The position numbers and the translations under genes were made by a program. Under the pieces are notes generated by a model. That model was given only the letters and a program-made list of their open reading frames with translations. It was not told the DNA's origin and made no database searches. Shown here piece by piece: positions 1 through 64,000 of a DNA stretch of 64,000 nt. The stretch covers positions 682,001-746,000 of the forward strand of contig NZ_QXTG01000001.1 of the NCBI RefSeq assembly GCF_003581425.1. The letters run 5' to 3'. The DNA is from Amnibacterium setariae. Lineage in GTDB: Bacteria > Actinomycetota > Actinomycetes > Actinomycetales > Microbacteriaceae. Positions within the stretch are counted from its first letter, which is position 1. Each line of letters begins with the position of its first letter.

Positions 1-272
1 CCCCGTCGCTCCGCTTCCTCGAGGGCGTCGTCTCCCTCGTGCCCCACGTGCAGACGCACGGCGGCCCGGTGCGGGTCACGATCCGCCGCCTCGGCGAGCC
101 GGCGCAGTTCGACCCCGAGCTCCTCGGCGAGCTGAAGGCGACGGGCGTGCTGCCCGGTGCCACCGCGACCGCGTCGCCGACGGCGCGCGGCGTCCGCCTC
201 GAGGTCGACGGCTTCGAGGACGCGCTCGACCTCCCCGCCGAGGTCGCGGTGCACGTCTTCGTCCAGCGCTGA
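1..272 (+). CDS. DtxR/IdeR/MntR-type metal-dependent regulator, C-terminal fragment
   Basis: Only the last about 90 codons are inside the window; the frame is open to the left edge. The piece begins in helical dimerisation-domain sequence (RFLEGVVSLVPHV) and continues into a small beta-rich domain (GPVRVTIRRLGEPAQFDPELLGELKATG and on, residues grouped as RRL, ELL, GVLPG) that resembles the FeoA/SH3-like domain closing DtxR-family repressors. These proteins are cytoplasmic and repress iron or manganese uptake genes when loaded with metal. Which metal it senses cannot be told because the DNA-binding and ligand residues lie outside the window. A weak hairpin follows the stop codon. Family assignment is moderately secure; subfamily is open. 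Confidence 0.62.
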   Translation, partial: PSLRFLEGVVSLVPHVQTHGGPVRVTIRRLGEPAQFDPELLGELKATGVLPGATATASPTARGVRLEVDGFEDALDLPAEVAVHVFVQR

Positions 273-309
273 CCGCGCCGCGCCGACGCCTCCGTCTCGA
301 GGAGGAGAT

Positions 310-330
310 CCTTCGATCTGAAGTCGAAGG
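310..330. terminator. short hairpin after the DtxR-type gene
   Basis: CCTTCGA, a 7-nt loop, then TCGAAGG: a perfect 7-bp stem about 40 bases after the regulator stop codon, followed by TCTTCCC. It could end the regulator transcript, but there is no T-run and the stem is short. Confidence 0.35.
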
Positions 331-465
331 TCTTCCCGCGCGTCGCGCCGGTCGATCGTGAGCGCTTCGTTACCGTTCCTCTGATTCCGGGGGCACTCGC
401 TCCCGGGCCGAGCGGTGCAGGGGGTGCGCGTGGGCGGGACGCCGGGGCTGGACGAGCCGAGATCG

Positions 466-1248
466 ATGCGACGCGCGGCGAGCCGCTCGCCGCGCACGGA
501 CGGCCGACCGGACGGCAGGGGCGCTCGCCGCGCTCCGGCCCCGACGACGGCAGCGCCCGCCGCAGCGGCACGGCCGATGCGCCGCTCCCGGTCGAGGATC
601 GTGCTCTCGGCGCTCGTCATGACCTTCGCCGCCGGCCTCGTGGCGACGCTCGCCCTGCCCTCGTACGCGACGAACCCGAACCGCACGAGCGAGACCGATC
701 TCGTCTCCGGCCGCCAGCTCGCGAAGCAGAGCGGCGACCAGGAGTTCGTCGCGGGCAAGGACGTCGTCGCGGCCGAGCTCGACCGCGACACCTTCAAGGC
801 GACGTCGTCCGCGACGCTGCTGCGCCGCGCCTACGCGACCCAGTTCGCGTCCTACACCGGCCCGAGCGCCGCCGACTTCCTGAAGAACCCGGCGCACCCG
901 GCCTTCAGCCTCGACGCGGTCTTCAGCACCGCGCTGCAGTACCGCGGCGTGCCCTACGTCTTCGGCGGCGCGGACCCGAGCGGCTTCGACTGCTCCGGCT
1001 TCATCATGTTCGTCTACGCCCAGTACGGCGTGAGCCTGCCGCACTCCGTGCACGCGCAGGATCAGATCGGCACGCACATCGCCCCGGCGGACGCGCAGAT
1101 CGGCGACGTCGTCGTGTTCAACGACGACTCGCACGACGGCTTCTACGCCGGCAACGGCATGATCCTGCACGCGCCGTACCCCGGCGCCCGGGTCCGCGTG
1201 CAGAAGCTGTGGACGAGCGACGTCCACTTCGTCCGCTTCGGCATCTGA
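466..1248 (+). CDS. secreted NlpC/P60 (C40) cell-wall peptidase
   Basis: Predicted exported peptidoglycan hydrolase that cuts gamma-D-glutamyl-diamino-acid links in stem peptides. A basic start (MRRSRSR) leads into a hydrophobic stretch (IVLSALVMTFAAGLVATLAL) and an AxA-like site near PSYA, a signal peptide. The C-terminal catalytic domain shows YRGVPYVFGGADPSG followed by FDCSGF (nucleophile Cys), GDVVVF, the HDGFYAG His and a final HAPYPG His. The linker between is polar and has no binding repeats. ATG 466 is used; ATG 577 would leave just the signal peptide and mature part (223 aa), and no clear Shine-Dalgarno decides between them. It is monocistronic, with a hairpin directly downstream. 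Catalytic assignment is strong, substrate bond is inferred from the family. Confidence 0.88.
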   Translation: MRRAASRSPRTDGRPDGRGARRAPAPTTAAPAAAARPMRRSRSRIVLSALVMTFAAGLVATLALPSYATNPNRTSETDLVSGRQLAKQSGDQEFVAGKDVVAAELDRDTFKATSSATLLRRAYATQFASYTGPSAADFLKNPAHPAFSLDAVFSTALQYRGVPYVFGGADPSGFDCSGFIMFVYAQYGVSLPHSVHAQDQIGTHIAPADAQIGDVVVFNDDSHDGFYAGNGMILHAPYPGARVRVQKLWTSDVHFVRFGI

Positions 1249-1257
1249 GCGCCGCGT

Positions 1258-1286
1258 GTGAACGGACCGTTACGGTCCGGTTCCAC
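1258..1286. terminator. hairpin downstream of the NlpC/P60 gene
   Basis: GTGAACGGACCG, loop TTA, then CGGTCC G GTTCCAC pair with one bulged base, 10 bases after the stop codon. No T-run; likely the 3' end of the peptidase transcript. Confidence 0.45.
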
Positions 1287-1470
1287 TTGCCGTTCGGCGC
1301 ACGCCTCCCTGCCGTCGTCCCTTAGCCTGGCGCTCGAAGCCCAGGCGGAGGGATCCGAAGATGGACGAGCGCAGGTACGGACGGTCCACGTCCGCCGGCC
1401 TGCCGCCGGTCCGCTCCCGCAGCGTCGACCACCATCGGCGCGTCTCACCGTCAGCGGTGCGCGAGGAACA

Positions 1471-1500
1471 GGGTGTCGTCCGTCGGACGGCGCCCTTTTT
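1471..1500 (+). terminator. intrinsic terminator within the leader of the HNH gene
   Basis: An 11-bp RNA stem (GGGTGTCGTCC with GGACGGCGCCC, two G-U pairs, 3-nt loop) is followed at once by TTTTT, a textbook intrinsic terminator and one of the few with a real T-run here. It sits 113 bases before the HNH start and about 140 bases after a possible -10 box (TAGCCT, 1323-1328). It therefore either ends a short RNA or attenuates the HNH/nucleoside hydrolase operon. The 365-base gap 1249-1613 holds no other supportable gene. Confidence 0.6.
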
Positions 1501-1613
1501 CGTCCCCGGGCGGCTCCCGCCCGGCCCGCGCACCGGAGCCCGCCGCGCCCGCGGCGGACCCGGCCCCGTTCGAACCCCTGCAAGCCGTGCAGGCCGCTTC
1601 GAGAGGAACGCCC

Positions 1614-2111
1614 ATGCGCACCCTGGTCCTCAACGCCGGATACGAGCCGCTCGCGGTGGTGTCCTTCAAACGGGCGCTCGTGCTCGTGCTGAACGGGAAG
1701 GCGACCGTCGTCTCGGCCGATGAGTCGCACCCGGTCTTCGCGACCTCCGGCTCCTGGGAGCGGCCGAGCGTCATCATCCTGACCCGCTACGTTCGGATGC
1801 CGGGCCTGAAGCGCGTGCCGGTCACGCGCCGGGGCGTGCTGCGTCGGGACGAGTTCCGCTGCTGCTACTGCGGCAAGTCGGCGACCACCATCGACCACGT
1901 GCTGCCCCGGTCCCGGGGAGGCGCGGACAGCTGGGAGAACCTGGCCGCCTGCTGCCTCGCCTGCAACAACACGAAGGGCGACCGGACGCCCGCGGAGATG
2001 GGATGGACCTTGAGGACGACGCCGAAGATGCCGCACGGCACGACCTGGCTGGTGCGGGGCGTGGAGCGCCCGCAGCCCGAGTGGCACGAGTACCTGGCGA
2101 CCGCCGCGTGA
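1614..2111 (+). CDS. HNH endonuclease-domain protein
   Basis: 165-aa cytoplasmic protein. The N-terminus (MRTLVLNAGYEPLAVVSFKRA) and middle RRGVLRRDEF are typical of the conserved actinobacterial small HNH proteins. The HNH core has two zinc-type pairs (CCYCG and CLAC) around the catalytic IDHVLPRSRGG (D-H) and a closing NNTKGDRTP (N). A GAGAGGA ribosome-binding site lies 6 bases before ATG. The stop codon overlaps the GTG of the nucleoside hydrolase (GTGA), so the two are translationally coupled. The biological target of this family is not established; it is a housekeeping-looking gene rather than a restriction or homing enzyme. Confidence 0.88.
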   Translation: MRTLVLNAGYEPLAVVSFKRALVLVLNGKATVVSADESHPVFATSGSWERPSVIILTRYVRMPGLKRVPVTRRGVLRRDEFRCCYCGKSATTIDHVLPRSRGGADSWENLAACCLACNNTKGDRTPAEMGWTLRTTPKMPHGTTWLVRGVERPQPEWHEYLATAA

Positions 2112-3055
2112 GCGGGGCGCCCTGGTACCTCGACTGCGACACCGGCATCGACGACGCGCTCACGCTCGGTCTGCTGGTCGCGCAGGGGGCCGACCTCAAG
2201 GGGATCGGCAGCGTGAGCGGGAACCTGTCCGCCGCGGGCGGCGCCCGGAACACGCTCGACCTCCTCGCGCTGATGGGCCGGCCCGACGTGCCGGTCGCGG
2301 TCGGTGCGCACGACCCGATCGACGGGCTGTTCGCCGGCGGCGCGGACTTCGTGCACGGCGCGAACGGCATCGGCGGGGTCGAGCTGCCGCACGTCGGCGA
2401 GCCCGTCGCGGAGTCCGCCGCCGAGATGCTGGTGCGGCTCGCGCACGCGCACCCGGGCGCGCTCCGCGTGCTCGCGGTCGGCCCGCTGACGAACCTGGCG
2501 CTCGCGCTCCGGCTCGAGCCGGCCCTGCCGTCGCTCGTCGCCGACGTGGTGGTCATGGGCGGCGCCGCACGGGTGCCCGGCAACGTGACGGCCGTCGCCG
2601 AGGCGAACATCATCAACGACCCGGTCGCCGCGCAGGCCGTCTTCGACGCCGCATGGCCGGTGACCATGGTCGGGCTCGACGTGACGATGGAGGCGCGGTT
2701 CGAGGACAACCACCGCTCCGACCTCGCGTCGGGCGGGGCCTCCGCCCGCGCGCTCGCGGCGATGCTCGGCGTGTACTTCGACTACTACGCGCCGATCTTC
2801 GGCCGCCCGTCCTGCGCCCTGCACGACCCGCTCGCCGCCGCGATCGCCCTCGGGCTCGTCACGCCGACGCTCGCACCGGTCGTGCCGATCGAGGTCGACG
2901 CGACCGACGGGCCGGGCCGCGGGCAGACGCTCGTCGACCTGCGCAGCCGCTTCATCGGCTACCCGCCGCAGCCCGGCACCCGGCACCGGGTCGTGCTCGA
3001 CCTGCCGGAGGGGTTCGGCGACGTGCTGGCGGAGGAGCTGCTCCGCCTGCCGTGA
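2108..3055 (+). CDS. inosine/uridine-preferring nucleoside hydrolase family protein
   Basis: 315-aa cytoplasmic hydrolase that would split the N-glycosidic bond of ribonucleosides to give base and ribose, for nucleoside salvage. The family's calcium-binding signature is at the N-terminus (DCDTGIDDA, about residues 8-16), followed by GSVSGNLSAAGGARNT, AVGPLTNLALAL, the MGGAA strand and the late LHDPLAAAIAL motif with the final metal Asp. Start is the GTG overlapping the HNH stop codon. Family membership is clear; substrate (purine, pyrimidine or queuine-type nucleosides) cannot be read from sequence. Its stop is 25 bases from the stop of the convergent GAF gene. Confidence 0.9.
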   Translation: MSGAPWYLDCDTGIDDALTLGLLVAQGADLKGIGSVSGNLSAAGGARNTLDLLALMGRPDVPVAVGAHDPIDGLFAGGADFVHGANGIGGVELPHVGEPVAESAAEMLVRLAHAHPGALRVLAVGPLTNLALALRLEPALPSLVADVVVMGGAARVPGNVTAVAEANIINDPVAAQAVFDAAWPVTMVGLDVTMEARFEDNHRSDLASGGASARALAAMLGVYFDYYAPIFGRPSCALHDPLAAAIALGLVTPTLAPVVPIEVDATDGPGRGQTLVDLRSRFIGYPPQPGTRHRVVLDLPEGFGDVLAEELLRLP

Positions 3056-3080
3056 TGCCGGGGCGGGCCCGGCGGCCGGC

Positions 3081-4103
3081 TCAGGCCGCCGAGGCCCGCT
3101 GCAGCTCCCAGAGGGAGCGCTGCAGCGCGATCGCGAGGTCGCGGAGCACGACGAGGTCGGCGTCGTCGACGTCGCGGGGCTCGGCGTCGAAGACGCAGAG
3201 CGAGCCGAGCGGGGCGCCGTCCTCCGACTCGATGCGGTAGCCCGCCCAGAAGCGGATGTCGCCGCTGCGGACGTCCGGGTAGCCCTCGAACCGGAGGTCC
3301 TGGGACGCGTCGCCGACGATCACGCCGCCGTAGGTGCGGATCGTGCGGTTGCAGAGCGTCTGGCCGCGCTTGATCACCTTGTTCGGGAACCCGGCGGTTA
3401 CGCCGTACCGGGCGTGGTCCGCGTCGATGATGCTGAGGGCGGCGGAGGACGTGCCGTAGCGCTCGCGCGCCTCGTCGACGAACTGCTGGAACCGCGCGAC
3501 CCAGAGGCCGTCGCGCGGCGGGAGCAGATCGACGGCGTCGAGCCGGAGGTCCTCGTCGTAGTGGTCGTCGGGCAGGAAGCCGACCATCGGGTCGATCAGC
3601 CCGGACGCGGTCGCCGCGGCGACCGCTGCGCCCCATGCCGAAGCGGCGTCCTCCGGGGCGTCCTCGAGGCGGACGACCGGCGTGAGGGAGTCGACCGCGG
3701 TCTCGAGCGCCTCCGCGATCTCGTCGACGCGGCGCGGGTCCAGGCCGGCCGCCATGGCGGGCGGCACGACGACGACGACCGACGAGCCGGCGACGAGACG
3801 GCCTCGGAGCTGCTCGAGCAGGAGCCCGACGCCCTCCGCCGTCGCGGCGACCGAACGGCGCCAGCGGTCGGGGTCGATGAGCACGGCGACGGCGTCGATG
3901 CGCTCGAGGTCGCGGCCGGGCAGCAGGGCGCCGGCGGCGGCGTCCGCGAGCGGCGCCGCGGGCAGCACCTCGACGTCGACGCCGTGGCCGGTCCGCTCCG
4001 CGAGGCTGCGGGCGACCTCGGTCGAGAGCGCCTCGTTGAGGACGGACCCGTCGCCGACGAGCACCACGCGGTACGGGCGGGGACCCGAGGCGGAGGACTT
4101 CAT
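3081..4103 (-). CDS. pseudo-SGNH plus GAF two-domain protein, paralogue 1
   Basis: 340-aa soluble protein. Residues about 8-160 resemble an SGNH/GDSL esterase fold: a first strand ending VVLVGDG where the catalytic Ser of GDS would be, a later AVLIDPD and VVVVVPP. The esterase catalytic residues are not evident. Residues about 185-335 form a GAF domain with LCNRTI, GVIVGDASQDLRFEGYPDV, IRFWAGYRI and LGSLCVFDAEPRD. There is no kinase, cyclase, phosphatase or HTH output. ATG 4103 is chosen because AGGAG lies 7 bases upstream; ATG 4160 has no such site. A paralogue with the same architecture is at 55,243-56,388. It may be a sensor acting on a partner, but its function is unknown. Confidence 0.75.
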   Translation of the reverse strand: MKSSASGPRPYRVVLVGDGSVLNEALSTEVARSLAERTGHGVDVEVLPAAPLADAAAGALLPGRDLERIDAVAVLIDPDRWRRSVAATAEGVGLLLEQLRGRLVAGSSVVVVVPPAMAAGLDPRRVDEIAEALETAVDSLTPVVRLEDAPEDAASAWGAAVAAATASGLIDPMVGFLPDDHYDEDLRLDAVDLLPPRDGLWVARFQQFVDEARERYGTSSAALSIIDADHARYGVTAGFPNKVIKRGQTLCNRTIRTYGGVIVGDASQDLRFEGYPDVRSGDIRFWAGYRIESEDGAPLGSLCVFDAEPRDVDDADLVVLRDLAIALQRSLWELQRASAA

Positions 4104-4378
4104 CGAGCGGCTCCTGTCGGAGAGGGTGGTGCGGACGGAGGAGATCGGCAGGACGGTCACGTCGTCGCTTTCGTGAGCGGGAGTTCGGGGCCGTCATCCG
4201 TGCCGGGGCGCGAGGCGGCGGTGTGCGGTGCTGTGGAGGATCGTCATCCCCAGTGCAGGTGCCAGTGAAAACGCTATTGACCCACCACTGTGCCCGGCAC
4301 CCGCCACTCCGGGGGTATTGCTGAGAGTAGGCCGGGACGGCTGCGCCTGGATACGACGATGCGTGCAGTTGCGTACTG

Positions 4379-5065
4379 TCAATCGTGCAGGGTGGTGGAA
4401 CGGGCTCCGTCGTCGGGTCCGCGCTCCGCGGCCGGCAGGTCGCCCACGAGCGCGCGCACCGTGCGCTCGAGCAGGTCCTCCTCGGCCGACGCCCGCCCTG
4501 GCTGCGCGAACGCGGCGGCGAGGCGAGGGTGCGTGGCCGCCGCGGCCTGCAGGGCGGCGATCGTGCGGGGCGACGGCTCGATCGCGGATCGTGCGAACAG
4601 GCTCGCGACGCCCGTGAGCAGCGCCAGGGTCTCGAGGTGCTGCGCGCCGCCGCCCGGCGTCCCGTCGAGCATCCCGAGGCCGGCGTCGAGGACTTCGATC
4701 GCGACGGGGCCCGGGCGCAGCGTCGGAAGCAGGTCGATGAGCCACGGATGTCGTCGCAGCACGGCGACCTGCGCCCGCGCGAGCGCGACCAGGTCGGCCG
4801 ACCGGTCGCCGGTCGGCGACGGGACTGAAAGGGCCTCGAGCGCTCGGTCCGCGGCGGACTCGACGAGCTCCTCGTGCGTGGCGACGTAGCGGTACAGCGC
4901 CGCGGGAGCGAGACCGACCGTGCGCGCCGTCGCCCGCAGGGTCAGCGCCGGCGTCCCGCCGGCGTCCGCGAGCGCCACGGCCGCGTCGACGATCTCCGTC
5001 CTCGACCGCGACGGCCGGGGGCCGCGGGTCCCTCGGCGCTCCGCCCCCGGGCTGGCGTCATCCAT
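4379..5065 (-). CDS. TetR/AcrR-family transcriptional regulator
   Basis: 228-aa one-component repressor. The N-terminal HTH spans about residues 20-65: RSRTEIVDAAVALADAGG, LTLRATARTVGLAPAALYRYVATHEEL, with the usual LYRY recognition-helix end. The C-terminal about 150 residues are helical, Ala/Leu-rich and lie in the ligand-binding position. It is divergent from an alpha/beta hydrolase 45 bases away, and an imperfect dyad lies between the two starts (5078-5100), so it probably represses itself and the hydrolase. A TATGCT -10 box 6-7 bases before its ATG suggests a leaderless transcript. The ligand is unknown. Confidence 0.88.
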   Translation of the reverse strand: MDDASPGAERRGTRGPRPSRSRTEIVDAAVALADAGGTPALTLRATARTVGLAPAALYRYVATHEELVESAADRALEALSVPSPTGDRSADLVALARAQVAVLRRHPWLIDLLPTLRPGPVAIEVLDAGLGMLDGTPGGGAQHLETLALLTGVASLFARSAIEPSPRTIAALQAAAATHPRLAAAFAQPGRASAEEDLLERTVRALVGDLPAAERGPDDGARSTTLHD

Positions 5066-5077
5066 CGCTGCAGCATA

Positions 5078-5100
5078 AACTGCGAACCCTGTTCACGGTT
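5078..5100. promoter_or_regulatory. probable TetR operator between the TetR gene and the hydrolase
   Basis: Inverted repeat AACTGCGAAC - CCT - GTTCACGGTT; 8 of 10 positions are symmetric, centred between divergent starts. Its spacing and position fit a TetR dimer site. It touches the -10 of the regulator (TATGCT on the minus strand, 5072-5077) and ends one base before the GGAGGAG ribosome site of the hydrolase. Confidence 0.55.
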
Positions 5101-5110
5101 GGAGGAGCGC

Positions 5111-5923
5111 ATGGAGGAGCGGTTCGTCGACGACGGCGCGGGCGGCGCCTTCCTGGTCCGGACCGAGGGGACCGGGCCGGGCGTCGTGGTCCTGCACGGC
5201 GGCGGGATCGACTCGCGCGAGTACGGACGGCTGGCCCGGGTCCTCGGCGAGCGCTGCACCGTGCACCGCTACGACCGGCGCGGGCGGGTCGGCGCGCCGC
5301 CCCTGCGCCCCGGGCACGACGTCGAGGTGGACGTCGACGACCTCGCGCGCATCCTCGAGGCCACCGGGGCGCGTCGCCTGCTCGCGCACAGTGGCGGCGC
5401 CTTCGTCGCGCTCCGCGCCGCGCTGCGGCTCCCGGTGGAGCGGCTCGCCCTCTACGACCCGGCCGTGTCCATCGACGGGTCGACGCCGACGGCGTGGTTC
5501 GAGCCCTTCCGTGCCGCCGTCGCTGCGGGCGACGTGCCGCGGGCGATGGCGCTCGCCGGCGAGGGCGCCGACCCGGACGCCGCGCTCGCGCGCCTGCCGA
5601 TGCCCGTCCGGATCGCGATCTGCCGCGTCCTGCTGCGGACGCCGGTGGGCCGGCGGATGGGCGAGGGGCTGCCCACCGCGGTGACCGAGGTCGGGCAGAT
5701 CATCGCCCACGACGGCCCCGCGAGCGCGTACGCGGGCGTGACGGCGGACTCCCTGCTGGTCGCCGGCGCCCGCAGCGCCGCCTCCTTCGGCCGCGTCTGC
5801 GACGCGCTCGCGGCCGCGATGCCCCGCGCGCGGTCGCTGCGGATCGCGGGCGCGGCGCACGAGGCGATCAACGTGGCGCGACCGGCGTTCGTCGCACCGT
5901 TCGCGGACTTCCTCGCCGCCTGA
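5111..5923 (+). CDS. alpha/beta-fold hydrolase
   Basis: 270-aa soluble hydrolase. Features in order: VVVLHGGGIDSREYG (oxyanion HG), the HRYDRRGRVGAPP loop, and the nucleophile elbow AHSGGAF with Ser94. The late AHEAIN probably supplies the catalytic His. GGAGGAG lies 3-4 bases before ATG. It is divergently transcribed from a TetR regulator with a dyad between them, so expression is likely inducible, as in detoxification pairs of this type. Substrate cannot be predicted: esterases, lactonases and dehalogenases share this fold. Confidence 0.85.
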   Translation: MEERFVDDGAGGAFLVRTEGTGPGVVVLHGGGIDSREYGRLARVLGERCTVHRYDRRGRVGAPPLRPGHDVEVDVDDLARILEATGARRLLAHSGGAFVALRAALRLPVERLALYDPAVSIDGSTPTAWFEPFRAAVAAGDVPRAMALAGEGADPDAALARLPMPVRIAICRVLLRTPVGRRMGEGLPTAVTEVGQIIAHDGPASAYAGVTADSLLVAGARSAASFGRVCDALAAAMPRARSLRIAGAAHEAINVARPAFVAPFADFLAA

Positions 5924-5929
5924 GGCGGA

Positions 5930-6802
5930 TCAGCCCGCGAGTCGAGCCCGGATCCTGCCGGCCCCGTCGATGAAGGCCGGCAGGTCCGGCTCGTGCGAGC
6001 GGGACTGGAGCAGGACCGTCGTCGCTCCGGCGGTCGCGAGGCTCCGCACGACCGCCTCGATCTCGTCGTCGCCGCCCGTCGCCGCGAAGCGGCGGTCGCC
6101 CTGCATGCCCCACGCGTCGAACTCGGGCTCCATCCGCGCCGCGCCGCCCGGACCGAAGTCCGTGAAGACGGAGACCACGACCTCGTGCGCGCCCTCGCGA
6201 CCCGCCGCCCGGCGCGCCGCCAGCGCGGCGTCCGCCGCCGCTCGCACGCGCTCCGGCGTCATGCCCGGCACGAGGACGGTCCCGTCGCCGACCGCGCCGG
6301 TCGCGGCGAGCGTCTTCGGGCCCTCCCCGGCGACGAGCACCGGGACGGCGTCCTGCGGCGGCCAGGCGAGGCGGACGCCGTCGAGCCGGACGTAGCGGCC
6401 CAGGGCCGTGACCTCCTCGCCGGCGAGCAGCCGCCGGAGCGCGGGCACGTACTCCTGCAGCAGCGTGAGCGGCGACGGGACGCGGGCGCCCGCCTGGCCC
6501 ATCCAGTCGAGCACGCCGTGCCCGACGCCGAAGCGCCCGCGGCCGGGGAACAGCCGCGCGATCGTCGCGATCTCCATCGCCGTGAGGGCGACGTTCCGCA
6601 GCGGCACGGGCAGGATGCCGACCCCGACCCGGAGGCGCTCGGTCGCCGCGAGCGCCGCGGTCATGGTCGCGATCCCGCTCTCCTTGAAGCAGTCCTCCCA
6701 GACCCACAGCTCGTCGAGGCCGGCCGCCTCCGCCCGCCGGGCCGCGTCGAGCAGCGCCTCGGGCGCGAACGTGGGCTGGAACACCGTCCCCAGTGACGTC
6801 AT
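5930..6802 (-). CDS. LLM-class flavin-dependent oxidoreductase (luciferase-like)
   Basis: 290-aa TIM-barrel enzyme of the bacterial luciferase-like superfamily, using FMN or F420. Characteristic pieces: AARRAEAAGLDELWVWED near the N-terminus, LRVGVGILPVPLRN, ATIARLFPGRGRFGVGHG, VLVAGEGPKTL and a C-terminal TTVLLQSR. Start is ATG 6802 (MTSLGTVFQPTF); an upstream ATG at 6853 would add 17 residues unlike the family. It ends 6 bases from the convergent hydrolase stop. The substrate and cofactor choice are not determinable. Confidence 0.86.
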   Translation of the reverse strand: MTSLGTVFQPTFAPEALLDAARRAEAAGLDELWVWEDCFKESGIATMTAALAATERLRVGVGILPVPLRNVALTAMEIATIARLFPGRGRFGVGHGVLDWMGQAGARVPSPLTLLQEYVPALRRLLAGEEVTALGRYVRLDGVRLAWPPQDAVPVLVAGEGPKTLAATGAVGDGTVLVPGMTPERVRAAADAALAARRAAGREGAHEVVVSVFTDFGPGGAARMEPEFDAWGMQGDRRFAATGGDDEIEAVVRSLATAGATTVLLQSRSHEPDLPAFIDGAGRIRARLAG

Positions 6803-6851
6803 GCGCTCATTCTGCGCGGCGCCCGGACATCCCGGGCGTATCGTCCCCGGC

Positions 6852-7079
6852 ATGCGCGGCGCACCGTGGGAGGGGCTGTTCTACGGCTTCGTCCTCCAGG
6901 CCGTCCTGGGCCTCGGGGCGCTCGTCTACGCCCTGCAGACGGACGACTTCCTCGCCCGCACCGTCGCCTGGACGCTCGTCGCGGTCGCCCTCGTGGCCGG
7001 TGCGCGCACCGTCCGCCGCGCGGCGCGGCAGCCCGACCGGCAGGACCGCCCCGTCGGCCGGTCGTGGTTCGGCGGCTGA
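6852..7079 (+). CDS. small two-helix membrane protein, function unknown
   Basis: 75 aa. Two hydrophobic segments are visible: about residues 8-27 (GLFYGFVLQAVLGLGALVYA) and 35-51 (RTVAWTLVAVALVAGAR), followed by a basic, polar tail (RRAARQPDRQDRPVGRSW), which predicts a cytoplasmic C-terminus. It is divergent from the LLM oxidoreductase with only 49 bases between starts. I do not recognise a family. Composition and codon use match neighbours, so a real gene is likely though small. Confidence 0.6.
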   Translation: MRGAPWEGLFYGFVLQAVLGLGALVYALQTDDFLARTVAWTLVAVALVAGARTVRRAARQPDRQDRPVGRSWFGG

Positions 7080-7106
7080 CCGACCCGCGCCGTCGGACCA
7101 GCGCCG

Positions 7107-7937
7107 TCAGACCAGCGCGCTCCCCGTCGCGACGCGGAGGAGGTCGAGCTTCGACGCGTCCTCCGACCCCGGCGCCGCGGTGTAGACCACGATGCGCAGG
7201 TCGCCGCCCGGGGCGGTCAGCACGTCGCAGTCGAGCTCGATCGGGCCGACCGGGGTGCGCGTCGCCGTCTTCCTGCTCGACCGGTGCTGCGCGACGTGCG
7301 CCTCGCCCCAGCGGCGGGCGAAGTCCGGCGACGCCGCTCGGAGGCGCGCGACGAGCGCGGCGAGCCGGCGGTCGTCCGGGTAGCGGCCCACGGCGTCGCG
7401 GAGGTCCGCGGCGAGGTCGCGGGCGAAGTCCTCCTCGTGCTGCTCGTCGAAGCGCATCCGGTCGTGGCCCTCCGTGAAGTGCTTCCACGCGACGTTGCGC
7501 TCGGCGGCCGGCACCTCGGCGGGGTCGCCGCCGATCGCCGCCCACAGCGGATTCCACCGCAGCAGGTCCCACGACGCCGACAGCACCGCCATCGGCACGT
7601 CGCCGAGCCGGTCCACGACCCGCTGCACGCCGGGCGGCACGTGGCGCGGCACGTCCCGCGGGCCGGGCACCGCCGCGCCGCCGACCCGGAACAGGTGGTC
7701 GCGCTCCGCCTCGGTGAGCCGGAGCGCCCGGGCGAGCGCGCCGAGCAGCTGCGGGGAGGGGTGCTGCGCCCGCCCCTGCTCGAGGCGGACGACGTACTCG
7801 ACGCTCACGCCGGCGAGTGCCGCGAGCTCCTCGCGCCGGAGGCCCGGCGCGCGCCGACCCGGCCCGGCGGGCAGCCCAGCCTCCTCCGGTCGCATGCGGT
7901 CCCGCCAGGCGCGCAGTACCGTCCCGAACTCGTCCAT
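7107..7937 (-). CDS. XRE-type HTH regulator with MmyB-like ligand domain
   Basis: 276-aa transcriptional regulator. The N-terminal HTH (residues about 8-75) contains RRAPGLRREELAALAGVS and VEYVVRLEQGRAQHPS. The rest is the PAS-like domain typical of MmyB/XRE regulators: AVLSASWDLLRWNPLWAAI, the NVAWKHFT block and LRIVVYTAAPGS near the end. These regulators commonly sit divergently to a short-chain dehydrogenase and repress it, exactly the arrangement here (SDR start 87 bases away, two dyads between). The ligand of the family is not well defined. Confidence 0.88.
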   Translation of the reverse strand: MDEFGTVLRAWRDRMRPEEAGLPAGPGRRAPGLRREELAALAGVSVEYVVRLEQGRAQHPSPQLLGALARALRLTEAERDHLFRVGGAAVPGPRDVPRHVPPGVQRVVDRLGDVPMAVLSASWDLLRWNPLWAAIGGDPAEVPAAERNVAWKHFTEGHDRMRFDEQHEEDFARDLAADLRDAVGRYPDDRRLAALVARLRAASPDFARRWGEAHVAQHRSSRKTATRTPVGPIELDCDVLTAPGGDLRIVVYTAAPGSEDASKLDLLRVATGSALV

Positions 7938-7948
7938 GCGCCCATCGT

Positions 7949-7996
7949 CCACCCCGGCGGTCGCGTCGGGGTGGTACCGGCAGTGCCTACGGTGCC
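7949..7996. promoter_or_regulatory. two overlapping dyads in the XRE/SDR divergent promoter
   Basis: CCACCCCG (7949-7956) and CGGGGTGG (7967-7974) form a perfect 8-bp dyad with 10-base spacer. GGTACCG (7973-7979) and CGGTGCC (7990-7996) form a second, 6 of 7 matching, also with 10-base spacer. The equal geometry suggests binding sites for a dimeric regulator, most simply the adjacent XRE protein. Confidence 0.45.
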
Positions 7997-8023
7997 GGGC
8001 GGCGGCGGCCGCAGGCTCGGGGC

Positions 8024-8704
8024 ATGACCACGACACTCATCACCGGGGCGAACAAGGGCCTCGGACTCGAGACCGCGCGGCGCCTCATCGCCGCCGGCCA
8101 CACCGTCCACGCCGGCATGCGCGACCCGGGCAGCGGCGACGCGGCGCGGGCGCTCGGCGCCCGCGTCGTGCAGCTCGACGTCACCGATCAGGCGTCCGTC
8201 GACGCCGCGCTCGCCGGCCTGCCCGAGCTCGACGTGCTCGTCAACAACGCCGGGATCATCGGCACCTCCTTCGGCGTCGACGACCTCGACGCCGCCGCGA
8301 TGGCCGCCGTCCTCGACACGAACGTGCTCGGCGTCGTCCGGGTGACCCAGGCGGCCCTCCCGCTGCTGCGCCGGTCGTCGAACCCGGTGGTCGTGAACGT
8401 CGCGTCCGGCGTCGGCTGGCCGCGGTGGCTCGCGACCCCGGGCCGCGACGAGCACCCCGTGCCCGCGATCCCGTACCCCGCGTCGAAGGCGGCGGTGATC
8501 ACGCTGACCGTGCAGTACGCCAAGAACCTGCCCGGGATGCGGATCAACGCCTCCGACCCCGGGTACACCGCGACCGACCTGAACGGGAACAGCGGCCACC
8601 AGACGGTGACGGAGGGGACCGACGCGACCGTCGCGCTGGCCCTGCTCGGCCCCGACGGTCCGACGGGCGAGTTCCACGACCGCACGGGGCGCATCCCGTT
8701 CTGA
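8024..8704 (+). CDS. short-chain dehydrogenase/reductase (SDR)
   Basis: 226-aa NAD(P)-dependent oxidoreductase. It has the classical SDR elements: TGANKGLG cofactor loop at residues 7-14, LDVTD, VNNAG (73-77), catalytic Ser128 in NVASGVG, and Tyr151-x3-Lys155 in YPASK. The DPGYTATDLNG segment is typical of the classical subfamily. It is divergent from an MmyB-type XRE regulator that probably controls it. No obvious Shine-Dalgarno precedes ATG. The substrate is unknown. Confidence 0.9.
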   Translation: MTTTLITGANKGLGLETARRLIAAGHTVHAGMRDPGSGDAARALGARVVQLDVTDQASVDAALAGLPELDVLVNNAGIIGTSFGVDDLDAAAMAAVLDTNVLGVVRVTQAALPLLRRSSNPVVVNVASGVGWPRWLATPGRDEHPVPAIPYPASKAAVITLTVQYAKNLPGMRINASDPGYTATDLNGNSGHQTVTEGTDATVALALLGPDGPTGEFHDRTGRIPF

Positions 8705-8783
8705 CCGCGGGCCCCGCGTCCAGCGCGGGGTGCGACCCTGGACGCCTGCGGACGCGGCCAGGAGCCCCGTCCCCGTCGACGTC

Positions 8784-8809
8784 GACGCCCCGGCACCCGC
8801 CGGGGCGTC
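8784..8809. terminator. perfect hairpin between SDR and MFS genes
   Basis: GACGCCCCGGC and GCCGGGGCGTC, an 11-bp perfect stem with loop ACCC, 80 bases after the SDR stop and 21 before the MFS start. It has no T-run. It could end the SDR transcript or act in the MFS leader. Confidence 0.45.
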
Positions 8810-8830
8810 GTCGCGTCCGGAAGGAGCCTC

Positions 8831-10072
8831 GTGACCGCCGCCGCAGCGCCCGTCCGGGCCCGCCTGCCGTTCGTCGCGGTCGTGCTCGCCGTCGGCACCT
8901 TCCTCATGGCGACGAGCGAGTTCGTCGTCGCCGGGCTGCTGCCGGAGGTCGCGGCGGACTTCGACATCGGCGTCGCGCAGGCCGGGCTCGCGATCACCTG
9001 GTTCGCGATCGGGATGATCGTCGGCACGCCGGTGATGGTGCTCACGACCCTCCGGCTCCCGCGGCGGTCGGTGCTCGTGCTCGCGCTGCTCGTCTTCGCC
9101 GCGGGGCACGTGGTCGCCGCGCTCAGCGGGTCGTTCGTGCTGCTGCTCGCCGCCCGCTTCCTCACCGCGGTCGCGACGGGCGCGTTCTGGGCCATCTCGG
9201 GGCTGGTCGCCGCGGACGCCGCCGGGCCCGCGGCGAGCGGCCGCGCGCTCGGGGTGATCGGCGCCGGCGGCATGCTGGCGAACGTCGTCGGCGTGCCGCT
9301 CGGTTCCCTGGCCGGGCAGGTCGCCGGATGGCGCGGCCCGTTCTGGGCCCTCGCCGTGCTGGCGGCGCTCGCGGCGGTCGTCATCGCGCGGCTGGTGCCG
9401 CACGACCGCGCCGCGCACCGGCCGACCCGCGTCCGCGACGAGCTCGTCGCGCTGCGGTCCGGCCGGCTGTGGCTCGTCCTCCTCGCGTGCGCGGCGGTCG
9501 CGGGCGGCACGCTGTCCGTCTTCAGCTTCGTCTCGCCGCTGCTCACCGACCGAACCGGGCTGCCCGCGACAGCCGTGCCGCTGGCGCTGGTGCTGTTCGG
9601 GCTCGGCGCGCTCGCCGGCACCCTGCTCGGCGGTCGGCTCGGCGACGCCGCGCCGACCGCGACCGTGCTCGGCGCCATGGCGGTCACGCTCGCCGCGGTC
9701 ATCGCCCTCGGCGCCGTGTCGACGATGCCCGTGCCGACCCTCGTCGTGTTCGGCGTGCTCGGGCTCGCCGGCCTGTCCGCGAACCCGATCCTCGGCTACC
9801 TCGCGATCCGGTTCGGCGGGTCCGCGCCCACCCTCGCGAGCGCGCTGACCCCCTCCGCCTTCAACCTCGGCACCGCGGTCGGCACCGCCGTCGCCGCGGC
9901 GGCGCTCACGGGGCCGCTGGAGGAGCTCGCGCCGATCGCGGTCGGCGCCACCAGCGCCGCGCTCGCCCTCGTCGTGTTCGGCGCGCTCGTGGTCGTGCAG
10001 CGGAGCGGGAAGGCGGCCGCGGCGGCGCTGCCGGGCGAGGGGCGCGAGCCCCGCCTCCCGGTCCGCGGCTGA
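8831..10072 (+). CDS. MFS transporter, DHA1 drug-efflux type
   Basis: 413-aa inner-membrane proton antiporter with 12 predicted helices. Sequence features typical of the DHA1 AraJ/Cmx-like group: TSEFVVAGLLPEVAADF at the first helix, GMIVGTPVMVLTTLRLPRR (loop 2-3 motif A region), ARFLTAVATGAFWAIS, and GLSANPILGYLAIRF late. Start GTG has AAGGAG five bases upstream. Members export chloramphenicol, arabinose or purine analogues; which one applies here is unknown. It stands alone after a hairpin. Confidence 0.86.
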   Translation: MTAAAAPVRARLPFVAVVLAVGTFLMATSEFVVAGLLPEVAADFDIGVAQAGLAITWFAIGMIVGTPVMVLTTLRLPRRSVLVLALLVFAAGHVVAALSGSFVLLLAARFLTAVATGAFWAISGLVAADAAGPAASGRALGVIGAGGMLANVVGVPLGSLAGQVAGWRGPFWALAVLAALAAVVIARLVPHDRAAHRPTRVRDELVALRSGRLWLVLLACAAVAGGTLSVFSFVSPLLTDRTGLPATAVPLALVLFGLGALAGTLLGGRLGDAAPTATVLGAMAVTLAAVIALGAVSTMPVPTLVVFGVLGLAGLSANPILGYLAIRFGGSAPTLASALTPSAFNLGTAVGTAVAAAALTGPLEELAPIAVGATSAALALVVFGALVVVQRSGKAAAAALPGEGREPRLPVRG

Positions 10073-10123
10073 TCGCGGCCGGCCCGCGCCCGCGCGTAGG
10101 GTGACCGGGCACGGGGAGGCGCC

Positions 10124-11328
10124 ATGCGGACCAGCGGTCGGCGAGCGGTCGCCGTCGCCGCCCTGCTGGTCCTGGTGCTCGTCGGAGCGCTGACCGCCGC
10201 GGGACTCCTGCTCCGGGGTCCGTCGCAGGACGCGGCCGTCGTGACCGGACCGCCCAGGGCGACGCCGTGCCGCGGGCGCCGTCCCCGCTCGCCCGGTACG
10301 GCGCGATCGCCGGCTCGGACTCCTGGCTGCGTTACGCGTGGACGACCCGCGACGACCGCGTGCCCGTCGCGGCGGACGCCCTCCCGTACCCGCGCCGCGA
10401 GCGCGCCCTGCTCGACCGCGGCGGTCGCGTCCTCGCCGTCCCGCGGGAAGCGGCCGTCTCGCTGCTGGGCGACGAGCCGCTGCTGCTCCGGCTCGCCCGC
10501 GCGCCCCGATTCGCGACGTCGGATGCACTCGGCAACCCGGGCGACCGACCGCTGGCGATGCGGTGGCGGCTGCCCGCGTCGGGGCGCACCGGCACGGCCT
10601 TCCTCGCGCCGCACGCGAGCGTCGTCGGCTTCGGGCCGGACGCGAGCTGGGTCACGGCGACGACCGTCCGTCGCGGCGGCGGCGTGGACACGAACCTCGC
10701 CCCTGTCGACCGGCTCGAGCGCGTCAGCACCTCCGGGCAGCGCATCGACCTCGGCATCCCGTTCCCGGAGGGCGCGCCGTACACGGTGATCACGGGCGAG
10801 AGCGGCGTCGTCGCCTACTCGACCGCGGGCGACGGCGGCGACCACCCGCCGGACGGACGGATCCGCTTCCGCGCGTGGGAGGGCGGCGCCTGGCGCACGC
10901 TCAACCCGGGCGACCCGCCCCAGGGGGAGATCACCTGCTCGACGGCGTCGGCCCGGCTGCTCGCCTGCGACGCCGTCGGCGCGGACCGGCGACGTCGCGC
11001 GCTCGTCCTCCGGCTGCCCGGCGGCACCCGCGCCGTGCTCGCGCCGCCCCCCGGGGTCCCGCAGTCCTGCGCCACCACGCAGGTCGCGACCGCCGAGGGT
11101 TTCCTCGGCATCACGCAGGGCTTCCGGATCGACGGACGGGCCTGCCCGGCAGGGCGGCTCTCCCAGCGCTCGGCGGTTGGCGCGACGACGCTCTCCGACC
11201 GCGTCTACGACCCGTTCCACGCCCCGGTGCTCGCCTTCGGCCGGATCGTCGTCGCGGAGCGGCGCGAGCACCGCCTGCTCGCGCTCGAGACCGTCGACGG
11301 CGAGCCGCAGGTGCTCGTCGGGCGGTGA
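10124..11328 (+). pseudogene. exported protein of unknown function, reading frame interrupted near 10,255-10,266
   Basis: GGGGAGG and ATG at 10,124 begin a good signal or anchor segment (MRTSGRRAVAVAALLVLVLV then GALTAAGLLLRG), but after about 45 codons that frame loses protein-like character. The following about 350 residues, clearly coding by composition (for example YGAIAGSDSWLRYAWTTRD and PYTVITGESGVVAYST), are in the minus-one frame, which has no ATG/GTG before GTG 10,267. One missing base around 10,250-10,266 would join them into one about 400-aa exported protein. The mature part has repeated short strands and could be a propeller, but I do not recognise a family. It may be an assembly error rather than a dead gene; if intact, the CDS could be called from 10,267. 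Confidence 0.6.
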
Positions 11329-11363
11329 GCCGCGCACCGGGCGTCGAGCGCACGACGCCGATC

Positions 11364-11388
11364 GGTGCCCCTGGAGGGACTCGAACCC
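11364..11388. repeat. attL: 25-bp duplication of the tRNA-Arg 3' end
   Basis: The 25 bases from GGTGCCCCTGG to CTCGAACCC are identical to 25,469-25,493, the CCA/acceptor and T-arm part of the tRNA-Arg gene. Only this 3' end is present here, without the rest of the tRNA, as expected for the far end of a tRNA-integrated element. Confidence 0.88.
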
Positions 11389-11490
11389 GAACTCCGCCCG
11401 CGTGAGCGCGGATGGACATGCCCAGATCCGCGTGTTCATGCGGATCTCGGGTCACGGGACGTCGGTAGTGCGGCGCTCGATCCGCCCGGG

Positions 11491-11510
11491 TTGCAGTCAA
11501 AATGCAGTCA
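11491..11510. promoter_or_regulatory. integrase arm-type binding sites, left end
   Basis: Two direct copies of TGCAGTCA begin at 11,492 and 11,503, one helical turn (11 bp) apart. The same pair with the same spacing (TGCAGTCA and CGCAGTCA) occurs at 25,378-25,396 beside the other end. Such paired repeats flanking att cores are the usual arm sites of tyrosine integrases. The 358-base gap 11,329-11,686 holds this, attL and no gene. Confidence 0.65.
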
Positions 11511-11686
11511 CGGGATGAGCCGACCGCGAAGGGCGGCCCGCGCGATCGACGATGGCGACCGCGAGGCCGGTCGAGTAGATGAGCAGGGGGACCCGTGGCG
11601 GCCCTCACCCGGTGACGAGGGCGTCGGGACGCGACGGTCCGCAGGCTCCTCCCCGGCATCGGGGGGCTCGTAGACTGCCGTTCACT

Positions 11687-12421
11687 ATGGCCGGACGAGC
11701 AGCAGTCGGCGGCGGAAACGCGCAGTCCCAAGTCGTCGTCGATGGCATCCGAGCCATGATCCGGGGCGGGCGGATCGGGCCGGGGTCACGGATACCTGCC
11801 GAAGCCGAGCTGGCGACGGAGTTCGGTGTCTCGAGGAGTTCGCTTCGAGAGGGTGTTCGCGCTCTTTGCGTACTGGGGGTGCTCGAGACCCGCCAGGGAG
11901 ATGGCACCTTTGTGACGTCCCTGGACTCGTCGGTGCTTTTCGCGCCGGTTGGATTCGCCCTCGACCTGCAGAGCGCGGAGCATCAGGACGACCTTCATCT
12001 CGTCCGGCGGGTGCTGGAGGCGGAGGCGGCATCACGCGCTGCGTTCCGTATGACGAATGACCAGATTCAGACCGCCGCAGCGATTCTTGATCGGATCGCC
12101 GGGGTCGTGGATGAACCCACGGACGCGGACCAGGAGGCGATCCTCGATGCGGACGTCGAGTTCCATCACGTGATCGCCCTGGGGGCTGGTAACGCTTCGC
12201 TCGCGGCGCTCATCGATGTTCTCGCGGACCGGACCTGGCGAGCCCGACTGTGGTTAGGGCTCCGGCATCAAGACCAGACGCGGATGGCGCACCGCGACCA
12301 TCTCGCGATCCTTCAGGCGCTGCGCGACCGCGACCCCGATCGCGCTCGCATGATGATGAACTACCACCTGACACTGGTCGAGGATCGTGTCCGCCTCGAC
12401 GGTCTGACCACGTCCCGGTAA
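11687..12421 (+). CDS. GntR-family regulator, FadR subfamily
   Basis: 244-aa one-component regulator. The N-terminal winged helix (about residues 10-75) contains IRAMIRGGRIGPGSRIPAEA, ELATEFGVSRSSLREGVRAL and LETRQGDGTFV. The C-terminal FCD-type all-helical domain has LVRRVLEAEAASRAA, DVEFHHVIALGAGN (metal/ligand Asp and His) and HRDHLAILQAL. A TAGACT box lies 10 bases before ATG, consistent with a near-leaderless transcript. It ends one base before the convergent GH95 stop. As the only regulator of the island it probably controls the sugar genes, answering to a sugar acid as many FadR-type proteins do. Confidence 0.88.
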   Translation: MAGRAAVGGGNAQSQVVVDGIRAMIRGGRIGPGSRIPAEAELATEFGVSRSSLREGVRALCVLGVLETRQGDGTFVTSLDSSVLFAPVGFALDLQSAEHQDDLHLVRRVLEAEAASRAAFRMTNDQIQTAAAILDRIAGVVDEPTDADQEAILDADVEFHHVIALGAGNASLAALIDVLADRTWRARLWLGLRHQDQTRMAHRDHLAILQALRDRDPDRARMMMNYHLTLVEDRVRLDGLTTSR

Positions 12422-12422
12422 T

Positions 12423-14687
12423 TCAGGCCCAAGTGAGATCCAATCGATGCTCGCGTCCTGACGGAAGACGGATCTCCCGGACCGCCTGACCGTCCACCGC
12501 GACTGGGCGCGGGAGGCGTAGCCGGACGGGCTGACTTCTCACCCAGTCCGACTGCTCCTCGCCGCCGAGCAGCACCTGCAGCCCCGTCGTGCTCCACTCG
12601 AGTCGTTCGACGACGAGTCCCGTTCGGGTGGTGAGCCCGCCGACGGCGCCGCCCGGCCAGGTCGCCGGAAGCGCGGGCAGGAGGTCGATCCGATCCCGCG
12701 AAGACCGCACGAGCATGGATGCCACGACTGCGGGGAGACCGCCGGCGGCATCGACGTTGAAAATGACGCCCGCATCGTGCGTCGTGGTCATCGAGGGGCG
12801 AGTGTGTAGTTCGGCGAGCCATCGCACGCACTGCTCGGCCGAGTCCGCATCGCCGAGCGCAGTCGCCGCGAGCCCGAGCTGCGTGAGCCCGAACGCCATC
12901 TCCATGTTCCCGGGAGGCGCCGTGGGGTCCATCGCCCGCCACGCGATCTTGTCCTTCACGAGTCGACCGGCCGCGGACCGCAGTTCACCCGCTTCGAAGG
13001 CGGGATCGGTGTCGTACCAGAGGGGGTAGAGCTGCGAGACGTGGCGATGCGCAAGCCGGTCCGGCTGTCCCGCGCCGGACCACTCGGCAAGGCGCCCCTG
13101 CTCGACGCGGAACCGCGGCTCGATCTCGAGATGCGGCGGCGTCTCGCCACGCGCCTCGGCGAGGATCCGTGCGGCGCGGGCGGCGTCGCGCACGACCGCG
13201 ACGTCCATGGCGGGGTCGACGCTCAGCGGCGTCGCGGAGCCCGCGGGCGTGTTCTCGGGGCTGTACGCCGGCGCGAAGACGCCCTCGGCCACCAGGTCCT
13301 CGTAGAAGTGCAGGATCTCCAGCACGAGCTCCCAGGTCTCGTCGTCGACGAGGTCGCGGTCGCCGGTGGCGAGGACGGCGTCGGCCAGCATGCGCAGGAT
13401 CCAGCCGCCGCACGAGATCCAGAACTCGTGGGGGAAGTCGCCGTTGAAGTGGTTGGCGAGGCCGTGGCTGCTCATGCGACTCGGCAGGAGCGCTCCTCGG
13501 AAGCCGAAGAGCTGCTTCGCGTTGACGCGGTAGTCGTCGAGGTGCGGGACGAGGAGTCGGATGAGCGCGCGGATCTGCTGCGGGGTCCCCGTCGGGATCA
13601 GTGACGCGACACCGCCGTTCTGCACATTCCCGTTGAGCGTGTAGTCGGCCGACCACGCCGGAGCCCACGTTCCCTGCCACACGCCCTGCAACGTGGCGGG
13701 GAGCTCTCCGGTGGATCCGATCACGGTGTACCGCCCGGCCGCGTAGGCGAGCTCGATCAGTCCACGCAGCAGCGCGGTGTCCTGGCCGGCGCCGTGCAGA
13801 ACATGCTCAGTCGGGACGTCCTCGCTCACGCCGGAGTGGAGGTCGAGCCACGACGCCCGCAGCAGCGCGGCGTGGTCGCCGATGTCGAGGGACGGATCCT
13901 GCTCCACGCCAGAGACGGCGACGTCGAGTTCGAGCGCGGCCCACTCGTCCGGCCGCAGATCGAATCGCGCGACGACCGAATCCCGCTGCAGCTCGATCTG
14001 CGATCCCGGAGGAAGTCGCAAGGTCGTCGTCGAGCCGATGTCGGAAGCGCCAGGCGCGGTGCTGAAGACGCTGAACCGCGGCCCGGCCGGGTCCTGATCC
14101 ACTTCGGCTCGCACGTGGTCGGCGTAATCGACCGCGCCGGGAAGGTCGGCGTGATTGTCCGTCGCCATGCCGAGCCGGAGCTCGAGCGCGGTCTCGACCT
14201 GCGAACGCACCTCGACCAGCACTGACTGGGTCCCTCGCGGCGCCCGGACTCGCATCTCGGCTCGGCTGTCGGACCAGTGCAGCGCGACGGCACCGTTCTC
14301 CAGGTCGACGGCGCGTCGATAGCCGCTGAACGAGTGGTCGCCGAAGCGGACCCGGAGCTCCGAGCAGGGCGCGAGCGGATCGGTCCAGATCAAGCGGTCG
14401 TAGCCCGCCGCGGCGACGGCGTCATCGACGATCCGTGCTGCTCGAGCGGCGTCCCCGTCGATCAGCGCCGCGCGAGCGGCTCCGCGCACGTCCGCGAGCG
14501 GTGGAGGCAGCGGGCGCGGGTGCACGGGCAGGAAGAACCGTTCGTGACTGATCGAGACGACGTGCTCTCGCGGCGAGCCCCAGACGAGCGCGCCGACGCG
14601 ACCGCTCCCGACGATCACCCCCTCGTCCCATCTGTCCGCAGTGCTCGTGCTCACGAAGGAGCTGCGGCCGGGGCGCTCTGCGCTCAC
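12423..14687 (-). CDS. glycoside hydrolase family 95-type enzyme (alpha-L-fucosidase or alpha-L-galactosidase type)
   Basis: 754-aa enzyme without a signal peptide, so probably cytoplasmic and acting on imported oligosaccharide. It matches GH95 along its length: GVIVGSGRVGALVWG near the start, ELPATLQGVWQGTWAPAWSA, the N-x-N pair (Asn352 and Asn354 in YTLNGNV) that in the family activates the catalytic water, the acid-bearing SPEN (Glu478), and EWSGAG with HRHVSQLYPLW. GTG 14,687 overlaps the stop of the upstream GH2 gene (GTGA), so the pair is co-translated. In GH95 the substrates are alpha-1,2-linked L-fucose or L-galactose; the nearby L-fuconate dehydratase favours L-fucose. Confidence 0.82.
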   Translation of the reverse strand: MSAERPGRSSFVSTSTADRWDEGVIVGSGRVGALVWGSPREHVVSISHERFFLPVHPRPLPPPLADVRGAARAALIDGDAARAARIVDDAVAAAGYDRLIWTDPLAPCSELRVRFGDHSFSGYRRAVDLENGAVALHWSDSRAEMRVRAPRGTQSVLVEVRSQVETALELRLGMATDNHADLPGAVDYADHVRAEVDQDPAGPRFSVFSTAPGASDIGSTTTLRLPPGSQIELQRDSVVARFDLRPDEWAALELDVAVSGVEQDPSLDIGDHAALLRASWLDLHSGVSEDVPTEHVLHGAGQDTALLRGLIELAYAAGRYTVIGSTGELPATLQGVWQGTWAPAWSADYTLNGNVQNGGVASLIPTGTPQQIRALIRLLVPHLDDYRVNAKQLFGFRGALLPSRMSSHGLANHFNGDFPHEFWISCGGWILRMLADAVLATGDRDLVDDETWELVLEILHFYEDLVAEGVFAPAYSPENTPAGSATPLSVDPAMDVAVVRDAARAARILAEARGETPPHLEIEPRFRVEQGRLAEWSGAGQPDRLAHRHVSQLYPLWYDTDPAFEAGELRSAAGRLVKDKIAWRAMDPTAPPGNMEMAFGLTQLGLAATALGDADSAEQCVRWLAELHTRPSMTTTHDAGVIFNVDAAGGLPAVVASMLVRSSRDRIDLLPALPATWPGGAVGGLTTRTGLVVERLEWSTTGLQVLLGGEEQSDWVRSQPVRLRLPRPVAVDGQAVREIRLPSGREHRLDLTWA

Positions 14688-17122
14688 GACCGGTCCTCGA
14701 ATGCAGCCACCGTCAGCACCTCGAGGGGTGATTCGGGGAACTCGATGCGGATGTACCGAGCTTCGCGCTCGGGGAAGACCATCCGCAGCTGCGAGAGCTC
14801 GTCGACCCGGTCGGTGCCGACCGCCTCGTAGCCCTCGTGGCGGAGGGCGGGCGACGTCGAGATCGTGACCGGTGCGCTGCCGAGGGCGCCGACCGAGATC
14901 GTGTTCAACCGTCGAGGGCCTTCGAGGTCGACGATCAACCAGTGGCCCGGCGTCTGGTCGGGTGCAGTCCATCCTGCTGCGGTGTTCGGGTCCGTCACCC
15001 ACGCAGCGCTCCTGCTCGGAGCGGTGCCGCTCGCGAAGACAGGACGACGGGCGGCGAGGTTCGCGGAGTCCGCCGTTCGCGGGACGCCGCTGCGCGTCGG
15101 GGGGCCGGAGGGGAACCGCAGAGGACGGTCGTCCCACTGCGGTCCGCCGATGGCTTCGATCAGCAGCTCGGCGTCCGGCAGGCCGGGGGCGGTCGCGACG
15201 ACGCGGATCGGTCCGGCGAAGTACGCGCGCAGGTCGACCGCTCCGAGGCCGTCGAGCAGCGAGTCGTCGTCAGCGACCATCCGATGCTCCCGTCCCGTCG
15301 GGAATCGGCCGTCCCCCTCGAGAACGCGGAGCTGGACCTCCAGCGGCGCCCGTGTCCGACTGCTGCTCCCATCCAGCACGCTGACGATCAGCCGCGCGTC
15401 GTCGGTGCCGTCGGTGCGGATGGTCGGCCTGTCGCTTTGGATCGAGAGCGCAGCCGCCGGGGCCGTGGTGCTGGGCGCGGGGGCGGGTTCTCCGGTGAGA
15501 CGTTCGCGGTACCAGAAGTAGGAGCGGAGGGGGAGCCGACGGTGATCGATGAAGCCCATGTGGCTCATGCCCGCGAAGATGCTCCCGTGGTGGAAGGCGC
15601 ACCACAGGGCGACGCCGGACCGCCAAGAGTGAGGCACCTCGGTGCCGTCCGTGTATCGCGCCAGTGACTCACCTGGGCGGTCCTCCACGACGCTGCCGTA
15701 CTCCGTCACCATGTTCGGGAACCCGGGGTCCGGATACAGCGCGGCCCCGTCGCCGTTGTAGCCGGCGACATCGCCGAGGACATCGAGGTTGCCGCGCTGC
15801 GCGCCGCCGACGGCTGCAGGTCGTCCGGGGTCCAGCTCGCGGGATCGTGCGACCATCCTCGAGGTGAGCGTCCTGGCCTTCTCGAGGACCTCTGGCTCGC
15901 TGAAGTAGACCTCGTTGCCCATGGACCAGGCGATGATGCTGGGGCGGTTGAAGTTGGTCCTGATCATCGTCTCGAGGCTGGCAAGGACGTTGCGCTCGAA
16001 CCGCTCCTCCTGCTCCTGATGGATCGGGTATGCGCTCGCCGTCCAGAACCCTTCGACGGTCTCGCCTCCAGTTCCCCAGAACGGCGCTTCCGACCAGAAG
16101 AGCACGCCCTGACGGTCGCACTCGCGGGCGAACTGTTCGTGGTGGGGGTAGTGCGAGCCGCGGATGAAGTTCATCCCGGCCGCCTTGATGAGGGCGACGT
16201 CGCGCGCGATCGCCGCGTGGGTGACGCCGTCCCCCCACCCGGCGTGATCCTGGTGGACGTTCGCCCCCTCGAGCCAGAGGTGCTCGCCGTTGAGGAAGAA
16301 GCCGCGGTCGGCCGTGAACTCGAACCACCGCAGACCGAACTCATCGTTGTCCTCATCGAGCACCAGGTCGTCTCGCAGGAGTTCTGCGGTCACGGCGTGG
16401 AGTACCGGGTCGTCGGGGTGCCACAGCTCCGGCTGCTCGATCTCGAACGAGACGGATGCGGTCCCACGGCCCACCGCGGGGAGGTCGATGCGAGTCGATG
16501 CGCGTTGCGTGGAGCCGCGATGCTCGATGGTGCAGCGGACCTCGACCGACTGCTCGATCGCGGAGTCGTTCTCCATCGCGACGGTGACGACGACAGTCGC
16601 GCGATCGGCCGACACGGACGGGGTGGAGACGGCCACGCCGTAGGGCGCGATGTGCACGAGGTCCGTGACGACGAGCGACACGTCGCGGTAGACGCCACCG
16701 TTGAACACGTGCTCGCCTGCGCGAGGGGGCAGTTCGGCGTCCCACTCGTTGTCGACCTCGAGATGAAGCAGGTGCCGTCCGGGCATCGCCCAACGCGTCA
16801 GGTCGAGCTCGAACTCGGAGTAACCGCCCGCGTGGGATCCGACCGGCCGGCCATCGAGAAAGGCCGCCAGGTGCTGGAACACGCCGCCGAAGCGCAGCGC
16901 GATCCGCTTGCCCTTCCAGGACTCCGGGATCTCCAGGTCGTGCTGGTAGCTGCCGGCGCCGACATAGAACGTCGTGTCGAGGTCGGCTGGCACCGCGAAC
17001 GAGTGGGGCAGCCCGACGTCGAGCCATCCATCGTCCGCCTGGTCGGCCCGTCGGTCGGCGGGTTGGCTGCCGAATCGGAACCGCCAGTCGCGGTTCTGTC
17101 CCTCGATGATGCGCGTGGCCAC
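14684..17122 (-). CDS. glycoside hydrolase family 2 protein with C-terminal discoidin-like module
   Basis: 812-aa beta-glycosidase. N-terminal sugar-binding sandwich (FGGVFQHLAAFLDGRPVG, GHLL-type strands), an Ig-like domain, then the TIM barrel with GANVHQDHAGWGD, FIRGSHYPHHE, the acid/base Glu404 in WSMGNEVYF and nucleophile Glu474 in VTEYGSVVED. The last about 140 residues (SANLAARRPVFASG, WIVDLEG-like, RYIRIEF) look like an F5/8-type (CBM32-like) carbohydrate-binding domain. No signal peptide. GTG 17,122 is preferred: GGAGG lies four bases upstream; TTG 17,140 has nothing comparable. GH2 covers beta-galactosidase, glucuronidase and mannosidase; which is unknown. A TAGGAT -10 lies about 30 bases upstream. 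Confidence 0.86.
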   Translation of the reverse strand: MATRIIEGQNRDWRFRFGSQPADRRADQADDGWLDVGLPHSFAVPADLDTTFYVGAGSYQHDLEIPESWKGKRIALRFGGVFQHLAAFLDGRPVGSHAGGYSEFELDLTRWAMPGRHLLHLEVDNEWDAELPPRAGEHVFNGGVYRDVSLVVTDLVHIAPYGVAVSTPSVSADRATVVVTVAMENDSAIEQSVEVRCTIEHRGSTQRASTRIDLPAVGRGTASVSFEIEQPELWHPDDPVLHAVTAELLRDDLVLDEDNDEFGLRWFEFTADRGFFLNGEHLWLEGANVHQDHAGWGDGVTHAAIARDVALIKAAGMNFIRGSHYPHHEQFARECDRQGVLFWSEAPFWGTGGETVEGFWTASAYPIHQEQEERFERNVLASLETMIRTNFNRPSIIAWSMGNEVYFSEPEVLEKARTLTSRMVARSRELDPGRPAAVGGAQRGNLDVLGDVAGYNGDGAALYPDPGFPNMVTEYGSVVEDRPGESLARYTDGTEVPHSWRSGVALWCAFHHGSIFAGMSHMGFIDHRRLPLRSYFWYRERLTGEPAPAPSTTAPAAALSIQSDRPTIRTDGTDDARLIVSVLDGSSSRTRAPLEVQLRVLEGDGRFPTGREHRMVADDDSLLDGLGAVDLRAYFAGPIRVVATAPGLPDAELLIEAIGGPQWDDRPLRFPSGPPTRSGVPRTADSANLAARRPVFASGTAPSRSAAWVTDPNTAAGWTAPDQTPGHWLIVDLEGPRRLNTISVGALGSAPVTISTSPALRHEGYEAVGTDRVDELSQLRMVFPEREARYIRIEFPESPLEVLTVAAFEDRS

Positions 17123-17181
17123 AGTGCCTCCAGTTCGCAAGACGGTGAAGTCATCCTACGTCTCTCGGGCATCGAAGCAGG

Positions 17182-17193
17182 ATTTGCGCAAAT
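17182..17193. promoter_or_regulatory. perfect 12-bp palindrome in the divergent GH2/ABC promoter region
   Basis: ATTTGCGCAAAT, symmetric throughout, 60 bases before the GH2 start and 100 before the permease start. It is a likely operator for a dimeric regulator, possibly the island GntR protein. The TTGCGCAA core also resembles LacI-type operators, but no LacI gene is in the window. Confidence 0.5.
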
Positions 17194-17219
17194 TTCACCA
17201 GATCGTGACCGTAGACATC

Positions 17220-17259
17220 AGACGTCTTGTTTGACTGCGTGAGCGGAGTTGCCTACCAT
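17220..17259 (+). promoter_or_regulatory. promoter of the sugar ABC transporter operon, with adjacent palindrome
   Basis: TTGACT (17,231-17,236), 17-base spacer, TACCAT (17,254-17,259): a good vegetative promoter 35 bases before the permease ATG. AGACGTCT, a perfect palindrome, ends four bases upstream of the -35 and is a second operator candidate. Confidence 0.68.
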
Positions 17260-17293
17260 CCGAAAGGACGACGCGGTCTGAGGAGGGTCGACG

Positions 17294-18211
17294 ATGACTG
17301 AAACAGCAGCGGTGCGAAGGCACTGGCGCGAGTACCTGTCGATCTCGCCGTTCTTCGTGCTCTTCGCCGCGTTCTCGATCGTGCCGCTGATCTACGCGCT
17401 GTACCTGTCGACGCAGCAGTGGGACGGGATCGGCGATTCGAAGTTCGTCGGGCTCGCGCAGTGGCAGCGTCTCGTGGCCTCCAACGACTTCTGGTACGCG
17501 ACCGGCAACACGTTCCTCATCTTCGCGATGGGCCAGATCCCGGTCATCATCGGAGCGTTGATCGCGGCAGTCCTCCTGTCCCAGCCGAGGCTGCGCGCCC
17601 GAGGGCTCTACCAGACCGCATTCTTCCTGCCCCAGGTCACGTCGCTCGTGGTCGTGGCAGTCGTGTTCCAAGCCGTGTTCAGCAACCGATTCGGTCTGAC
17701 GAACGTGCTGCTGCAGGCCGCAAAGCTGCCGACCTTCCAATGGCTGACCGACCCATGGGGGATCCGGATCGTCATCGCGGCGATGATCATCTGGCGCGGC
17801 TTCGGCTACTTCCTGCTGATCTTCATGGCCGGCATCTCCGCGATCGATACCGGCCTGTACGAGGCGGCGCGGCTCGACGGCGCCGGGCCTGTCCGGATCC
17901 TGGGCTCGATCACGCTTCCCGTGCTCCGACCGACGGTGATCTTCGTCGCCCTCACCGGCACCATCTCCGGCCTGCAACTCTTCACCGAACCACAGCTGCT
18001 CTTCGGTGGCGGAAGCGGTCCGGACCGGGGCGGCCTCACGATGATGCTGCTGCAGTACCAGTACCTCGGCGGCCCCGGCGCAGCGACCGCACAGACCGCG
18101 GTGACGCCGGATCTCGGATACGCCAGCGTCATCGGATGGGCCGTCTTCATCATCCTGCTCGCGATCGCCGCGCTCTCGTTCAGGTTCACCCGACGCGGGC
18201 TGGAGGACTGA
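17294..18211 (+). CDS. carbohydrate ABC transporter permease (MalF/UgpA-like)
   Basis: 305-aa inner-membrane protein of the CUT1 importer class, six predicted helices. The first helix follows a short basic N-terminus (ISPFFVLFAAFSIVPLIYAL). The EAA loop that contacts the ATPase is visible at YEAARLDGAGPVRILGSITL. AGGAGG lies 7 bases before ATG and a strong promoter lies upstream. The stop is one base before the ATG of the second permease, so they form a heterodimer operon. No ABC ATPase is encoded in the island; a shared MsmK-type ATPase elsewhere is the usual solution. Confidence 0.92.
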   Translation: MTETAAVRRHWREYLSISPFFVLFAAFSIVPLIYALYLSTQQWDGIGDSKFVGLAQWQRLVASNDFWYATGNTFLIFAMGQIPVIIGALIAAVLLSQPRLRARGLYQTAFFLPQVTSLVVVAVVFQAVFSNRFGLTNVLLQAAKLPTFQWLTDPWGIRIVIAAMIIWRGFGYFLLIFMAGISAIDTGLYEAARLDGAGPVRILGSITLPVLRPTVIFVALTGTISGLQLFTEPQLLFGGGSGPDRGGLTMMLLQYQYLGGPGAATAQTAVTPDLGYASVIGWAVFIILLAIAALSFRFTRRGLED

Positions 18212-18212
18212 G

Positions 18213-19097
18213 ATGACATCGATCACCCGAACGGGTTCTGCGCGCGGCACATCCACGCGGACCCGCCGCCGCCCCATCCGGCCGAACCTCGTCGCGACGC
18301 ACGTCGTGCTCGCCATCGGACTCGTGCTGTTCGCCTTCCCGTTCTACTGGCTCGTCGTCATGGCGACCAGCTCGACGAGCGACATCTTCTCCTTTCCCCC
18401 GCGCCTGATCCCGGGGCCGGAGTTCTTCAACAACTTCGGGCAGGTCCTCGCGAACACCACGTTCGTGCAGGCGTTCTTCAACTCCATCTGGCTGACGGCG
18501 CTGACTGCCACGATCCAGCTGTTCCTGGCATCGCTCGCCGGTTACGTCTTCGCGAAGCGACGGTTCCCGGGTCGGGACCGGCTGTTCGGCCTCGTGCTCG
18601 TGACCCTCGTGCTCCCCACCGGGGTCGCGCTGGTGCCGAGCTACCAGATCTACGCCGGACTGGGGTGGCTGAACTCGTTCTGGCCGCTGATCATCCCGTC
18701 CGCCGTGTCCGCCTTCGGCGTCTTCTGGATGCGCCAAGCCGCAGTCTCGGCAGTGCCCGACGAGGTGATCGACGCGGCCGCGATTGATGGTGCGGGATTC
18801 CTCCGCACGTACTGGACCGTCGTCCTCCCCATGATCCGACCGTCGCTCGTCGCGCTGGGGATCTTCCAGATCATGTGGACCTGGAACGACTACCTGTGGC
18901 CCCTGCTCGTCCTCGGCAATCCGGCTCAGTACACGTTGCCGATCGCGATCCAGCAGCTGAAGGGGAACTACGGCAACGTCGACTACTCCGTCGTCATGGC
19001 CGGCACGCTCGTCGCCACCCTGCCGCTCATCGCACTCTTCCTCGCCCTCCGTCGCACCGTGCTCGACAACGTCGCCGGTAGCGCGGTCAAGGGCTGA
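18213..19097 (+). CDS. carbohydrate ABC transporter permease (MalG/UgpE-like)
   Basis: 294-aa partner permease with six predicted helices. A basic N-terminal tail ([10 protein letters not shown]) precedes [20 protein letters not shown]. The EAA loop is at [20 protein letters not shown], and [14 protein letters not shown] is typical of MalG-like subunits. It starts two bases after the first permease stop, so is coupled to it. Together with the downstream lipoprotein it forms the membrane channel of the island's sugar importer. Confidence 0.92.
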
Positions 19098-19145
19098 CCG
19101 CTCACCCTCCCTCGCACCATCCCATCCACCTCGAAAGGCACGACC

Positions 19146-20378
19146 ATGTCCAAAATCAGAACGGCCGCCGCCATGGGCGCCGCCGCGGCGCTGATCGCAG
19201 CACTCGCCGGTTGCTCCTCCGGAGGCAGCGACTCAAAGACCGTCACCATCTGGTACCGACCGAACTCGCTTCCCGCGGCGTCCATCAAGGGCGTGCAGAA
19301 GCAGTTCCCAGACGTGACCATCAAGCTCGTCAAAACACCCGACGTCGACACGAAGCTGACGTCCGCACTGCGCGCGAACTCGGGTGTCCCGGACATCGCC
19401 GTCGCCAACACGCAACCGCTCCGAAGCGCGCAGAGCAAGATCGTCGACGTCTCGAAATACGGCTTCGCGAGCGTGAAGTCCGACTACCTCGACTGGAAGG
19501 TCAAGGCAGCGCAGGGCGACGACGGCGCGCAGATCGGGATCCCCATCGACATCGGTCCCGAAGGCTTCTTCTACCGGGTCGACAAGTTCAAGGCCGCAGG
19601 GCTGCCGACCGACCCCGCAGACGTCGGCAAGCTCGTCTCGACCTTCGACGGGTACGAGCAGGTCGCCCAGACGACGAAGGACAAGCTCGGCGCCTTCGTC
19701 TGCGACTCGCCCGACTCCTCGGTCTACGTCCCGAAGACCTTCGGGCAGGGGTACTTCTACTACAGCTCGGACGGGAAGCTCGACCCCGGCTCCGCCGTCA
19801 ACAAGCAGGGCTTCATCGACGCGACCACCTTCGGGCAGAAGGGGCTGTGCCTGAACGCGCAGCCCTACCAGTCGGACTGGAGCGCCGGCGCTTCGCAGGG
19901 GAAGCTCGTCGGATTCGTCGGCCCGGCCTACGAGGCGACCCTGCTCAGCTCGTCCGCGCAGAACAGCTCCGGCCAGTGGCGGGTGACGACCGCCCCCGGC
20001 GGCTCGTCCTCGCAGATCGGATCGAACCTCTCCGTGTTCAAGACCAACGCGGACCCGAAGGTCACGACCAAGATCGCGATCTGGCTCACCAACGCGACCA
20101 ACCAGGCGAGCGGGTACCAGACGGACCGACTCTTCCCCTCGACCCCCGCGTCCTACTCGATGGCTGCCATGAAGGAGCCGGAGTCCTACTTCGGCGGTCA
20201 GGTCACCGCGCAGGTCTTCGCGGGCATCGCGAAGGACGCGCCGACCGTCACCACCGGCCCGGCGTCGATCACGACCCAGACCGTCTTCAACAACGCGATG
20301 ATCGACGCGGTCAAGAACAAGACGAACCCGTCGGACGCGTTCGCGAAGGCGCTGAGCGCCGCGCCGACCGCGCAGTAG
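19146..20378 (+). CDS. sugar ABC transporter substrate-binding lipoprotein
   Basis: 410-aa extracellular solute-binding protein. The N-terminus is a lipoprotein signal with lipobox LAGC (Cys near residue 23), followed by a Ser/Gly linker, so the mature protein is membrane-anchored outside. The body shows the family-1 binding protein pattern: [41 protein letters not shown] and [14 protein letters not shown] of CGAAAGGCACGACC is the ribosome site. A strong hairpin follows the stop, which usually lets binding protein mRNA exceed downstream mRNA. The specificity is unknown; the neighbours suggest a fucose-containing oligosaccharide. Confidence 0.9.
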
Positions 20379-20399
20379 TCCAGCGATCTCAACCACCCC

Positions 20400-20432
20400 A
20401 GCGGGGCGCCGCCACCTCAGCGGCGCCCCGCT
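20400..20432 (+). terminator. hairpin between binding protein and fuconate dehydratase genes
   Basis: AGCGGGGCGCCGC and GCGGCGCCCCGCT form a perfect 13-bp stem with loop CACCTCA, 21 bases after the binding protein stop. No T-run; probably a partial terminator or 3' stabiliser within the operon. Confidence 0.6.
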
Positions 20433-20464
20433 CGTGGCCGCTGCCACCAGCCCCGAGGAGAGTC

Positions 20465-21826
20465 ATGCCCACGATCACCGCGATCGATACCTACGACGTC
20501 CGATTCCCGACCTCCCTGTCCGCGGACGGGTCCGACGCGATGAACAAGGACGGCGACTACTCCGCCGCCTACGTCGTCGTCCGTACGGACCAGCCCGGAT
20601 TGGCGGGGTACGGGTTCACGTTCACCATCGGGCGAGGGAACGACCTGTGCGTCAGCGCAGCGGAGCTTCGCGGACGCCCCCTTCTCGGTCGAGACGTCGA
20701 CGCGGTCGTCCAAGACCTCGGCGGCACGTATCGCGACCTGCAGTCCGACAGCCAGCTGCGGTGGCTCGGGCCGGACAAAGGCGTGGAGCACCTCGGACTC
20801 GCGGCGGTCATGAACGCCGTATGGGACCTCGCAGCCCGACGGGCTGAGAAGCCCCTCTGGCGGCTCCTCAGCGACATGACGCCCACCCAGCTCGTCGACG
20901 CCGCGGACCTCCGCTACCTCTCGGACGCGCTCACGCGCGACGAGGCGATCGCGATGCTCCAGGACCTCGAGCCGACGCGGGCATCACGGATCGCCGAGCT
21001 CGACGCGACGGGGTACCCCTGCTACACCACCAGTGCCGGATGGCTCGGGTACTCGGACGAGAAACTGCGGCGGCTCTGCCAGGAGGCGGTCGACGCGGGC
21101 TACCGGCACATCAAGCTCAAGGTCGGCGCCGACCTCGATGAGGACCGACGTCGCCTCGCCATCGCGCGCGAGGTCATCGGCTGGGACGCCGCTCTCATGA
21201 TCGACGCGAACCAGGTCTGGGACGTCCCGCAGGCGGTCGAGTGGGTATCAGCACTCGCCGAGTTCAAGCCGCTCTGGATCGAGGAACCGACCAGCCCGGA
21301 CGACGTGCTCGGTCACGCCACGATCCGACGGGCAGTCGCACCGATCGGAGTCGCGACGGGGGAGCACGGCATGAATCGCGTGCTGTTCAAGCAGCTCTTC
21401 CAGGCCGAAGCGATCGACTTCTGCCAGCTCGATGCAGCGCGCCTCGGCAGCGTCAACGAGGTGCTCGCCGTCTACCTGCTCGCGAAGAAGTTCGACGTCC
21501 CCGTCTGCCCGCACGCCGGCGGTGTCGGCCTGTGCGAGCTGGTGCAGCACCTGTCGATCTTCGACTACGTCGCCGTATCGGGCTCGCTTGAGCGGCGAGT
21601 GACGGAGTACGTGGACCACCTCCACGAGCACTTCGTGGAGCCCTGCATCGTCGAGGACGGCGCCTACCAGCTGCCCACGGCCCCCGGCTACTCGGCCGAG
21701 ATGCACGAGTCGACGCTGACGGCCTACTCCTTCCCCAACGGAGACTTCTGGGCCGGCGAAGGAGCTGCGCTCGCGAGCCGAGCACTCCCCGCCCTTTCGC
21801 GCGGTGGACTGCTCGCAGCGCGTTGA
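20465..21826 (+). CDS. L-fuconate dehydratase (enolase superfamily)
   Basis: 453-aa cytoplasmic enzyme that would convert L-fuconate to 2-keto-3-deoxy-L-fuconate. The N-terminal capping part has the fuconate dehydratase signature [27 protein letters not shown] and [11 protein letters not shown]. The barrel carries the family catalytic set: KLKVG (Lys base), DANQVW (metal Asp), EEPTSPDD (metal Glu), GEHGMNR (metal Glu) and CPHAGGVG (His base). GAGGAG lies before ATG. It is the only enzyme of oxidative L-fucose breakdown in the window: dehydrogenase, lactonase and the downstream steps are missing. Close relatives act on other sugar acids, so the exact substrate is inferred. Confidence 0.86.
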
Positions 21827-22470
21827 ACGCCAATCGCACGGCCCCGGCTCCTGGCCGCGCGCGGCTTAGTGCCCGGGCAACTCGGCGCGATCGTCGCCCC
21901 CGAGCCGCAGACGACCTGGGGACGCGGCATCCCTTCCGATCCTGTCATCCCTCGGATTGACCACCCTCGTTCCCGTTGACCGAGGTCCCGGACAGGCGCG
22001 CGATGCAGTGGCCGTCGAAGCCCAGCAGGTCACCCGCTACTTCAGCACCGTGGAGCGAGCCCGACGAGACGACGAGCGGCCGGTCCCGAGTTCATCGCCG
22101 CATGCGCTCCCCTCATCGCCTACGACCTCTGCGAGTCGGTCCTGGCAACGCCGCGGGACGCGACCTCTGACGGATGCGCGTAGACGCCGGCGAACTAGTC
22201 CACGTCGTGCGCCGGTTGCTTCGCGGGACAACCACTGGGCCTTCGAGGGAGCGCTCACCGTTGCGATGTGCGTCAAGCGCACGGCGAGTCAGGCCCGCTC
22301 GAGGTCCTCGATGTCCGCGGCGATGCAGGGCCGTCCTGTGCGGGTGGTCGTGGCCGCCCGGAACGCACGAGCGGCCGACCCTTCCAGGGCCGGCCGCTCG
22401 TCGAAGCTGTGGTTACTTGCCTACGGGGTTGCACATGGTCGATGCCTTCCTACGCTGGATCGCCAACGTA
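21827..22470. other. 644-base gap without a supportable gene
   Basis: Between the dehydratase and the HEPN-like gene. Open frames exist on both strands but their translations are Arg/Ser-rich, lack hydrophobic cores and have no ribosome sites; coding character is weaker than in neighbours. It may be decayed cargo. The only clear structure is the strong hairpin at 22,367-22,401. Confidence 0.5.
22367..22401. terminator. strong composite hairpin in the gap after fuconate dehydratase
   Basis: ACGAGCGGCCG and CGGCCGCTCGT (11 bp) enclose CCCT/AGGG (4 bp) with loop TCC. The size and position fit a bidirectional terminator between the plus-strand sugar operon and the minus-strand HEPN-like gene, though it is 540 bases from the first. 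Confidence 0.6.
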
Positions 22471-23811
22471 TCACTCAGCGTCGGGTGTCGTCCCGGTATT
22501 CCTGACCCCCTCTTCGTAGGTCCTCAGCTCCTCGAGGAGCGGCCAGGACAGCCAGAACTCGACGGACAGTGACGGAGTGCCTCTGATCCTCTGAACGATC
22601 TCGTAGGCGGCAGCGGTCTCATCGAGGAGCGCGAACCGCGCGAGGGCGAACTCCTGCGCCAGCGCGGATGTGTCCCAAGCCCTCACCTCTGCTTCGCACT
22701 CGCTGAAGCGGCCGAGCCTCTTGAGGGCGAGCCACCCGTTCACCTTGACGACCAAGGCGGTGTATCCGCTCTGAAACGGGCTGCTGTTGACCTCGCGGCT
22801 GACGCCATCAACTACGCGGTGTCGCGCCTGCTGAAGGAGCCGGTACAGACTGTCGCCCAGGAAGCGCTCGACGTGCTCGACCTCTTCCGGGTCCTTCATA
22901 ACCGAGTAGGCGATGCGCGCCGTGATCGTCAGGGTGACGATGAGTAATCTGTCGGCTGCATCTCGCAGGTAGTCGGCTGAAACCGGAAGCAGCGTGCCGA
23001 GTTCCGGCTCGGGCCTCAGGCCTCGCAGATTTTCGAGATACGGCGCGGACACCCTGCCGCCATTGTGCATGTGGACGTGACGGCGCTGCAGGACCTCCCG
23101 CGTCGTCAGGTCCGTCGCGATCGGAGGTGGCGTCACGTGCGCCCTGGTCTCGAGCCAGCGCATCTGCTCGACGTAGCTCTCACGAAGCAGAGAGTCGACG
23201 GCCTTCTCGACCACACTCTCCTTGAACGCGTCCAAGGACTCGTATGCGATGACGTCCTTCCAGGCGAACTGGCGATCGCTTGTGGACAACAGCCCGGGGT
23301 GAAGGTCGATGAGTTCCCGCACGAGGCCGGCGAGGAGCACCTCGAAGTCCGCGATCAGCGCGCCCAACAGCGACGACAAGAGCACAGAGGTGCCTGGGCT
23401 CTCAAAGTGAGCGCCCAGGATCGTGGCGATGTAACGGAAGCTGTAGCCCTGCGGCAGGGACGCGAAGAGGCGGTCGAGAGCGACAGACGTGACCTCCGCC
23501 GGCTCACCCGCCTCGAGATCGCCCGGACGGACCTCCCGGGCTTCCTGAAGTGCATCCCAGGATCGATCGAACGTTTCGTCGTCGATCGCGGGTTGATGGG
23601 CACGGACGGCCTCGCGCGCCCGCGCTCTCGCATCATCGATGACTTCCCGCTGGCGCTCGACGAACGACACCAGACGGAGGAGCTCGTGCTGGCTCGTCTC
23701 GAATTGGCTCGCGAGGCCGACGAGCCGCTGCCCAGGCGTCAACTCGAAGACATGCGCGGTCTCGTCGTCGTGCGCCTCGTCGGGGGCTGAGGCCTGCGGC
23801 GGATCTGTCAT
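22471..23811 (-). CDS. HEPN-like domain protein, function unknown (possible RNase/defence)
   Basis: 446-aa soluble, mostly helical protein carried by the island. Residues about 40-75 are charged and coiled-coil-like. A helical core (LLSSLLGALIADFEVLLAGLV, EYSL-type helices to about 222) leads to REVLQRRHVHMHNGGRV, in which Arg244-x4-His249-Asn250 fits the Rx4-6H signature of HEPN domains, followed by YL as in HEPN proteins with RN-H-N-G endings. The last about 180 residues are helical and repeat-like. HEPN proteins are often ribonucleases in toxin-antitoxin or phage defence, but no antitoxin or partner is adjacent. ATG 23,811 used; GTG 23,820 also possible. No ribosome site is visible. Confidence 0.6.
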   Translation of the reverse strand: MTDPPQASAPDEAHDDETAHVFELTPGQRLVGLASQFETSQHELLRLVSFVERQREVIDDARARAREAVRAHQPAIDDETFDRSWDALQEAREVRPGDLEAGEPAEVTSVALDRLFASLPQGYSFRYIATILGAHFESPGTSVLLSSLLGALIADFEVLLAGLVRELIDLHPGLLSTSDRQFAWKDVIAYESLDAFKESVVEKAVDSLLRESYVEQMRWLETRAHVTPPPIATDLTTREVLQRRHVHMHNGGRVSAPYLENLRGLRPEPELGTLLPVSADYLRDAADRLLIVTLTITARIAYSVMKDPEEVEHVERFLGDSLYRLLQQARHRVVDGVSREVNSSPFQSGYTALVVKVNGWLALKRLGRFSECEAEVRAWDTSALAQEFALARFALLDETAAAYEIVQRIRGTPSLSVEFWLSWPLLEELRTYEEGVRNTGTTPDAE

Positions 23812-24001
23812 GCGTGCCACCGTATGCGGCCCGCGATGGTCGCTATCTCATTGCGAACAGGGCTCGGTCTTTAGGCAGGGACCGCTGTGTCGGTCGCGAC
23901 TTGCGCCTCGGCGTCTTGAAGGTTCCCCGCGTCGTCCGGATCGCCAAATCCCTCGCGAAGTGCCTCGTCGGGTGCGTGGGGTCTTGCGAGGGGTTCCGTG
24001 C

Positions 24002-24128
24002 GTCTTGCCCTGTCCTGGCCTGCCACCTCCGCGGACGCGGCTCCCGAACCACCCCCACACAACTTGAAATGAAGCGTTGTGCAGGGGTGGTTCGGGAGTG
24101 CAGGTGGCAGGCCAGGACAGGGCAAGAC
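24002..24128. repeat. 127-nt nested palindrome
   Basis: Three nested inverted repeats: outer 27 bp, perfect (24,002-24,028 with 24,102-24,128, starting GTCTTGCCC and ending GGGCAAGAC); middle 15 bp, perfect (24,041-24,055 with 24,084-24,098); inner CACAAC/GTTGTG around a 12-base loop. The left arm has an extra 12-base CCGC..GCGG mini-hairpin. It occupies most of the 481-base gap between the HEPN-like and integrase genes, which otherwise holds only a purine-rich stretch at 24,125-24,180 and no gene. Confidence 0.9.
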
Positions 24129-24292
24129 AAGAGGAAGGGATAGGGAGGACAGGGCTGGGGAGGAGGTCCGGATGGTGTTGTGATGCGAGCACACGAGGAG
24201 GAGCAGTGACGGGGCAGCAGCGACTAGGGATGGTGCTGTCGGAGTGAGTCGTTGATCGCGGCAGTAGGGGTCGAGCGCTGAGGGGGCGGACG

Positions 24293-25531
24293 GTGGGAAG
24301 CATCGAGTCGTATGAGACGGCGGACGGGCGTCGGTACAAGGTCCAGTTCAGAAAGTCAGACCGGATGTCGACGACGAAGCGCGGCTTCCGGACGAAGCGC
24401 GAGGCGCAGGTGTTCCTGGCGCAGACCGAGCTGCAGCTCGCGGGCGGCACCTGGATCGACGGTCGCGCGTCGCGCATTACCGTCTCCGAAATCGGGCCGG
24501 CGTGGCTTGCGGCGAAGGCGCACCTCAAGCCGTCGTCGTTGCACGTCCTGCAGACCGCCTGGCGGATCCATGTCGAGCCGGTCTGGGGAGATCGCCCCGT
24601 GGGATCGATCACGCCGAGCGAGATTCAGGACTGGGTGGCGGGGCTCACCCGGCACCGCAGCGCGACGGTTGTCATCCGCGCCTACGGGGTGCTCGCTGGG
24701 GTCCTAACGCGGGCGGTGAACGATCGACGGATCGCGATGAGCCCGGCTCGCAACATCGCCCTCCCGAGGAAGAGCAGGAAGCACCGCAGCTACCTCACCC
24801 ATGCGCAGGTCGAGGCCCTTGCCAAGGAGGCGCGGGAACACCGCGCGATGGTGCTCCTGCTCGCCTACACCGGGCTGCGTTGGGGAGAGGCAGTCGCCCT
24901 TCGGGTCGAGAGCATTGACTTCGATCGGGAGCGCGTCCTCGTGCGGGCGAACGCGGTCAACGTGGCAGGGCGGATCATCCCTGGGACGCCGAAGAGCCAC
25001 GACTCCCGGAGCGTCGCGTTCCCCCACTTCCTCGCCGCCCGGCTCCGGCTCGAATGCGCGAGGAAGGCGCCGGGCGATCTCGTCTTCGGGGCGGGTCGGG
25101 ACTACCTACCCACTCCGACGCACAAGGACGGCTGGTTCGCGGGAGCGAGGAAGCGCGCCGTCGCAGCGGATCCGACGTTCCCTGCGCGGCTCGCCATCCA
25201 CGACTTGCGGCACACAGCCGCCAGCCTCGCCATATCCGCCGGTGCGAACGTGAAGGCGGTGCAGCGGATGCTCGGGCACGCGTCGGCCGCCATGACGCTC
25301 GACACCTACGCGGATCTGTTCGAGGACGATCTGGACGCCGTTGCGAGCGCTCTTGATCACGCCAGAGCGGCCGCAATTGCAGTCAGACCGCAGTCACGAG
25401 GCCGATCTGAATGGTCTGCTTCAACCCGAGATCCCCGGAACTACGCGGCAGAACCAGGCATGCAGAGTGGTGCCCCTGGAGGGACTCGAACCCCCAACCG
25501 TTTCCTTAGGACGGAACTGCTCTTCCATTGA
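24293..25531 (+). CDS. tyrosine-type site-specific integrase of the island
   Basis: 412-aa recombinase. N-terminal AP2-like arm-binding domain (about residues 8-55, RYKVQFRKSDR and RGFRTKREAQVFL), SAM-like core-binding domain (65-150), catalytic domain with Arg196 (TGLRWGE), His303 and Arg306 (HDLRHT), His329 (LGHAS) and nucleophile Tyr339 (DTYADL). AGGGGG precedes GTG. From residue 393 the frame runs through the att core and antisense to tRNA-Arg; the last 12 residues (PNRFLRTELLFH) are written by the tRNA. After excision the same frame would end RTPPA (405 aa). Arm sites lie within its own 3' coding region. It would integrate and excise this element. Confidence 0.95.
   Translation: MGSIESYETADGRRYKVQFRKSDRMSTTKRGFRTKREAQVFLAQTELQLAGGTWIDGRASRITVSEIGPAWLAAKAHLKPSSLHVLQTAWRIHVEPVWGDRPVGSITPSEIQDWVAGLTRHRSATVVIRAYGVLAGVLTRAVNDRRIAMSPARNIALPRKSRKHRSYLTHAQVEALAKEAREHRAMVLLLAYTGLRWGEAVALRVESIDFDRERVLVRANAVNVAGRIIPGTPKSHDSRSVAFPHFLAARLRLECARKAPGDLVFGAGRDYLPTPTHKDGWFAGARKRAVAADPTFPARLAIHDLRHTAASLAISAGANVKAVQRMLGHASAAMTLDTYADLFEDDLDAVASALDHARAAAIAVRPQSRGRSEWSASTRDPRNYAAEPGMQSGAPGGTRTPNRFLRTELLFH
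25377..25396. promoter_or_regulatory. integrase arm-type binding sites, right end
   Basis: TTGCAGTCA then CGCAGTCA, starting 11 bp apart, within the 3' part of the integrase gene. It is the counterpart of 11,491-11,510 (same sequence, same spacing). Confidence 0.65.
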
Positions 25532-25542
25532 GCTACAGAGGC
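25468..25542 (-). tRNA. tRNA-Arg (anticodon CCT)
   Basis: Complete cloverleaf on the minus strand: acceptor GCCTCTG pairs with CAGGGGC, D arm GCTC/GAGC, anticodon stem TTCC/GGAA with loop GTCCTAA (U33, anticodon CCT for AGG codons), T arm GGGGG-TTCGAGT-CCCTC, discriminator A and encoded CCA. The top pair of the anticodon stem is mismatched (G-A). It is the attachment site of the island, which reconstitutes its 3' end. Confidence 0.93.
25469..25493. repeat. attR: 25-bp core inside tRNA-Arg
   Basis: Identical to attL at 11,364-11,388. It covers two bases of the encoded CCA, the acceptor strand and the T arm of tRNA-Arg on the minus strand, and codons 393-401 of the integrase on the plus strand. 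Confidence 0.88.
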
Positions 25543-25565
25543 GGGACGAGGAGCAGTGTAGAGGG

Positions 25566-25931
25566 GTGGACCCCGAGGACGTCGCCCGGCTGACCGCGCT
25601 CGAGGAGTCGCTGTGGCGGCCCGGGACGCGGTTCGACCGCGACCACCTCGCCCGCGTGTACGCGGACGACTTCGACGAGTTCGGCCGCTCGGGCCGGCAC
25701 TGGTCGCGGGAGGCGTCGATGGCGGCGGAGGCGCAGGCGTTCGAGACGGTGCTGCCGCTGCCGCATCTCAGGATCCGCGACCTCGGCCCCGACGTCGCGC
25801 TGCTCACCTACCGCAGCGAGACGACGTACCCCGACGACGACGCGGTCCACGTCGCCAACCGCAGCTCCGTGTGGCAGCGGATCGACGGCGAGTGGCGGCT
25901 CCGGTTCCACCAGGGGACCGCGACGCACTGA
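25566..25931 (+). CDS. NTF2-like / DUF4440-type small protein
   Basis: 121-aa soluble protein with the NTF2-like cone-fold pattern: an N-terminal helix (EDVARLTALEESLWRPG), LARVYADDFDEFGRSG, then strands LRIRDLGPDVALLTYRSE and the typical closing SSVWQRIDGEWRLRFHQGT. Such proteins are either small enzymes or binding modules; no catalytic residue can be assigned. GTG 25,566 is used, with AGAGGG just upstream. It starts 24 bases beyond the tRNA-Arg 5' end on the opposite strand, so its promoter must overlap that of the tRNA. Confidence 0.78.
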   Translation: MDPEDVARLTALEESLWRPGTRFDRDHLARVYADDFDEFGRSGRHWSREASMAAEAQAFETVLPLPHLRIRDLGPDVALLTYRSETTYPDDDAVHVANRSSVWQRIDGEWRLRFHQGTATH

Positions 25932-25992
25932 TCGGCGGCGGTGCGGGGTGGCCTCGAGTCCCTCGCCCGGAACACCGGCCGCGGGGCCCATT

Positions 25993-26019
25993 GCTGCGCT
26001 CGCACCTGACCAGCGGAGG
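25993..26019. repeat. REP-like intergenic repeat, copy 1
   Basis: GCTGCGCTCGCACCT followed by GACCAGCGGAGG matches 50,489-50,516 except for one missing C. Both copies are intergenic. Confidence 0.55.
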
Positions 26020-26045
26020 AGGCGGAGGCCGACGGGGTCGGCGGG

Positions 26046-26624
26046 TCAGACCGTCGCGCGGGCCCAGCGCGCCGCCGCGTCCGCACGGCTGCGGGCGCCG
26101 AGCTTCGTCCGGATGTGCTCCACGTGCTTCTCCACGGTGCGCGCCTCGATGAAGAGCACGTCCGCGATGTCGCGGTTCGTGCGCCCGTCGGCGACGAGGG
26201 CGAGCACCTCCCGCTCGCGGTGCGTCAGGACGGCGAGCGCGGCACGCTGATCGCGGTGCGCCGCGCGGAGCCGCACGTGGTCGACCGCGGCGCCGAGCAG
26301 CGGGCCGAGCATCCCGGCCAGCGCGACGTCGCGCGGCGAGAACCCGCGCAGCCGCCGCCCGAGGAGCAGGCCGACGAGCGCCTGCCCGCCGCCGGCGGTC
26401 CGGATCGCGAGCCGGTGCTCGAGGCGGGAGGCGCCGCCGCGGTCGCCCTCGACCGGGAGGGCGCCGATGACGTCGATCGCGTCGTGGGCGATGAGGTCGG
26501 CCGTCCAGCGCGGCACCCGCGTGGCCAGGGCCGGCAGGTCGGCGACGTCGTGCAGCGCCACGACGCCGTCCAGGAGCGCGCGGACGTCCGTCAGCGTGAC
26601 GTCGGGGGACACGGCTTGCGGCAT
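26046..26624 (-). CDS. LuxR-type HTH regulator with GAF-like N-terminal region
   Basis: 192-aa transcriptional regulator. The C-terminal HTH is unmistakable: LTHREREVLALVADGRTNRD, IADVLFIEARTVEKHVEHIR, TKLGARSRADAA (about residues 130-190). The N-terminal part (VVALHDVADLPALATRVPRW, LEHRLAIRTAGGGQALVGLLL) resembles a short GAF sensor rather than a receiver: there is no phospho-acceptor pattern. It may therefore respond to a small ligand. Start ATG 26,624 (MPQAVSP). The divergent gene 198 bases away encodes a secreted propeller and is the nearest candidate target. Confidence 0.85.
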   Translation of the reverse strand: MPQAVSPDVTLTDVRALLDGVVALHDVADLPALATRVPRWTADLIAHDAIDVIGALPVEGDRGGASRLEHRLAIRTAGGGQALVGLLLGRRLRGFSPRDVALAGMLGPLLGAAVDHVRLRAAHRDQRAALAVLTHREREVLALVADGRTNRDIADVLFIEARTVEKHVEHIRTKLGARSRADAAARWARATV

Positions 26625-26822
26625 CGGCGGGCATCCGGGGGTTCGGGGTGGTGGCGGCTCGCACCGTACTCCCGCGCCCCGCCGGCCGGAAGCCCTGGAC
26701 GACGGGGGTCCCGAGGGTCCGCGCCCCCGGAATGCGTGATTTCCCTGATGCATCCCGCCCGGCCCGGGAGCAGGGTGCTCGCGGGCGCGCGCCCCGCGCC
26801 TCCCTCGAGGAAGAAGGAACCA

Positions 26823-27902
26823 GTGCGGAGCATCAGGAGGGTCGTCGCGGCGGCCCTGGTGGCGGGGACCGGCCTCGCCGCCATGACCGGGATCGGCAGC
26901 GCCGCCGCCTCCCCGGTGCACCACCACCCGCAGCCGCATCAGCTGCCCGGGGACTACATCGCCCCGCTCCAGCTCGCGGTCGACGGCCGTCGCGTCTACG
27001 TCGCCGACAGCGCGAAGTCCGCGCTGTTCCGGCTCGGGAACCCCGTGCCGATCGCGACGGGGCCCGCAGCGACGCCGAACCCCGAGACGAGCGGCGACCT
27101 CGCCGGCGTCGACGCCCGGCACGGGACCATCGCGTACACGACGACCGAGGCGGACCACCGCAACACCTACCTGACGGTGCTGCAGCACGGGAAGAAGGTC
27201 CTGCGGGTGAACCTCGGCCGGTACGAGCGGCTGAAGAACCCCGACGGGCACGTCACCTACGGCGCCGTGAAGCCGTGGACGGTGAGCACGGCCTGCACGC
27301 AGCAGCTGGCGAACGCCGAGCAGCCGGTGCCCCTGACCTACCGGGGCCAGAAGGACTCGCACCCCTACGCCGTCGCGGCGCAGGCCGACGGGTCGTGGCT
27401 GGTCGCCGATGCGGGCGGGAACGACGTCCTGCGCGTGTCGAAGCACGGCCGCATCTCGACCGTCGCGGTGCTGCCCCCGCAGCCCGTGACGATCACTCCG
27501 GCGCTCGCGGAGTCGTTGAAGGTGCCCGCGTGCGCGGGGATCGTCTACCGCTTCGAGGCCGTCCCCACCGACGTCGAGGTCCGGAACGGTCACGTCTACG
27601 CGACCACCCTGCCCGGCGGGGAGGGCGGCCTCGGCAGCGTCTACCGCCTCGGCCGGCACGGCCCGGTCCGGATCGCGACGGGCTTCGCGGGCGCGACGAA
27701 CCTCGCGGTCTCGCCCGGCGGACGGATCTACGTGGTCCAGCTCGGCCAGGGCGTCTTCACGCCCGGGAAGCACGGCCCGCGGAAGGTCGTCGACCTGCCG
27801 GGGGCCGCGGCGGTCGAGTGGGCGGACGGGAAGCTCTACGCGTCCACCGCGCCGGCCGTCATCGGCGGCGAGGGCCCGGGTCACGTGTTCGTGATCCGCT
27901 GA
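26823..27902 (+). CDS. secreted ScyD/ScyE-family beta-propeller protein
   Basis: 359 aa. The signal peptide is clear (VRSIRRVVAAALVAGTGLAA, MTGIGSAAAS), so the protein is exported. The mature part shows propeller blades of the ScyD/ScyE type: DYIAPLQLAVDGRRVYVADS, GDLAGVDARHGTIAYTTTE, PYAVAAQADGSWLVADAGGNDVLRV-like (split here), GHVYATTLPGGEGGLGSVYR and NLAVSPGGRIYVVQLG. GAAGGAA lies 4-5 bases before GTG. In cyanobacteria relatives belong to scytonemin clusters, but in actinomycetes the role is unknown and no such cluster is here. Confidence 0.85.
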   Translation: MRSIRRVVAAALVAGTGLAAMTGIGSAAASPVHHHPQPHQLPGDYIAPLQLAVDGRRVYVADSAKSALFRLGNPVPIATGPAATPNPETSGDLAGVDARHGTIAYTTTEADHRNTYLTVLQHGKKVLRVNLGRYERLKNPDGHVTYGAVKPWTVSTACTQQLANAEQPVPLTYRGQKDSHPYAVAAQADGSWLVADAGGNDVLRVSKHGRISTVAVLPPQPVTITPALAESLKVPACAGIVYRFEAVPTDVEVRNGHVYATTLPGGEGGLGSVYRLGRHGPVRIATGFAGATNLAVSPGGRIYVVQLGQGVFTPGKHGPRKVVDLPGAAAVEWADGKLYASTAPAVIGGEGPGHVFVIR

Positions 27903-28030
27903 CCCGCGGAGGCGCTCGCGGCCGCGGCGCGGGGGACCGGACAGTCTCCCGTGCCGCGGCCGTTCCGCGCGTCGCCACGCCGCGGCGTGGCGGCCCCGGG
28001 CGGCCGGAGCCCCCGACCTACAGTGGCAGC

Positions 28031-31000
28031 GTGCTGTATGCCGAGGAGACGGAGGGGGAGGCGCCGGGCGCCCGTCCCCGCGTCGCGACCGGCACCGGGC
28101 TGGCCACCGCGCCGAACGCGGTCAGCGTCGGGGACGGCCGCTTCACGCCCGTGAACGGCGCGGTCGGCGCCTGGGACCGCTGGCGGGACGAGCTCGCCCA
28201 CGTCGGCGGCGTCTCCCCGCTGATCCGGTTCGAGGACTCCGTCCGCACCCGCATCGAGCTGTCGACCACGCACCCCTCCGGGCTCGCGCAGTTCATCACC
28301 GGCAAGACGACGCTGCTGTCGAACCTGATCCGGGACGACCTCGCCTTCCGCACGGCGAGCGCCGCCGCGTCCACCCTCACGGCCAAGGCCGTCGAGCTCG
28401 CCGCCACCCGCGGCATCGACGCGATGCACCTCGCCATCGGCCTCGCCGAGTGGCGCTTCGAGAAGCAGGACTTCCGCGGTCCGGTCCTGCTCCGGCCGCT
28501 CGCGATCCGGCGGTACGGCCGCGACTTCGAGCTGCGCCTGAAGGGCGCGCTGCAGCTGAACCCCGGCCTCGTCGCGGCGATGCGCGAGCAGTACGACATC
28601 GAGCTCGACCCCGCCCAGTTCGTCGCGCTCGCGCTCTCCGCCGGCGCCTTCAAGCCGCAGCCCGTCATCGACCGCCTGCGCGAGCTGACGAGCCACCTCC
28701 AGCGCTTCAGCGTGCAGCCGCGGCTGCTCATCTCCTCCTTCGACGAGGTCGGCGCGGCGCTGCTCGCGGACGCGAAGGACCTCTCGCACCCCGTCATCGA
28801 CGCCGTCGCCGGCAACCCCACCGCCGTCGCCCGCATCACCGGGGCGGCGGACCGCGTCGACGTGATCCCGCAGGACCAGCGGCCGCCGATGCTCGACGGC
28901 GCCCTGCTCGACGCGGACCCGGAGCAGGAGCAGGCGGTCGCCGAGATCGCCGCCGGGCACCACCTCGCCGTCCACGCGCTGCCCGGCACGGGGGCGACGC
29001 AGACGATCGTGAACGCGCTCGGCGCGCTCGTCGCGCAGCACCGGCGGGTGCTCGTCGTCAGCCCGCGGCACGCGACGCTGAAGGCCGTCGCCGACCGGCT
29101 CGCCGAGATCGGCCTGCCCGGGCTCACCGCGTCCGGCCGGACGGTGCGTCGCGACCTGATCCAGGCGATCTCCCGCAACGAGAAGGCGCAGCCCGCCGAG
29201 ACCGGCGAGGTCGACGAGGCGCTCACCCGCCTCCGCTCCGTGCTGCTCGACTACCGCACCGCGCTCGGCCGCCGCGACCCCGTGCTGCGGGTCAGCGTGC
29301 TCGACGCGCTCGGCGAGCTCTCCCGCCTCGCCCTCCTGCCCAGCCCGCCCGCGACGACCGCCCGGCTGTCGACGAGGGCGATGGAGGCGCTCGCCACCGA
29401 CCGGGGCGCGGTGCAGGAGGACCTGCTGCGCGCGGCCTCCCTCGGCGAGTTCCGCGTCGGCCCCATGGACTCGCCCTGGTACGGCGCCGTGTTCGCGGAC
29501 GGGCAGGGCGCCGCCCAGGCCCACCAGCTCGCGAAGCGACTGCACGGCACCGAGGTGCCGCGGCTGCTCGAGCGCGCCGACGCGCTCATCGCCGGGTCCC
29601 GCTTCCGCGCCTTCGGCACCGTCGCGGAGCTCGGGGTCTACCTGAAGCTGCTGCTCGACATCCGCGAGACGCTCGACCGCTTCCAGCCCGCCGTGTTCGA
29701 CCGGTCCCTCGGCGAGCTCATCATCGCGACCGGCCCGCGCCGCGACTCCCGCGAGATGTCGACGGTGAACCGCCGCCGGCTCAAGCGGCTCGCGAAGGAG
29801 TACCTGCGGCCCGGCGTGCACGTCGTCGACCTCCACGAGTCGCTGCAGCGCATCCAGCAGCAGCGGGTGCTCTGGCAGCGCTTCGTCACGAGCGGCGTCG
29901 CGCCCGACGTGCCGCCCGGCATCACCGACGTGTGGACCGAGTACCAGGCCGTGTCGGCCGACCTCGCCGCCCTCGACGAGCCGCTCGGGCTCACGGGCAC
30001 GCCCGACTCGCTGCTGCAGGAGCCGGTGGACGGGCTCGGCGACCGGCTCGCGGCGCTCGCGGCCGACTCCGACGTCCTCGAGAACCTGCAGGACCGGCAG
30101 GCCGTCATGGCGCGGCTCAAGGCGCAGGACCTGGCGCCGCTGCTCGAGGACCTCGCGGGCCGGCACGTGCCGCCCGAGCGGGTCGGCGCGGAGCTGGAGC
30201 TCGCGTGGTGGAAGAGCGTGCTCGAGCGCCTGCTCGCCGAGGACCCCGCGCTGCTCGGCGCGAACACGACGGTGCTCGACCGGCTCGAGCAGGACTTCCG
30301 GCTCGTCGACGAGGCGCACGCGGGCGCGAACGCGAAGCGGCTCGCCTGGCAGCTCGCGGACGCCTGGCGGCTCGCGCTCGCCGACCGCGGGCCGGAGGCG
30401 GACGCGCTGAAGCAGCTGCTGCAGCAGAAGGTCGACGACCCGCAGGTGCTGCACCGGGAGGCGCCGCACCTCGTGAAGCTGCTCGCGCCGGTCTGGCTGG
30501 CGCCGCCCTACGAGGTGCACGCGCTCGGCGAGGTGACGTTCGACACGGTCGTCGTCGTCGACGCCGGGGCGCTGAGCTTCGCGGAGGGCCTCGGCGCGCT
30601 CCGCCGCGCCAAGCAGGTCGTCGTGTTCGGCGACCCGGTGACGCAGACCCCGATGCCGTTCGACATCGCGATCCGCGAGACGGAGCCCGAGCAGGAGACG
30701 CAGAAGCGCCTCGACGAGCGGCAGGCGGACAGCGTGTTCTCGCGGATCGCGGACCTGGTGCGGACGGTCGAGCTCACGACCTCCTACCGCGCCGGCGGCG
30801 AGGACCTCGCGGAGCTCGTGAACCGCCGCTTCTACGACGGCCGCATCGAGAGCGTCCCGTGGGCCGGCACGTTCCTCGGCCACGGCAGCCTCGTGCTCGA
30901 CTACGTCGACAACGGGCACGGGCTGCCCGACGCCGAGACGGGCGCCGTGGAGGCGACCGATCCCGAGGTGCAGCGCGTCGTCGAGCGGGTGCTCGACCAC

Positions 31001-31777
31001 GCCGCGACCCGCCCGCGCGAGTCGCTCATGGTCATCTCGGGCAGCGCGAAGCACGCGATCCGCGTGCAGCAGGCCGTGATGAAGGCGCTCGTGCGCCGCG
31101 GCGACGTCACCGAGTTCTTCACCCGCGACCAGGCGGAGCCGTTCATCGTGGTCACCCTCGCGGAGGCCGTCGGGCACAGCCGCGACCGGGTGATCCTGTC
31201 GATCGGCTTCGGGCGGACCCCGCACGGGCGCACCCTCTCCCAGCTCGGGCCGCTCGCGAAGCCGGGCGGGGAGCGCCTGCTCGCCGCGGCCGTCACGCGG
31301 GCCCGTCGGTCGCTCGCGATCGTCTCCTGCTTCCGGCCCGACGACCTCGACGGCGACCGGATGCCCGCCGGCGTGCTCGCGCTGCGGCGCCTCCTCGCGG
31401 ACGCGGAGGGGCGGATCGCGGACGACGCGATCGACGACGACCGCGACGCGATGCTCGTCGACCTCGCCCGGCGCCTCCGGGCCCTCGGCATGCAGGTCGC
31501 GCTCGGGTACCACGAGAAGCTCGGCCTGGTCGCCTCGCACGGCGCGCGGGCGATCACCGTGGAGACGGACGCGGCGCTGCAGGGCAGGAGCCTCCGGCAG
31601 GGGCTGCGCCTGCGCCCCGAGCTGCTGAAGCGGCTCGGCTGGCACTACCTCCGCGTGCACAGCTTCGACCTGTTCAGCGACCCGGACGCGATCGCGCAGC
31701 GGATCGCGATCGCCCTGGGCGCCCGGGAGCCGTCGCCGCTGACGACGACGATGCCGATCGTCGAGGTGCGGACCTGA
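28031..31777 (+). CDS. large SF1-helicase-like ATPase with DUF4011-type start and C-terminal nuclease-like domain
   Basis: 1248-aa soluble protein. N-terminal about 300 residues are of the type found before actinobacterial DUF4011/AAA proteins (FITGKTTLLSNLIRDDLAFR). The P-loop region is LPGTGATQTIVNAL, in which the usual Lys of G-K-T/S is Gln. Helicase-like parts follow: FDTVVVVDAGALSF (where DExx is expected), VVFGDPVTQTP, LTTSYRAGGEDL, ILSIGFGRTPHG and LLAAAVTRARRSLAIVS. The last about 100 residues (LRALGMQVALGYHEKLGLVA, AITVETDAA, LRPELLKRLGWHYLRVHSFD) resemble a Vsr/DUF559-like nuclease fold. TACAGT six bases before GTG implies a leaderless mRNA. Role unknown, possibly DNA repair. Confidence 0.82.
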   Translation: MLYAEETEGEAPGARPRVATGTGLATAPNAVSVGDGRFTPVNGAVGAWDRWRDELAHVGGVSPLIRFEDSVRTRIELSTTHPSGLAQFITGKTTLLSNLIRDDLAFRTASAAASTLTAKAVELAATRGIDAMHLAIGLAEWRFEKQDFRGPVLLRPLAIRRYGRDFELRLKGALQLNPGLVAAMREQYDIELDPAQFVALALSAGAFKPQPVIDRLRELTSHLQRFSVQPRLLISSFDEVGAALLADAKDLSHPVIDAVAGNPTAVARITGAADRVDVIPQDQRPPMLDGALLDADPEQEQAVAEIAAGHHLAVHALPGTGATQTIVNALGALVAQHRRVLVVSPRHATLKAVADRLAEIGLPGLTASGRTVRRDLIQAISRNEKAQPAETGEVDEALTRLRSVLLDYRTALGRRDPVLRVSVLDALGELSRLALLPSPPATTARLSTRAMEALATDRGAVQEDLLRAASLGEFRVGPMDSPWYGAVFADGQGAAQAHQLAKRLHGTEVPRLLERADALIAGSRFRAFGTVAELGVYLKLLLDIRETLDRFQPAVFDRSLGELIIATGPRRDSREMSTVNRRRLKRLAKEYLRPGVHVVDLHESLQRIQQQRVLWQRFVTSGVAPDVPPGITDVWTEYQAVSADLAALDEPLGLTGTPDSLLQEPVDGLGDRLAALAADSDVLENLQDRQAVMARLKAQDLAPLLEDLAGRHVPPERVGAELELAWWKSVLERLLAEDPALLGANTTVLDRLEQDFRLVDEAHAGANAKRLAWQLADAWRLALADRGPEADALKQLLQQKVDDPQVLHREAPHLVKLLAPVWLAPPYEVHALGEVTFDTVVVVDAGALSFAEGLGALRRAKQVVVFGDPVTQTPMPFDIAIRETEPEQETQKRLDERQADSVFSRIADLVRTVELTTSYRAGGEDLAELVNRRFYDGRIESVPWAGTFLGHGSLVLDYVDNGHGLPDAETGAVEATDPEVQRVVERVLDHAATRPRESLMVISGSAKHAIRVQQAVMKALVRRGDVTEFFTRDQAEPFIVVTLAEAVGHSRDRVILSIGFGRTPHGRTLSQLGPLAKPGGERLLAAAVTRARRSLAIVSCFRPDDLDGDRMPAGVLALRRLLADAEGRIADDAIDDDRDAMLVDLARRLRALGMQVALGYHEKLGLVASHGARAITVETDAALQGRSLRQGLRLRPELLKRLGWHYLRVHSFDLFSDPDAIAQRIAIALGAREPSPLTTTMPIVEVRT

Positions 31778-31947
31778 CCGAGCCGCGTCGACGGCACCGC
31801 CGCGTGCGCACCGAGCCCGCGCCGGGCTCGGACCCGACGCCGTCCGCGGGGGAGCGGGCCGAGGAGGACGAGCCGCGCGCCTGGGGCGACGCGGACGGCC
31901 CGAACGACGCCCGCCTCCGCGCCGACAAGCCGCCCCACTGGGGCTGA
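31774..31947 (+). CDS. small conserved-looking basic/acidic protein after the ATPase
   Basis: About 57 aa if started at CTG 31,774, whose bases overlap the ATPase stop (CTGA). A basic N-terminus (TEPRRRHRRVRTEPAPGSDP) passes to an acidic middle (ERAEEDEPRAWGDADG) and ends RLRADKPPHWG. The ending resembles small proteins found after this ATPase in related genera, from memory. GTG 31,804 would give 47 aa. No ribosome site can be judged because of the overlap. Function unknown; translation coupling to the ATPase is inferred. Confidence 0.55.
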   Translation: MTEPRRRHRRVRTEPAPGSDPTPSAGERAEEDEPRAWGDADGPNDARLRADKPPHWG

Positions 31948-31958
31948 CCCGCCCTGAC

Positions 31959-32016
31959 GGGGCCCTCCGCTGCTGGTCCGGCCGAGCGCGCCGACCGATC
32001 TGCAGCGGAGGGCCCC
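31959..32016. terminator. bidirectional terminator between the small gene and mscL
   Basis: GGGGCCCTCCGCTGC and GCAGCGGAGGGCCCC form a perfect 15-bp stem around a 28-base loop that itself can pair (GGTC/GACC). It lies between convergent genes. Confidence 0.78.
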
Positions 32017-32028
32017 GCTGGCGGGGAG

Positions 32029-32469
32029 TCAGTCCTGGTTGAGGATGCGGGTGTCGCCGACCTTCTGCCGGCCCTCCAGCAGGTCCCGGATCTGGGCGAG
32101 CAGGTCGAGCTCCGTCGGCGGCGCCGGCGTCGAGGCCTCCGGCTCGGCGGGCTTCTGGAAGGCGCGCTTCAGCATCGAGTTCACGGGCAGCACGAAGACG
32201 AAGTAGACGACCGCGGCGATGATGACGAAGTTGATGACCGCCGCGAGGAACGCGCCGAACTTGATGGCGGCCGTGCCGCCGGCCGCGGTCGGGATCGTCA
32301 CGATCAGCGCCTTGCTGAGGTCGTTCGCGTTGAACAGCGCACCGATGATCGGCTGGAAGATGAAGTTCACCAGCGCGGTGACGATGGCCGTGAACGCGGC
32401 GCCGATCACGACCGCCACGGCCAGGTCGATGACGTTGCCGCGGAGGATGAACTCTCTGAAACCCTTCAT
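32029..32469 (-). CDS. mscL: large-conductance mechanosensitive channel MscL
   Basis: 146-aa inner-membrane channel that opens under membrane tension to release solutes during osmotic downshock. The N-terminal amphipathic helix (MKGFREFILRGN) leads into TM1 (VIDLAVAVVIGAAFTAIVTA, with the Gly/Ala gate face), the periplasmic loop, TM2 (FLAAVINFVIIAAVVYFVFV) and a charged C-terminal helix (LDLLAQIRDLLEGR). Length is typical. It is the last gene of a minus-strand run with FmdB and 5-FCL. Confidence 0.97.
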   Translation of the reverse strand: MKGFREFILRGNVIDLAVAVVIGAAFTAIVTALVNFIFQPIIGALFNANDLSKALIVTIPTAAGGTAAIKFGAFLAAVINFVIIAAVVYFVFVLPVNSMLKRAFQKPAEPEASTPAPPTELDLLAQIRDLLEGRQKVGDTRILNQD

Positions 32470-32520
32470 GCCCGCCTGTCTAGCAGCGGGCCGGGCTCCG
32501 GGCGGGAACGGCGCGGGACG

Positions 32521-32862
32521 TTAGGAGCTCGACCCCGAGGAGCTCGACCCCGAGGAGCTCGACGACGAGCTCGAGGAGGCGGCGGGCTTCGCGGAGCCCG
32601 AGTCGCTCTTCGCGGGCGCCGTCGGGGACGACGAGGAGTCGCTCTTGGCGCCGTCGCCGGAGGGCTTCGCACCGTCGCCCGACCCCGCGCGCGAGTCGGT
32701 GCGGTAGAAGCCGGAGCCGTTGAAGGTCACGCCGATCGACCCGTACTGCTTGCGCAGCGCGCCGCCGCAGACGGGGCACTCGGTGAGCGGGGCGTCGCTG
32801 AAGTCCTGGTGCACCTCGAGCGGGGTCCCGCAGTCGCGGCACTTGTAGGCGTACACGGGCAT
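32521..32862 (-). CDS. FmdB-type zinc ribbon protein with poly-Ser tail
   Basis: 113-aa protein. Residues 1-58 are an FmdB regulatory-protein zinc ribbon: MPVYAYKCRDCG (first CxxC), FSDAPLTECPVCGG (second CxxC), IGVTFNGSGFYRTD. After this comes a low-complexity tail of Ser, Ala, Pro, Lys and Gly ending in long Ser runs. At DNA level the tail contains tandem near-copies of GAGCTCGACCCCGAG, a likely site of length change. The gene is 7 bases after 5-FCL on the same strand. FmdB proteins are small putative regulators with no settled function. Confidence 0.88.
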   Translation of the reverse strand: MPVYAYKCRDCGTPLEVHQDFSDAPLTECPVCGGALRKQYGSIGVTFNGSGFYRTDSRAGSGDGAKPSGDGAKSDSSSSPTAPAKSDSGSAKPAASSSSSSSSSGSSSSGSSS

Positions 32863-32869
32863 GGTCGGC

Positions 32870-33481
32870 TCAGATCCTTCGTCGGCGGGGCGAGCGCGTG
32901 GAGAACTCGACGGTCCTCGTCGGGGTCACGACGCCGTCGACGGCCTGATCATGACGTTCCCGGGGCACCTCGTCCACGAGCTCGGAATCGAAGAGTACCG
33001 CGTACACCGGAGGGCACCGTTCCATCGAGCCGAGGGTCTTGTCGTAGTAGCCGCGGCCCCAGCCGAGCCGCATCCCGGACCCGTCGACCGCCGCGGCGGG
33101 CACGACGATCAGGTCGACGTCGTTGATCGCGATCGGCCCGAGCAGCTCGCCGACCGCCTCCGGCGTGCCGAACAGGCCGAGCGTCTCCTCCTCGTCGTCC
33201 GTCGCGGTGGTCCAGTCGAGCAGGCCGTCCGTCCGCGTGATCGGGAACAGGACCCGGATACCGGCGTCCCTCGCCCAGTTCGCGAACTCGCGCGTGTTCG
33301 GCTCGTCCTGCGCGGACAGGTAGCAGGAGACCGATCGCGCGTCGATCTTCCGCACCAGCGCCACGAGCTGCTCGGTGATGCCGGTGGTGGCCGCGGCGCG
33401 CTCGTCGCGGGTGAGATTCCGCCTGCGTTCCCGCAGCTCCGCGCGCAGTGCCCGCTTCTGGGGTGCGAGATCGTCCGTCAT
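32870..33481 (-). CDS. 5-formyltetrahydrofolate cyclo-ligase
   Basis: 203-aa cytoplasmic enzyme that uses ATP to turn 5-formyl-THF into 5,10-methenyl-THF in folate metabolism. Family landmarks: basic N-terminal KRALRAELRERRRNLT (ATP-binding region), FPITRTDGLLDW, DLIVVPAAAVDGSGMRLGWG and the signature GRGYYDKTL. Length fits the family. It is divergent from galU, with 39 bases between starts, and heads the 5-FCL/FmdB/mscL run, an arrangement common in actinomycetes. Confidence 0.95.
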   Translation of the reverse strand: MTDDLAPQKRALRAELRERRRNLTRDERAAATTGITEQLVALVRKIDARSVSCYLSAQDEPNTREFANWARDAGIRVLFPITRTDGLLDWTTATDDEEETLGLFGTPEAVGELLGPIAINDVDLIVVPAAAVDGSGMRLGWGRGYYDKTLGSMERCPPVYAVLFDSELVDEVPRERHDQAVDGVVTPTRTVEFSTRSPRRRRI

Positions 33482-33520
33482 GGCCCGATTCTAAGAAGTG
33501 CGTCCGGATAGCCTGAGCCC

Positions 33521-34411
33521 ATGGCGTACCACATCACCAAGGCCGTGATCCCGGCCGCCGGTCTCGGGACCCGCTTCCTGCCTGCGACCAAGGCGATGCC
33601 GAAGGAGATGCTGCCGGTCGTCGACAAGCCCGCGATCCAGTACGTCGTCGAGGAGGCGGTCGCCGCCGGCCTCAACGACGTGCTCATGGTCACGGGCCGG
33701 AACAAGTACGCGCTCGAGAACCATTTCGACCGCGTCTACGAGCTCGAGGCGACGCTCGAGAACAAGGGCGACCACGCGAAGCTCCAGCGCGTCCGCGAGT
33801 CGACCAACATCGCGGACATCCACTACTTCCGCCAGGGCGACCCGCGAGGGCTCGGCCACGCGGTGCTGCAGGCGCGCATGCACGTCGGGCACGAGCCCTT
33901 CGCGGTGCTCCTCGGCGACGACCTGATCGACGAGCGCGACCCGCTGCTCAAGCGGATGATCGAGGAGTCGGGGAAGCGCAACGCGTCCGTCGTCGCGCTG
34001 CTCGAGGTCGACCCCGACCAGATCCACCTGTACGGCGCCGCGAAGGTCGAGGCGACCGACGAGGACGACGTCGTGCGGATCACGGGTCTCGTCGAGAAGC
34101 CGTCGAAGGAGAACGCGCCCTCGAACTACGCGATCATCGGCCGCTACGTGCTGAAGCCGGAGATCTTCCCGATCCTCGAGCACACGAAGCCCGGCAAGGG
34201 CGGCGAGATCCAGCTCACGGACGCGCTCGAGGAGATGGCCGGCGCGGCCTGGACGGGCGGCGTCTACGGCGTCGTGTTCCGCGGCCGCCGCTACGACACC
34301 GGCGACAAGATCGACTACATCAAGGCGATCGTGCAGCTCGCGTCCGAGCGGGACGACCTCGGGCCGGAGCTGCGGCCCTGGCTGTCCGAGTTCGTCGCCG
34401 GCCTCGACTGA
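33521..34411 (+). CDS. galU: UTP--glucose-1-phosphate uridylyltransferase
   Basis: 296-aa enzyme making UDP-glucose from UTP and glucose-1-phosphate for cell-wall and exopolysaccharide sugars. The nucleotide-binding N-terminus is textbook: IPAAGLGTRFLPATKAMPKE, MLPVVDKPAIQYVVEEA. Further motifs are HYFRQGDPRGLGHAV, FAVLLGDDLIDE, GLVEKPSKENAPSN and GRRYDTGDKIDYIKA. Length is standard. The next gene starts 9 bases after its stop, suggesting an operon with the acetyltransferase. Confidence is high. Confidence 0.97.
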   Translation: MAYHITKAVIPAAGLGTRFLPATKAMPKEMLPVVDKPAIQYVVEEAVAAGLNDVLMVTGRNKYALENHFDRVYELEATLENKGDHAKLQRVRESTNIADIHYFRQGDPRGLGHAVLQARMHVGHEPFAVLLGDDLIDERDPLLKRMIEESGKRNASVVALLEVDPDQIHLYGAAKVEATDEDDVVRITGLVEKPSKENAPSNYAIIGRYVLKPEIFPILEHTKPGKGGEIQLTDALEEMAGAAWTGGVYGVVFRGRRYDTGDKIDYIKAIVQLASERDDLGPELRPWLSEFVAGLD

Positions 34412-34420
34412 GACCGGCAC

Positions 34421-35068
34421 GTGGTCGTTCCCGTCCCCGCCCTGCGCTCCGGCAGGGTCGGCATCCGCCCCATCCGCCTCCGGGACGCCCGGCCCATGGA
34501 GCGCGAGCTCGTGGAGGGGCGCTCCTGGATGCGCGAGTGGGAGGCGACGAGCCCTCGCGGCTCGGTCGGGTTCGACACCCGCGCGAGCATCCGGGCGCTG
34601 CAGCAGAACGCGCGCTCCGGCCAGGGGCTGCCGTTCGTGATCGAGGTGGACGGCGAGCTCGCCGGCCAGCTGAACGTGACGTCGATCGCCTACGGCTCGC
34701 TCTCCTCCGGCACGATCGGCTACTGGATCGCGGAGCGCTTCGCCGGGATCGGCGCGACCCCCACCGCGGTCGCGCTCGCGACCGACCACTGCTTCCAGAC
34801 GCTCGGCCTGCACCGGATGGAGATCTGCATCCGGCCGGAGAACGCGAAGTCGCTCCGCGTCGTGGAGAAGCTCGGGTTCCGGTACGAGGGCCTGAAGCGG
34901 CGCTACATCCACATCAACGGCGACTGGCGCGACCACTACTGCTTCGGGCTCGTGACGGAGGAGGTGCCGGAGGGGGTCCTGCGGCGCTGGCAGTCCGGGC
35001 GCGTGCCGGAGCACGCCGCGGACGTGCCGGAGGCCGACCGACGGCTCGCGGCGACGCCCTTCCCCTGA
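34421..35068 (+). CDS. GNAT acetyltransferase, RimJ-like
   Basis: 215-aa acetyl-CoA-dependent transferase of the RimJ/RimL type, which acetylate N-termini of ribosomal or other proteins. The fold landmarks are VGIRPIRLRDARPME at the start, FVIEVDGELAGQLNVTSI, the acetyl-CoA loop GIGATPTAVALATDH, LHRMEICIRPENAKSLRVVE and KLGFRYEGLKRRYIHINGDW with RDHYCFGL. GTG start follows galU by 9 bases. The target protein is not predictable. Confidence 0.88.
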   Translation: MVVPVPALRSGRVGIRPIRLRDARPMERELVEGRSWMREWEATSPRGSVGFDTRASIRALQQNARSGQGLPFVIEVDGELAGQLNVTSIAYGSLSSGTIGYWIAERFAGIGATPTAVALATDHCFQTLGLHRMEICIRPENAKSLRVVEKLGFRYEGLKRRYIHINGDWRDHYCFGLVTEEVPEGVLRRWQSGRVPEHAADVPEADRRLAATPFP

Positions 35069-35154
35069 CCCCGGCGGCGCCCGCTCTGGGGGCGCCGCGA
35101 CACGCCGGAGCCGCCTGCCGCACGTGATAGCGCGTCGGCCATACCGTCGTGCCC

Positions 35155-36057
35155 ATGGCAGCAGGCCTGGGCGGCGGCGCGATCATCGCGTTCGCGGCCG
35201 TGCTCTGGCTCCTCTACCTCACCCCGACGTGGCTGCGGCGGCGCGAGTACCTCCGCACCGAGCGCACGGCCGTCCGGCTGCAGCAGACCCTGCGGGTGCT
35301 CGCCGAGACCGCCGAGGTGCCGGAGGAGGTGCGCGCGGAGGTCTCCGCCCGCAGCGTCGCCGAGCAGCACCGGGCGCTGCGCGAGTCCGCTCGCCGCGCC
35401 GAGTCCGTCGCGCGGCCCCGCGCGGCGAAGGCGGAGCGGAAGCTCGCCCGGTCCGGGCGAGCGCCCCGCGAGCCCCGCAGCCGGGCCGCCGCGGTGTCGG
35501 GCGTCGCCGCCGTGCGGCTCCGCCGGTCGCGCGTGCTCGCCACGAACGTGCTCGTGGTCGGCGTGACGATCGCGGGCTGGGGCGTCAGCGACATCGCCTC
35601 GGGCGGCGGCTGGGAGTTCCTCGTCGCCGGCGTCGTCGTGTCGTTCCTCGCCGTCGCGCTGCTGCAGCGCGCGTCGACGGTCGCGGCCGCGCACCGCGCG
35701 GTCGAGGCGGTCGACCAGGCCGTCGTCGTGCCGGAGGAGACGCGCACGTTCACCGAGTGGCAGGAGGCGGTCGAGCCCGCCCGGCCGACGTGGACGCCCG
35801 TGCCACTGCCGAAGCCCCGCTACCTCGAGCAGGAGCGCGCGGTCGCGCCGACGCCGCCGAAGCGCGACGACATCGCGATCGCCGCCTCCCTCCGCGCCGC
35901 CGCGCAGCGCGCGGACGAGGCGCTGCGGGCGGCCCACGCCGCCCCGGAGGTCGCGGCGCTCGACCGGCGCCCGGTCGACGCGGTCGATGCGATGAACGAG
36001 AGCGGTCCCGTCGTGACCGACCTCGACGGCGTCCTCCGCCGCCGCCGCTCCGCCTGA
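35155..36057 (+). CDS. membrane protein with long charged cytoplasmic regions, unknown function
   Basis: 300 aa. One hydrophobic segment at the extreme N-terminus (GGAIIAFAAVLWLLYLTPTW), a basic stop-transfer RRREYLRTER, then a helical charged stretch to about residue 120 with coiled-coil character. Two more helices follow (LATNVLVVGVTIAGWGV and WEFLVAGVVVSFLAVALL) and a polar C-terminal half ending in DLDGVLRRRRSA. ATACCG about 9 bases upstream suggests a short or absent leader; GTG 35,149 is an in-frame alternative. I know proteins of this shape downstream of galU in actinomycetes but no function. Confidence 0.8.
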   Translation: MAAGLGGGAIIAFAAVLWLLYLTPTWLRRREYLRTERTAVRLQQTLRVLAETAEVPEEVRAEVSARSVAEQHRALRESARRAESVARPRAAKAERKLARSGRAPREPRSRAAAVSGVAAVRLRRSRVLATNVLVVGVTIAGWGVSDIASGGGWEFLVAGVVVSFLAVALLQRASTVAAAHRAVEAVDQAVVVPEETRTFTEWQEAVEPARPTWTPVPLPKPRYLEQERAVAPTPPKRDDIAIAASLRAAAQRADEALRAAHAAPEVAALDRRPVDAVDAMNESGPVVTDLDGVLRRRRSA

Positions 36058-36061
36058 CGCG

Positions 36062-38434
36062 TCAGAGCGCGGTCAGCAGCTCCGTCAGGGCGGACAGCAG
36101 GGGCTCCGGCGGGTCCATCGCCTGCAGCTCCGCGAGCCGCGACGCCGTGCTCCTCGGGGCCGTCGCGACGCGCCACAGCGCCGCCTTCGCCTCGTAGGGG
36201 TGCTGCGCGGCGTTCAGCAGCGCGAACACCCGCGCGTCCCGCTCCTGCGTCGTCGGGCGCGGGTCCGCGCCGACCGACACCGTGAAGCCGGCCGCGGCGT
36301 CCCGGGTGGTCGTGACGCTGATCCGGCCGGCATCGGGCGCCGTCGCGGGGTGCGCGGCGCCGTCGACCTGCACGGCCGCGTCCGCGGGCAGGCCGAGCAC
36401 CGTCACGGTCCACGTCCGCGTCTCCGGCACGATCCCCGAGGGGCCGTCGGCGGGCGAGACGGTGAGGGTCCCGCTGGCCTGGTCCCACGCGAGCGCCGTC
36501 CGCACGGTCGGCACTGTGCCCGGCGTCGTCCCGGTCCCGTCGTCCTCGACGAGCACGAACGCGCCGTCGGCGCCGGGCGCGACGAGCACCTCGAGGTGCG
36601 TCGGGTTCGCGGCCGCGTCCGTCTCGTGCTCCGCCGCGAGCGGCAGGATCCCGCCGGCCTGGAGCAGGGCGGGGACCGTCGCGTCGTCGCGGTGGAGGCG
36701 CACGGTGCGCCCGCCCTCGTGCACGACCGCGGTGGCGATGTCGATCCAGGTCCCGGGCGGCAGCCAGGCCGTCACCGCGCCCTGCAGCGTCCCGGGGTCG
36801 CGGGGCGTCGTGATCGGCGCGACGACGAGCTCGCTGCCGAACCGGAAGACGTTCGGCGTGCGGTAGGCGGCCGGCTCGCCGGGCGCCTCGTAGTAGAGCG
36901 GCAGCACGAGCGGCAGGCCGTCCTCCGCCGCGCGCCGGTTCATCGTGTGCAGGTAGGGCACGAGGCGGACCCGGAGGCGGAGCGCGTCGTCGATCGCCGT
37001 CCGCGTCTCGGCGGGGAACGCCCACGGCTCCTTGGCGAGGAACGGGTTGTTCGAGGAGTGCAGGCGCAGGATCGGCGAGAACACCCCGAGCTGCACCCAC
37101 CGCAGCGTCAGCTCGTCGTCGCGGACGCCCCAGAGGTGCCCACCGACGTCGTGGCTCCACCAGCCGTAGCCGATGTTCGACGCGGTCGCCGTGAACTCGG
37201 GCTGGAAGTCGAGCGACGCCCAGCTGATCACCGTGTCGCCCGAGAAGCCGACGGGGTAGCGGTGGCTGCCCGGCCCCGCGTACCGGGAGAACGTGAGCGG
37301 CCGCCGGCCGTCCCGCCCGGAGTCGAGGAAGTGGAAGTGGTTCAGCATCCAGAGCGGGTCGATGCCGGCGACGCGGGAGTACGGCCCCTGCTGCCAGTCG
37401 AGCCACCAGAAGTCGACGCCCTCGTCCTCGAGCCGGTGGTGCACGACGTCGAAGTAGGCCTCCAGGAACGCGGGGTCGGTGATGTCGAACGCGATCGGCA
37501 GCCGCTCCTCCGGATCCCGGCCGAGCGCCCGCGCCATCTCGGCGTACGCGTCCTCGTACGCGCGGACGCCGTCTGCGGGGTGCACGTTCAGGGTCACGCG
37601 GAGACCGCGGGCGTGCAGGTCCGCGAGGAACCCCTCCGGGTCGGGGAAGAGCGACCGCTCCCAGCTGTACCCGGTCCAGCCGCTGCCGTACTCGGGCGGG
37701 ACGGAGTCCACGCGGTGCCAGTCCATGTCGATGACGGCGACGCTGAACCGCACGCCCTCGCGGTCGAACCGGTCGAGCAGCGCGAGGTACTCGTCGGCCG
37801 AGTACCGGTGGTACCGGCTCCACCAGTTGCCGAGCGCCCAGCGGGGCAGCAGCGGCTGCGGGCCGGACACCGCGTAGAGGTCGGCGAGCGCGCCCGCGTA
37901 GTCGTGCCCGTGGGCGAAGACGTAGAGGTCGACGCGGTCGCCCTCCGGCCGCGGCGCGACCCAGCCGTCCTCCGTGAGCAGGAACGAGCCGGAGTCGTCG
38001 AGCACCGCGACGCCGCCCTCCGCGACGACGCCGGGGCCGAGCGGCACGCGTCCGTCCGCGTCGTCGAGGGTGCGGGCCGTGCCGCGCAGGCTCCGGTCCG
38101 GGTCGCCGAACCGCCAGGTGCTGTGCCAGCTCGTGAGGCCGCCGAGCCCGTCGACCTTCACGCCGCTCGCCGACGGCCGGCGGCGGTCGTAGGTGAGGTG
38201 GAGGCGCGAGGTGACGACCTCGAGCACCTCGTCGCCGTCCACGACGCGGAACGCGGGGGCGGGCAGGTCGCGGTGCAGGGCGAAGGTGGAGGCGCGGTCC
38301 TCGAAGACGCCGTCCTCCGCCCACTCGAAGCGCAGGAGGCCCTCCGTCAGCACGGTGATCCGGTACCGGTCGCCCCGCACGACGGCGTCGGGATCCGCGA
38401 CGGGGGAGAGCGGGATGCGGAAACGGGCGTCCAT
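36062..38434 (-). CDS. glycoside hydrolase family 31 (alpha-glucosidase/alpha-xylosidase type)
   Basis: 790-aa retaining alpha-glycosidase without signal peptide. N-terminal beta-sandwich with FRIPLSPVADPDAVVRGDRY, then the barrel opening LLPRWALGNWWSRYHRYSAD, FSVAVIDMDWH, the nucleophile Asp346 in WWLDWQQG and the acid/base Asp400 in FSGDTVISW. The region SHDVGGHLWG and LRLHSSNNPF is typical of GH31. A C-terminal sandwich and a helical tail of about 70 residues follow. GAGAGG is 5 bases before ATG and TAGGAT lies about 30 bases upstream. The stop is 4 bases from the convergent gene's stop. Substrate (maltose-type, xyloside, sulfoquinovoside) is undecided. Confidence 0.92.
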   Translation of the reverse strand: MDARFRIPLSPVADPDAVVRGDRYRITVLTEGLLRFEWAEDGVFEDRASTFALHRDLPAPAFRVVDGDEVLEVVTSRLHLTYDRRRPSASGVKVDGLGGLTSWHSTWRFGDPDRSLRGTARTLDDADGRVPLGPGVVAEGGVAVLDDSGSFLLTEDGWVAPRPEGDRVDLYVFAHGHDYAGALADLYAVSGPQPLLPRWALGNWWSRYHRYSADEYLALLDRFDREGVRFSVAVIDMDWHRVDSVPPEYGSGWTGYSWERSLFPDPEGFLADLHARGLRVTLNVHPADGVRAYEDAYAEMARALGRDPEERLPIAFDITDPAFLEAYFDVVHHRLEDEGVDFWWLDWQQGPYSRVAGIDPLWMLNHFHFLDSGRDGRRPLTFSRYAGPGSHRYPVGFSGDTVISWASLDFQPEFTATASNIGYGWWSHDVGGHLWGVRDDELTLRWVQLGVFSPILRLHSSNNPFLAKEPWAFPAETRTAIDDALRLRVRLVPYLHTMNRRAAEDGLPLVLPLYYEAPGEPAAYRTPNVFRFGSELVVAPITTPRDPGTLQGAVTAWLPPGTWIDIATAVVHEGGRTVRLHRDDATVPALLQAGGILPLAAEHETDAAANPTHLEVLVAPGADGAFVLVEDDGTGTTPGTVPTVRTALAWDQASGTLTVSPADGPSGIVPETRTWTVTVLGLPADAAVQVDGAAHPATAPDAGRISVTTTRDAAAGFTVSVGADPRPTTQERDARVFALLNAAQHPYEAKAALWRVATAPRSTASRLAELQAMDPPEPLLSALTELLTAL

Positions 38435-38524
38435 GCCGGCCTCTCGATCGGGGTGCGCTCGATCCTAGGAGCGCGTCGATGTCCGGGACCGGGGTCCGGC
38501 GGGTGCTATTCTCGACGGGCACTC

Positions 38525-38600
38525 GGGCCCTTGGCGCAGTTGGTAGCGCGTCTCGTTCGCAATGAGAAGGTCAGGAGTTCGAATCTCCTAGGGTCCACCA
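38525..38600 (+). tRNA. tRNA-Ala (anticodon CGC)
   Basis: Full cloverleaf: GGGCCCT pairs with AGGGTCC and includes the G3-U70 alanine identity pair; D arm GCGC/GCGC; anticodon stem TCTCG/TGAGA with loop TTCGCAA (anticodon CGC); T arm with TTCGAAT; discriminator A and encoded CCA. TATTCT at 38,507-38,512 is a good -10. A strong terminator follows. Confidence 0.96.
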
Positions 38601-38603
38601 GTC

Positions 38604-38637
38604 GCAGAAGGCCGCTCCGTCCGGAGCGGCCTTCTGC
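38604..38637 (+). terminator. terminator after tRNA-Ala
   Basis: GCAGAAGGCCGCTCC and GGAGCGGCCTTCTGC, a perfect 15-bp stem with loop GTCC, starts four bases after the CCA. GTTCCC follows. Confidence 0.85.
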
Positions 38638-38746
38638 GTTCCCGGGCGGTGCCGCCGGCGGGCGCAGGCCTCGCGGCCTGGGGGATGGCCGGGGGAGTGC
38701 TCCGAACGGGGCGAGTGCGCATGAGGGCCGCCCTACGGTGGCGCGC

Positions 38747-39772
38747 ATGCGCGTGGTCATCGTCGGAGCGACCGGGAACGTGGGGACGGCGATCCTCCGC
38801 CGTCTGCACCAGGAGGAGGGCGTCGAGCTCGCGGGGGTGGTGCGGCAGGTGCCGCCTGCCGACGCGGGCGAGCCGTACGCCGGCGTCGACTGGACCGCGG
38901 TCGACGTCGCCGACGCCTCGTCGGTCGCCGCGCTGACCCTCGCCTTCACCGGCGCGGACGCGGTGATCCACCTCGCCTGGCTGCTCCAGCCGAACCACGA
39001 CGAGCGGCGCATGGCGGCCGTGAACATCGGCGGCCTCAAGCACGTCCTCGCCGCCGTCGCGGCCGCGGGCGTCCCGCAGGTCGTCGTGGCGTCGTCCGTC
39101 GGCGCGTACAGCCCGGGGCCGAAGGTGCGCCGCGTCGACGAGACCTGGCCCACCGGGGGCCTCCACAGCTCGCACTACGCCCGGCACAAGGCCGTGGACG
39201 AGCGGATCCTCGACCGGTTCGAGCAGGAGCACCCGGACGTCGTCGTCACCCGGCTGCGGCCCGGCCTCGTCATGCAGGGCGACGTGGGGGAGGAGCTCCG
39301 CGCCCTCTTCGCGGGCGGTCTCGTGCCCGTCCGGTGGCTCGGCCGCGTGCCCCTCCTCGTGCTGCCGATGCCGCCCCGGACGGTCGCGCAGGTCGTGCAC
39401 GCCCGCGACCTCGCGGACGCGTTCGCCCGGGTCGTGCTGCAGCACGCGGGCGGCCCCTTCAACATCGCCGGGGAGCCGGTCGTCGGGCCGAAGGAGGTGG
39501 CTCGGGTGCTGAAGGCGCGGTGGCTGCCGATCCGCGTCGCGCCCCTGCGCGGGCTCGTCTGGCTTGCCTGGCACCTGCGGCTCGTCGCCGCCGACCCCGG
39601 GTGGATCGACATCTCGACGTCGGTGCCCGTGATGTCCACCGAGCGCGCGCGGCGCGAGCTCGGCTGGGCGCCGACGGTCGACGCGGTCGACGCGCTGGAG
39701 GAGGCGGTGCGCGGCGTCGCCGACCGCAGGACGGTCCCCGGCTCACCGCATCTGGGCGGCACGAGGCGCTGA
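38747..39772 (+). CDS. NAD-dependent epimerase/dehydratase family protein (extended SDR)
   Basis: 341-aa Rossmann-fold enzyme. NAD-binding VVIVGATGNVGTAILRRL at the start, then VDWTAVDVADASSVAALT, DAVIHLAWLL, catalytic Ser in VVASSVGAYSPG, and HYARHKAVDE where the Tyr and Lys of the YxxxK pair sit. The second half carries a substrate domain with HARDLADAFARVV and FNIAGEPV, ending in WAPTVDAVDALEEAVRG. TACGGT lies 7 bases before ATG, so the mRNA is probably leaderless. Acts on a nucleotide-sugar or similar; substrate unknown. Confidence 0.88.
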   Translation: MRVVIVGATGNVGTAILRRLHQEEGVELAGVVRQVPPADAGEPYAGVDWTAVDVADASSVAALTLAFTGADAVIHLAWLLQPNHDERRMAAVNIGGLKHVLAAVAAAGVPQVVVASSVGAYSPGPKVRRVDETWPTGGLHSSHYARHKAVDERILDRFEQEHPDVVVTRLRPGLVMQGDVGEELRALFAGGLVPVRWLGRVPLLVLPMPPRTVAQVVHARDLADAFARVVLQHAGGPFNIAGEPVVGPKEVARVLKARWLPIRVAPLRGLVWLAWHLRLVAADPGWIDISTSVPVMSTERARRELGWAPTVDAVDALEEAVRGVADRRTVPGSPHLGGTRR

Positions 39773-39780
39773 GACGGATC

Positions 39781-39816
39781 GGCGGAGATCGGGGACTTCC
39801 GACCACGATCTCCGCC
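39781..39816. terminator. hairpin after the epimerase gene
   Basis: GGCGGAGATCG and CGATCTCCGCC, an 11-bp perfect stem with 14-base loop, 8 bases after the stop; ends the epimerase unit ahead of the lsr2 promoter region. Confidence 0.65.
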
Positions 39817-39972
39817 ATTCCGATCGCGAATCCCGCCCTTCTCCACGACTTCTCGAAGAATCCGCCGCGCGGATGCGAGGAAAAGAAGGATTTCCCGCGC
39901 AATTCCCTGTACAGTGCCTTTATCGCGCATTCTGCGCGACCCAAGCCGCGAACCAGGAGAACCCAACCCGCC

Positions 39973-40317
39973 ATGGCGCAGAAATACATCGTGCAGCTCG
40001 TCGACGATCTCACGCAGCAGCCGATCGAGGACGGCGCGGGGGAGAGCGTGCGCTTCTCCCTCGACGGCGTCAGCTACACGATCGACCTCACCACCGACCA
40101 CGCCGAGGAATTCCGTGCGGCGCTCTCGCCGTATGTGAACGCGGCGCGCAAGGCGGATGTCGCCGTCCGCGCGAAGTCGTCCTCCTCGTCCGCCCCGCGC
40201 GCCCCGAAGGGCGACCTGAAGGCGATCCGCGAATGGGCGAACGCCAACGGCCACACGGTCTCGTCGCGCGGCCGCATCCCGGCCGACGTGCAGACCGCGT
40301 ACAACGCCGCGCACTGA
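39973..40317 (+). CDS. lsr2: Lsr2 nucleoid-associated silencer
   Basis: 114-aa H-NS-like DNA-bridging protein of actinomycetes that silences AT-rich, often horizontally acquired DNA. The N-terminal oligomerisation domain is MAQKYIVQLVDDLTQQPIED through VNAARKA, followed by a Ser/Ala/Pro linker and the DNA-binding domain DLKAIREWANANGHTVSS with the AT-hook-like RGRIP motif that inserts in the minor groove. The upstream 150 bases are the most AT-rich around (AGGAAAAGAAGGATTTCC region) with TACAGT as a possible -10, fitting autoregulation. AGGAG precedes ATG by 12 bases. Confidence 0.96.
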   Translation: MAQKYIVQLVDDLTQQPIEDGAGESVRFSLDGVSYTIDLTTDHAEEFRAALSPYVNAARKADVAVRAKSSSSSAPRAPKGDLKAIREWANANGHTVSSRGRIPADVQTAYNAAH

Positions 40318-40324
40318 TCGGATT

Positions 40325-40363
40325 CGAAAGCGGTGGTCGCCCGACGGGCGCCCACCGCTTTCG
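40325..40363 (+). terminator. terminator after lsr2
   Basis: CGAAAGCGGTGG and CCACCGCTTTCG (12 bp) with an inner CGCCC/GGGCG stem, loop GAC. Starts 8 bases after the lsr2 stop. Confidence 0.82.
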
Positions 40364-40392
40364 TGCATTCGGGGTCGGCTTATCCTGTGGCG

Positions 40393-40812
40393 ATGATCTC
40401 CCGGCCGCTCGCCCTTCGACTGCGTGAAGCGGGGCTCGTCTGGCGGCCGACCGCCGGCGACCGCTTCCAATTCCTCTCGCAGGACATGGAGTCGACCGGC
40501 ACGGACGCCTTCACGGTGAGCGACATGACGATCGAGGCGCACGCCTATCCGACCGGGACCGTCCTTGGTTTCAATGGCACCACCGAGTGGGCGCTCGACT
40601 CCGTCGCGATCGAGGAGGCGTTGTGGCTGCCCCGCGAGGACCAGCTGCGAGCGGCCTTGCGCGGCACCTTCGAACGGCTCGAGCGCGATGCGGAGCACGG
40701 CGGCTGGCGGGTCACCTGCACCTTCCTCGGGCAGCGGATGACCCACCTCGCGGACACCCCCGAGGACGCGTACGCGATGGCCGTGCTCGCGGAGGTCGAG
40801 GCCTCGGCCTGA
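40393..40812 (+). CDS. conserved actinobacterial protein, unknown function (often named CpaE-like)
   Basis: 139-aa soluble protein. It opens MISRPLALRLREAGLVWRPT, with GDRFQFLSQDM, FTVSDMTIEAHAYPTG, VLGFNGTTEWALDSV and EALWLPREDQLRAAL. Databases often carry similar proteins as pilus assembly protein CpaE, but it has neither a receiver nor a ParA-type ATPase, so I do not accept that role. TATCCT six bases before ATG implies a leaderless mRNA. It follows lsr2 after a terminator and is an independent unit. Confidence 0.8.
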   Translation: MISRPLALRLREAGLVWRPTAGDRFQFLSQDMESTGTDAFTVSDMTIEAHAYPTGTVLGFNGTTEWALDSVAIEEALWLPREDQLRAALRGTFERLERDAEHGGWRVTCTFLGQRMTHLADTPEDAYAMAVLAEVEASA

Positions 40813-40824
40813 CCGCGGGCGCGC

Positions 40825-42051
40825 TCAGCCCGCGCTGGGCGGCAGCGCGATCGGCGCCGTGTCGGGCGCCGGGCCGGCGTCCTTGCCCTTGAGGTCCGGG
40901 AACACCGGCATGCCCGCCGCGGCCGCCAGCGACGCGAGCACCGCGAGCCCCGCGCCGCACGCGAAGGCGACCGGTGCGCCGAACGCGTCGAGCGCCTGCC
41001 CGGCGAGCGCGGCGCCGAGCGCGACGCCGACGAGCTGGCCGGTGTTCGTCCAGCCGTACGCCTCCGCGGTGTCGCTGAAGCGGACCGAGCTCGACACGAT
41101 CGCGGAGATCATGCCGAGCGCCGGGGCGAGCCCGAAGCCGGAGATCACGAGCGCCGAGGTGAGGCCGAGGAAGCCCGGCAGGAACGGCGTGAGGGAGGCG
41201 CCGACCGCGACGAGCAGGAGGCGCAGGGCGAGCGACCACGGCCGCATCGCGAGGCGCCCCAGCACGAACCCGCCGGCGAGCGAGGCGAGCGACCAGATCG
41301 CGAGCACGATGCCGCTCGTCGGGTCGCCGTCCCCGAACGCCCCGGCGACGCTCGCCTCGATGGCCGCGCACGAGGCGATGACGAGGAAGCCGACGAGCGT
41401 CATGAGCGCGACCTGCGGCTTCAGCAGCACGACGCCGAACCGGCGCTTGCTGCGGGGGATCCGGACGCGCCCGACCGGGCCGGACGCGGCGAACCAGGCC
41501 CCGCCGCCGATCAGCAGGGCGGCGGACACGAGCAGGGCGACGGTCGTGCTGACGCCCGTGGCGAGGAACGTCACGATGACGGGCCCGCCGATCCAGATCA
41601 GCTCCTGCAGCGACGCGTCGAGCGAGAAGAGCGGGCCGAGCAGCGAGGCCCGGACGAGCTTGGGGTAGATCGTGCGGACCGCCGAGGTGATCGGCGGGAA
41701 GGTGAGGCCCGCGACGAGCGCGAGGCCGACCGTGCCCGCCGCGGGCAGGTCGAGCACCGCGATGGACGCGACGGCCGCGGCGCAGAGCACGGTGGTCACG
41801 ACGATCACGGGCCGGATGCCGAGCCGACCCATCAGCCGACCGGTCGCCGGGCCGGCCAGCGCCTGCCCGATGCTGAGGGCCGCGAGCACGACGCCCGCGA
41901 CGCCGTAGGAGCCCGTGCGGCCCTCGACGTGGAAGAGCAGGCCGAGCGAGAGCATGCCGGAGGGGAAGCGCGCCGTCAGCTGCGCCGCGATGATGCGCAG
42001 CACGCCGCGGGTGCGCATCAGCTCCCCGTACCCGCCACCGCCGCTGCTCAC
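40825..42051 (-). CDS. MFS transporter
   Basis: 408-aa 12-helix membrane transporter. Helix-loop features: LIAAQLTARFPSG-like start, GPATGRLMGRLGIRPVIVVT (motif A region in loop 2-3), LTFPPITSAVRTIYPKL, EAYGWTNTGQLVGVALGAAL near helix 11, and a polar tail. It has no extra domains. GTG start; TACGCT is 9 bases upstream (leaderless-like). It is divergent from the nrd operon, which is 260 bases away. Transported compound unknown; drug or sugar efflux are the common roles of such proteins. Confidence 0.86.
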   Translation of the reverse strand: MSSGGGGYGELMRTRGVLRIIAAQLTARFPSGMLSLGLLFHVEGRTGSYGVAGVVLAALSIGQALAGPATGRLMGRLGIRPVIVVTTVLCAAAVASIAVLDLPAAGTVGLALVAGLTFPPITSAVRTIYPKLVRASLLGPLFSLDASLQELIWIGGPVIVTFLATGVSTTVALLVSAALLIGGGAWFAASGPVGRVRIPRSKRRFGVVLLKPQVALMTLVGFLVIASCAAIEASVAGAFGDGDPTSGIVLAIWSLASLAGGFVLGRLAMRPWSLALRLLLVAVGASLTPFLPGFLGLTSALVISGFGLAPALGMISAIVSSSVRFSDTAEAYGWTNTGQLVGVALGAALAGQALDAFGAPVAFACGAGLAVLASLAAAAGMPVFPDLKGKDAGPAPDTAPIALPPSAG

Positions 42052-42179
42052 AACCCCACAAGCGTAGGGCCCGCGCAGGTCCGGGGCCGATGTCGGTGCG
42101 ACCCCCTACCGTCTCCCCAGGCGCAGCCCGGTTCTCCACAGCCCCGCGGTATCACCTGTGGAGGACACGCCGACGAATT

Positions 42180-42227
42180 CCACAACATCTTGGGTTGCTT
42201 CCGCACACCCACCCCGACATATAGTGA
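42180..42227 (+). promoter_or_regulatory. paired NrdR boxes over the nrdA promoter
   Basis: CCACAACATCTTGGGT (42,180-42,195) and CCCCGACATATAGTGA (42,212-42,227) each match most positions of the NrdR box pattern (aCaCwAtATaTwGtgt). Their starts are 32 bp apart, three helical turns, the spacing known for NrdR pairs. The second box contains TATAGT, a -10 with TTGCTT 19 bases upstream, so NrdR binding would block the promoter. The rest of the 260-base gap shows no gene. Confidence 0.8.
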
Positions 42228-42312
42228 TCCCCCGGTCGAGGGGGAGTGCGGATCAGCACCCCGCCGACGGGCGTCCGACGCGAGTGCGGCGGACAGCGAG
42301 AAGGAGGCGTTC

Positions 42313-44811
42313 ATGGGCATCACGGTGGTCAAGCGGGACGGGACGCGCGAGCCGTACGACGCGAACAAGATCAACCTCGCCATCGAGCACGCGAGCGCCG
42401 GTCTCGACCCCAACATCACCTGGGTGACCCAGATCGCCTCCGAGCTGGAGCTCACGCTCTTCGACGGCATCACCACGCAGCAGCTCGACGAGGCCGTCAT
42501 CCAGGTCGCGCTGCAGAACGTCAAGGACGACCCGGCGTTCGACACGGTGGCCGCCCGCCTCCTGCTGAAGACGATCTACAAGCGCGTGCTCGGCGACTAC
42601 GCCGACGACGCGGAGATCCGGTCGCTGCACGCGCAGCACTTCCGCACCTCGATCGAGCGCGGCATCGCCGAGGACCTGCTCGACCCGCGCCTCGGCTCGA
42701 TGTTCGACCTCGACCGCCTCGCCGCGGCCCTCGACCCGTCGCACGACGAGCTGCTGAAGTACATCGGCGTCGTCACGCTGAACAACCGCTACGGCATCAA
42801 GGCCCGCAACGGCGAGCCGCTCGAGGTGCCCCAGTACTTCTGGATGCGCATCGCGATGGGCCTCTCGCTCAACGAGGCGGACCCGACGACGGCGGCGCTC
42901 GGCTTCTACGACAAGATGTCGCGCCTCGACTACCTGGCGGCCGGCTCCACGCTGGTCAACGCGGGCACCAAGTACCCGCAGCTCTCCAACTGCTTCGTCC
43001 TCGAGATGCAGGACGACATCGAGCACATCGCGAAGACGACCCGCGACGTCATGTGGCTCACGAAGGGCACGGGCGGCATCGGCCTCTCCGTCACCAAGCT
43101 GCGCGCGCAGGGCTCGCCGATCCGGTCGAACAACACGACCTCGACCGGGCCGATCCCGTTCATGCACACGATCGACTCGATCCTCCGCGCGGTCTCCCGC
43201 GGCGGCAAGAAGTTCGGCGCCCTCTGCTTCTACATGGAGAACTGGCACCTCGACTTCCCCGAGTTCCTCGACCTGCGCCAGAACTCCGGCGACCCGTACC
43301 GCCGCACCCGCACCGCGAACACCGCGGTCTGGATCTCGGACGAGTTCATGAAGCGCGTCCAGAACGACGACGCGTGGTACCTGTTCGACCCGCTGGAGGT
43401 CTCGGACCTCAACGAGCTGACCGGCAAGGCGTTCTCCGACCGCTACGCGCACTACGTGGCGGAGGCGGAGGCGGGCCGGCTGCGCGCGTTCAAGCGCATC
43501 GGCGCCCGCGAGCAGTTCAAGGCGATCCTCATGGCGCTGCAGACCACGAGCCACCCGTGGCTGACGTGGAAGGACACGATCAACAACCGGGCGCTGAACA
43601 ACAACACCGGCACGATCCACTCCTCGAACCTCTGCACCGAGATCACGCTGCCGCAGGACCGCGACAACGTCTCGGTCTGCAACCTGGCCTCCATCAACCT
43701 CTCGCGCCACCTCGTGACGGACGAGCACGGGAAGCTCGGCTTCGACTGGGAGCAGATCCACGCCAGCGCGAAGAGCGCGATCCGCCAGCTCGACAACCTG
43801 ATCGACATCACGATCTCCTCCGTCGACGAGGCGGACCACTCGAACGAGCAGAACCGCGCGGTCGGCCTCGGCGTCATGGGCTTCACCGACGTCGTCGAGC
43901 GCCTCGGCTTCTCCTACGAGAGCGAGGAGGCCTACGCGCTGATCGACGAGGTCATGGAGCACGTCTCCTACGCCGCGATCGAGGAGTCGGTCGACCTCGC
44001 CCAGGAGCGCGGCGCGTACCCGAACTTCCAGGGCTCGCGCTGGAGCCAGGGGATGGTGCCGTTCGACACGATCGCGATCACGGAGGCGGAGCGCGGCGTG
44101 CCCGTGCAGGTCGACCGCACCATGCGGCTCGACTGGGACGCGCTGCGCGCCCGGGTCAAGGGCGGCATGCGCAATGCGACGCTCATGGCGATCGCGCCGA
44201 CCGCGTCGATCGGCCTCGTCGCCGGCACCACGCCCGGCCTCGACCCGCAGTTCTCGCAGATCTTCAGCCGCGCCACCTCGTCGGGCAAGTTCCTCGAGGT
44301 GAACCGGAACCTGGTCGCGACCCTGCAGGGCGCCGGCCTCTGGGAGCGGGTGCGCGAGGCGATCCTGCGCAGCCAGGGCGACATCCAGAACATCGCGGAG
44401 ATCCCGGACGACATCAAGGCGACGTACAAGACGAGCTTCCAGCTCTCGCCGTACGCCTTCCTCGAGGTCGCCGCCCGGGCGCAGAAGTGGATCGACCAGG
44501 CGATCAGCCGGAACATGTACCTCGAGACGCGTGATCTCGGCGACATGATGTCGATCTACTCCGCCGCCTGGGAGCGCGGGGTCAAGACGACCTACTACCT
44601 GCACATGAAGCCGCGGCACACCGCCGAGCAGTCGACCGTGCGGGTGAACAAGGCCGAGACCATCGACCAGGGCGCGGGGGCGTCCAACGGTCGTCGCGGT
44701 TTCGGAGCGAGCGCGCCGCAGCCTGCGGCGGCGCCCGCCGGCCCCGCTCGCCGGGGCTTCGGCGGACTCGGATCGCCGGTGCGCAGCACCGACGTCAACA
44801 AGGGGGAGTGA
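42313..44811 (+). CDS. nrdA: ribonucleoside-diphosphate reductase alpha subunit (class I), lacking a C-terminal CxxC
   Basis: 832-aa catalytic subunit that reduces NDPs to dNDPs. ATP-cone at residues 1 to about 95 (VVKRDGTREPYDANKINLAI). Active site matches class I: Cys227 (LSNCFV), Asn439, Cys441 and Glu443 (NLCTE), Cys456 (VCNLAS), and late TASIGLVAGTTPGLD. The final about 60 residues are Gly/Ala/Pro-rich (RRGFGASAPQ, RRGFGGLGSP) and contain no Cys, although class I alpha chains normally end in a redox pair. That pair is encoded just downstream in another frame. AAGGAGG is 5 bases before ATG. NrdR-controlled. Confidence 0.96.
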   Translation: MGITVVKRDGTREPYDANKINLAIEHASAGLDPNITWVTQIASELELTLFDGITTQQLDEAVIQVALQNVKDDPAFDTVAARLLLKTIYKRVLGDYADDAEIRSLHAQHFRTSIERGIAEDLLDPRLGSMFDLDRLAAALDPSHDELLKYIGVVTLNNRYGIKARNGEPLEVPQYFWMRIAMGLSLNEADPTTAALGFYDKMSRLDYLAAGSTLVNAGTKYPQLSNCFVLEMQDDIEHIAKTTRDVMWLTKGTGGIGLSVTKLRAQGSPIRSNNTTSTGPIPFMHTIDSILRAVSRGGKKFGALCFYMENWHLDFPEFLDLRQNSGDPYRRTRTANTAVWISDEFMKRVQNDDAWYLFDPLEVSDLNELTGKAFSDRYAHYVAEAEAGRLRAFKRIGAREQFKAILMALQTTSHPWLTWKDTINNRALNNNTGTIHSSNLCTEITLPQDRDNVSVCNLASINLSRHLVTDEHGKLGFDWEQIHASAKSAIRQLDNLIDITISSVDEADHSNEQNRAVGLGVMGFTDVVERLGFSYESEEAYALIDEVMEHVSYAAIEESVDLAQERGAYPNFQGSRWSQGMVPFDTIAITEAERGVPVQVDRTMRLDWDALRARVKGGMRNATLMAIAPTASIGLVAGTTPGLDPQFSQIFSRATSSGKFLEVNRNLVATLQGAGLWERVREAILRSQGDIQNIAEIPDDIKATYKTSFQLSPYAFLEVAARAQKWIDQAISRNMYLETRDLGDMMSIYSAAWERGVKTTYYLHMKPRHTAEQSTVRVNKAETIDQGAGASNGRRGFGASAPQPAAAPAGPARRGFGGLGSPVRSTDVNKGE

Positions 44812-44816
44812 CAGCG

Positions 44817-44921
44817 ATGTTCGACGACGAAGGCGACCAGGTCGACGGCACCGACTTCATCAGCGGGTACAGCGTGCCGATGGACCCGATGGACCTGCTG
44901 CAGTGCGACAGCTGCCAGTAG
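44817..44921 (+). CDS. 34-aa protein with CxxC end, equivalent to the missing NrdA tail
   Basis: Starts five bases after the nrdA stop, in the minus-one frame, with GGGGGAG eight bases before ATG. The peptide is acidic (MFDDEGDQVDGTDF), then ISGYSVPMDPMDLL, and ends QCDSCQ. A CxxC at the extreme C-terminus is what class I NrdA uses to pass electrons from thioredoxin to its active site, and NrdA here has none. Either the peptide works in trans, or a minus-one shift at the G5 run (44,802-44,806) fuses it: that frame is open from there to this ATG. Too small for most gene callers. A sequencing error is the mundane alternative. Confidence 0.75.
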   Translation: MFDDEGDQVDGTDFISGYSVPMDPMDLLQCDSCQ

Positions 44922-44938
44922 GCGGCAGGCACTGAGCG

Positions 44939-44971
44939 CGGTGCCGCCGCCCGATCCGGGCGGCGGCACCG
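44939..44971 (+). terminator. hairpin between the CxxC peptide gene and nrdB
   Basis: CGGTGCCGCCGCCCG and CGGGCGGCGGCACCG, perfect 15-bp stem, loop ATC, 17 bases after the peptide stop and 37 before nrdB. Likely a partial terminator that sets the alpha to beta ratio. Confidence 0.7.
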
Positions 44972-45008
44972 AACACCACGCAAGAGGAAGAGGAAGAGGG
45001 CAGAGACG

Positions 45009-46001
45009 ATGGGCATTCTCGGCACCGGGATCCAGGAGGGTCTGCTGCTGAAGCCGGTCCGGTACCAGTGGGCGATGGACCTGTACGAGCAGGCGGTCGC
45101 GAACACGTGGTTCCCGAACGAGATCCAGCTCGGCGAGGACATCGCGGACTTCAAGCGGATGACCGACGAGGAGCGCCACGCGGTGACGTTCCTCATGAGC
45201 TACTTCAACCCGAGCGAGCTGCTCGTGAACAAGGCGCTCGCGTTCGGCGTCTACCCGTACGTCAACGCGCCCGAGGCGCACCTCTACCTCGCGAAGCAGA
45301 TGTGGGAGGAGGCCAACCACTGCATGTCGTTCGAGTACGTCCTCGAGACGTTCCCGATCGACCGCGACGAGGCCTACAACTCCCACGTCGACATCCCGTC
45401 GATGGCGGCCAAGGAGCAGTTCGAGGTCGAGTTCATCAAGCGGATGTCGGAGCAGACGCTCGACATCACGACGACCGAGGGCAAGCGCGACTTCGTGCGG
45501 AACCTCGTCGCCTACAACGTGATCCTCGAGGGCATCTGGTTCTACTCGGGCTTCATGGTCGCGCTGTCGTTCCGGCAGCGGAACCTGCTGCGCAACTTCG
45601 GCTCCCTCGTCGACTGGATCGTCCGCGACGAGTCGCTGCACCTGAAGTTCGGGATCAACCTGATCCTCACGGTGCTCGAGGAGAACGAGGACCTGCAGAC
45701 GCCGGAGTTCGCGGAGGAGATCCGCCAGATGATCCTGAACGCCGTCGCGATGGAGGAGCAGTACAACCGCGACCTGCTCCCCGGCGGCATCCTCGGGCTC
45801 AACGCGAACTACATCAACCAGTACGTCAAGTACCTGGCCGACCGCCGGCTCGAGGAGCTCGGCTTCGAGGCCGAGTACAAGGTGTCGAACCCGGCGAAGT
45901 GGATGGCGACGGCGAACGACACGCTGCAGCTCGTCAACTTCTTCGAGTCGACGAACACCTCGTACGAGTCGAACGCCTCCGCGGCGGTCTCCTCGCGCTG
46001 A
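45009..46001 (+). CDS. nrdB: ribonucleotide reductase beta subunit, class Ic type (Phe in place of radical Tyr)
   Basis: 330-aa ferritin-like R2 subunit that generates the radical for NrdA. All six metal ligands are visible: Glu70 (NPSELL), Glu101 and His104 (EEANH), Glu174 (ILEGIW), Glu208 and His211 (RDESLH). The position four after His104, normally the radical Tyr, is Phe108 (HCMSF). A Glu as first ligand together with Phe is the pattern of class Ic R2 (Chlamydia type), which uses a Mn/Fe site instead of a tyrosyl radical. Repeated AGAGGA precedes ATG. The C-terminus (NTSYESNASAAVSSR) would dock on NrdA. Confidence 0.94.
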   Translation: MGILGTGIQEGLLLKPVRYQWAMDLYEQAVANTWFPNEIQLGEDIADFKRMTDEERHAVTFLMSYFNPSELLVNKALAFGVYPYVNAPEAHLYLAKQMWEEANHCMSFEYVLETFPIDRDEAYNSHVDIPSMAAKEQFEVEFIKRMSEQTLDITTTEGKRDFVRNLVAYNVILEGIWFYSGFMVALSFRQRNLLRNFGSLVDWIVRDESLHLKFGINLILTVLEENEDLQTPEFAEEIRQMILNAVAMEEQYNRDLLPGGILGLNANYINQYVKYLADRRLEELGFEAEYKVSNPAKWMATANDTLQLVNFFESTNTSYESNASAAVSSR

Positions 46002-46015
46002 GGCCGGTCGGACGC

Positions 46016-46051
46016 GCCGCCGCCGCCCACCCCGCACCGGGTGGCGGCGGC
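46016..46051 (+). terminator. terminator after nrdB
   Basis: GCCGCCGCCCACCC and GGGTGGCGGCGGC pair with one bulged C, loop around CGCACC, beginning 15 bases after the nrdB stop. Confidence 0.72.
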
Positions 46052-46156
46052 GCTGCCGGTCGACACGCCCTCAGGCTCCAAGCGGGGTACCCATCGGCTC
46101 GTGGATAGACTCGACACGTCGGGGAAGCGAGTTGTGGTGACCGCTGACCAGCTTCG

Positions 46157-46196
46157 AGAAGGCCGGATGTCGCAGATGCGAATCCGGCCTTCTTTT
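46157..46196 (+). terminator. intrinsic terminator with T-run in the nrdB downstream gap
   Basis: AGAAGGCCGGAT and ATCCGGCCTTCT, a 12-bp perfect stem with 13-base loop and trailing TTTT. It ends some transcript crossing 46,050-46,157, perhaps a short RNA. The 320-base gap 46,052-46,373 contains this and no supportable gene; an 84-codon frame there lacks a ribosome site and protein-like composition. Confidence 0.7.
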
Positions 46197-46373
46197 CGTC
46201 GGCGTGTCTCCGAAGCCTTGTTCGCCCCGCTGGCTAGCGTCGGGGGCACACCACAACTCTCTGTCCATCTCGAGAAGGGCACTCCCCGAGCATGAAGCGC
46301 CAGCGGACCGATGCCGATCGGTCAACCGTCTAAGCGGTCGTCCCGGTTCAGCCCCGCGCGTCTCGCGACGGGG

Positions 46374-46580
46374 CTAGTAGTGCTTCCCGCACTCCGCGCA
46401 CTGCATCTCGCCGGCGAAGGCGATGATCCGCAGGCCGTCCGGAGTCATTTGGACCGCGCCCGGGACGGGCCCGCCAGCCACCTCGTGCCGGACCGGCTGG
46501 AACCAGACCGAACCGCACGCGCACTCCGCGACCTGCGACGGAGTCGTGGTCCTCCCCAGCGGAAACTCGATCAAGCTCAT
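46374..46580 (-). CDS. small zinc-ribbon-like protein, phage-type
   Basis: 68-aa protein: MSLIEFPLGRTTTPSQVAEC, then CACGSVWF (CxC) and about 40 residues later MQCAECGKHY (CxxC), which together suggest one zinc knuckle. The pattern, a Cys pair with SVWF and a closing C-x2-C-G, is familiar from small uncharacterised actinophage proteins. GGAG lies five bases before the second ATG, which is used (first ATG 46,583). A hairpin (46,350-46,375) overlaps its stop codon. It is divergent from a YjzC-like mini-gene with 33 bases between. Confidence 0.6.
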   Translation of the reverse strand: MSLIEFPLGRTTTPSQVAECACGSVWFQPVRHEVAGGPVPGAVQMTPDGLRIIAFAGEMQCAECGKHY

Positions 46581-46613
46581 CATGGTCTCCGATTTTGAGA
46601 GGAGGTGATTTGG

Positions 46614-46814
46614 TTGGCGAAGTCAAGGCACCAGCCGCTCGGTCCTAACGGCACCTGGAAGACGGGACAGCGCGTCCCGTTCGACGGCGCATGGGTGGAC
46701 CAGTACGGCACCGTCAGCACGCACCTGCGTGGCGACACGTTCCCGCCGTGCATCGACCGCAAGGGCGAGTGTGCATTCCGGCTCCTGAAGATCAACACCG
46801 CGGCAACGGCGTAG
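46614..46814 (+). CDS. YjzC-like small protein
   Basis: 66-aa protein started at TTG 46,614, nine bases after GGAGG of an AGGAGGTGAT site. It reads AKSRHQPLGPNGTWKTGQRV, PFDGAWVDQYG, STHLRGDTFPPCID and CAFRLL. The layout (G-Q-x-V/A-P near the start, then a K/R-G-D-x-F-P-P motif) resembles the YjzC family of small soluble proteins, function unknown. GTG 46,605 is in frame but overlaps the ribosome site. A small hairpin with TTT (46,831-46,863) follows. Confidence 0.68.
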   Translation: MAKSRHQPLGPNGTWKTGQRVPFDGAWVDQYGTVSTHLRGDTFPPCIDRKGECAFRLLKINTAATA

Positions 46815-46830
46815 TTCCTATGGGGTCAGG

Positions 46831-46863
46831 CGGCGGCTCGGGCGGAAGCTCGGGCCGCCGTTT
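46831..46863 (+). terminator. hairpin with short T-run after the YjzC-like gene
   Basis: CGGCGGC and GCCGCCG with a 16-base loop, followed by TTT, 17 bases past the stop. The rest of the gap to 47,133 holds no gene; it contains a relatively AT-rich stretch (TATTGCAACTTTTTCG) near 46,941. Confidence 0.5.
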
Positions 46864-47133
46864 GCATCTGTGTGTAGCCGAGCGACTCGGCGGTCACAGC
46901 ACGACGGGACGTGGCGACAGACTGACGCCTGCCCGCCCAATATTGCAACTTTTTCGTCGCGTGGCGTGCAACTTGGAGTCCTGCGGGCTTGCCCTCCCCA
47001 ATCCCGCTCGGCATGAGGCGTGCGGACGCCGCATGGCGGCGGCGCTGCCGTCTCCGGACGTCCCGCGGACTGGGGGCGCGCACTCCGTGCATCCCCGGCG
47101 GATCCCATCCTTCGCTGTGATCGGATCGACCCG

Positions 47134-47631
47134 ATGCGCGCGGTCGAGGTCTTCCTGGGCGACCGGACGTTCGTGTTCCGGGACGCCGTCGTGGACGACG
47201 TGCCCGCGCTCGCGGCCCTGCTCGCCGACGACGTGATCGGCCGCGACCGCGAGGACCCGGCCGATCCCGAGCCGTACCTCCGCGCGTTCGCCGCGATCGA
47301 CGCCGACCCCGCGCACCTGCTGCTCGTCGTCCAGGAGGTCGACGGTCCGGTCGCCGCGACGCTGCAGCTCACGCTGCTGCCCGGGCTCTCCCGCGGCGGC
47401 CTGCTGCGGGCGCAGATCGAGGCCGTGCGCGTCGCGGCCGGCTCCCGCGGCTCGGCGCTCGGCTCGACGATGGTGCGCTGGGCGGTCGACGAGGCGCGCG
47501 CCCGCGGCGCCGGCCTCGTCCAGCTGACGACCGACGCCCGCCGCGAGGACGCGCGGCGGTTCTACGAGGGGCTCGGCTTCGTCCCCTCCCACGTCGGGAT
47601 GAAGCTCGACCTCCGGCGCGTCAGCGGCTGA
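47134..47631 (+). CDS. GNAT-family N-acetyltransferase
   Basis: 165-aa acetyl-CoA-dependent transferase. FRDAVVDDVPALAALLADD starts the fold, LLLVVQEVDGPVAATLQLTL forms the central strands, AQIEAVRVAAGSRGSALGST is the beta4 to pyrophosphate loop (R/Q-x-x-G-x-A type), and DARREDARRFYEGLGFVPSH closes it. ATG 47,134 (MRAVEVFLGD). It overlaps the convergent MFS gene by 11 bases at their 3' ends. Substrate unknown. Confidence 0.87.
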   Translation: MRAVEVFLGDRTFVFRDAVVDDVPALAALLADDVIGRDREDPADPEPYLRAFAAIDADPAHLLLVVQEVDGPVAATLQLTLLPGLSRGGLLRAQIEAVRVAAGSRGSALGSTMVRWAVDEARARGAGLVQLTTDARREDARRFYEGLGFVPSHVGMKLDLRRVSG

Positions 47632-48949
47632 GCGGCCCCGCCGCGGTCCGGGGCGCGACGACGAGGACGAGCAGCCCGAGCAGCGCGGCGAGGCCGAAGG
47701 CGCCGGCGAACTGCGCGTCCGGCGCGAACGCGGTGACGACGCCGACGACCGTCAGCGCGAGCCCGTTGCCGAAGCCGTCGCCGATCTGCAGGGCGGCGCT
47801 GTTGCGGCCCCGCTCCTCGGGGGAGGACAGGGCGAGCGTCGACGTGCTGAGCCGCGGGTAGGCGGTGCCGATCCCGAGCCCGGCGAGCAGCCAGCCGACG
47901 ACCAGGACGGGGACGAGGCCGGCGGCGGTGCCCGCCCCGACCAGCACGGCTCCGGTGAAGAACGAGACCGCGCCGAGCCCGATGCAGCGGCGGTCGGAGA
48001 GGCGGCCGCTCAGCCGGCTCTGCAGCTCGGAGCCCGCCGCCCAGGAGACCGCGCCGACGGTGGTGATGCCGCCCGCGACGACCGGGGAGACGTCCCGCAG
48101 CGCGATCAGCGAGTAGGGCAGGTACGCGTCGGCCGCGGCGAACCCGGCGCTGAAGCCGCCCCGGGCGAGGATCACCGCCGGCAGCCCGCGGGCCGCGACG
48201 AGCGCGCCCCGCGGCAGCAGGGGACGGAGCGCGAGCACGGCGGCCACCGCGGCGGCGACCGCGAGCACCGGTCCCGCGACGGGCACGTCGAGCAGGGGCC
48301 GCATCGCGAGCAGCGCGGCCGCGGCGACGGCGGACCAGCCGATCCGTGCCAGCGGGAGCGGGGCGCCGGTGCCGGGCATCGCATCCGCGCGCAGCTGCGG
48401 GAGCAGCAGCAGGGTCGCGGCGGCGACGAGCGGGACGATGCCGAGGAACACCCAGTGCCAGGTGAGGAACGTCGCGACCGCGCCCGCCGCGAACGGCCCG
48501 ACCAGCGACGGCAGCACCCAGGCCGCGGCGAGCAGCGCGAAGACGCGCGGGTGCAGCGCCTCCGGGTACACGCGGGCGACGAGCACGTAGAGCGCGACGC
48601 CGATCGCGCCCGCCCCGAGGCCCTGCAGCGTCCGCCCCACGATCAGCACCGGCATGGTGAGGGCGGTGCCGGCGACCAGCAGCCCCACCGCGAACAGGCC
48701 CACGCCGGCGAGCAGGGGGCGCCGCGGGCCGCTGCGGTCGCTCCAGGCGCCGCCGGCGACGTTGCCGATCACGCCCGCGGCGGCGAACGCCGAGAAGGTC
48801 AGCGCGTAGAGCGACCTCCCGTCGAGGTCCCGCGCGGCGAGCGGCATCGCAGTGGTGACCGCGAGCGCCTCGAAGGCGATCAGGAAGCCGAGGGCGAAGA
48901 CGCCGGTGGTCGCGGTGCGGTACCTCGGGGAGAAGGCGCCGTCACTCAC
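47621..48949 (-). CDS. MFS transporter (drug-efflux-like)
   Basis: 442-aa membrane protein, 12-14 predicted helices. Features: VTTAMPLAARDLDGRSLYAL after helix 1, GAWSDRSGPRRPLLAGVGLF (motif A), GRTLQGLGAGAIGVALYVL (motif B/C region), FLTWHWVFLGIVPL and a late RLSTSTLALSSPEERGRNSA loop. The last piece with DGFGNGLALTV is common in EmrB/QacA-related efflux pumps. GTG start. Divergent from an alpha/beta hydrolase 73 bases away. Substrate unknown. Confidence 0.86.
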   Translation of the reverse strand: MSDGAFSPRYRTATTGVFALGFLIAFEALAVTTAMPLAARDLDGRSLYALTFSAFAAAGVIGNVAGGAWSDRSGPRRPLLAGVGLFAVGLLVAGTALTMPVLIVGRTLQGLGAGAIGVALYVLVARVYPEALHPRVFALLAAAWVLPSLVGPFAAGAVATFLTWHWVFLGIVPLVAAATLLLLPQLRADAMPGTGAPLPLARIGWSAVAAAALLAMRPLLDVPVAGPVLAVAAAVAAVLALRPLLPRGALVAARGLPAVILARGGFSAGFAAADAYLPYSLIALRDVSPVVAGGITTVGAVSWAAGSELQSRLSGRLSDRRCIGLGAVSFFTGAVLVGAGTAAGLVPVLVVGWLLAGLGIGTAYPRLSTSTLALSSPEERGRNSAALQIGDGFGNGLALTVVGVVTAFAPDAQFAGAFGLAALLGLLVLVVAPRTAAGPLSR

Positions 48950-49022
48950 CGTCCGAGCCTAGGAAGCCCCGGATGGGCGGACTCGCAGGGAGCGCCGCAG
49001 CGCCCACCTACGCTCGTCCACC

Positions 49023-49775
49023 GTGCCGCCCGTGCCCGACCCCGACCGCCTCGAGCGGGACGGCGCGACCATGCTCCGCTACCGCTTCGGCCCTGACGAG
49101 GGCCGCCCGTTCGTGCTGGTGCACGGGATCGGCGTCGGGCTCTCGTACTGGCTCCGGCTCATCCCGCTGCTCGCCGAGCACGGGCCGGTCCACGCGGTCG
49201 AGCTGCCGGGCTTCGGGAACGCGCCGAAGCCCGCGCAGGTGCTGAGCGTGGAGGAGCACGCCGGGCACGTCGCTGCGCTGCTCGAGCGGATCGGCCGCCC
49301 GGTCGTGCTCGTCGGGCAGTCGATGGGTACGCAGGTCGTGCTGGAGGCCGCCCTCCGCGTACCGGCCCTCGTCGAGCGGGTCGTCGTGATCGGCGCCGTC
49401 ACCGACCCCGACGAGCGGAGCGTGCTGATGCAGGGCCTCCGCCTCGCGCAGGACGTGCTGGGGGAGACGCCCGGCGCGAACCGGGCCGTGTTCTCGGAGT
49501 ACCTGAAGTGCGGCCCGCGCCGCTACCTCGCGACCCTCCCGTCGATGCTCGAGTACGACACGGACGCCGCCGCGGCCGCGATCACGGTGCCGACGATGAT
49601 CCTGCGGGGCGCGGACGACCCGATCTGCCGGCGCCCGTGGGCCCGCCGCCTCGCCGCGCGGCTCGCCGTCGGCCGCCTCGTGGAGGTGCCCCGCGCCGTG
49701 CACAACGCGCAGTACACGCACCCCCGCGCCGTCGCCTCCGCGATCCTCACCGCGCCGCTCGGGGCGCGACGATGA
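49023..49775 (+). CDS. alpha/beta-fold hydrolase
   Basis: 250-aa soluble hydrolase. FVLVHGIGVGLSYWLRLI carries the oxyanion HG; VELPGFGNAPKPAQ follows; the nucleophile is Ser100 in GQSMG; the acid Asp is near LRGADDPICR and the His in AVHNAQYTHP. GTG start with TACGCT 8 bases upstream (leaderless-like). Its stop overlaps the ATG of the next hydrolase (ATGA), so the two are an operon and may act on related esters. Confidence 0.88.
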   Translation: MPPVPDPDRLERDGATMLRYRFGPDEGRPFVLVHGIGVGLSYWLRLIPLLAEHGPVHAVELPGFGNAPKPAQVLSVEEHAGHVAALLERIGRPVVLVGQSMGTQVVLEAALRVPALVERVVVIGAVTDPDERSVLMQGLRLAQDVLGETPGANRAVFSEYLKCGPRRYLATLPSMLEYDTDAAAAAITVPTMILRGADDPICRRPWARRLAARLAVGRLVEVPRAVHNAQYTHPRAVASAILTAPLGARR

Positions 49776-50461
49776 GGCCGCTGCGCGTCCGGACGATCCT
49801 GACCTGGTGGGCGCTCGACTACGTCGCCGCGGTGCGCTGGCAGGTCGGGCCGCTCCTGCGCCACCACGACCCGGCGGACTACCTCGACGGGCGGCCCGGG
49901 ATGCGGCCCGTCGTCGTGCTGCCCGGGATCTGGGAGACGTGGCGGTTCCTGCTGCCGCTCATCGAGCGCCTCCACGCCGCCGGGCACCCGGTGCACGCCG
50001 TGACGGCGCTGCGGACGAACGGTGCGACCGTCGACGCGAGCGCGGACGTCGTCGCGTCGTACCTCGCCGACCACGACCTCGAGGACGTCCTGATCGTCGC
50101 CCACAGCAAGGGCGGCCTGATCGGCAAGGACGTGATGCTCGAGCACGCCGCGGGCGGGCGCGTGCGGAAGATGTTCGCGATCTCGACGCCGTTCTCGGGG
50201 TCGGTGTACGCGAGGTACCTGCCGCTGCCGAGCCTGCACGCGTTCTCGCCGAAGGACCCGACGACGCTGCGGCTCGCCGCCGAGCTGCGGGTGAACGACC
50301 GGATCACCTCCGTGTGGGCCCGCTTCGACCCGCACATCCCCGGCGGCTCGCGCCTGCCCGGCGCCGCGGAGAACCGCCGCATCGACGACGGCGGCCACTT
50401 CCGCATCCTCCGGAACCCCGCGGTGCTCGCCGCGCTCGACCGGTTCGCCGCCACGCCCTGA
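49772..50461 (+). CDS. lipase-like alpha/beta hydrolase
   Basis: 229-aa hydrolase translated in overlap with the preceding one. VVVLPGIWETWRFLLPLIE holds the first turn, LIVAHSKGGLIGKD the nucleophile Ser112 in H-S-K-G-G, as in PGAP1/LCAT-like lipases, and ISTPFSGSVYARYLPL and DGGHFRIL (His) follow. No signal peptide, though the first helix WWALDYVAAVRW may be membrane-associated. Probably an esterase on lipid-like substrates; specificity is inferred from the elbow sequence. Confidence 0.82.
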   Translation: MRPLRVRTILTWWALDYVAAVRWQVGPLLRHHDPADYLDGRPGMRPVVVLPGIWETWRFLLPLIERLHAAGHPVHAVTALRTNGATVDASADVVASYLADHDLEDVLIVAHSKGGLIGKDVMLEHAAGGRVRKMFAISTPFSGSVYARYLPLPSLHAFSPKDPTTLRLAAELRVNDRITSVWARFDPHIPGGSRLPGAAENRRIDDGGHFRILRNPAVLAALDRFAATP

Positions 50462-50474
50462 CTCGCGGCGGCGT

Positions 50475-50518
50475 GGTCTCGAGGCTCGCTGCGCTCGCAC
50501 CTCGACCAGCGGAGGGCG
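50475..50518. repeat. REP-like intergenic repeat, copy 2
   Basis: Begins GGTCTCGAGGCTCGCTGCGC and ends CGACCAGCGGAGG; partial dyad GAGG..CCTC. Its last 28 bases match 25,993-26,019 apart from one base. Elements with this look are frequent in Microbacteriaceae genomes, from memory. Confidence 0.6.
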
Positions 50519-50581
50519 CGGCGGGCGGACCGGCAGACGCCCGACCAGCGGACGGGGAGGTCGGGGCGCCACCATGCCGGG

Positions 50582-52042
50582 ATGACCACGGACACCGGGC
50601 GGCGCGGGCCGAGCGGCCGGACCTTCTTCGGCCAGCCGTTCGAGCTCTCGACGCTGTTCGGCGTCGAGCTCTGGGAGCGGTTCTCCTTCTACGGGATGCA
50701 GGGCATCCTGCTCATCTACCTCTACTACTCCGCGGCGCAGGGCGGCCTGGGGGTGCCGCAGTCCGTGGCGGCGGGCGTCGTCGGGGCGTACGGCGGCAGC
50801 GTCTACCTCGCCACGATCCTCGGGGCGTGGGTGGCGGACCGGCTGCTCGGCGCGGAGCGCACCCTCTTCATCAGCGCCACGGTCGTCATGCTCGGGCACG
50901 TCTCGCTCGCCCTGATCCCCGGCGTCGCGGGCGTCGGCGTCGGCCTGGTGCTGATCGCGCTCGGCTCCGGCGGGCTGAAGGCGACCGCGACGACGATCGT
51001 CGGCACGCTGTACAGCCGCGAGGACCCGCGGCGCGACGCGGGCTTCTCGCTCTACTACCTGGGCGTGAACCTCGGGGCGTTCTTCGGCCCGCTGCTCACC
51101 GGGCTGCTGCAGACCTCCCTCGGCTTCCACTTCGGGTTCGGGCTCGCCGCGGTCGGCATGGCGGCCGGCCTCGTCCAGTACGTGATCCGCCGGAAGCGCC
51201 TCCCCGAGCGCGCCCAGGACGTGCCGAACCCCCTCCCGGCCGGCCGGCTCCCGATCGTCGGCGCGATCGCGGCGGTGGTCGTGATCGCGGTCGTCGTCGC
51301 CGTGCTGGTCGGCGCGATCACGCCCGCGAACCTGCCGACGGTCGTCATCGTCGTCACGCTGATCGCGGCCGTCGGCTACTTCGCGGTGATCCTCGCGAGC
51401 CCGCTCGAGGCGCACGAGCGGTCGCGGGTGGTCGCCTTCATCCCGCTGTTCCTCGCGAGCACGGTCTTCTGGTCGCTGTACCAGCAGCAGTTCACGGTCG
51501 TCACGATCTACACGGATCAGCGGCTGGACCGGAGCCTGTTCGGCTGGGAGATGCCGGTCTCGTGGTCGCAGTCGATCAACCCGATCATGATCATCCTGCT
51601 GTCCGGCGTCTTCGCGGCCCTCTGGACCCGGCTCGGCGACCGGCAGCCGTCGACGCCTGTGAAGTTCGCGCTCGGCACGGCGATCATGGGGCTCGCGTTC
51701 CTCCTGTTCCTGCCCTTCGCGGGCACGGGCCGGAACGGGACGCCGCTGCTCGCGCTGGTCGCGATCCTGCTCGTGTTCACGCTCGCGGAGCTGCTGCTGT
51801 CGCCCGTCGGGCAGTCCGTGACCACGAAGCTCGCCCCGGAGCGCTTCCAGACGCAGATGGTCGCCCTGTTCTTCCTCTCCGTCGCGCTCGGCACCTCCGC
51901 CTCCGGGCTGCTCGCGACCTTCTACGACCCGGAGAACGAGGTGCCGTACTTCCTGGTGCTCGGCCTCGTCGCCGTCGTCGCCGGCGCCGTGCTGCTCGCG
52001 ATCGCGCGCCCCGTCGTCCGGCTGATGCGCGGCGTGCGGTGA
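50582..52042 (+). CDS. POT/PTR-family proton-coupled oligopeptide transporter
   Basis: 486-aa membrane protein that imports di- and tripeptides with protons. The family signature ELWERFSFYGMQGILLIYLY is in helix 1. LGAWVADRLLGAERTLF, GSGGLKATATTIVG and GFSLYYLGVNLGAFFGPLLT (PTR2 signature region) follow; late motifs are STVFWSLYQQQFTVV and ELLLSPVGQSVTTKLAPERF. Start ATG 50,582, about 120 bases after the lipase and downstream of a REP-like repeat. High confidence for family. Confidence 0.94.
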   Translation: MTTDTGRRGPSGRTFFGQPFELSTLFGVELWERFSFYGMQGILLIYLYYSAAQGGLGVPQSVAAGVVGAYGGSVYLATILGAWVADRLLGAERTLFISATVVMLGHVSLALIPGVAGVGVGLVLIALGSGGLKATATTIVGTLYSREDPRRDAGFSLYYLGVNLGAFFGPLLTGLLQTSLGFHFGFGLAAVGMAAGLVQYVIRRKRLPERAQDVPNPLPAGRLPIVGAIAAVVVIAVVVAVLVGAITPANLPTVVIVVTLIAAVGYFAVILASPLEAHERSRVVAFIPLFLASTVFWSLYQQQFTVVTIYTDQRLDRSLFGWEMPVSWSQSINPIMIILLSGVFAALWTRLGDRQPSTPVKFALGTAIMGLAFLLFLPFAGTGRNGTPLLALVAILLVFTLAELLLSPVGQSVTTKLAPERFQTQMVALFFLSVALGTSASGLLATFYDPENEVPYFLVLGLVAVVAGAVLLAIARPVVRLMRGVR

Positions 52043-52099
52043 GGGCGCTTGCTTCCGCGGCGATCGAGGCGCAGTGTTGGTGCCGAGGAGGTGATGCGC

Positions 52100-52156
52100 A
52101 TGGCAGATTCATCCATGACCATCGACGCGCCTTCCACCTCGGTCGTCTCGATCTAG
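52100..52156 (+). CDS. 18-aa mini-ORF with consensus ribosome site, unknown function
   Basis: MADSSMTIDAPSTSVVSI, preceded by AGGAGGTGAT, which matches the 16S anti-Shine-Dalgarno over ten bases, eight bases before ATG from GGAGG. A terminator-like hairpin follows at 52,190. It has no membrane helix or Cys. It could be a short leader peptide for the DUF1697 gene, a regulatory peptide or a secreted-peptide precursor. A ribosome site this perfect is rare in the window and is the main argument that it is translated. Confidence 0.5.
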   Translation: MADSSMTIDAPSTSVVSI

Positions 52157-52189
52157 TCATCGACCGAGCGGGGCAAGGCCGCGCGTCGA

Positions 52190-52224
52190 GCCGGGCCGGC
52201 GTCCACCTGGACGACCGGCCCGGC
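52190..52224 (+). terminator. terminator-like hairpin before the DUF1697 gene
   Basis: GCCGGGCCGG and CCGGCCCGGC (10 bp) enclose GTCC/GGAC with loop ACCT; CTTCTT follows. It separates the mini-ORF from the DUF1697 gene 20 bases on, so could also be an attenuator. Confidence 0.7.
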
Positions 52225-52244
52225 CTTCTTCGAGAGGCGGCGTG

Positions 52245-52772
52245 ATGCGGGCAGTGGCGCTGCTGCGCGGCGTGAACGTCGGCGGCGTCCGGTTCGCGAT
52301 GGCGGACCTGCGCGCGGCGCTCGAGGCCGCGGGCTCCACCGACGTCCGGACCGTGCTCGCGTCGGGCAACGTGCTGCTCACCGCGGCGGAGGACGAGCCG
52401 CAGCGCATCGCCGACGGTGTCTCGGCGGTGATCCGCGAGCGCTTCGGGTTCGACGTCGCGGTCATCGTCGTGGGCCTGCCGGTCGTGCGCGCCGCGGTCG
52501 ACGGCTACCCGTTCGCCCGCACCGACGACCGGCACGCCTACGTCGTCTTCGCGGGGGACGACCGCGCGCTCGCCGACCTCGGCGACGCGGCCGCTGGGCT
52601 CGACCCCGCCGAGGAGCAGGTGGCGCGCGGCGACGGCGTCCTCTACTGGGACGTGCCGAAGGGCCGCACGCTCGACAGCCCGTTCGGGAAGCGCTTCGGC
52701 CGCTGGCAGAAGTCGGGCGTCGTGACGACGCGGAACGTCAACACGCTCGACAAGATCGTCGCGGCGGGCTGA
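52245..52772 (+). CDS. DUF1697 family protein
   Basis: 175-aa soluble protein. The family opening is clear: MRAVALLRGVNVGGVRFAMA, DLRAALEAAGSTDVRTVLAS, GNVLLTA. Later elements include GYPFARTDDRHAYVVFAGD, GVLYWDVPKGRTLDSPFGK and KSGVVTTRNVNTLDKI, all characteristic of DUF1697. GAGAGG is eight bases before ATG; GTG 52,242 is an alternative. Function of the family is not known. The TMEM175-like gene begins 22 bases after its stop. Confidence 0.9.
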   Translation: MRAVALLRGVNVGGVRFAMADLRAALEAAGSTDVRTVLASGNVLLTAAEDEPQRIADGVSAVIRERFGFDVAVIVVGLPVVRAAVDGYPFARTDDRHAYVVFAGDDRALADLGDAAAGLDPAEEQVARGDGVLYWDVPKGRTLDSPFGKRFGRWQKSGVVTTRNVNTLDKIVAAG

Positions 52773-52794
52773 CCCGCTCCGCCATGCTGGGGGC

Positions 52795-53412
52795 GTGGAG
52801 GCGGAGCGGGGGCGCAGCGTCGACCGGCTCGTCACCTTCGTCGACGCGGTCGTCGCGATCGCGATCACGCTGCTGGCCCTGCCGCTGACCGAGATCACGC
52901 GGGAGGTGGCGGAGAAGGGGCTCGAGGGCTACCTCGACGACAAGGTCGCGGTGCTCGTCGGGTTCACCATCAGCTTCTTCGTCATCGCGCGCCTGTGGTG
53001 GGGGCACCACCGGATCTTCGAGCACGTCGTCCGCTGGGACCGGCCGCTCGTGGTGCTCACCGTCTTCTGGCTCTTCACGGTCGTGCTCCTGCCGCCCGCG
53101 ACGGCGCTCACGAACCAGACCGATCCGCGGGAGCAGCCCGGGGTCATCGCGGCCTACATCGGCGTCATGGCCGTCAGCGGCGTGTTCCTCACCGCGCTGT
53201 CGTGGCGCGTGCACCGGCACCCCGAGCTCACGGACGGCCGGGACACGGCGTCGCGCCAGCGGCTCGCCGGCTCCGTCAGCAGCTTGATCGGGTTCGTGCT
53301 GGCGCTCGTCATCGGGACGCTCCTGCCGCAGGTGAACTACTTCGCGCTGCTCGTCCTCGTGCTCACCGGGCGCCTCGGCGACCTCGTGGAACGACGGCTC
53401 CGGCGACGCTGA
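52795..53412 (+). CDS. TMEM175-like (DUF1211) membrane protein
   Basis: 205 aa with six hydrophobic segments. The first helix RLVTFVDAVVAIAITLLALP corresponds to the RxxxFSD-containing pore helix of bacterial TMEM175 potassium channels, but the Ser of FSD is Val here. The other helices include VAVLVGFTISFFVIARLWWG (W and H-H-R-I-F next), VLTVFWLFTVVLLPPATAL and VIAAYIGVMAVSGVFL. CATGCT about 8 bases before GTG hints at a leaderless mRNA. Channel function is inferred from family and weakened by the motif change. Confidence 0.8.
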   Translation: MEAERGRSVDRLVTFVDAVVAIAITLLALPLTEITREVAEKGLEGYLDDKVAVLVGFTISFFVIARLWWGHHRIFEHVVRWDRPLVVLTVFWLFTVVLLPPATALTNQTDPREQPGVIAAYIGVMAVSGVFLTALSWRVHRHPELTDGRDTASRQRLAGSVSSLIGFVLALVIGTLLPQVNYFALLVLVLTGRLGDLVERRLRRR

Positions 53413-53609
53413 ACATCCGGTGACGATCGCCGCCCGGCGCGCCGCAACCGATTGCCCGCTGTCGGAGGGGGATGGAATGCTGATGCGGTCGCTGAGGTTG
53501 ACGACCCGGTGACTCGTCGGGGGCCGGTGCATCGTGCACCGCCCCTGTCGTCCCGGCTCCCGTGGGGAGCCCGTCAAGGACGCCGCCCCCGAGCTCCCCG
53601 GAGGTCTGC

Positions 53610-55088
53610 ATGACCGAGACCGTCGACCGTCCCTCCACCGCGGCCGCCGACCGCACCGACCGCCTCAGCCGGCGCGACGCCACCGCGATCGCCGTGCTGC
53701 TCGTCTCCGCGTTCGTCGTGATCCTGAACGAGACGATCATGAGCGTCGCCATCCCGGTGCTCATCAAGGACCTGGACGTCAACGCCAGCACGGGCCAGTG
53801 GCTGTCGACCGCGTTCATCCTCACGATGGCGGTCGTCATCCCCGTCAGCGGCTTCCTGATCCAGCGGCTCACGACGCGCACGCTGTTCGCCATCGCGCTC
53901 GGCTCGTTCGTCGCGGGCACGCTGCTCGCGGCCCTCTCGCCGACGTTCTCGGTGCTGCTCGTCGCCCGCGTGATCCAGGGCGTCGGCGCGGCGATCATCA
54001 CGCCGCTGCTCATGACGACGGTCATGACGATCGTCCCCGAGTCGCGCCGCGGCGCGATGATGGGCAACATCTCGATCGTGATCTCGGTCGCGCCCGCGAT
54101 CGGCCCGACCGTGTCCGGCCTGATCCTCAGCGCGCTGCCGTGGCCCTTCATCTTCTGGTGCGTGCTGCCAATCGCGGCCGCCGGGCTCGTCATCGGCCTG
54201 CGGCTCATCGGCAACCTCGGCGAGACCCGCCGCGTGCCGATCGACTGGGTGTCGATCCCGCTCTCGGCCATCGGCTTCGGCGGCCTGGTCTACGGCCTGA
54301 ACGCGGTCGGCGAGGGCGCGTCCTCCAAGGACGGCATCTCGCTCGTCGCCGTGCTCGTGCCCGTCGCGACCGGCCTCGTCTCGCTCGGGCTGTTCCTCCT
54401 GCGGCAGCGCGCGCTGCAGCGCACCGACAACGCGCTGCTCGACCTGCGCGTCTTCCGCTCGCGGGTGTTCACCGCCTCCGTCGTCTCCGGGGCGCTCGCG
54501 TTCCTCGGCCTGCTCGGCAGCGCCATCCTGTTGCCCATCTACCTGCAGCAGGTGCTCGGCCTGAGCGCCCTGCAGACCGGGCTGCTCGTGCTGCCCGGCG
54601 GTCTCACCATGGGGCTGCTCGGCCCGGTCGTCGGCCGCATGTACGACCGGTTCGGCCCGCGGCCGCTGCTGCTGCCGGGCCTCGCGATCGCGATGGTCGG
54701 CCTGATCGCGCTCGGCACGGTGACCGAGACGACGGCCGCCTGGCGGGTGCTGATCTGTCACGTGGTGCTGAGCCTCGGCCTCGCCGCGGTACTCCCGTCG
54801 GTCTTCACCGCGGGCCTCTCCGCGGTGCCGCGCCGGTTCACCTCCTACGGCAGCGCGATCTTCGCGACCGTGCAGCAGGTCGGCGGTGCGGCGGGCACGG
54901 CGCTCGCGGTGACGCTGCTCGCGATCGGCGCTGCCGGCTTCGACGGCGCGGGCGGTGCGGGTGCTGCCGAGGCGGCGGGCACGCGCCTCGCGTTCCTCGT
55001 CAGCGCGGGCGTCTTCGTCATCGCGATCGCGGTCGCCACGATGGTGAAGCGCGTCCCCTCCGAGGGCCCGGTCCCCGTCGGCCACTGA
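53610..55088 (+). CDS. MFS transporter, DHA2 (EmrB/QacA) family
   Basis: 492-aa, 14-helix drug:proton antiporter. VVILNETIMSVAIPVLIKDL is the DHA2 motif D1 region; FILTMAVVIPVSGFLIQRLT and LVARVIQGVGAAIITPLLMT (motifs A-like and B) follow; APAIGPTVSGLIL is motif C, marking exporters. GGAGG is six bases before ATG. A long perfect hairpin lies directly after the stop. Likely exports antibiotics or other toxic compounds; the specific substrate is unknown. Confidence 0.93.
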   Translation: MTETVDRPSTAAADRTDRLSRRDATAIAVLLVSAFVVILNETIMSVAIPVLIKDLDVNASTGQWLSTAFILTMAVVIPVSGFLIQRLTTRTLFAIALGSFVAGTLLAALSPTFSVLLVARVIQGVGAAIITPLLMTTVMTIVPESRRGAMMGNISIVISVAPAIGPTVSGLILSALPWPFIFWCVLPIAAAGLVIGLRLIGNLGETRRVPIDWVSIPLSAIGFGGLVYGLNAVGEGASSKDGISLVAVLVPVATGLVSLGLFLLRQRALQRTDNALLDLRVFRSRVFTASVVSGALAFLGLLGSAILLPIYLQQVLGLSALQTGLLVLPGGLTMGLLGPVVGRMYDRFGPRPLLLPGLAIAMVGLIALGTVTETTAAWRVLICHVVLSLGLAAVLPSVFTAGLSAVPRRFTSYGSAIFATVQQVGGAAGTALAVTLLAIGAAGFDGAGGAGAAEAAGTRLAFLVSAGVFVIAIAVATMVKRVPSEGPVPVGH

Positions 55089-55093
55089 CCCCC

Positions 55094-55156
55094 CGAAGTG
55101 CTCACGCTTCTGGACGCCGGATCGCCGATCCGGCGTCCCGAAGCGTGAGCACTTCG
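55094..55156. repeat. 63-nt near-perfect hairpin after the DHA2 transporter
   Basis: Outer stem 17 bp (CGAAGTGCTCACGCTTC with its complement), a 2-base mismatch TG/CC, inner stem 11 bp (GACGCCGGATC/GATCCGGCGTC), loop GCC. Starts six bases after the stop codon. Much longer than a terminator needs; probably a terminator that is also a repeated element. Confidence 0.85.
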
Positions 55157-55242
55157 TGCAGGGAGGGGCCGGTTCCCGCGGCAAGGGGTGAACTCCTCAG
55201 GCCCGCGGCGGGTCGACCCGGCATCATGACCGCGGAGGTGCC

Positions 55243-56388
55243 GTGGACCGCAACCCGCCGACCGGCCGCAGCACGCGGCTGGCGATGCAGCGCCTGCACC
55301 ACAACGGCGCGCGACCGGTCAAGGTGCTGCTGATCGGGGACCGCGACCACCTCCTCGGCGAGGTCGAGGGCCGCACGCTCGCGGAGCGGGCCGCGGACCG
55401 CATGTGGCTGACGACGCGGCACGGCGTCGACCTCGACGTGCTCTCCGACCTCGCGCCCGTGCTCCGGGCCGTGCAGGGCGTGTTCCGCACCTGGCGGCTC
55501 TGGCGGTACGACGTCGTCCTCGTCGCCCTCGGCGAGGACCTCGACAGCGCGCGCCGCCCGCGGACCCTCGCCCGGGTCGGGGACCTGCTCGAGGAGGTGA
55601 TCGAGGACGCGGCCGCCGCGACCGAGGTCGTCGTCGTCGCGCCGCCGGTGGCCGCCCCCGCGCGGAGCCGGCACTCCGCGGCGCCGGAGGACCGGCTGCG
55701 GTCCGCGGTCGGGCGGCTCGGCTCCACGCGCGTCCGCTTCCGCACGGTCGAGCCGGCCGAGGACCCGCTGGCGCACGACCGCGCGTGGGCGACCGCCCTC
55801 GGGGAGGAGGTCGCGGACTCGGTCGGGCGCCTCGACGCGCAGGGCGCCGCCGGGACCGCGGCGGCGCTCCGCGACCGGCCCGACGACGAGGCCGAGCGCC
55901 AGCGGGCCCTCGACGACCTCCGGATCGTGGGGCGGGGACCCGACCCGCGCCTCGACGACCTCGTCGAGCTGGCGCGGACGGCGTTCGGCACCGAGAGCGC
56001 GGAGATCAACTTCATCGACCACGACCGCCAGTGGAAGATGGCGGTCGCGGGCGCCGAGCGCGGCGAGAACCCGCGGGCGCACTCCTTCTGCAACCAGACC
56101 ATCACGCGCGCGGAGCCCACCGTGGTGAGCGACGCCCGGCTCGACCCGGTGCTGCGGGAGAGCCCGCTCGTGCAGGGCCCGCACCCGATCCGGTTCTACA
56201 TCGCCCACCCGATCGAGTCCGCGGACGGGTACCGGATCGGCTCCTTCTGCGTCTACGACCCGGAGCCGCGCGACGTCCGCGGGCTGGACCTCTCGGTGCT
56301 CCGCGACCTCGCGCTGCTCGCGCAGGCCGAGATCACGGGCGCGGACGCGCCGCCGACCGGGATCCCGCCCGAGCTCGCGGCGCACTGA
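55243..56388 (+). CDS. pseudo-SGNH plus GAF two-domain protein, paralogue 2
   Basis: 381-aa soluble protein with the same layout as 3081-4103. Residues about 25-185 resemble an SGNH esterase fold: VKVLLIGDRDHLLGEVEG (Arg where GDS has Ser), HGVDLDVLSDLAPVLR, YDVVLVALGEDLDSARRP and VVVVAPPVAAPA. The GAF domain (about 230-365) has AEINFIDHDRQWKMAVAG, AHSFCNQTITR, VVSDARLDPVL, HPIRFYIAHPIES and IGSFCVYDPEPRD. No output domain. GGAGG is 4 bases before GTG. The catalytic Ser appears lost in both paralogues, so a binding role is more likely than hydrolysis. Function unknown. Confidence 0.76.
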   Translation: MDRNPPTGRSTRLAMQRLHHNGARPVKVLLIGDRDHLLGEVEGRTLAERAADRMWLTTRHGVDLDVLSDLAPVLRAVQGVFRTWRLWRYDVVLVALGEDLDSARRPRTLARVGDLLEEVIEDAAAATEVVVVAPPVAAPARSRHSAAPEDRLRSAVGRLGSTRVRFRTVEPAEDPLAHDRAWATALGEEVADSVGRLDAQGAAGTAAALRDRPDDEAERQRALDDLRIVGRGPDPRLDDLVELARTAFGTESAEINFIDHDRQWKMAVAGAERGENPRAHSFCNQTITRAEPTVVSDARLDPVLRESPLVQGPHPIRFYIAHPIESADGYRIGSFCVYDPEPRDVRGLDLSVLRDLALLAQAEITGADAPPTGIPPELAAH

Positions 56389-56422
56389 GGGTCGGCAGCG
56401 CCCGGCCTGCGAGCATCGTCGG

Positions 56423-57001
56423 GTGACGGAACCGGCGGTGCTGCGCGAGGACGACTCGAGGGCCTCGGCGCTGCTCGAGCAGGGCTGGCGGGTCGCGCAC
56501 CGGTCGTGGGGCGCCCGGCTGCGAGCCGTCGACACCGCGCTGCTGTCCGGGCTGGTCGCGGCCGCCGAGGGCGCCGGGCTGCGCGTCGCGGAGGCCGGGC
56601 CCGACGCGGATGCCGGGATCGCCGCGCTGGAGGCGGCGGTCCGCGACGACTACCCGGGCGGCCCGGCCACGGCGCCCGCCCTCCACGACGCCGCGGCGCT
56701 CGCCGCGCTCCGGGCCCGGGGCACCCGCTTCTTCATCGCGAGGGACGGCGACGAGGTCGTCGCCATCACCGCGATCCATCGGGACGGGGAGCACGCCGAG
56801 ACCGACTTCACCGCCGTCGCGCGGTCGCACCGCCGGCGCGGGCTCGCGGAGGCGGTCAAGGCCGCATCGGTGCTGGCGCTCGCGGCGGAGGGCGCGCAGG
56901 TGTTCGGCACCGGCGGGGCGGACGAGAACGCGGCGAGCCTCGCGATGAACGCGCGCCTCGGCTACGCCGTGACGGAGCGCTGGCTCACCCTCCTCCCCTG
57001 A
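56423..57001 (+). CDS. GNAT-family acetyltransferase
   Basis: 192-aa protein. The C-terminal half carries the GNAT core: TRFFIARDGDEVVAITAIHR, TDFTAVARSHRRRGLAEAVK (acetyl-CoA loop R-R-R-G-L-A) and FGTGGADENAASLAMNARLG with YAVTERW. The N-terminal half is less conserved and may be a second, decayed GNAT repeat, since the full protein looks like the second half of larger two-domain acetyltransferases. GTG start. It ends inside a 57-nt perfect palindrome. Substrate unknown. Confidence 0.83.
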   Translation: MTEPAVLREDDSRASALLEQGWRVAHRSWGARLRAVDTALLSGLVAAAEGAGLRVAEAGPDADAGIAALEAAVRDDYPGGPATAPALHDAAALAALRARGTRFFIARDGDEVVAITAIHRDGEHAETDFTAVARSHRRRGLAEAVKAASVLALAAEGAQVFGTGGADENAASLAMNARLGYAVTERWLTLLP

Positions 57002-57057
57002 TTCCGTTTTGAAGGAGTTCTCGCGCGCTTCGCGCGAGAACTCCTTCAAAACGGAAT
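57001..57057. repeat. 57-nt perfect hairpin between convergent genes
   Basis: A 27-bp perfect inverted repeat (starts ATTCCGTTTTGAAGG, ends CCTTCAAAACGGAAT) with loop CTT. Its first base is the last base of the GNAT stop codon, and it ends 8 bases before the hrpA stop. It can serve as a bidirectional terminator. Confidence 0.92.
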
Positions 57058-57065
57058 TCACGGAC

Positions 57066-60000
57066 TCAGGCGAGGGCCTTGCGGATGCGCTGCAGGGAGA
57101 CGGGCTCGGCGGTCGGGAGGTGCTGCGCGAACAGGCTGAGCCGCAGCTCCTCGAGCAGCCAGCGCGCGTGCACCAGCCCGGGGCGCAGGCCCGGGCGGAG
57201 CGGCAGCGCGCCGCCCGCCTCGAGGTAGAGCGCCTGCGCGGTCTGCGCCTCCGTCATCCACACCCGGTCGCGGTTCGCCTGCTCGGGCAGCCGCTCGACC
57301 CGGTGCACGATGCCCGCCGTGTAGACGGCGAGGCGCGGCAGCCGGTCCGCGCCGTCGACGCGGACGAAGCCTGGATGGATCAGGGCGTCGAGCTGGGCGC
57401 GCGCATCGGTCAGCGCGGGCACCAGCGCGAGGCTCGTCGCCTGCCGGATCGCGCGGTCCGCCTCCCGGGCGCCCGCGAGCGCGGCGGCCGCGGCGCCGAC
57501 GACCTGGAAGAGGTCGTCCACGACCCGCGCCGCCAGCGTCGCGCGCATCCGCTCGAACGTCGCCCGGTCCCACGCCGCGCCGTCCTCCGCGACCCGGGCC
57601 TGGATCCGGTCGACGACCGCGTCGAAGCAGTCCTGGAACAGCGCGTCGGTGCTGCGGTACGGGCTCGCGCCGAGCGCCAGCTTCTCCGCGCCCGACAGGT
57701 GGTCGCGGACGTACGCGGCGGGGGAGGGCGTCGCGAGCACGAGGAGGCGGTGCACACCGGCGCGCGTCGACGCGAGCTGCTCCTCCGGGGTCGCCAGCAG
57801 CCGCACGTCGACCGCGGACCCGGTGTCGACGAGCGCGGGGTAGGCGCGGACGACGCCGCCGGCCGCGCGGGTGTCGAGCACACGCGGCAGCTCGTCGAGG
57901 TCCCACGTCGTCATGCCGGTGCGCTCGATGGGCGCGGTGCCGGGTGCCGGGCGGGCCACGACGCGGGCGGCGGAGGTGCGGGCGCGGTCGGCGAAGCGCG
58001 CCTGCAGCGCGGCGAGGTCGGTGTCGCGGCCGACCTCGCGCGGTGCGCCGCGACGGCCGCGCGGCGCCTCCGTGACCGCGAACGCGGGCTTCAGGTGCGC
58101 GGGTAGCCGGTCGAGGTCGAAGTCGGCCGGCGTCACGGCGACGCCCGCGACGCGGCGGATGACGGGGACCAGGGCGTCGACGAGCGGGCCCGGCTCCGCG
58201 CCGGTCTCCGGCCCGGCCGGCAGCTCCGGCAGCAGGCGCCTCGCCCAGTCCGCGGCCGGCACGACGTGCCGCCGGATCGCCTTCGGCAGGGTCTTCAGCA
58301 GCGCCGCGACGAGCTCCTCCCGGAACCCGGGCACGAGCCAGTCGAAGCCGGCGGGGGAGAGCGTCGCGAGCAGCGGCAGCGGCACCCGCACGGTGAGGCC
58401 GTCGTCCGCGGCGCCCGGCGCGAAGCGGTAGGCGAGCCGCAGCCGCTGGTCGCCCTGCTGCCAGGTCGGCGGGAAGTCGCGCTCGTCGACCTCGGGCTGC
58501 GCCTCCTCGTCGAGCAGGTCGGAGCGCCGCATCGTGAGGAGGTCGGGCGCCTCCTGCCGCGTCGCGCGCCACCAGGTCTCGAACCGGCGGACGTCCGTGA
58601 CGTCGGCGGGCACGCGGTCGTCGTAGAAGTCGACGATCCGCTGGTCGTCGACCGGGCGGCTGCGCGTCCGCTCGGCCTCCTCGTCGAGCTCCGCGCGGAG
58701 GCGGCGGTTCGCCCGGTCGAACTCGGACAGCGCGCCGGGCGGCGGCGCCCACTCGCCGCCGAGCAGCGCGTGCTCGAGGAAGAGGTCGCGGGCGTGCGCC
58801 GGGTTCAGCCGGGCGTACTGCACCCGGCGCTTCTCGACGATCGGGACGCCGAACAGCGTCACCCGCTCATCGGCCACCGCCGAGCCCTGCCGCTGCTCCC
58901 AGCGGGGCTCGCCGTAGGTGCGCTTCACGAGGTCGCCGGCGATCGGCTCCGCCCACGCCGGGTCGATCGCCGCGTTCATCCGGGCGAACAGCCGGGAGGT
59001 CTCGACGAGCTCGGCCGACATGAGGGCCCGCGGCGGCCGCTTGGCGAGCGAGGAGCCCGGGAACACGACGAAGCGCAGCTGGCGCGCGCCGATGAACTCG
59101 TTCGACCCGCGACGCGGCACCGGGCGCCCGTCGCGGCCCTTCTGCGGCTGCGCGGTCCGCTCGTCGCGCACGCCGATCTGCGAGAGCAGGCCGGCGAGGA
59201 GGCTCTTGTGGATCGCGTCCCCCGGCAGGGCCGGACGGGCCGGGGCGGCGTCGCCCGCCCGCTCCGCCTTCTTCGGCGCGGGCGCGACCTCGAGGCCGAC
59301 GTCGCGCGCGATGCCGGAGAGCTGGCGGACGAGGTCCTGCCACTCGCGGATCCGCACGAAGTTGAGGAACTCGGCCCGGCAGCGGCGGCGGAACGCGGAG
59401 GAGGACAGCTCCTGCTGCTGCTCCTCGAGGTGGTTCCAGAGGTTCAGCAGCCCGAGCAGGTCGCTCGTCGGGTCCGTGAACCGGGCGTGGAGCTGGTCGG
59501 CCTGCGCGCGCTGCTCCACCGGGCGCTCGCGCGGGTCCTGCACCGTGAGGCCGGCGACGACGACGATCACCTCGCGCGTGACGCGGTGGCGCTTCGACTC
59601 GAGCAGCATCCGGCCGAACCGCGGGTCGATCGGGATGCGCGCGAGGTCCCGACCCGTCCGCGTGAGCGTCGCGGGCTGGCCGCCTCGCGCCTCCTGCACC
59701 GCGCCGAGCTCGCGCAGCAGGTCGAGGCCGGCCCGCACCCCGCGGGAGTCCGGCGGGGTGAGGAAGGGGAACGCCTCGATCTCCCCGAGCCCGAGCGAGA
59801 GCATCTGCAGGATGACCGCGGCGAGGTTCGTTCGGAGGATCTCCGGGTCGGTGTACTCGGGGCGCTTGCCGTAGTCCTCCTCCGAGTAGAGCCGGACCGC
59901 GATCCCGGCGCTCGTGCGGCCCGCGCGGCCGGACCGCTGGTTCGCCGACGCCTGCGACACCGCCTCGATCGGGAGGCGCTGCACCTTCGAGCGCGCCGAG

Positions 60001-61019
60001 TACCGGGAGATGCGGGCCGTCCCGCCGTCGATCACCGCGCGGATGCCGGGGACCGTGAGGCTCGTCTCGGCGACGTTCGTGGCGAGCACGATGCGGCGGT
60101 CGACACCGGCGACCGTGCTGCGCTCGAAGACGCGGTGCTGCTCGGCGGCGGAGAGGCGGCCGTACAGCGGGAGCACCTCGACGGGCCGGGCGCGCCCCGC
60201 GTACTTCCCCCGGAGCACGTCGGCGACGTCGCGGATCTCGCTCTCGCCGGAGAGGAACACGAGCACGTCGCCGCCCGGCAGGTCCCGCTCGAGCTCGTCG
60301 AGCGCCTCCTGGATCCCGGTGGCGAGGTCGCGGTCCTCGGTCGTCCCGACGTCCGGGTCCTCTTCGTCGTCTCCCGCGTCCTCGATCACGAGCGGGCGGT
60401 AGCGGACCTCGACCGGGTACGTGCGGCCGGACACCTCGACGATCGGCGCCGGCGTGCCGTCCGCCTCCGCGAAGTGCTCCGCGAACCGCTCGACGTCGAT
60501 CGTCGCCGACGTCACGATCACCTTGAGGTCCGGGCGGCGGGGGAGCAGGCGCTTCAGGTAGCCGAGCAGGAAGTCGATGTTGAGGCTGCGCTCGTGCGCC
60601 TCGTCGAGCACGATCGTGTCGTAGCGCCGCAGCTCCCGGTCGCGACGGATCTCCGCGAGCAGGATGCCGTCGGTCATCAGCCGGATCCGGGTGTCGGGTC
60701 CCGAGGTGTCGGTGAACCGGACCGAGTAGCCGACGAGCCCGCCGAGGGGCACGTCGAGCTCCTCCGCGATGCGCTCCGCGATGGTGCGCGCGGCGATCCG
60801 CCGCGGCTGCGTGTGCGCGATGGAGGTGCGTCCGAGCTCGAGGGCGATCTTCGGCAGCTGCGTCGTCTTGCCCGACCCGGTCTCGCCGGCGACGATCACG
60901 ACCTGGTGGCCCGCGATCGCCTCGGCGATCTCGCCCCGCATCGCGCTGACGGGCAGCTCGGGCGGGAAGGCGATCGTCGGCAGGACCGGCGTCGCGGGGC
61001 GTGCGGTCGTGTCAGACAT
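57066..61019 (-). CDS. hrpA: ATP-dependent RNA helicase HrpA
   Basis: 1317-aa DEAH-box helicase acting on RNA or stalled ribosomes. Core motifs: GETGSGKTTQLPKIALE (Walker A), TQPRRIAARTIAERI (Ia), DEAH in TIVLDEAHERSLNIDFL, SATID (III), VLVFLSGESEIRD (IV), LATNVAETSLTVPGIRAVID (V) and QRSGRAGRTSAGIAVRLY (VI). Winged-helix and ratchet domains follow, then an OB-like region and the long HrpA-specific C-terminal part (DUF3418-type, WPVPGFREEL-like and VERMRATLAARV). ATG 61,019; the frame is open further upstream but runs antisense to the oxidoreductase. Length matches the family. Confidence 0.95.
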   Translation of the reverse strand: MSDTTARPATPVLPTIAFPPELPVSAMRGEIAEAIAGHQVVIVAGETGSGKTTQLPKIALELGRTSIAHTQPRRIAARTIAERIAEELDVPLGGLVGYSVRFTDTSGPDTRIRLMTDGILLAEIRRDRELRRYDTIVLDEAHERSLNIDFLLGYLKRLLPRRPDLKVIVTSATIDVERFAEHFAEADGTPAPIVEVSGRTYPVEVRYRPLVIEDAGDDEEDPDVGTTEDRDLATGIQEALDELERDLPGGDVLVFLSGESEIRDVADVLRGKYAGRARPVEVLPLYGRLSAAEQHRVFERSTVAGVDRRIVLATNVAETSLTVPGIRAVIDGGTARISRYSARSKVQRLPIEAVSQASANQRSGRAGRTSAGIAVRLYSEEDYGKRPEYTDPEILRTNLAAVILQMLSLGLGEIEAFPFLTPPDSRGVRAGLDLLRELGAVQEARGGQPATLTRTGRDLARIPIDPRFGRMLLESKRHRVTREVIVVVAGLTVQDPRERPVEQRAQADQLHARFTDPTSDLLGLLNLWNHLEEQQQELSSSAFRRRCRAEFLNFVRIREWQDLVRQLSGIARDVGLEVAPAPKKAERAGDAAPARPALPGDAIHKSLLAGLLSQIGVRDERTAQPQKGRDGRPVPRRGSNEFIGARQLRFVVFPGSSLAKRPPRALMSAELVETSRLFARMNAAIDPAWAEPIAGDLVKRTYGEPRWEQRQGSAVADERVTLFGVPIVEKRRVQYARLNPAHARDLFLEHALLGGEWAPPPGALSEFDRANRRLRAELDEEAERTRSRPVDDQRIVDFYDDRVPADVTDVRRFETWWRATRQEAPDLLTMRRSDLLDEEAQPEVDERDFPPTWQQGDQRLRLAYRFAPGAADDGLTVRVPLPLLATLSPAGFDWLVPGFREELVAALLKTLPKAIRRHVVPAADWARRLLPELPAGPETGAEPGPLVDALVPVIRRVAGVAVTPADFDLDRLPAHLKPAFAVTEAPRGRRGAPREVGRDTDLAALQARFADRARTSAARVVARPAPGTAPIERTGMTTWDLDELPRVLDTRAAGGVVRAYPALVDTGSAVDVRLLATPEEQLASTRAGVHRLLVLATPSPAAYVRDHLSGAEKLALGASPYRSTDALFQDCFDAVVDRIQARVAEDGAAWDRATFERMRATLAARVVDDLFQVVGAAAAALAGAREADRAIRQATSLALVPALTDARAQLDALIHPGFVRVDGADRLPRLAVYTAGIVHRVERLPEQANRDRVWMTEAQTAQALYLEAGGALPLRPGLRPGLVHARWLLEELRLSLFAQHLPTAEPVSLQRIRKALA

Positions 61020-61066
61020 GGGGAGACCAGTCTGACGGCTCCCTCCCGCGCGGTCGGCCGCGCGGC

Positions 61067-62185
61067 TCAGACCCGGGAGGCCGCGCGGCGGGGCCGGGCG
61101 CGGCGGTACTGCACCGGCCACGGCGCGTCCGCGCCGAGCTCGTGGGCCCATGCGAGCGGCAGGTGCGGGTCGCGCAGCAGCGGGCGCGCGAGCATCACGG
61201 CGTCGGCGCGGCCCGAGGCGACGATCTCCTCCGCCTGCTCGGCGGTCTCGATCAGGCCCACCGCGTTCACCGGCAGCCCGGTCGCGTCGCGCACCGCGGT
61301 CGCGAGGTGCACCTGGTACCCGGGACCGACCGGGATCCGGGCGTCGGGGGTCGTGCCGCCGCTCGAGACGTCGAACCAGTCCGCGCCGGCGGCCGCCGCC
61401 CAGCCGGCGACGGTCTGCGTCTCCTCGATCGTCCAGCCGCCGTCGGCCCAGTCCGTGCCGGAGAAGCGGACGAGCAGGGGGACGGCCTCGCCGACGGCGT
61501 CGCGGACCGCGCGGACGACGTCGAGCAGGAGGCGGGCCCGGTTCTCGAGCGAGCCGCCCCAGGCATCCGTGCGCCGGTTGGCGAGCGGGGAGAGGAACTG
61601 GTGCAGCAGGTAGCCGTGCGCGGCGTGCAGCTCGATCACGTCGAAGCCGGCCTCGACCGACCGCCGCGCCGCGGCCGCGAAGTCCGCGACGACCCCCGCG
61701 ATGCCCGCCTCGTCGAGCGCCTGCGGCTCGGCGTAGCCCGGGAACGCGAGCGCGGAGGGGGCCACCGGGACCCAGCCGCCCTCCTCCACCGGCTCGGACC
61801 CGTGGCCGAGCCATTCCGGGTACGTCGACGCCTTGCGCCCCGCGTGGGCGAGCTGGACCGCGGCGAGCGCGCCCTGCGCGTGCACGAAGTCGACGATCGG
61901 CGCGAGCGCGTCCCGCTGCGCGTCGTCCCAGATCCCGAGGTCCCACGACGTGATCCGGCCCTCCGGGCTGACCGCGGTCGCCTCCGTCATCACTAGACCG
62001 GCGCCGCCGCGGGCGAGGGAGCCGAGGTGCACGAGGTGCCAGTCGGTCGGCAGCCCGTCGCGCCCGTCAGCCGAGTACTGGCACATCGGCGAGACCCAGA
62101 TGCGGTTCGGCACCGTGAGGTCGCGGATTCGGACGGGGTGGAAGAGCGCGGCATCGGTCACCCGGAAACCGACAGTGGACCGCAT
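61067..62185 (-). CDS. NADH:flavin oxidoreductase, old yellow enzyme family (YqjM-like)
   Basis: 372-aa FMN enzyme reducing activated C=C bonds with NAD(P)H. Motifs fit the YqjM subgroup: VPNRIWVSPMCQYSAD (with the Cys near FMN), MTEATAVSPEGRIT, AAVQLAHAGRKAST, IELHAAHGYLLHQFLSPLAN, RRTDAWGGSLENRARLLLDV, and GRADAVMLARPLLRDPHLPL. ATG 62,185 is used; GTG 62,161 would remove eight residues. It is divergent from the GlsB-like gene. The physiological substrate is unknown; family members handle oxidative stress products and xenobiotics. Confidence 0.94.
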   Translation of the reverse strand: MRSTVGFRVTDAALFHPVRIRDLTVPNRIWVSPMCQYSADGRDGLPTDWHLVHLGSLARGGAGLVMTEATAVSPEGRITSWDLGIWDDAQRDALAPIVDFVHAQGALAAVQLAHAGRKASTYPEWLGHGSEPVEEGGWVPVAPSALAFPGYAEPQALDEAGIAGVVADFAAAARRSVEAGFDVIELHAAHGYLLHQFLSPLANRRTDAWGGSLENRARLLLDVVRAVRDAVGEAVPLLVRFSGTDWADGGWTIEETQTVAGWAAAAGADWFDVSSGGTTPDARIPVGPGYQVHLATAVRDATGLPVNAVGLIETAEQAEEIVASGRADAVMLARPLLRDPHLPLAWAHELGADAPWPVQYRRARPRRAASRV

Positions 62186-62304
62186 TCCACTATTCCGATT
62201 CGTTCATGTAGTCGACCCGTCTCCAAGAAGGCGTCCGGTCGGCACTCAGGAACAGTTCAGCAACCTTCGGGATGGTTAACCGTCTCGAAAGGACGGAAAA
62301 CGCA

Positions 62305-62589
62305 ATGGGCATCCTCGGAACCATCATCGCCGCCATCGTCGTCGGCCTCATCGCCGGTTTCATCGCACGCGCTGTCGTCCCCGGTCGACAGAGCATGGGC
62401 ATCGGCGCAACGATCCTGCTCGGCATCATCGGCTCCTTCATCGGCGGCTTCCTCGGCGCACTGATCTTCGGCAAGGACCTCCAGGACGGCTTCTTCCAGC
62501 CGTCGGGGATCATCGGCTCGATCATCGGCGCGATCATCGCGCTGCTGATCTGGGGCGCGGTCAAGGGGCGGTCGGGCCGCACGGTCTGA
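62305..62589 (+). CDS. GlsB/YeaQ/YmgE-family small membrane protein
   Basis: 94-aa protein, almost wholly hydrophobic and Gly-rich: [20 protein letters not shown] (TM1), a short basic loop [29 protein letters not shown] (TM2) and [17 protein letters not shown] (TM3). This is the transglycosylase-associated (GlsB/YeaQ/YmgE) family, commonly induced by general or envelope stress. AAAGGACGG precedes ATG. GGTTAACC lies 34 bases upstream, and GGAACA some 50 bases upstream could belong to an alternative-sigma promoter, though the spacing is not ideal. A strong terminator follows. Confidence 0.93.
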
Positions 62590-62600
62590 CGCGCACGCAC

Positions 62601-62640
62601 GACGAAGGGCTTCGATCCGGACGGATCGGAGCCCTTCGTC
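62601..62640 (+). terminator. terminator after the GlsB-like gene
   Basis: GACGAAGGGCT/AGCCCTTCGTC plus CGATCC/GGATCG joined by one T-G pair, loop GGAC; 12 bases after the stop codon. Confidence 0.85.
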
Positions 62641-62697
62641 GTCGCAGCCTGCGGCCGCGGCGGGCGCCCTCCCATCCGGGCCCGGTAGACCAGTGGC

Positions 62698-62895
62698 ATG
62701 AGCAACAGCACCCCGCAGGGGCCCGGCCCCGAGTTCGGCTCGAACCCCGACGCCACCCCGATCGACGCGCAGGCCGAGCTGGAGTCCGAGCTCGACGAGG
62801 AGTCCGCCGCGGTCGACGCGCAGGACGACGGGGGCCCGATCGACATCAGCGACCCCGCCGGACCGGAGATCTCCGGCGGCGACGACGTCGAGTAG
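62698..62895 (+). CDS. small acidic disordered protein
   Basis: 65-aa, strongly acidic and low-complexity: [55 protein letters not shown] and a final DDVE. No hydrophobic core, so probably unfolded. TAGACC six bases before ATG fits a leaderless transcript. It is 14 bases before the DUF255 gene, so the two may be one unit. I do not recognise a characterised family. Confidence 0.68.
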
Positions 62896-62909
62896 GCGGG
62901 GGCGGGCCG

Positions 62910-64000
62910 ATGGCTGAGCGCCTCCGCGACGCCGTCAGCCCGTACCTGCGGTCGCACGCCGACAACCCCGTCGACTGGTACCCGTGGGGCGACGCGGCGT
63001 TCGCCGCCGCTCGCGAGCGGGACGTGCCCGTGGTCGTCTCCATCGGGTACGCCACCTGCCACTGGTGCCACGTCATGGCGCGGGAGACGTTCAGCGACCC
63101 CGACGTCGCCGCGGTGATGGACGCGGGGTTCGTGTCGATCAAGGTCGACCGGGAGGAGCATCCCGAGGTCGACGCCGCGTGCCTCGCCGCCGCCGGAGCC
63201 TTCACGCCGAACCTCGGCTGGCCGCTGAACGTCTTCATGACGCCGGAGGGCCGCGTGTTCCACGCCGGCACCTACTCGCCGCCTCGGCCCGTCCCGGGGC
63301 ACCCCTCCTTCCGGCAGGTGCTCGACGCCGTGCGGGAGGCCTGGACGGACCGGCGCGGCGAGGTCGAGGCGTCCGCGGCCGGCCTCGCCGCGGCGCTCGC
63401 GCAGGCCGTCGCGGCCGAGCCGGCCGCGTCCCCGGTGACGGCCGAGGGGCTGGAGCGGGCCGTCGACGAGCTCGCCGGCTACGAGGACCGGCAGCACGGC
63501 GGCTTCGGCGGCGCCCCGAAGTTCCCCGTGGCGCCGCTGCTGCTCGCCCTCCTCGCCGTCGGGCGGTCGCCGCTCGTCGACGCGGCGGTGCGGGACCGCG
63601 CCCGCGGCGTCGCCGAGCGGGCGCTCGCCGGGATGCGCGACTCCGCGCTGCGCGACCCGGTCGAGGGCGGCTTCTTCCGCTACGCCGTGCGCCGGGACTG
63701 GACCGAGCCGCACTACGAGCGGATGCTCACCGACAACGCGCTGCTCCTGCGCGCCTACGCCGAGATCGGGGACCGCGAGACCGCGGCGGGGGTCGTCCGC
63801 TTCCTCGAGGGCGTGCTCCGGCAGCCCGACGGCACGTTCGGCTCGGCGCAGGACTCGGAGAGCGACGTCGACGGGCGCCGCAGCGAGGGCGGCTACTACG
63901 CGCTCGACGCCGCTGCCCGGGCCGCGCAGCCGCCGCCCGCCGTCGACGCCAAGGTGCTGACGGGCTGGAACGGCCTCGCCATCGGCGCGCTCGCCGCCGC
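62910..64000 (+). CDS. DUF255 / YyaL-type thioredoxin-domain protein, 5' part
   Basis: About 363 residues are present; the frame runs off the right edge (family length about 600-680). N-terminal thioredoxin-like DUF255 domain: [39 protein letters not shown] (C-x2-C), [27 protein letters not shown] and [15 protein letters not shown]. The six-hairpin-like (glycosidase-fold) domain begins near [14 protein letters not shown] and contains [18 protein letters not shown] and [12 protein letters not shown]. Members are called spermatogenesis-associated protein 20 homologues; their function is unknown. No good ribosome site. Confidence 0.92.

What the first reader, a model, noticed from the sequence alone, without database searches (positions are those of the whole stretch)
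11364..25493. tRNA-Arg(CCT) integrative element that carries a glycan-degradation module
A 14.1-kb block bounded by 25-bp identical repeats, one in an intact tRNA, with integrase and arm sites. It carries GntR, GH95, GH2, a sugar importer and L-fuconate dehydratase: a metabolic island rather than a phage or conjugative element. No transfer or replication gene is recognisable.
Basis: partly seen in the sequence, partly recalled or inferred. Interest (0 to 1): 0.62.

Follow-up and report, generated by a model that had tools for sequence, protein, structure and literature searches.

The report
Glycan island with probable transfer origin
A 14-kb block of sugar-breakdown genes sits in a tRNA gene of a soil bacterium and carries, besides its integrase, a large conserved DNA hairpin that relatives keep beside a plasmid transfer gene, so the block is probably a hitchhiker that moves with the help of other elements.

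Summary
In detail: identical 25-bp cores at 11364-11388 and 25469-25493 (the second in an intact tRNA-Arg(CCT)), a tyrosine integrase, two matching arm sites, and glycan cargo. The genus is Amnibacterium (Microbacteriaceae).

The reading 'metabolic island without transfer function' missed a non-coding part. At 24002-24128, just upstream of the integrase, lies a near-perfect branched hairpin. All 7 genomes held of the genus have it (25 copies, 1-9 each). With one copy from another genus, 20 of 26 stand upstream of an integrase. A covariance model finds it in 29 of 398 Microbacteriaceae genomes, with strong covariation. Outside the genus it lies upstream of a small protein, c1, at 12 of 21 places and on 5 of 5 plasmids read; there an ATPase gene, weakly like coupling proteins, follows c1. 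c1 is a remote, sub-threshold relative of MOBC relaxases.

Best reading: the hairpin is an origin of transfer and the block an oriT-only integrative mobilizable element, excised by its own integrase and nicked by a c1-type relaxase supplied in trans. Sister elements suggest the steps: oriT-relaxase-ATPase (plasmids), oriT-relaxase-integrase, oriT-integrase (this one). Excision, nicking and transfer are inferred, not shown.

The parts
11364..11388 (.). left att core, truncated copy of the tRNA 3' end
   Evidence: identical to 25469-25493
11491..11512 (+). left integrase arm site pair (inferred)
   Evidence: motif occurs twice in the window
11579..12421 (+). GntR/FCD regulator
   Evidence: Pfam E 6e-22 and 4e-17
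12423..15137 (-). GH95 glycosidase; the ORF overlaps the GH2 ORF, so the true start is probably near 14690
   Evidence: Pfam E 3e-37; gene call 12423-14618
14684..17140 (-). GH2 glycosidase
   Evidence: Pfam E 2e-26
17294..18211 (+). ABC permease
   Evidence: Pfam BPD_transp_1
18213..19097 (+). ABC permease
   Evidence: Pfam BPD_transp_1
19146..20378 (+). solute-binding protein
   Evidence: Pfam SBP_bac_8 E 3.5e-19
20465..21826 (+). enolase-superfamily sugar-acid dehydratase (L-fuconate possible, not settled)
   Evidence: Pfam MR_MLE_C E 4e-62; NCBIfam below cut-off
22471..23820 (-). 449-aa protein of unknown function
   Evidence: no match in Pfam, PADLOC, PHROGs, NCBIfam
23944..24001 (+). left dyad of the putative oriT
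   Evidence: aligned with 25 other copies; plan kept in other genera; its own fold is weak here, z -1.5
24002..24128 (+). branched hairpin, core of the putative oriT
24293..25531 (+). tyrosine integrase; its last codons lie in the att core and tRNA
25377..25398 (+). right integrase arm site pair (inferred)
25469..25493 (.). right att core
25468..25542 (-). intact tRNA-Arg(CCT)

Best explanation
The block is an integrative mobilizable element of the oriT-only kind (iOriT, also called MGI). Its tyrosine integrase joins the two 25-bp cores and releases a circle. The circle carries a structured origin of transfer (23944-24128). A MOBC-like relaxase (c1), supplied in trans by a sister element in the same genome or by an incoming Microbacteriaceae plasmid, nicks it there. 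The plasmid's coupling ATPase and type IV secretion system pass the strand to a new cell, where the integrase inserts it at tRNA-Arg(CCT). The cargo is a glycan-use operon. Shown: att cores, tRNA, integrase frame, conserved covarying structure, its place upstream of c1 on plasmids and upstream of integrases in sister islands. Inferred: that c1 is a relaxase, nicking, excision, transfer, and which helper acts.
For: Three copies in the own genome, each 0.2-1.1 kb upstream of an integrase on the same strand, though those integrases are 51% and 29% identical to this one. Of 26 copies, 20 have an integrase downstream on the same strand (one a remnant), 11 of these with c1 between, 9 without. Covariation: 15 of 46 pairs change on both sides within the genus set (shuffles 6.6; 0 of 500), 30 of 38 across genera (shuffles 17.6; 0 of 500) (the second structure was predicted on the same alignment). 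Of 21 places outside the genus 12 have c1 downstream on the same strand. On 5 of 5 plasmids read, of 18 with c1, the hairpin precedes c1; PLSDB types 3 of these 5 as MOBC. c1: NCBIfam MobC E 7e-4 and 9e-4; hhalign against PF13814 proteins E 6e-5, seven controls 0.07-0.68. Hairpins are more alike within a genome (0.858) than between (0.794), 0 of 5000 permutations, while integrases are not (0.374, 0.356). The plasmid HTH gene is absent from 24 Amnibacterium loci that keep the hairpin or c1.
Against: No Pfam match for c1; the NCBIfam match is far under its cut-off (19 of 200 bits). The similarity to PF13814 lies mostly in the winged-helix half; the other half alone gives E 0.007 over 23 columns. 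Only one of five c1 models is confident (pLDDT 79.6; others 44-55), and Foldseek has no match at E<=0.001. The ATPase's best Pfam matches are general AAA/NTPase models, all under cut-off. 2 of 5 plasmids are typed non-mobilizable. 6 of 26 copies show no integrase; outside the genus 4 of 5 integrases lie on the other side of the hairpin and point away, and L082 has c1 on the other side. In G004 hairpins are not more alike within the genome (0.734, 0.742). No coupling-ATPase relative was found in the 7 genus genomes. No excisionase was recognised. An RNA role is not excluded.
Confidence: 0.65

Rival explanations
1. The hairpin is a replication origin (double- or single-strand origin) of plasmids and excised elements, not an oriT.
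For: On plasmids it follows an HTH protein that could be a Rep, 40 nt after its stop in two records; PF13814 itself is called replication-relaxation.
Against: The HTH protein has no homolog in 24 Amnibacterium loci and is found at one place besides the plasmids, while hairpin and c1 stay together.
Confidence: 0.15
2. The hairpin is a structured RNA leader controlling the downstream gene (c1 or integrase).
For: Covariation, same-strand position upstream of both genes, purine-rich tail in other genera, 0.53-0.93 of 60 nt.
Against: The downstream gene changes, and in 4 of 21 places outside the genus the integrase lies on the other side and points away; no Rfam family fits; the near-perfect 24-27-bp stems are palindromes in DNA as well.
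Confidence: 0.12
3. A self-spreading palindromic repeat (MITE- or REP-like) that happens to sit in islands.
For: Several copies per genome (up to 9), alike within a genome; 6 of 26 copies without integrase.
Against: Fixed place and orientation before c1 or integrase in most copies of the genus, and presence once per plasmid in five plasmids of three genera. Target-site duplications were not tested.
Confidence: 0.05
4. A fixed or decaying metabolic island with no present mobility.
For: No transfer gene inside; no coupling-ATPase relative found in the genus.
Against: Identical cores, open integrase frame, paired arm sites and an intact hairpin.
Confidence: 0.1
5. A phage satellite, the hairpin being a packaging site.
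For: Integrase plus cargo without structural genes also fits satellites (general knowledge).
Against: No similar DNA in 50,697 phage records, no c1 there, no relative of c1 in IMG/VR by the patterns used, no exact Amnibacterium-type pattern in IMG/VR; c1 is on plasmids.
Confidence: 0.03

Closest known systems
MGIVflInd1-type mobile genomic islands, oriT-only IMEs mobilised by SXT-family ICEs (PMC5704250, passages read)
   Same: Integrase, no relaxase, an oriT related to the helper's, transfer by a helper in trans.
   Different: Those use a MobH relaxase in Vibrio; here a MOBC-like protein, a large covarying hairpin, Microbacteriaceae, and mobilisation not shown.
iOriT / pOriT hitchers (PMC11389934, passages read)
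   Same: Same class by definition: an element that carries only an oriT and needs relaxase and T4SS from others.
   Different: Here the oriT is predicted from structure and context; no helper pair has been tested.
Streptococcal IMEs with a MobC relaxase (PF13814) and VirD4 coupling protein (PMC5357655, passages read)
   Same: A MOBC-type relaxase in an integrated mobilizable element.
   Different: Those have serine integrases and their own coupling protein; the Amnibacterium elements have tyrosine integrases, no coupling-ATPase relative in 17 loci, and about half lack the relaxase.
Enterococcus pAD1/pAM373 oriT with relaxase TraX (recalled; the TraX paper is not held)
   Same: As I recall, a large inverted repeat beside short repeats, next to a restriction-endonuclease-type relaxase.

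Membership tests
tRNA-targeting integrative element | tyrosine integrase beside the att site | tested here: met
   Phage_integrase E 9.6e-21, ORF reaches the right core
tRNA-targeting integrative element | direct repeats, one completing the tRNA | tested here: met
   25 of 25 bases, intact tRNA
tRNA-targeting integrative element | relative with an exact empty site | tested here: inconclusive
   A. kyonggiense: one core, no island genes, but 6.4 kb of other sequence between the flanks
tRNA-targeting integrative element | excised circle | not testable with these tools
   needs DNA from cells
oriT-only IME (iOriT, MGI) | integration module, no relaxase or T4SS inside | tested here: met
   no such gene recognised; no c1 downstream of the hairpin, nearest c1 in the genome at C1:374173, far outside the block
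oriT-only IME (iOriT, MGI) | carries an oriT related to that of a conjugative helper | tested here: inconclusive
   homologous structure upstream of c1 on 5 of 5 plasmids read, one with T4SS-type genes; that it is an oriT is inferred
oriT-only IME (iOriT, MGI) | mobilisation in trans | not testable with these tools
   needs mating tests
ICE | own relaxase, coupling protein and T4SS | tested here: not met
   none recognised in the block
MOBC relaxase (for c1) | Pfam PF13814 over its cut-off | tested here: not met
   no Pfam match for four Amnibacterium and two plasmid c1
MOBC relaxase (for c1) | NCBIfam NF041423 MobC over its cut-off | tested here: not met
   19 and 18.6 bits, cut-off 200
MOBC relaxase (for c1) | profile similarity to PF13814 proteins | tested here: inconclusive
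   E 6e-5, probability 65, controls 0.07-0.68, mainly the winged-helix half
MOBC relaxase (for c1) | restriction-endonuclease-like fold | tested here: inconclusive
   nuclease-like matches, best Z 9.3; one of five models confident
MOBC relaxase (for c1) | nicks its oriT | not testable with these tools
   bench test
Known structured RNA (Rfam 15) | match over a gathering score | tested here: not met
   only the tRNA in 11000-26500; in 4 loci at E<=1 the hairpin gives miRNA-type hits, all under cut-off
Phage satellite | shared sequence with a helper phage | tested here: not met
   no match of 23940-24140 in phage records; other parts of the block were not searched there

The most novel reading that the evidence does not exclude
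A new family of origins of transfer, defined by covarying dyads rather than by sequence and read (perhaps as extruded DNA) by a MOBC-like relaxase family that standard models miss. It links Microbacteriaceae conjugative plasmids to a large, unnoticed population of small tRNA islands, about half of them without any transfer gene, and is homogenised within most host genomes by the shared relaxase.
Probability: 0.45. Interest if true: 0.75.

Novelty: new variant of a known kind. Interest (0 to 1): 0.6.

Why it matters
Many genomic islands have an integrase and no visible transfer gene, and how they travel is an open question. A 2017 review says comprehensive searches for relaxase-less IMEs had never been made (PMC5704250, passage read); [quoted passage not shown] Here a structure-based model marks a probable oriT on plasmids, on islands with the relaxase-like gene and on islands without it, within one bacterial family. 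That makes helper-hitchhiker pairs predictable and testable, and offers a route by which glycan-use operons could spread among soil actinobacteria.

Tried and rejected
Blastn of the hairpin against the family gave 12 genomes; I kept 8 and dropped four short matches (L049-L052), which do not fold alike and lie beside no integrase. Blastn against plasmids and phages found nothing; plasmids do carry the structure with diverged letters. c1: no relative in PDB sequences, phages or, by two peptide patterns, IMG/VR. ATPase profile in PDB sequences: nothing. NF041423 in 148 genomes of the class rang nowhere, nor in the controls, so it shows nothing. The fold search listed no relaxase, which excludes nothing. 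The 449-aa protein: no family; model pLDDT 41, not searched; weak relatives on 4 plasmids, 25-32% identity. Order-level model search: one partial 52-nt match in another family (G478, E 1.7e-5), not counted. A weak model match at window 55091-55160 (24.7 bits) was not counted. Three further copies listed (G071:C54, G196:C27, G151:C83) came without loci and were not examined.
Full report
What is there. The window lies in an Amnibacterium genome (G000:C1:682001-746000; 17 of 20 named pattern matches are Amnibacterium, and contig lengths tie G001 to A. kyonggiense and G006 to CER49). The block 11364-25493 has identical 25-bp cores at its ends; the right one is part of an intact tRNA-Arg(CCT). A tyrosine integrase (24293-25531) reads into the tRNA. 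A paired arm motif occurs only twice in 64 kb, just inside each end. GC is 0.676 against 0.759 and 0.734 on the sides. Cargo: GntR, GH95, GH2, two permeases, a binding protein and an enolase-type dehydratase.

Relatives. The joined flanks were searched in 150 family genomes; 144 match, nearly always by the tRNA alone. A. kyonggiense keeps the right flank, the tRNA and much of the left flank in order, with one core and no island gene (L162); between its flanks lie 6.4 kb of other sequence, so it is a site without the island but not a base-exact empty site. CER49 (L163) matches in the right flank and tRNA only and lacks the island genes there.

Between the 449-aa gene and the integrase lies a hairpin of 127 bases: a 27-bp outer stem, a mini-hairpin and an inner stem; -110 kcal/mol for the stretch, z -13, none of 200 shuffles as good. 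The own genome has 3 copies, each 0.2-1.1 kb upstream of an integrase on the same strand, although those integrases are only 51% and 29% identical to this one. All 7 genus genomes held have it: 3, 9, 1, 1, 4, 1 and 6 copies. With one copy from another genus (G265) these 26 form 97.7% standard pair cells, and 15 of 46 pairs change on both sides against 6.6 in shuffles (0 of 500 reach it).

Neighbours of the 26 copies. An integrase lies downstream on the same strand in 20 (one a remnant) and a tRNA within 3.5 kb in 16. In 11 of the 20 a protein called c1 here lies between hairpin and integrase; in 9, the window among them, it does not. Six copies show no integrase downstream; for two of these only 1.5 and 2.6 kb were available. 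The nearest tRNAs have eleven different anticodons. Of 14 other tRNA-bearing loci tested, 6 show att repeats of 24-60 bp at distances of 6.0-9.4 kb within the 20 kb read. Their cargo varies. CER49 has six hairpins and no c1 found.

Beyond the genus. A covariance model built from the 26 copies finds 29 of 398 family genomes and 13 of 85 genera, the genus itself included; among 376 genomes of the order nothing convincing lies outside the family. Both searches use fast filters and can miss copies. Of 21 places outside the genus, G265 apart, 12 have c1 downstream on the same strand, 1 (L082) has c1 on the other side, 5 have an integrase (4 of them on the other side, pointing away), 1 has a marginal c1 match and 2 have neither within 1.5 kb. 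Aligned without the model, 23 copies from other genera and plasmids plus 3 from Amnibacterium keep 95.2% standard cells over 38 pairs, and 30 of 38 pairs change on both sides (17.6 in shuffles; 0 of 500). That structure was predicted on the same alignment, so the percentage leans towards it. A second dyad to the left keeps its plan while its letters change between genera; folded alone, 16 of 26 have z of -2 or lower and the window's has -1.5.

Plasmids. c1 homologs lie on 18 PLSDB plasmids, all Microbacteriaceae, 11 typed mobilizable and 7 not, and on no phage record. I read 5 of the 18; all 5 carry the hairpin upstream of c1 on the same strand, about 40-230 nt by my choice of start and 205-325 nt by annotation. 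PLSDB types 3 of these 5 as MOBC and 2 as non-mobilizable. c1 is followed by an ATPase. In 4 of these ATPases the best Pfam matches are general AAA/NTPase models, with weaker FtsK, TrwB or TraG-D_C matches in some, all under cut-off; one scanned with NCBIfam gives TraD and VirB4 first, under cut-off. pMspBDGP8B also has SCO6880-type, VirB4-like (ATP/GTP-binding) and M23 genes. With a profile the ATPase is found in 5 of 5 plasmids (4 of them built the profile), in 6 of 18 short loci of other genera (10 of 18 have c1), in 3 of 7 long loci (the same places as 3 of the short ones), and in 0 of 17 Amnibacterium loci, 9 of which have c1. So in Amnibacterium the integrase stands where the ATPase stands elsewhere.

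What c1 is. No Pfam match for six c1 proteins. Its best NCBIfam match is the MobC replication-relaxation family, E 7e-4 and 9e-4, 19 bits against a cut-off of 200. Against five PF13814 proteins hhalign gives E 6e-5 and probability 65; six column-shuffled and one reversed control give 0.07-0.68; the winged-helix half alone gives 1e-4, the other half 0.007 over 23 columns. The best of five models (pLDDT 79.6; the others 44-55) shows a winged helix and an alpha/beta domain resembling nucleases, best Z 9.3 to AF1548; Foldseek gives nothing at E<=0.001. Papers name PF13814 as MobC relaxases (PMC5357655) and MOBC as restriction-endonuclease-type (PMC11104534, PMC8152469); passages read. So c1 probably works like a MOBC relaxase; membership by cut-off is not met.

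Why oriT rather than something else. Hairpin and c1 stay together where the plasmid HTH gene (a possible Rep) is not found: 0 of 24 Amnibacterium loci and one place outside the plasmids. Hairpins are more alike within a genome than between genomes (0.858, 0.794; 0 of 5000 permutations), integrases are not (0.374, 0.356). That is expected if one factor in trans reads all copies; a self-spreading repeat would give it too, and G004 does not show it (0.734, 0.742). No Rfam family fits. An RNA role is not excluded.

Mechanism, step by step. Excision by the integrase: inferred from cores, arm sites and an open frame; no excisionase was recognised. Nicking at the hairpin by c1: inferred from position, structure and remote similarity. 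A c1 frame without internal stop lies in the same genome beside a 98% identical hairpin (C1:35010-35669). Export through a plasmid T4SS: inferred; the ATPase profile rang in 0 of 7 genus genomes, without a positive control in that call. Integration at tRNA-Arg(CCT): inferred; an element of another genus with the hairpin (L098) also ends at a tRNA-Arg(CCT).

Print check. 'Amnibacterium, genome, plasmid, integrase' gave 0 papers; 'Microbacteriaceae, relaxase, oriT' gave 3 (listing seen; passages read in one); searches showed no description of this structure in their listings. Only open-licence PMC papers are held, so this does not prove absence.

Verdict.

Noticed in passing
24293-25531: The integrase frame ends inside the tRNA: 412 aa when integrated, 405 aa with another tail in the predicted excised circle, so integration would change its last residues.
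   Followed up: partly
22471-23820: 449-aa protein beside the hairpin without any family match; weak relatives on two Nostoc, one Crinalium and one Kitasatospora plasmid.
   Followed up: partly
L033 (G000:C1:374173-376072): A c1 frame with an internal stop beside another integrase and no hairpin found in the 20-kb locus: probably a decayed sister element.
   Followed up: no
L063 (JABBOB010000010.1): Public MAG named Acidobacteria carries the Amnibacterium-type hairpin; its contig length equals that of a genome placed in this genus (G002), so the name looks wrong.
   Followed up: no
L038 (G006:C1:74300-94299): Three copies of the tRNA-Asn flank repeat (7967, 17256, 19705), as if two elements stood in tandem.
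   Followed up: no
L044 (G001:C1:826400-846399): A sister element shares permease and solute-binding-protein homologs with the window block, so sugar-import cargo may recur in this family.
   Followed up: no
20465-21826: The dehydratase has a second copy, 80% identical, on another contig of the same genome and close homologs in 44 of 85 family genera.
   Followed up: partly
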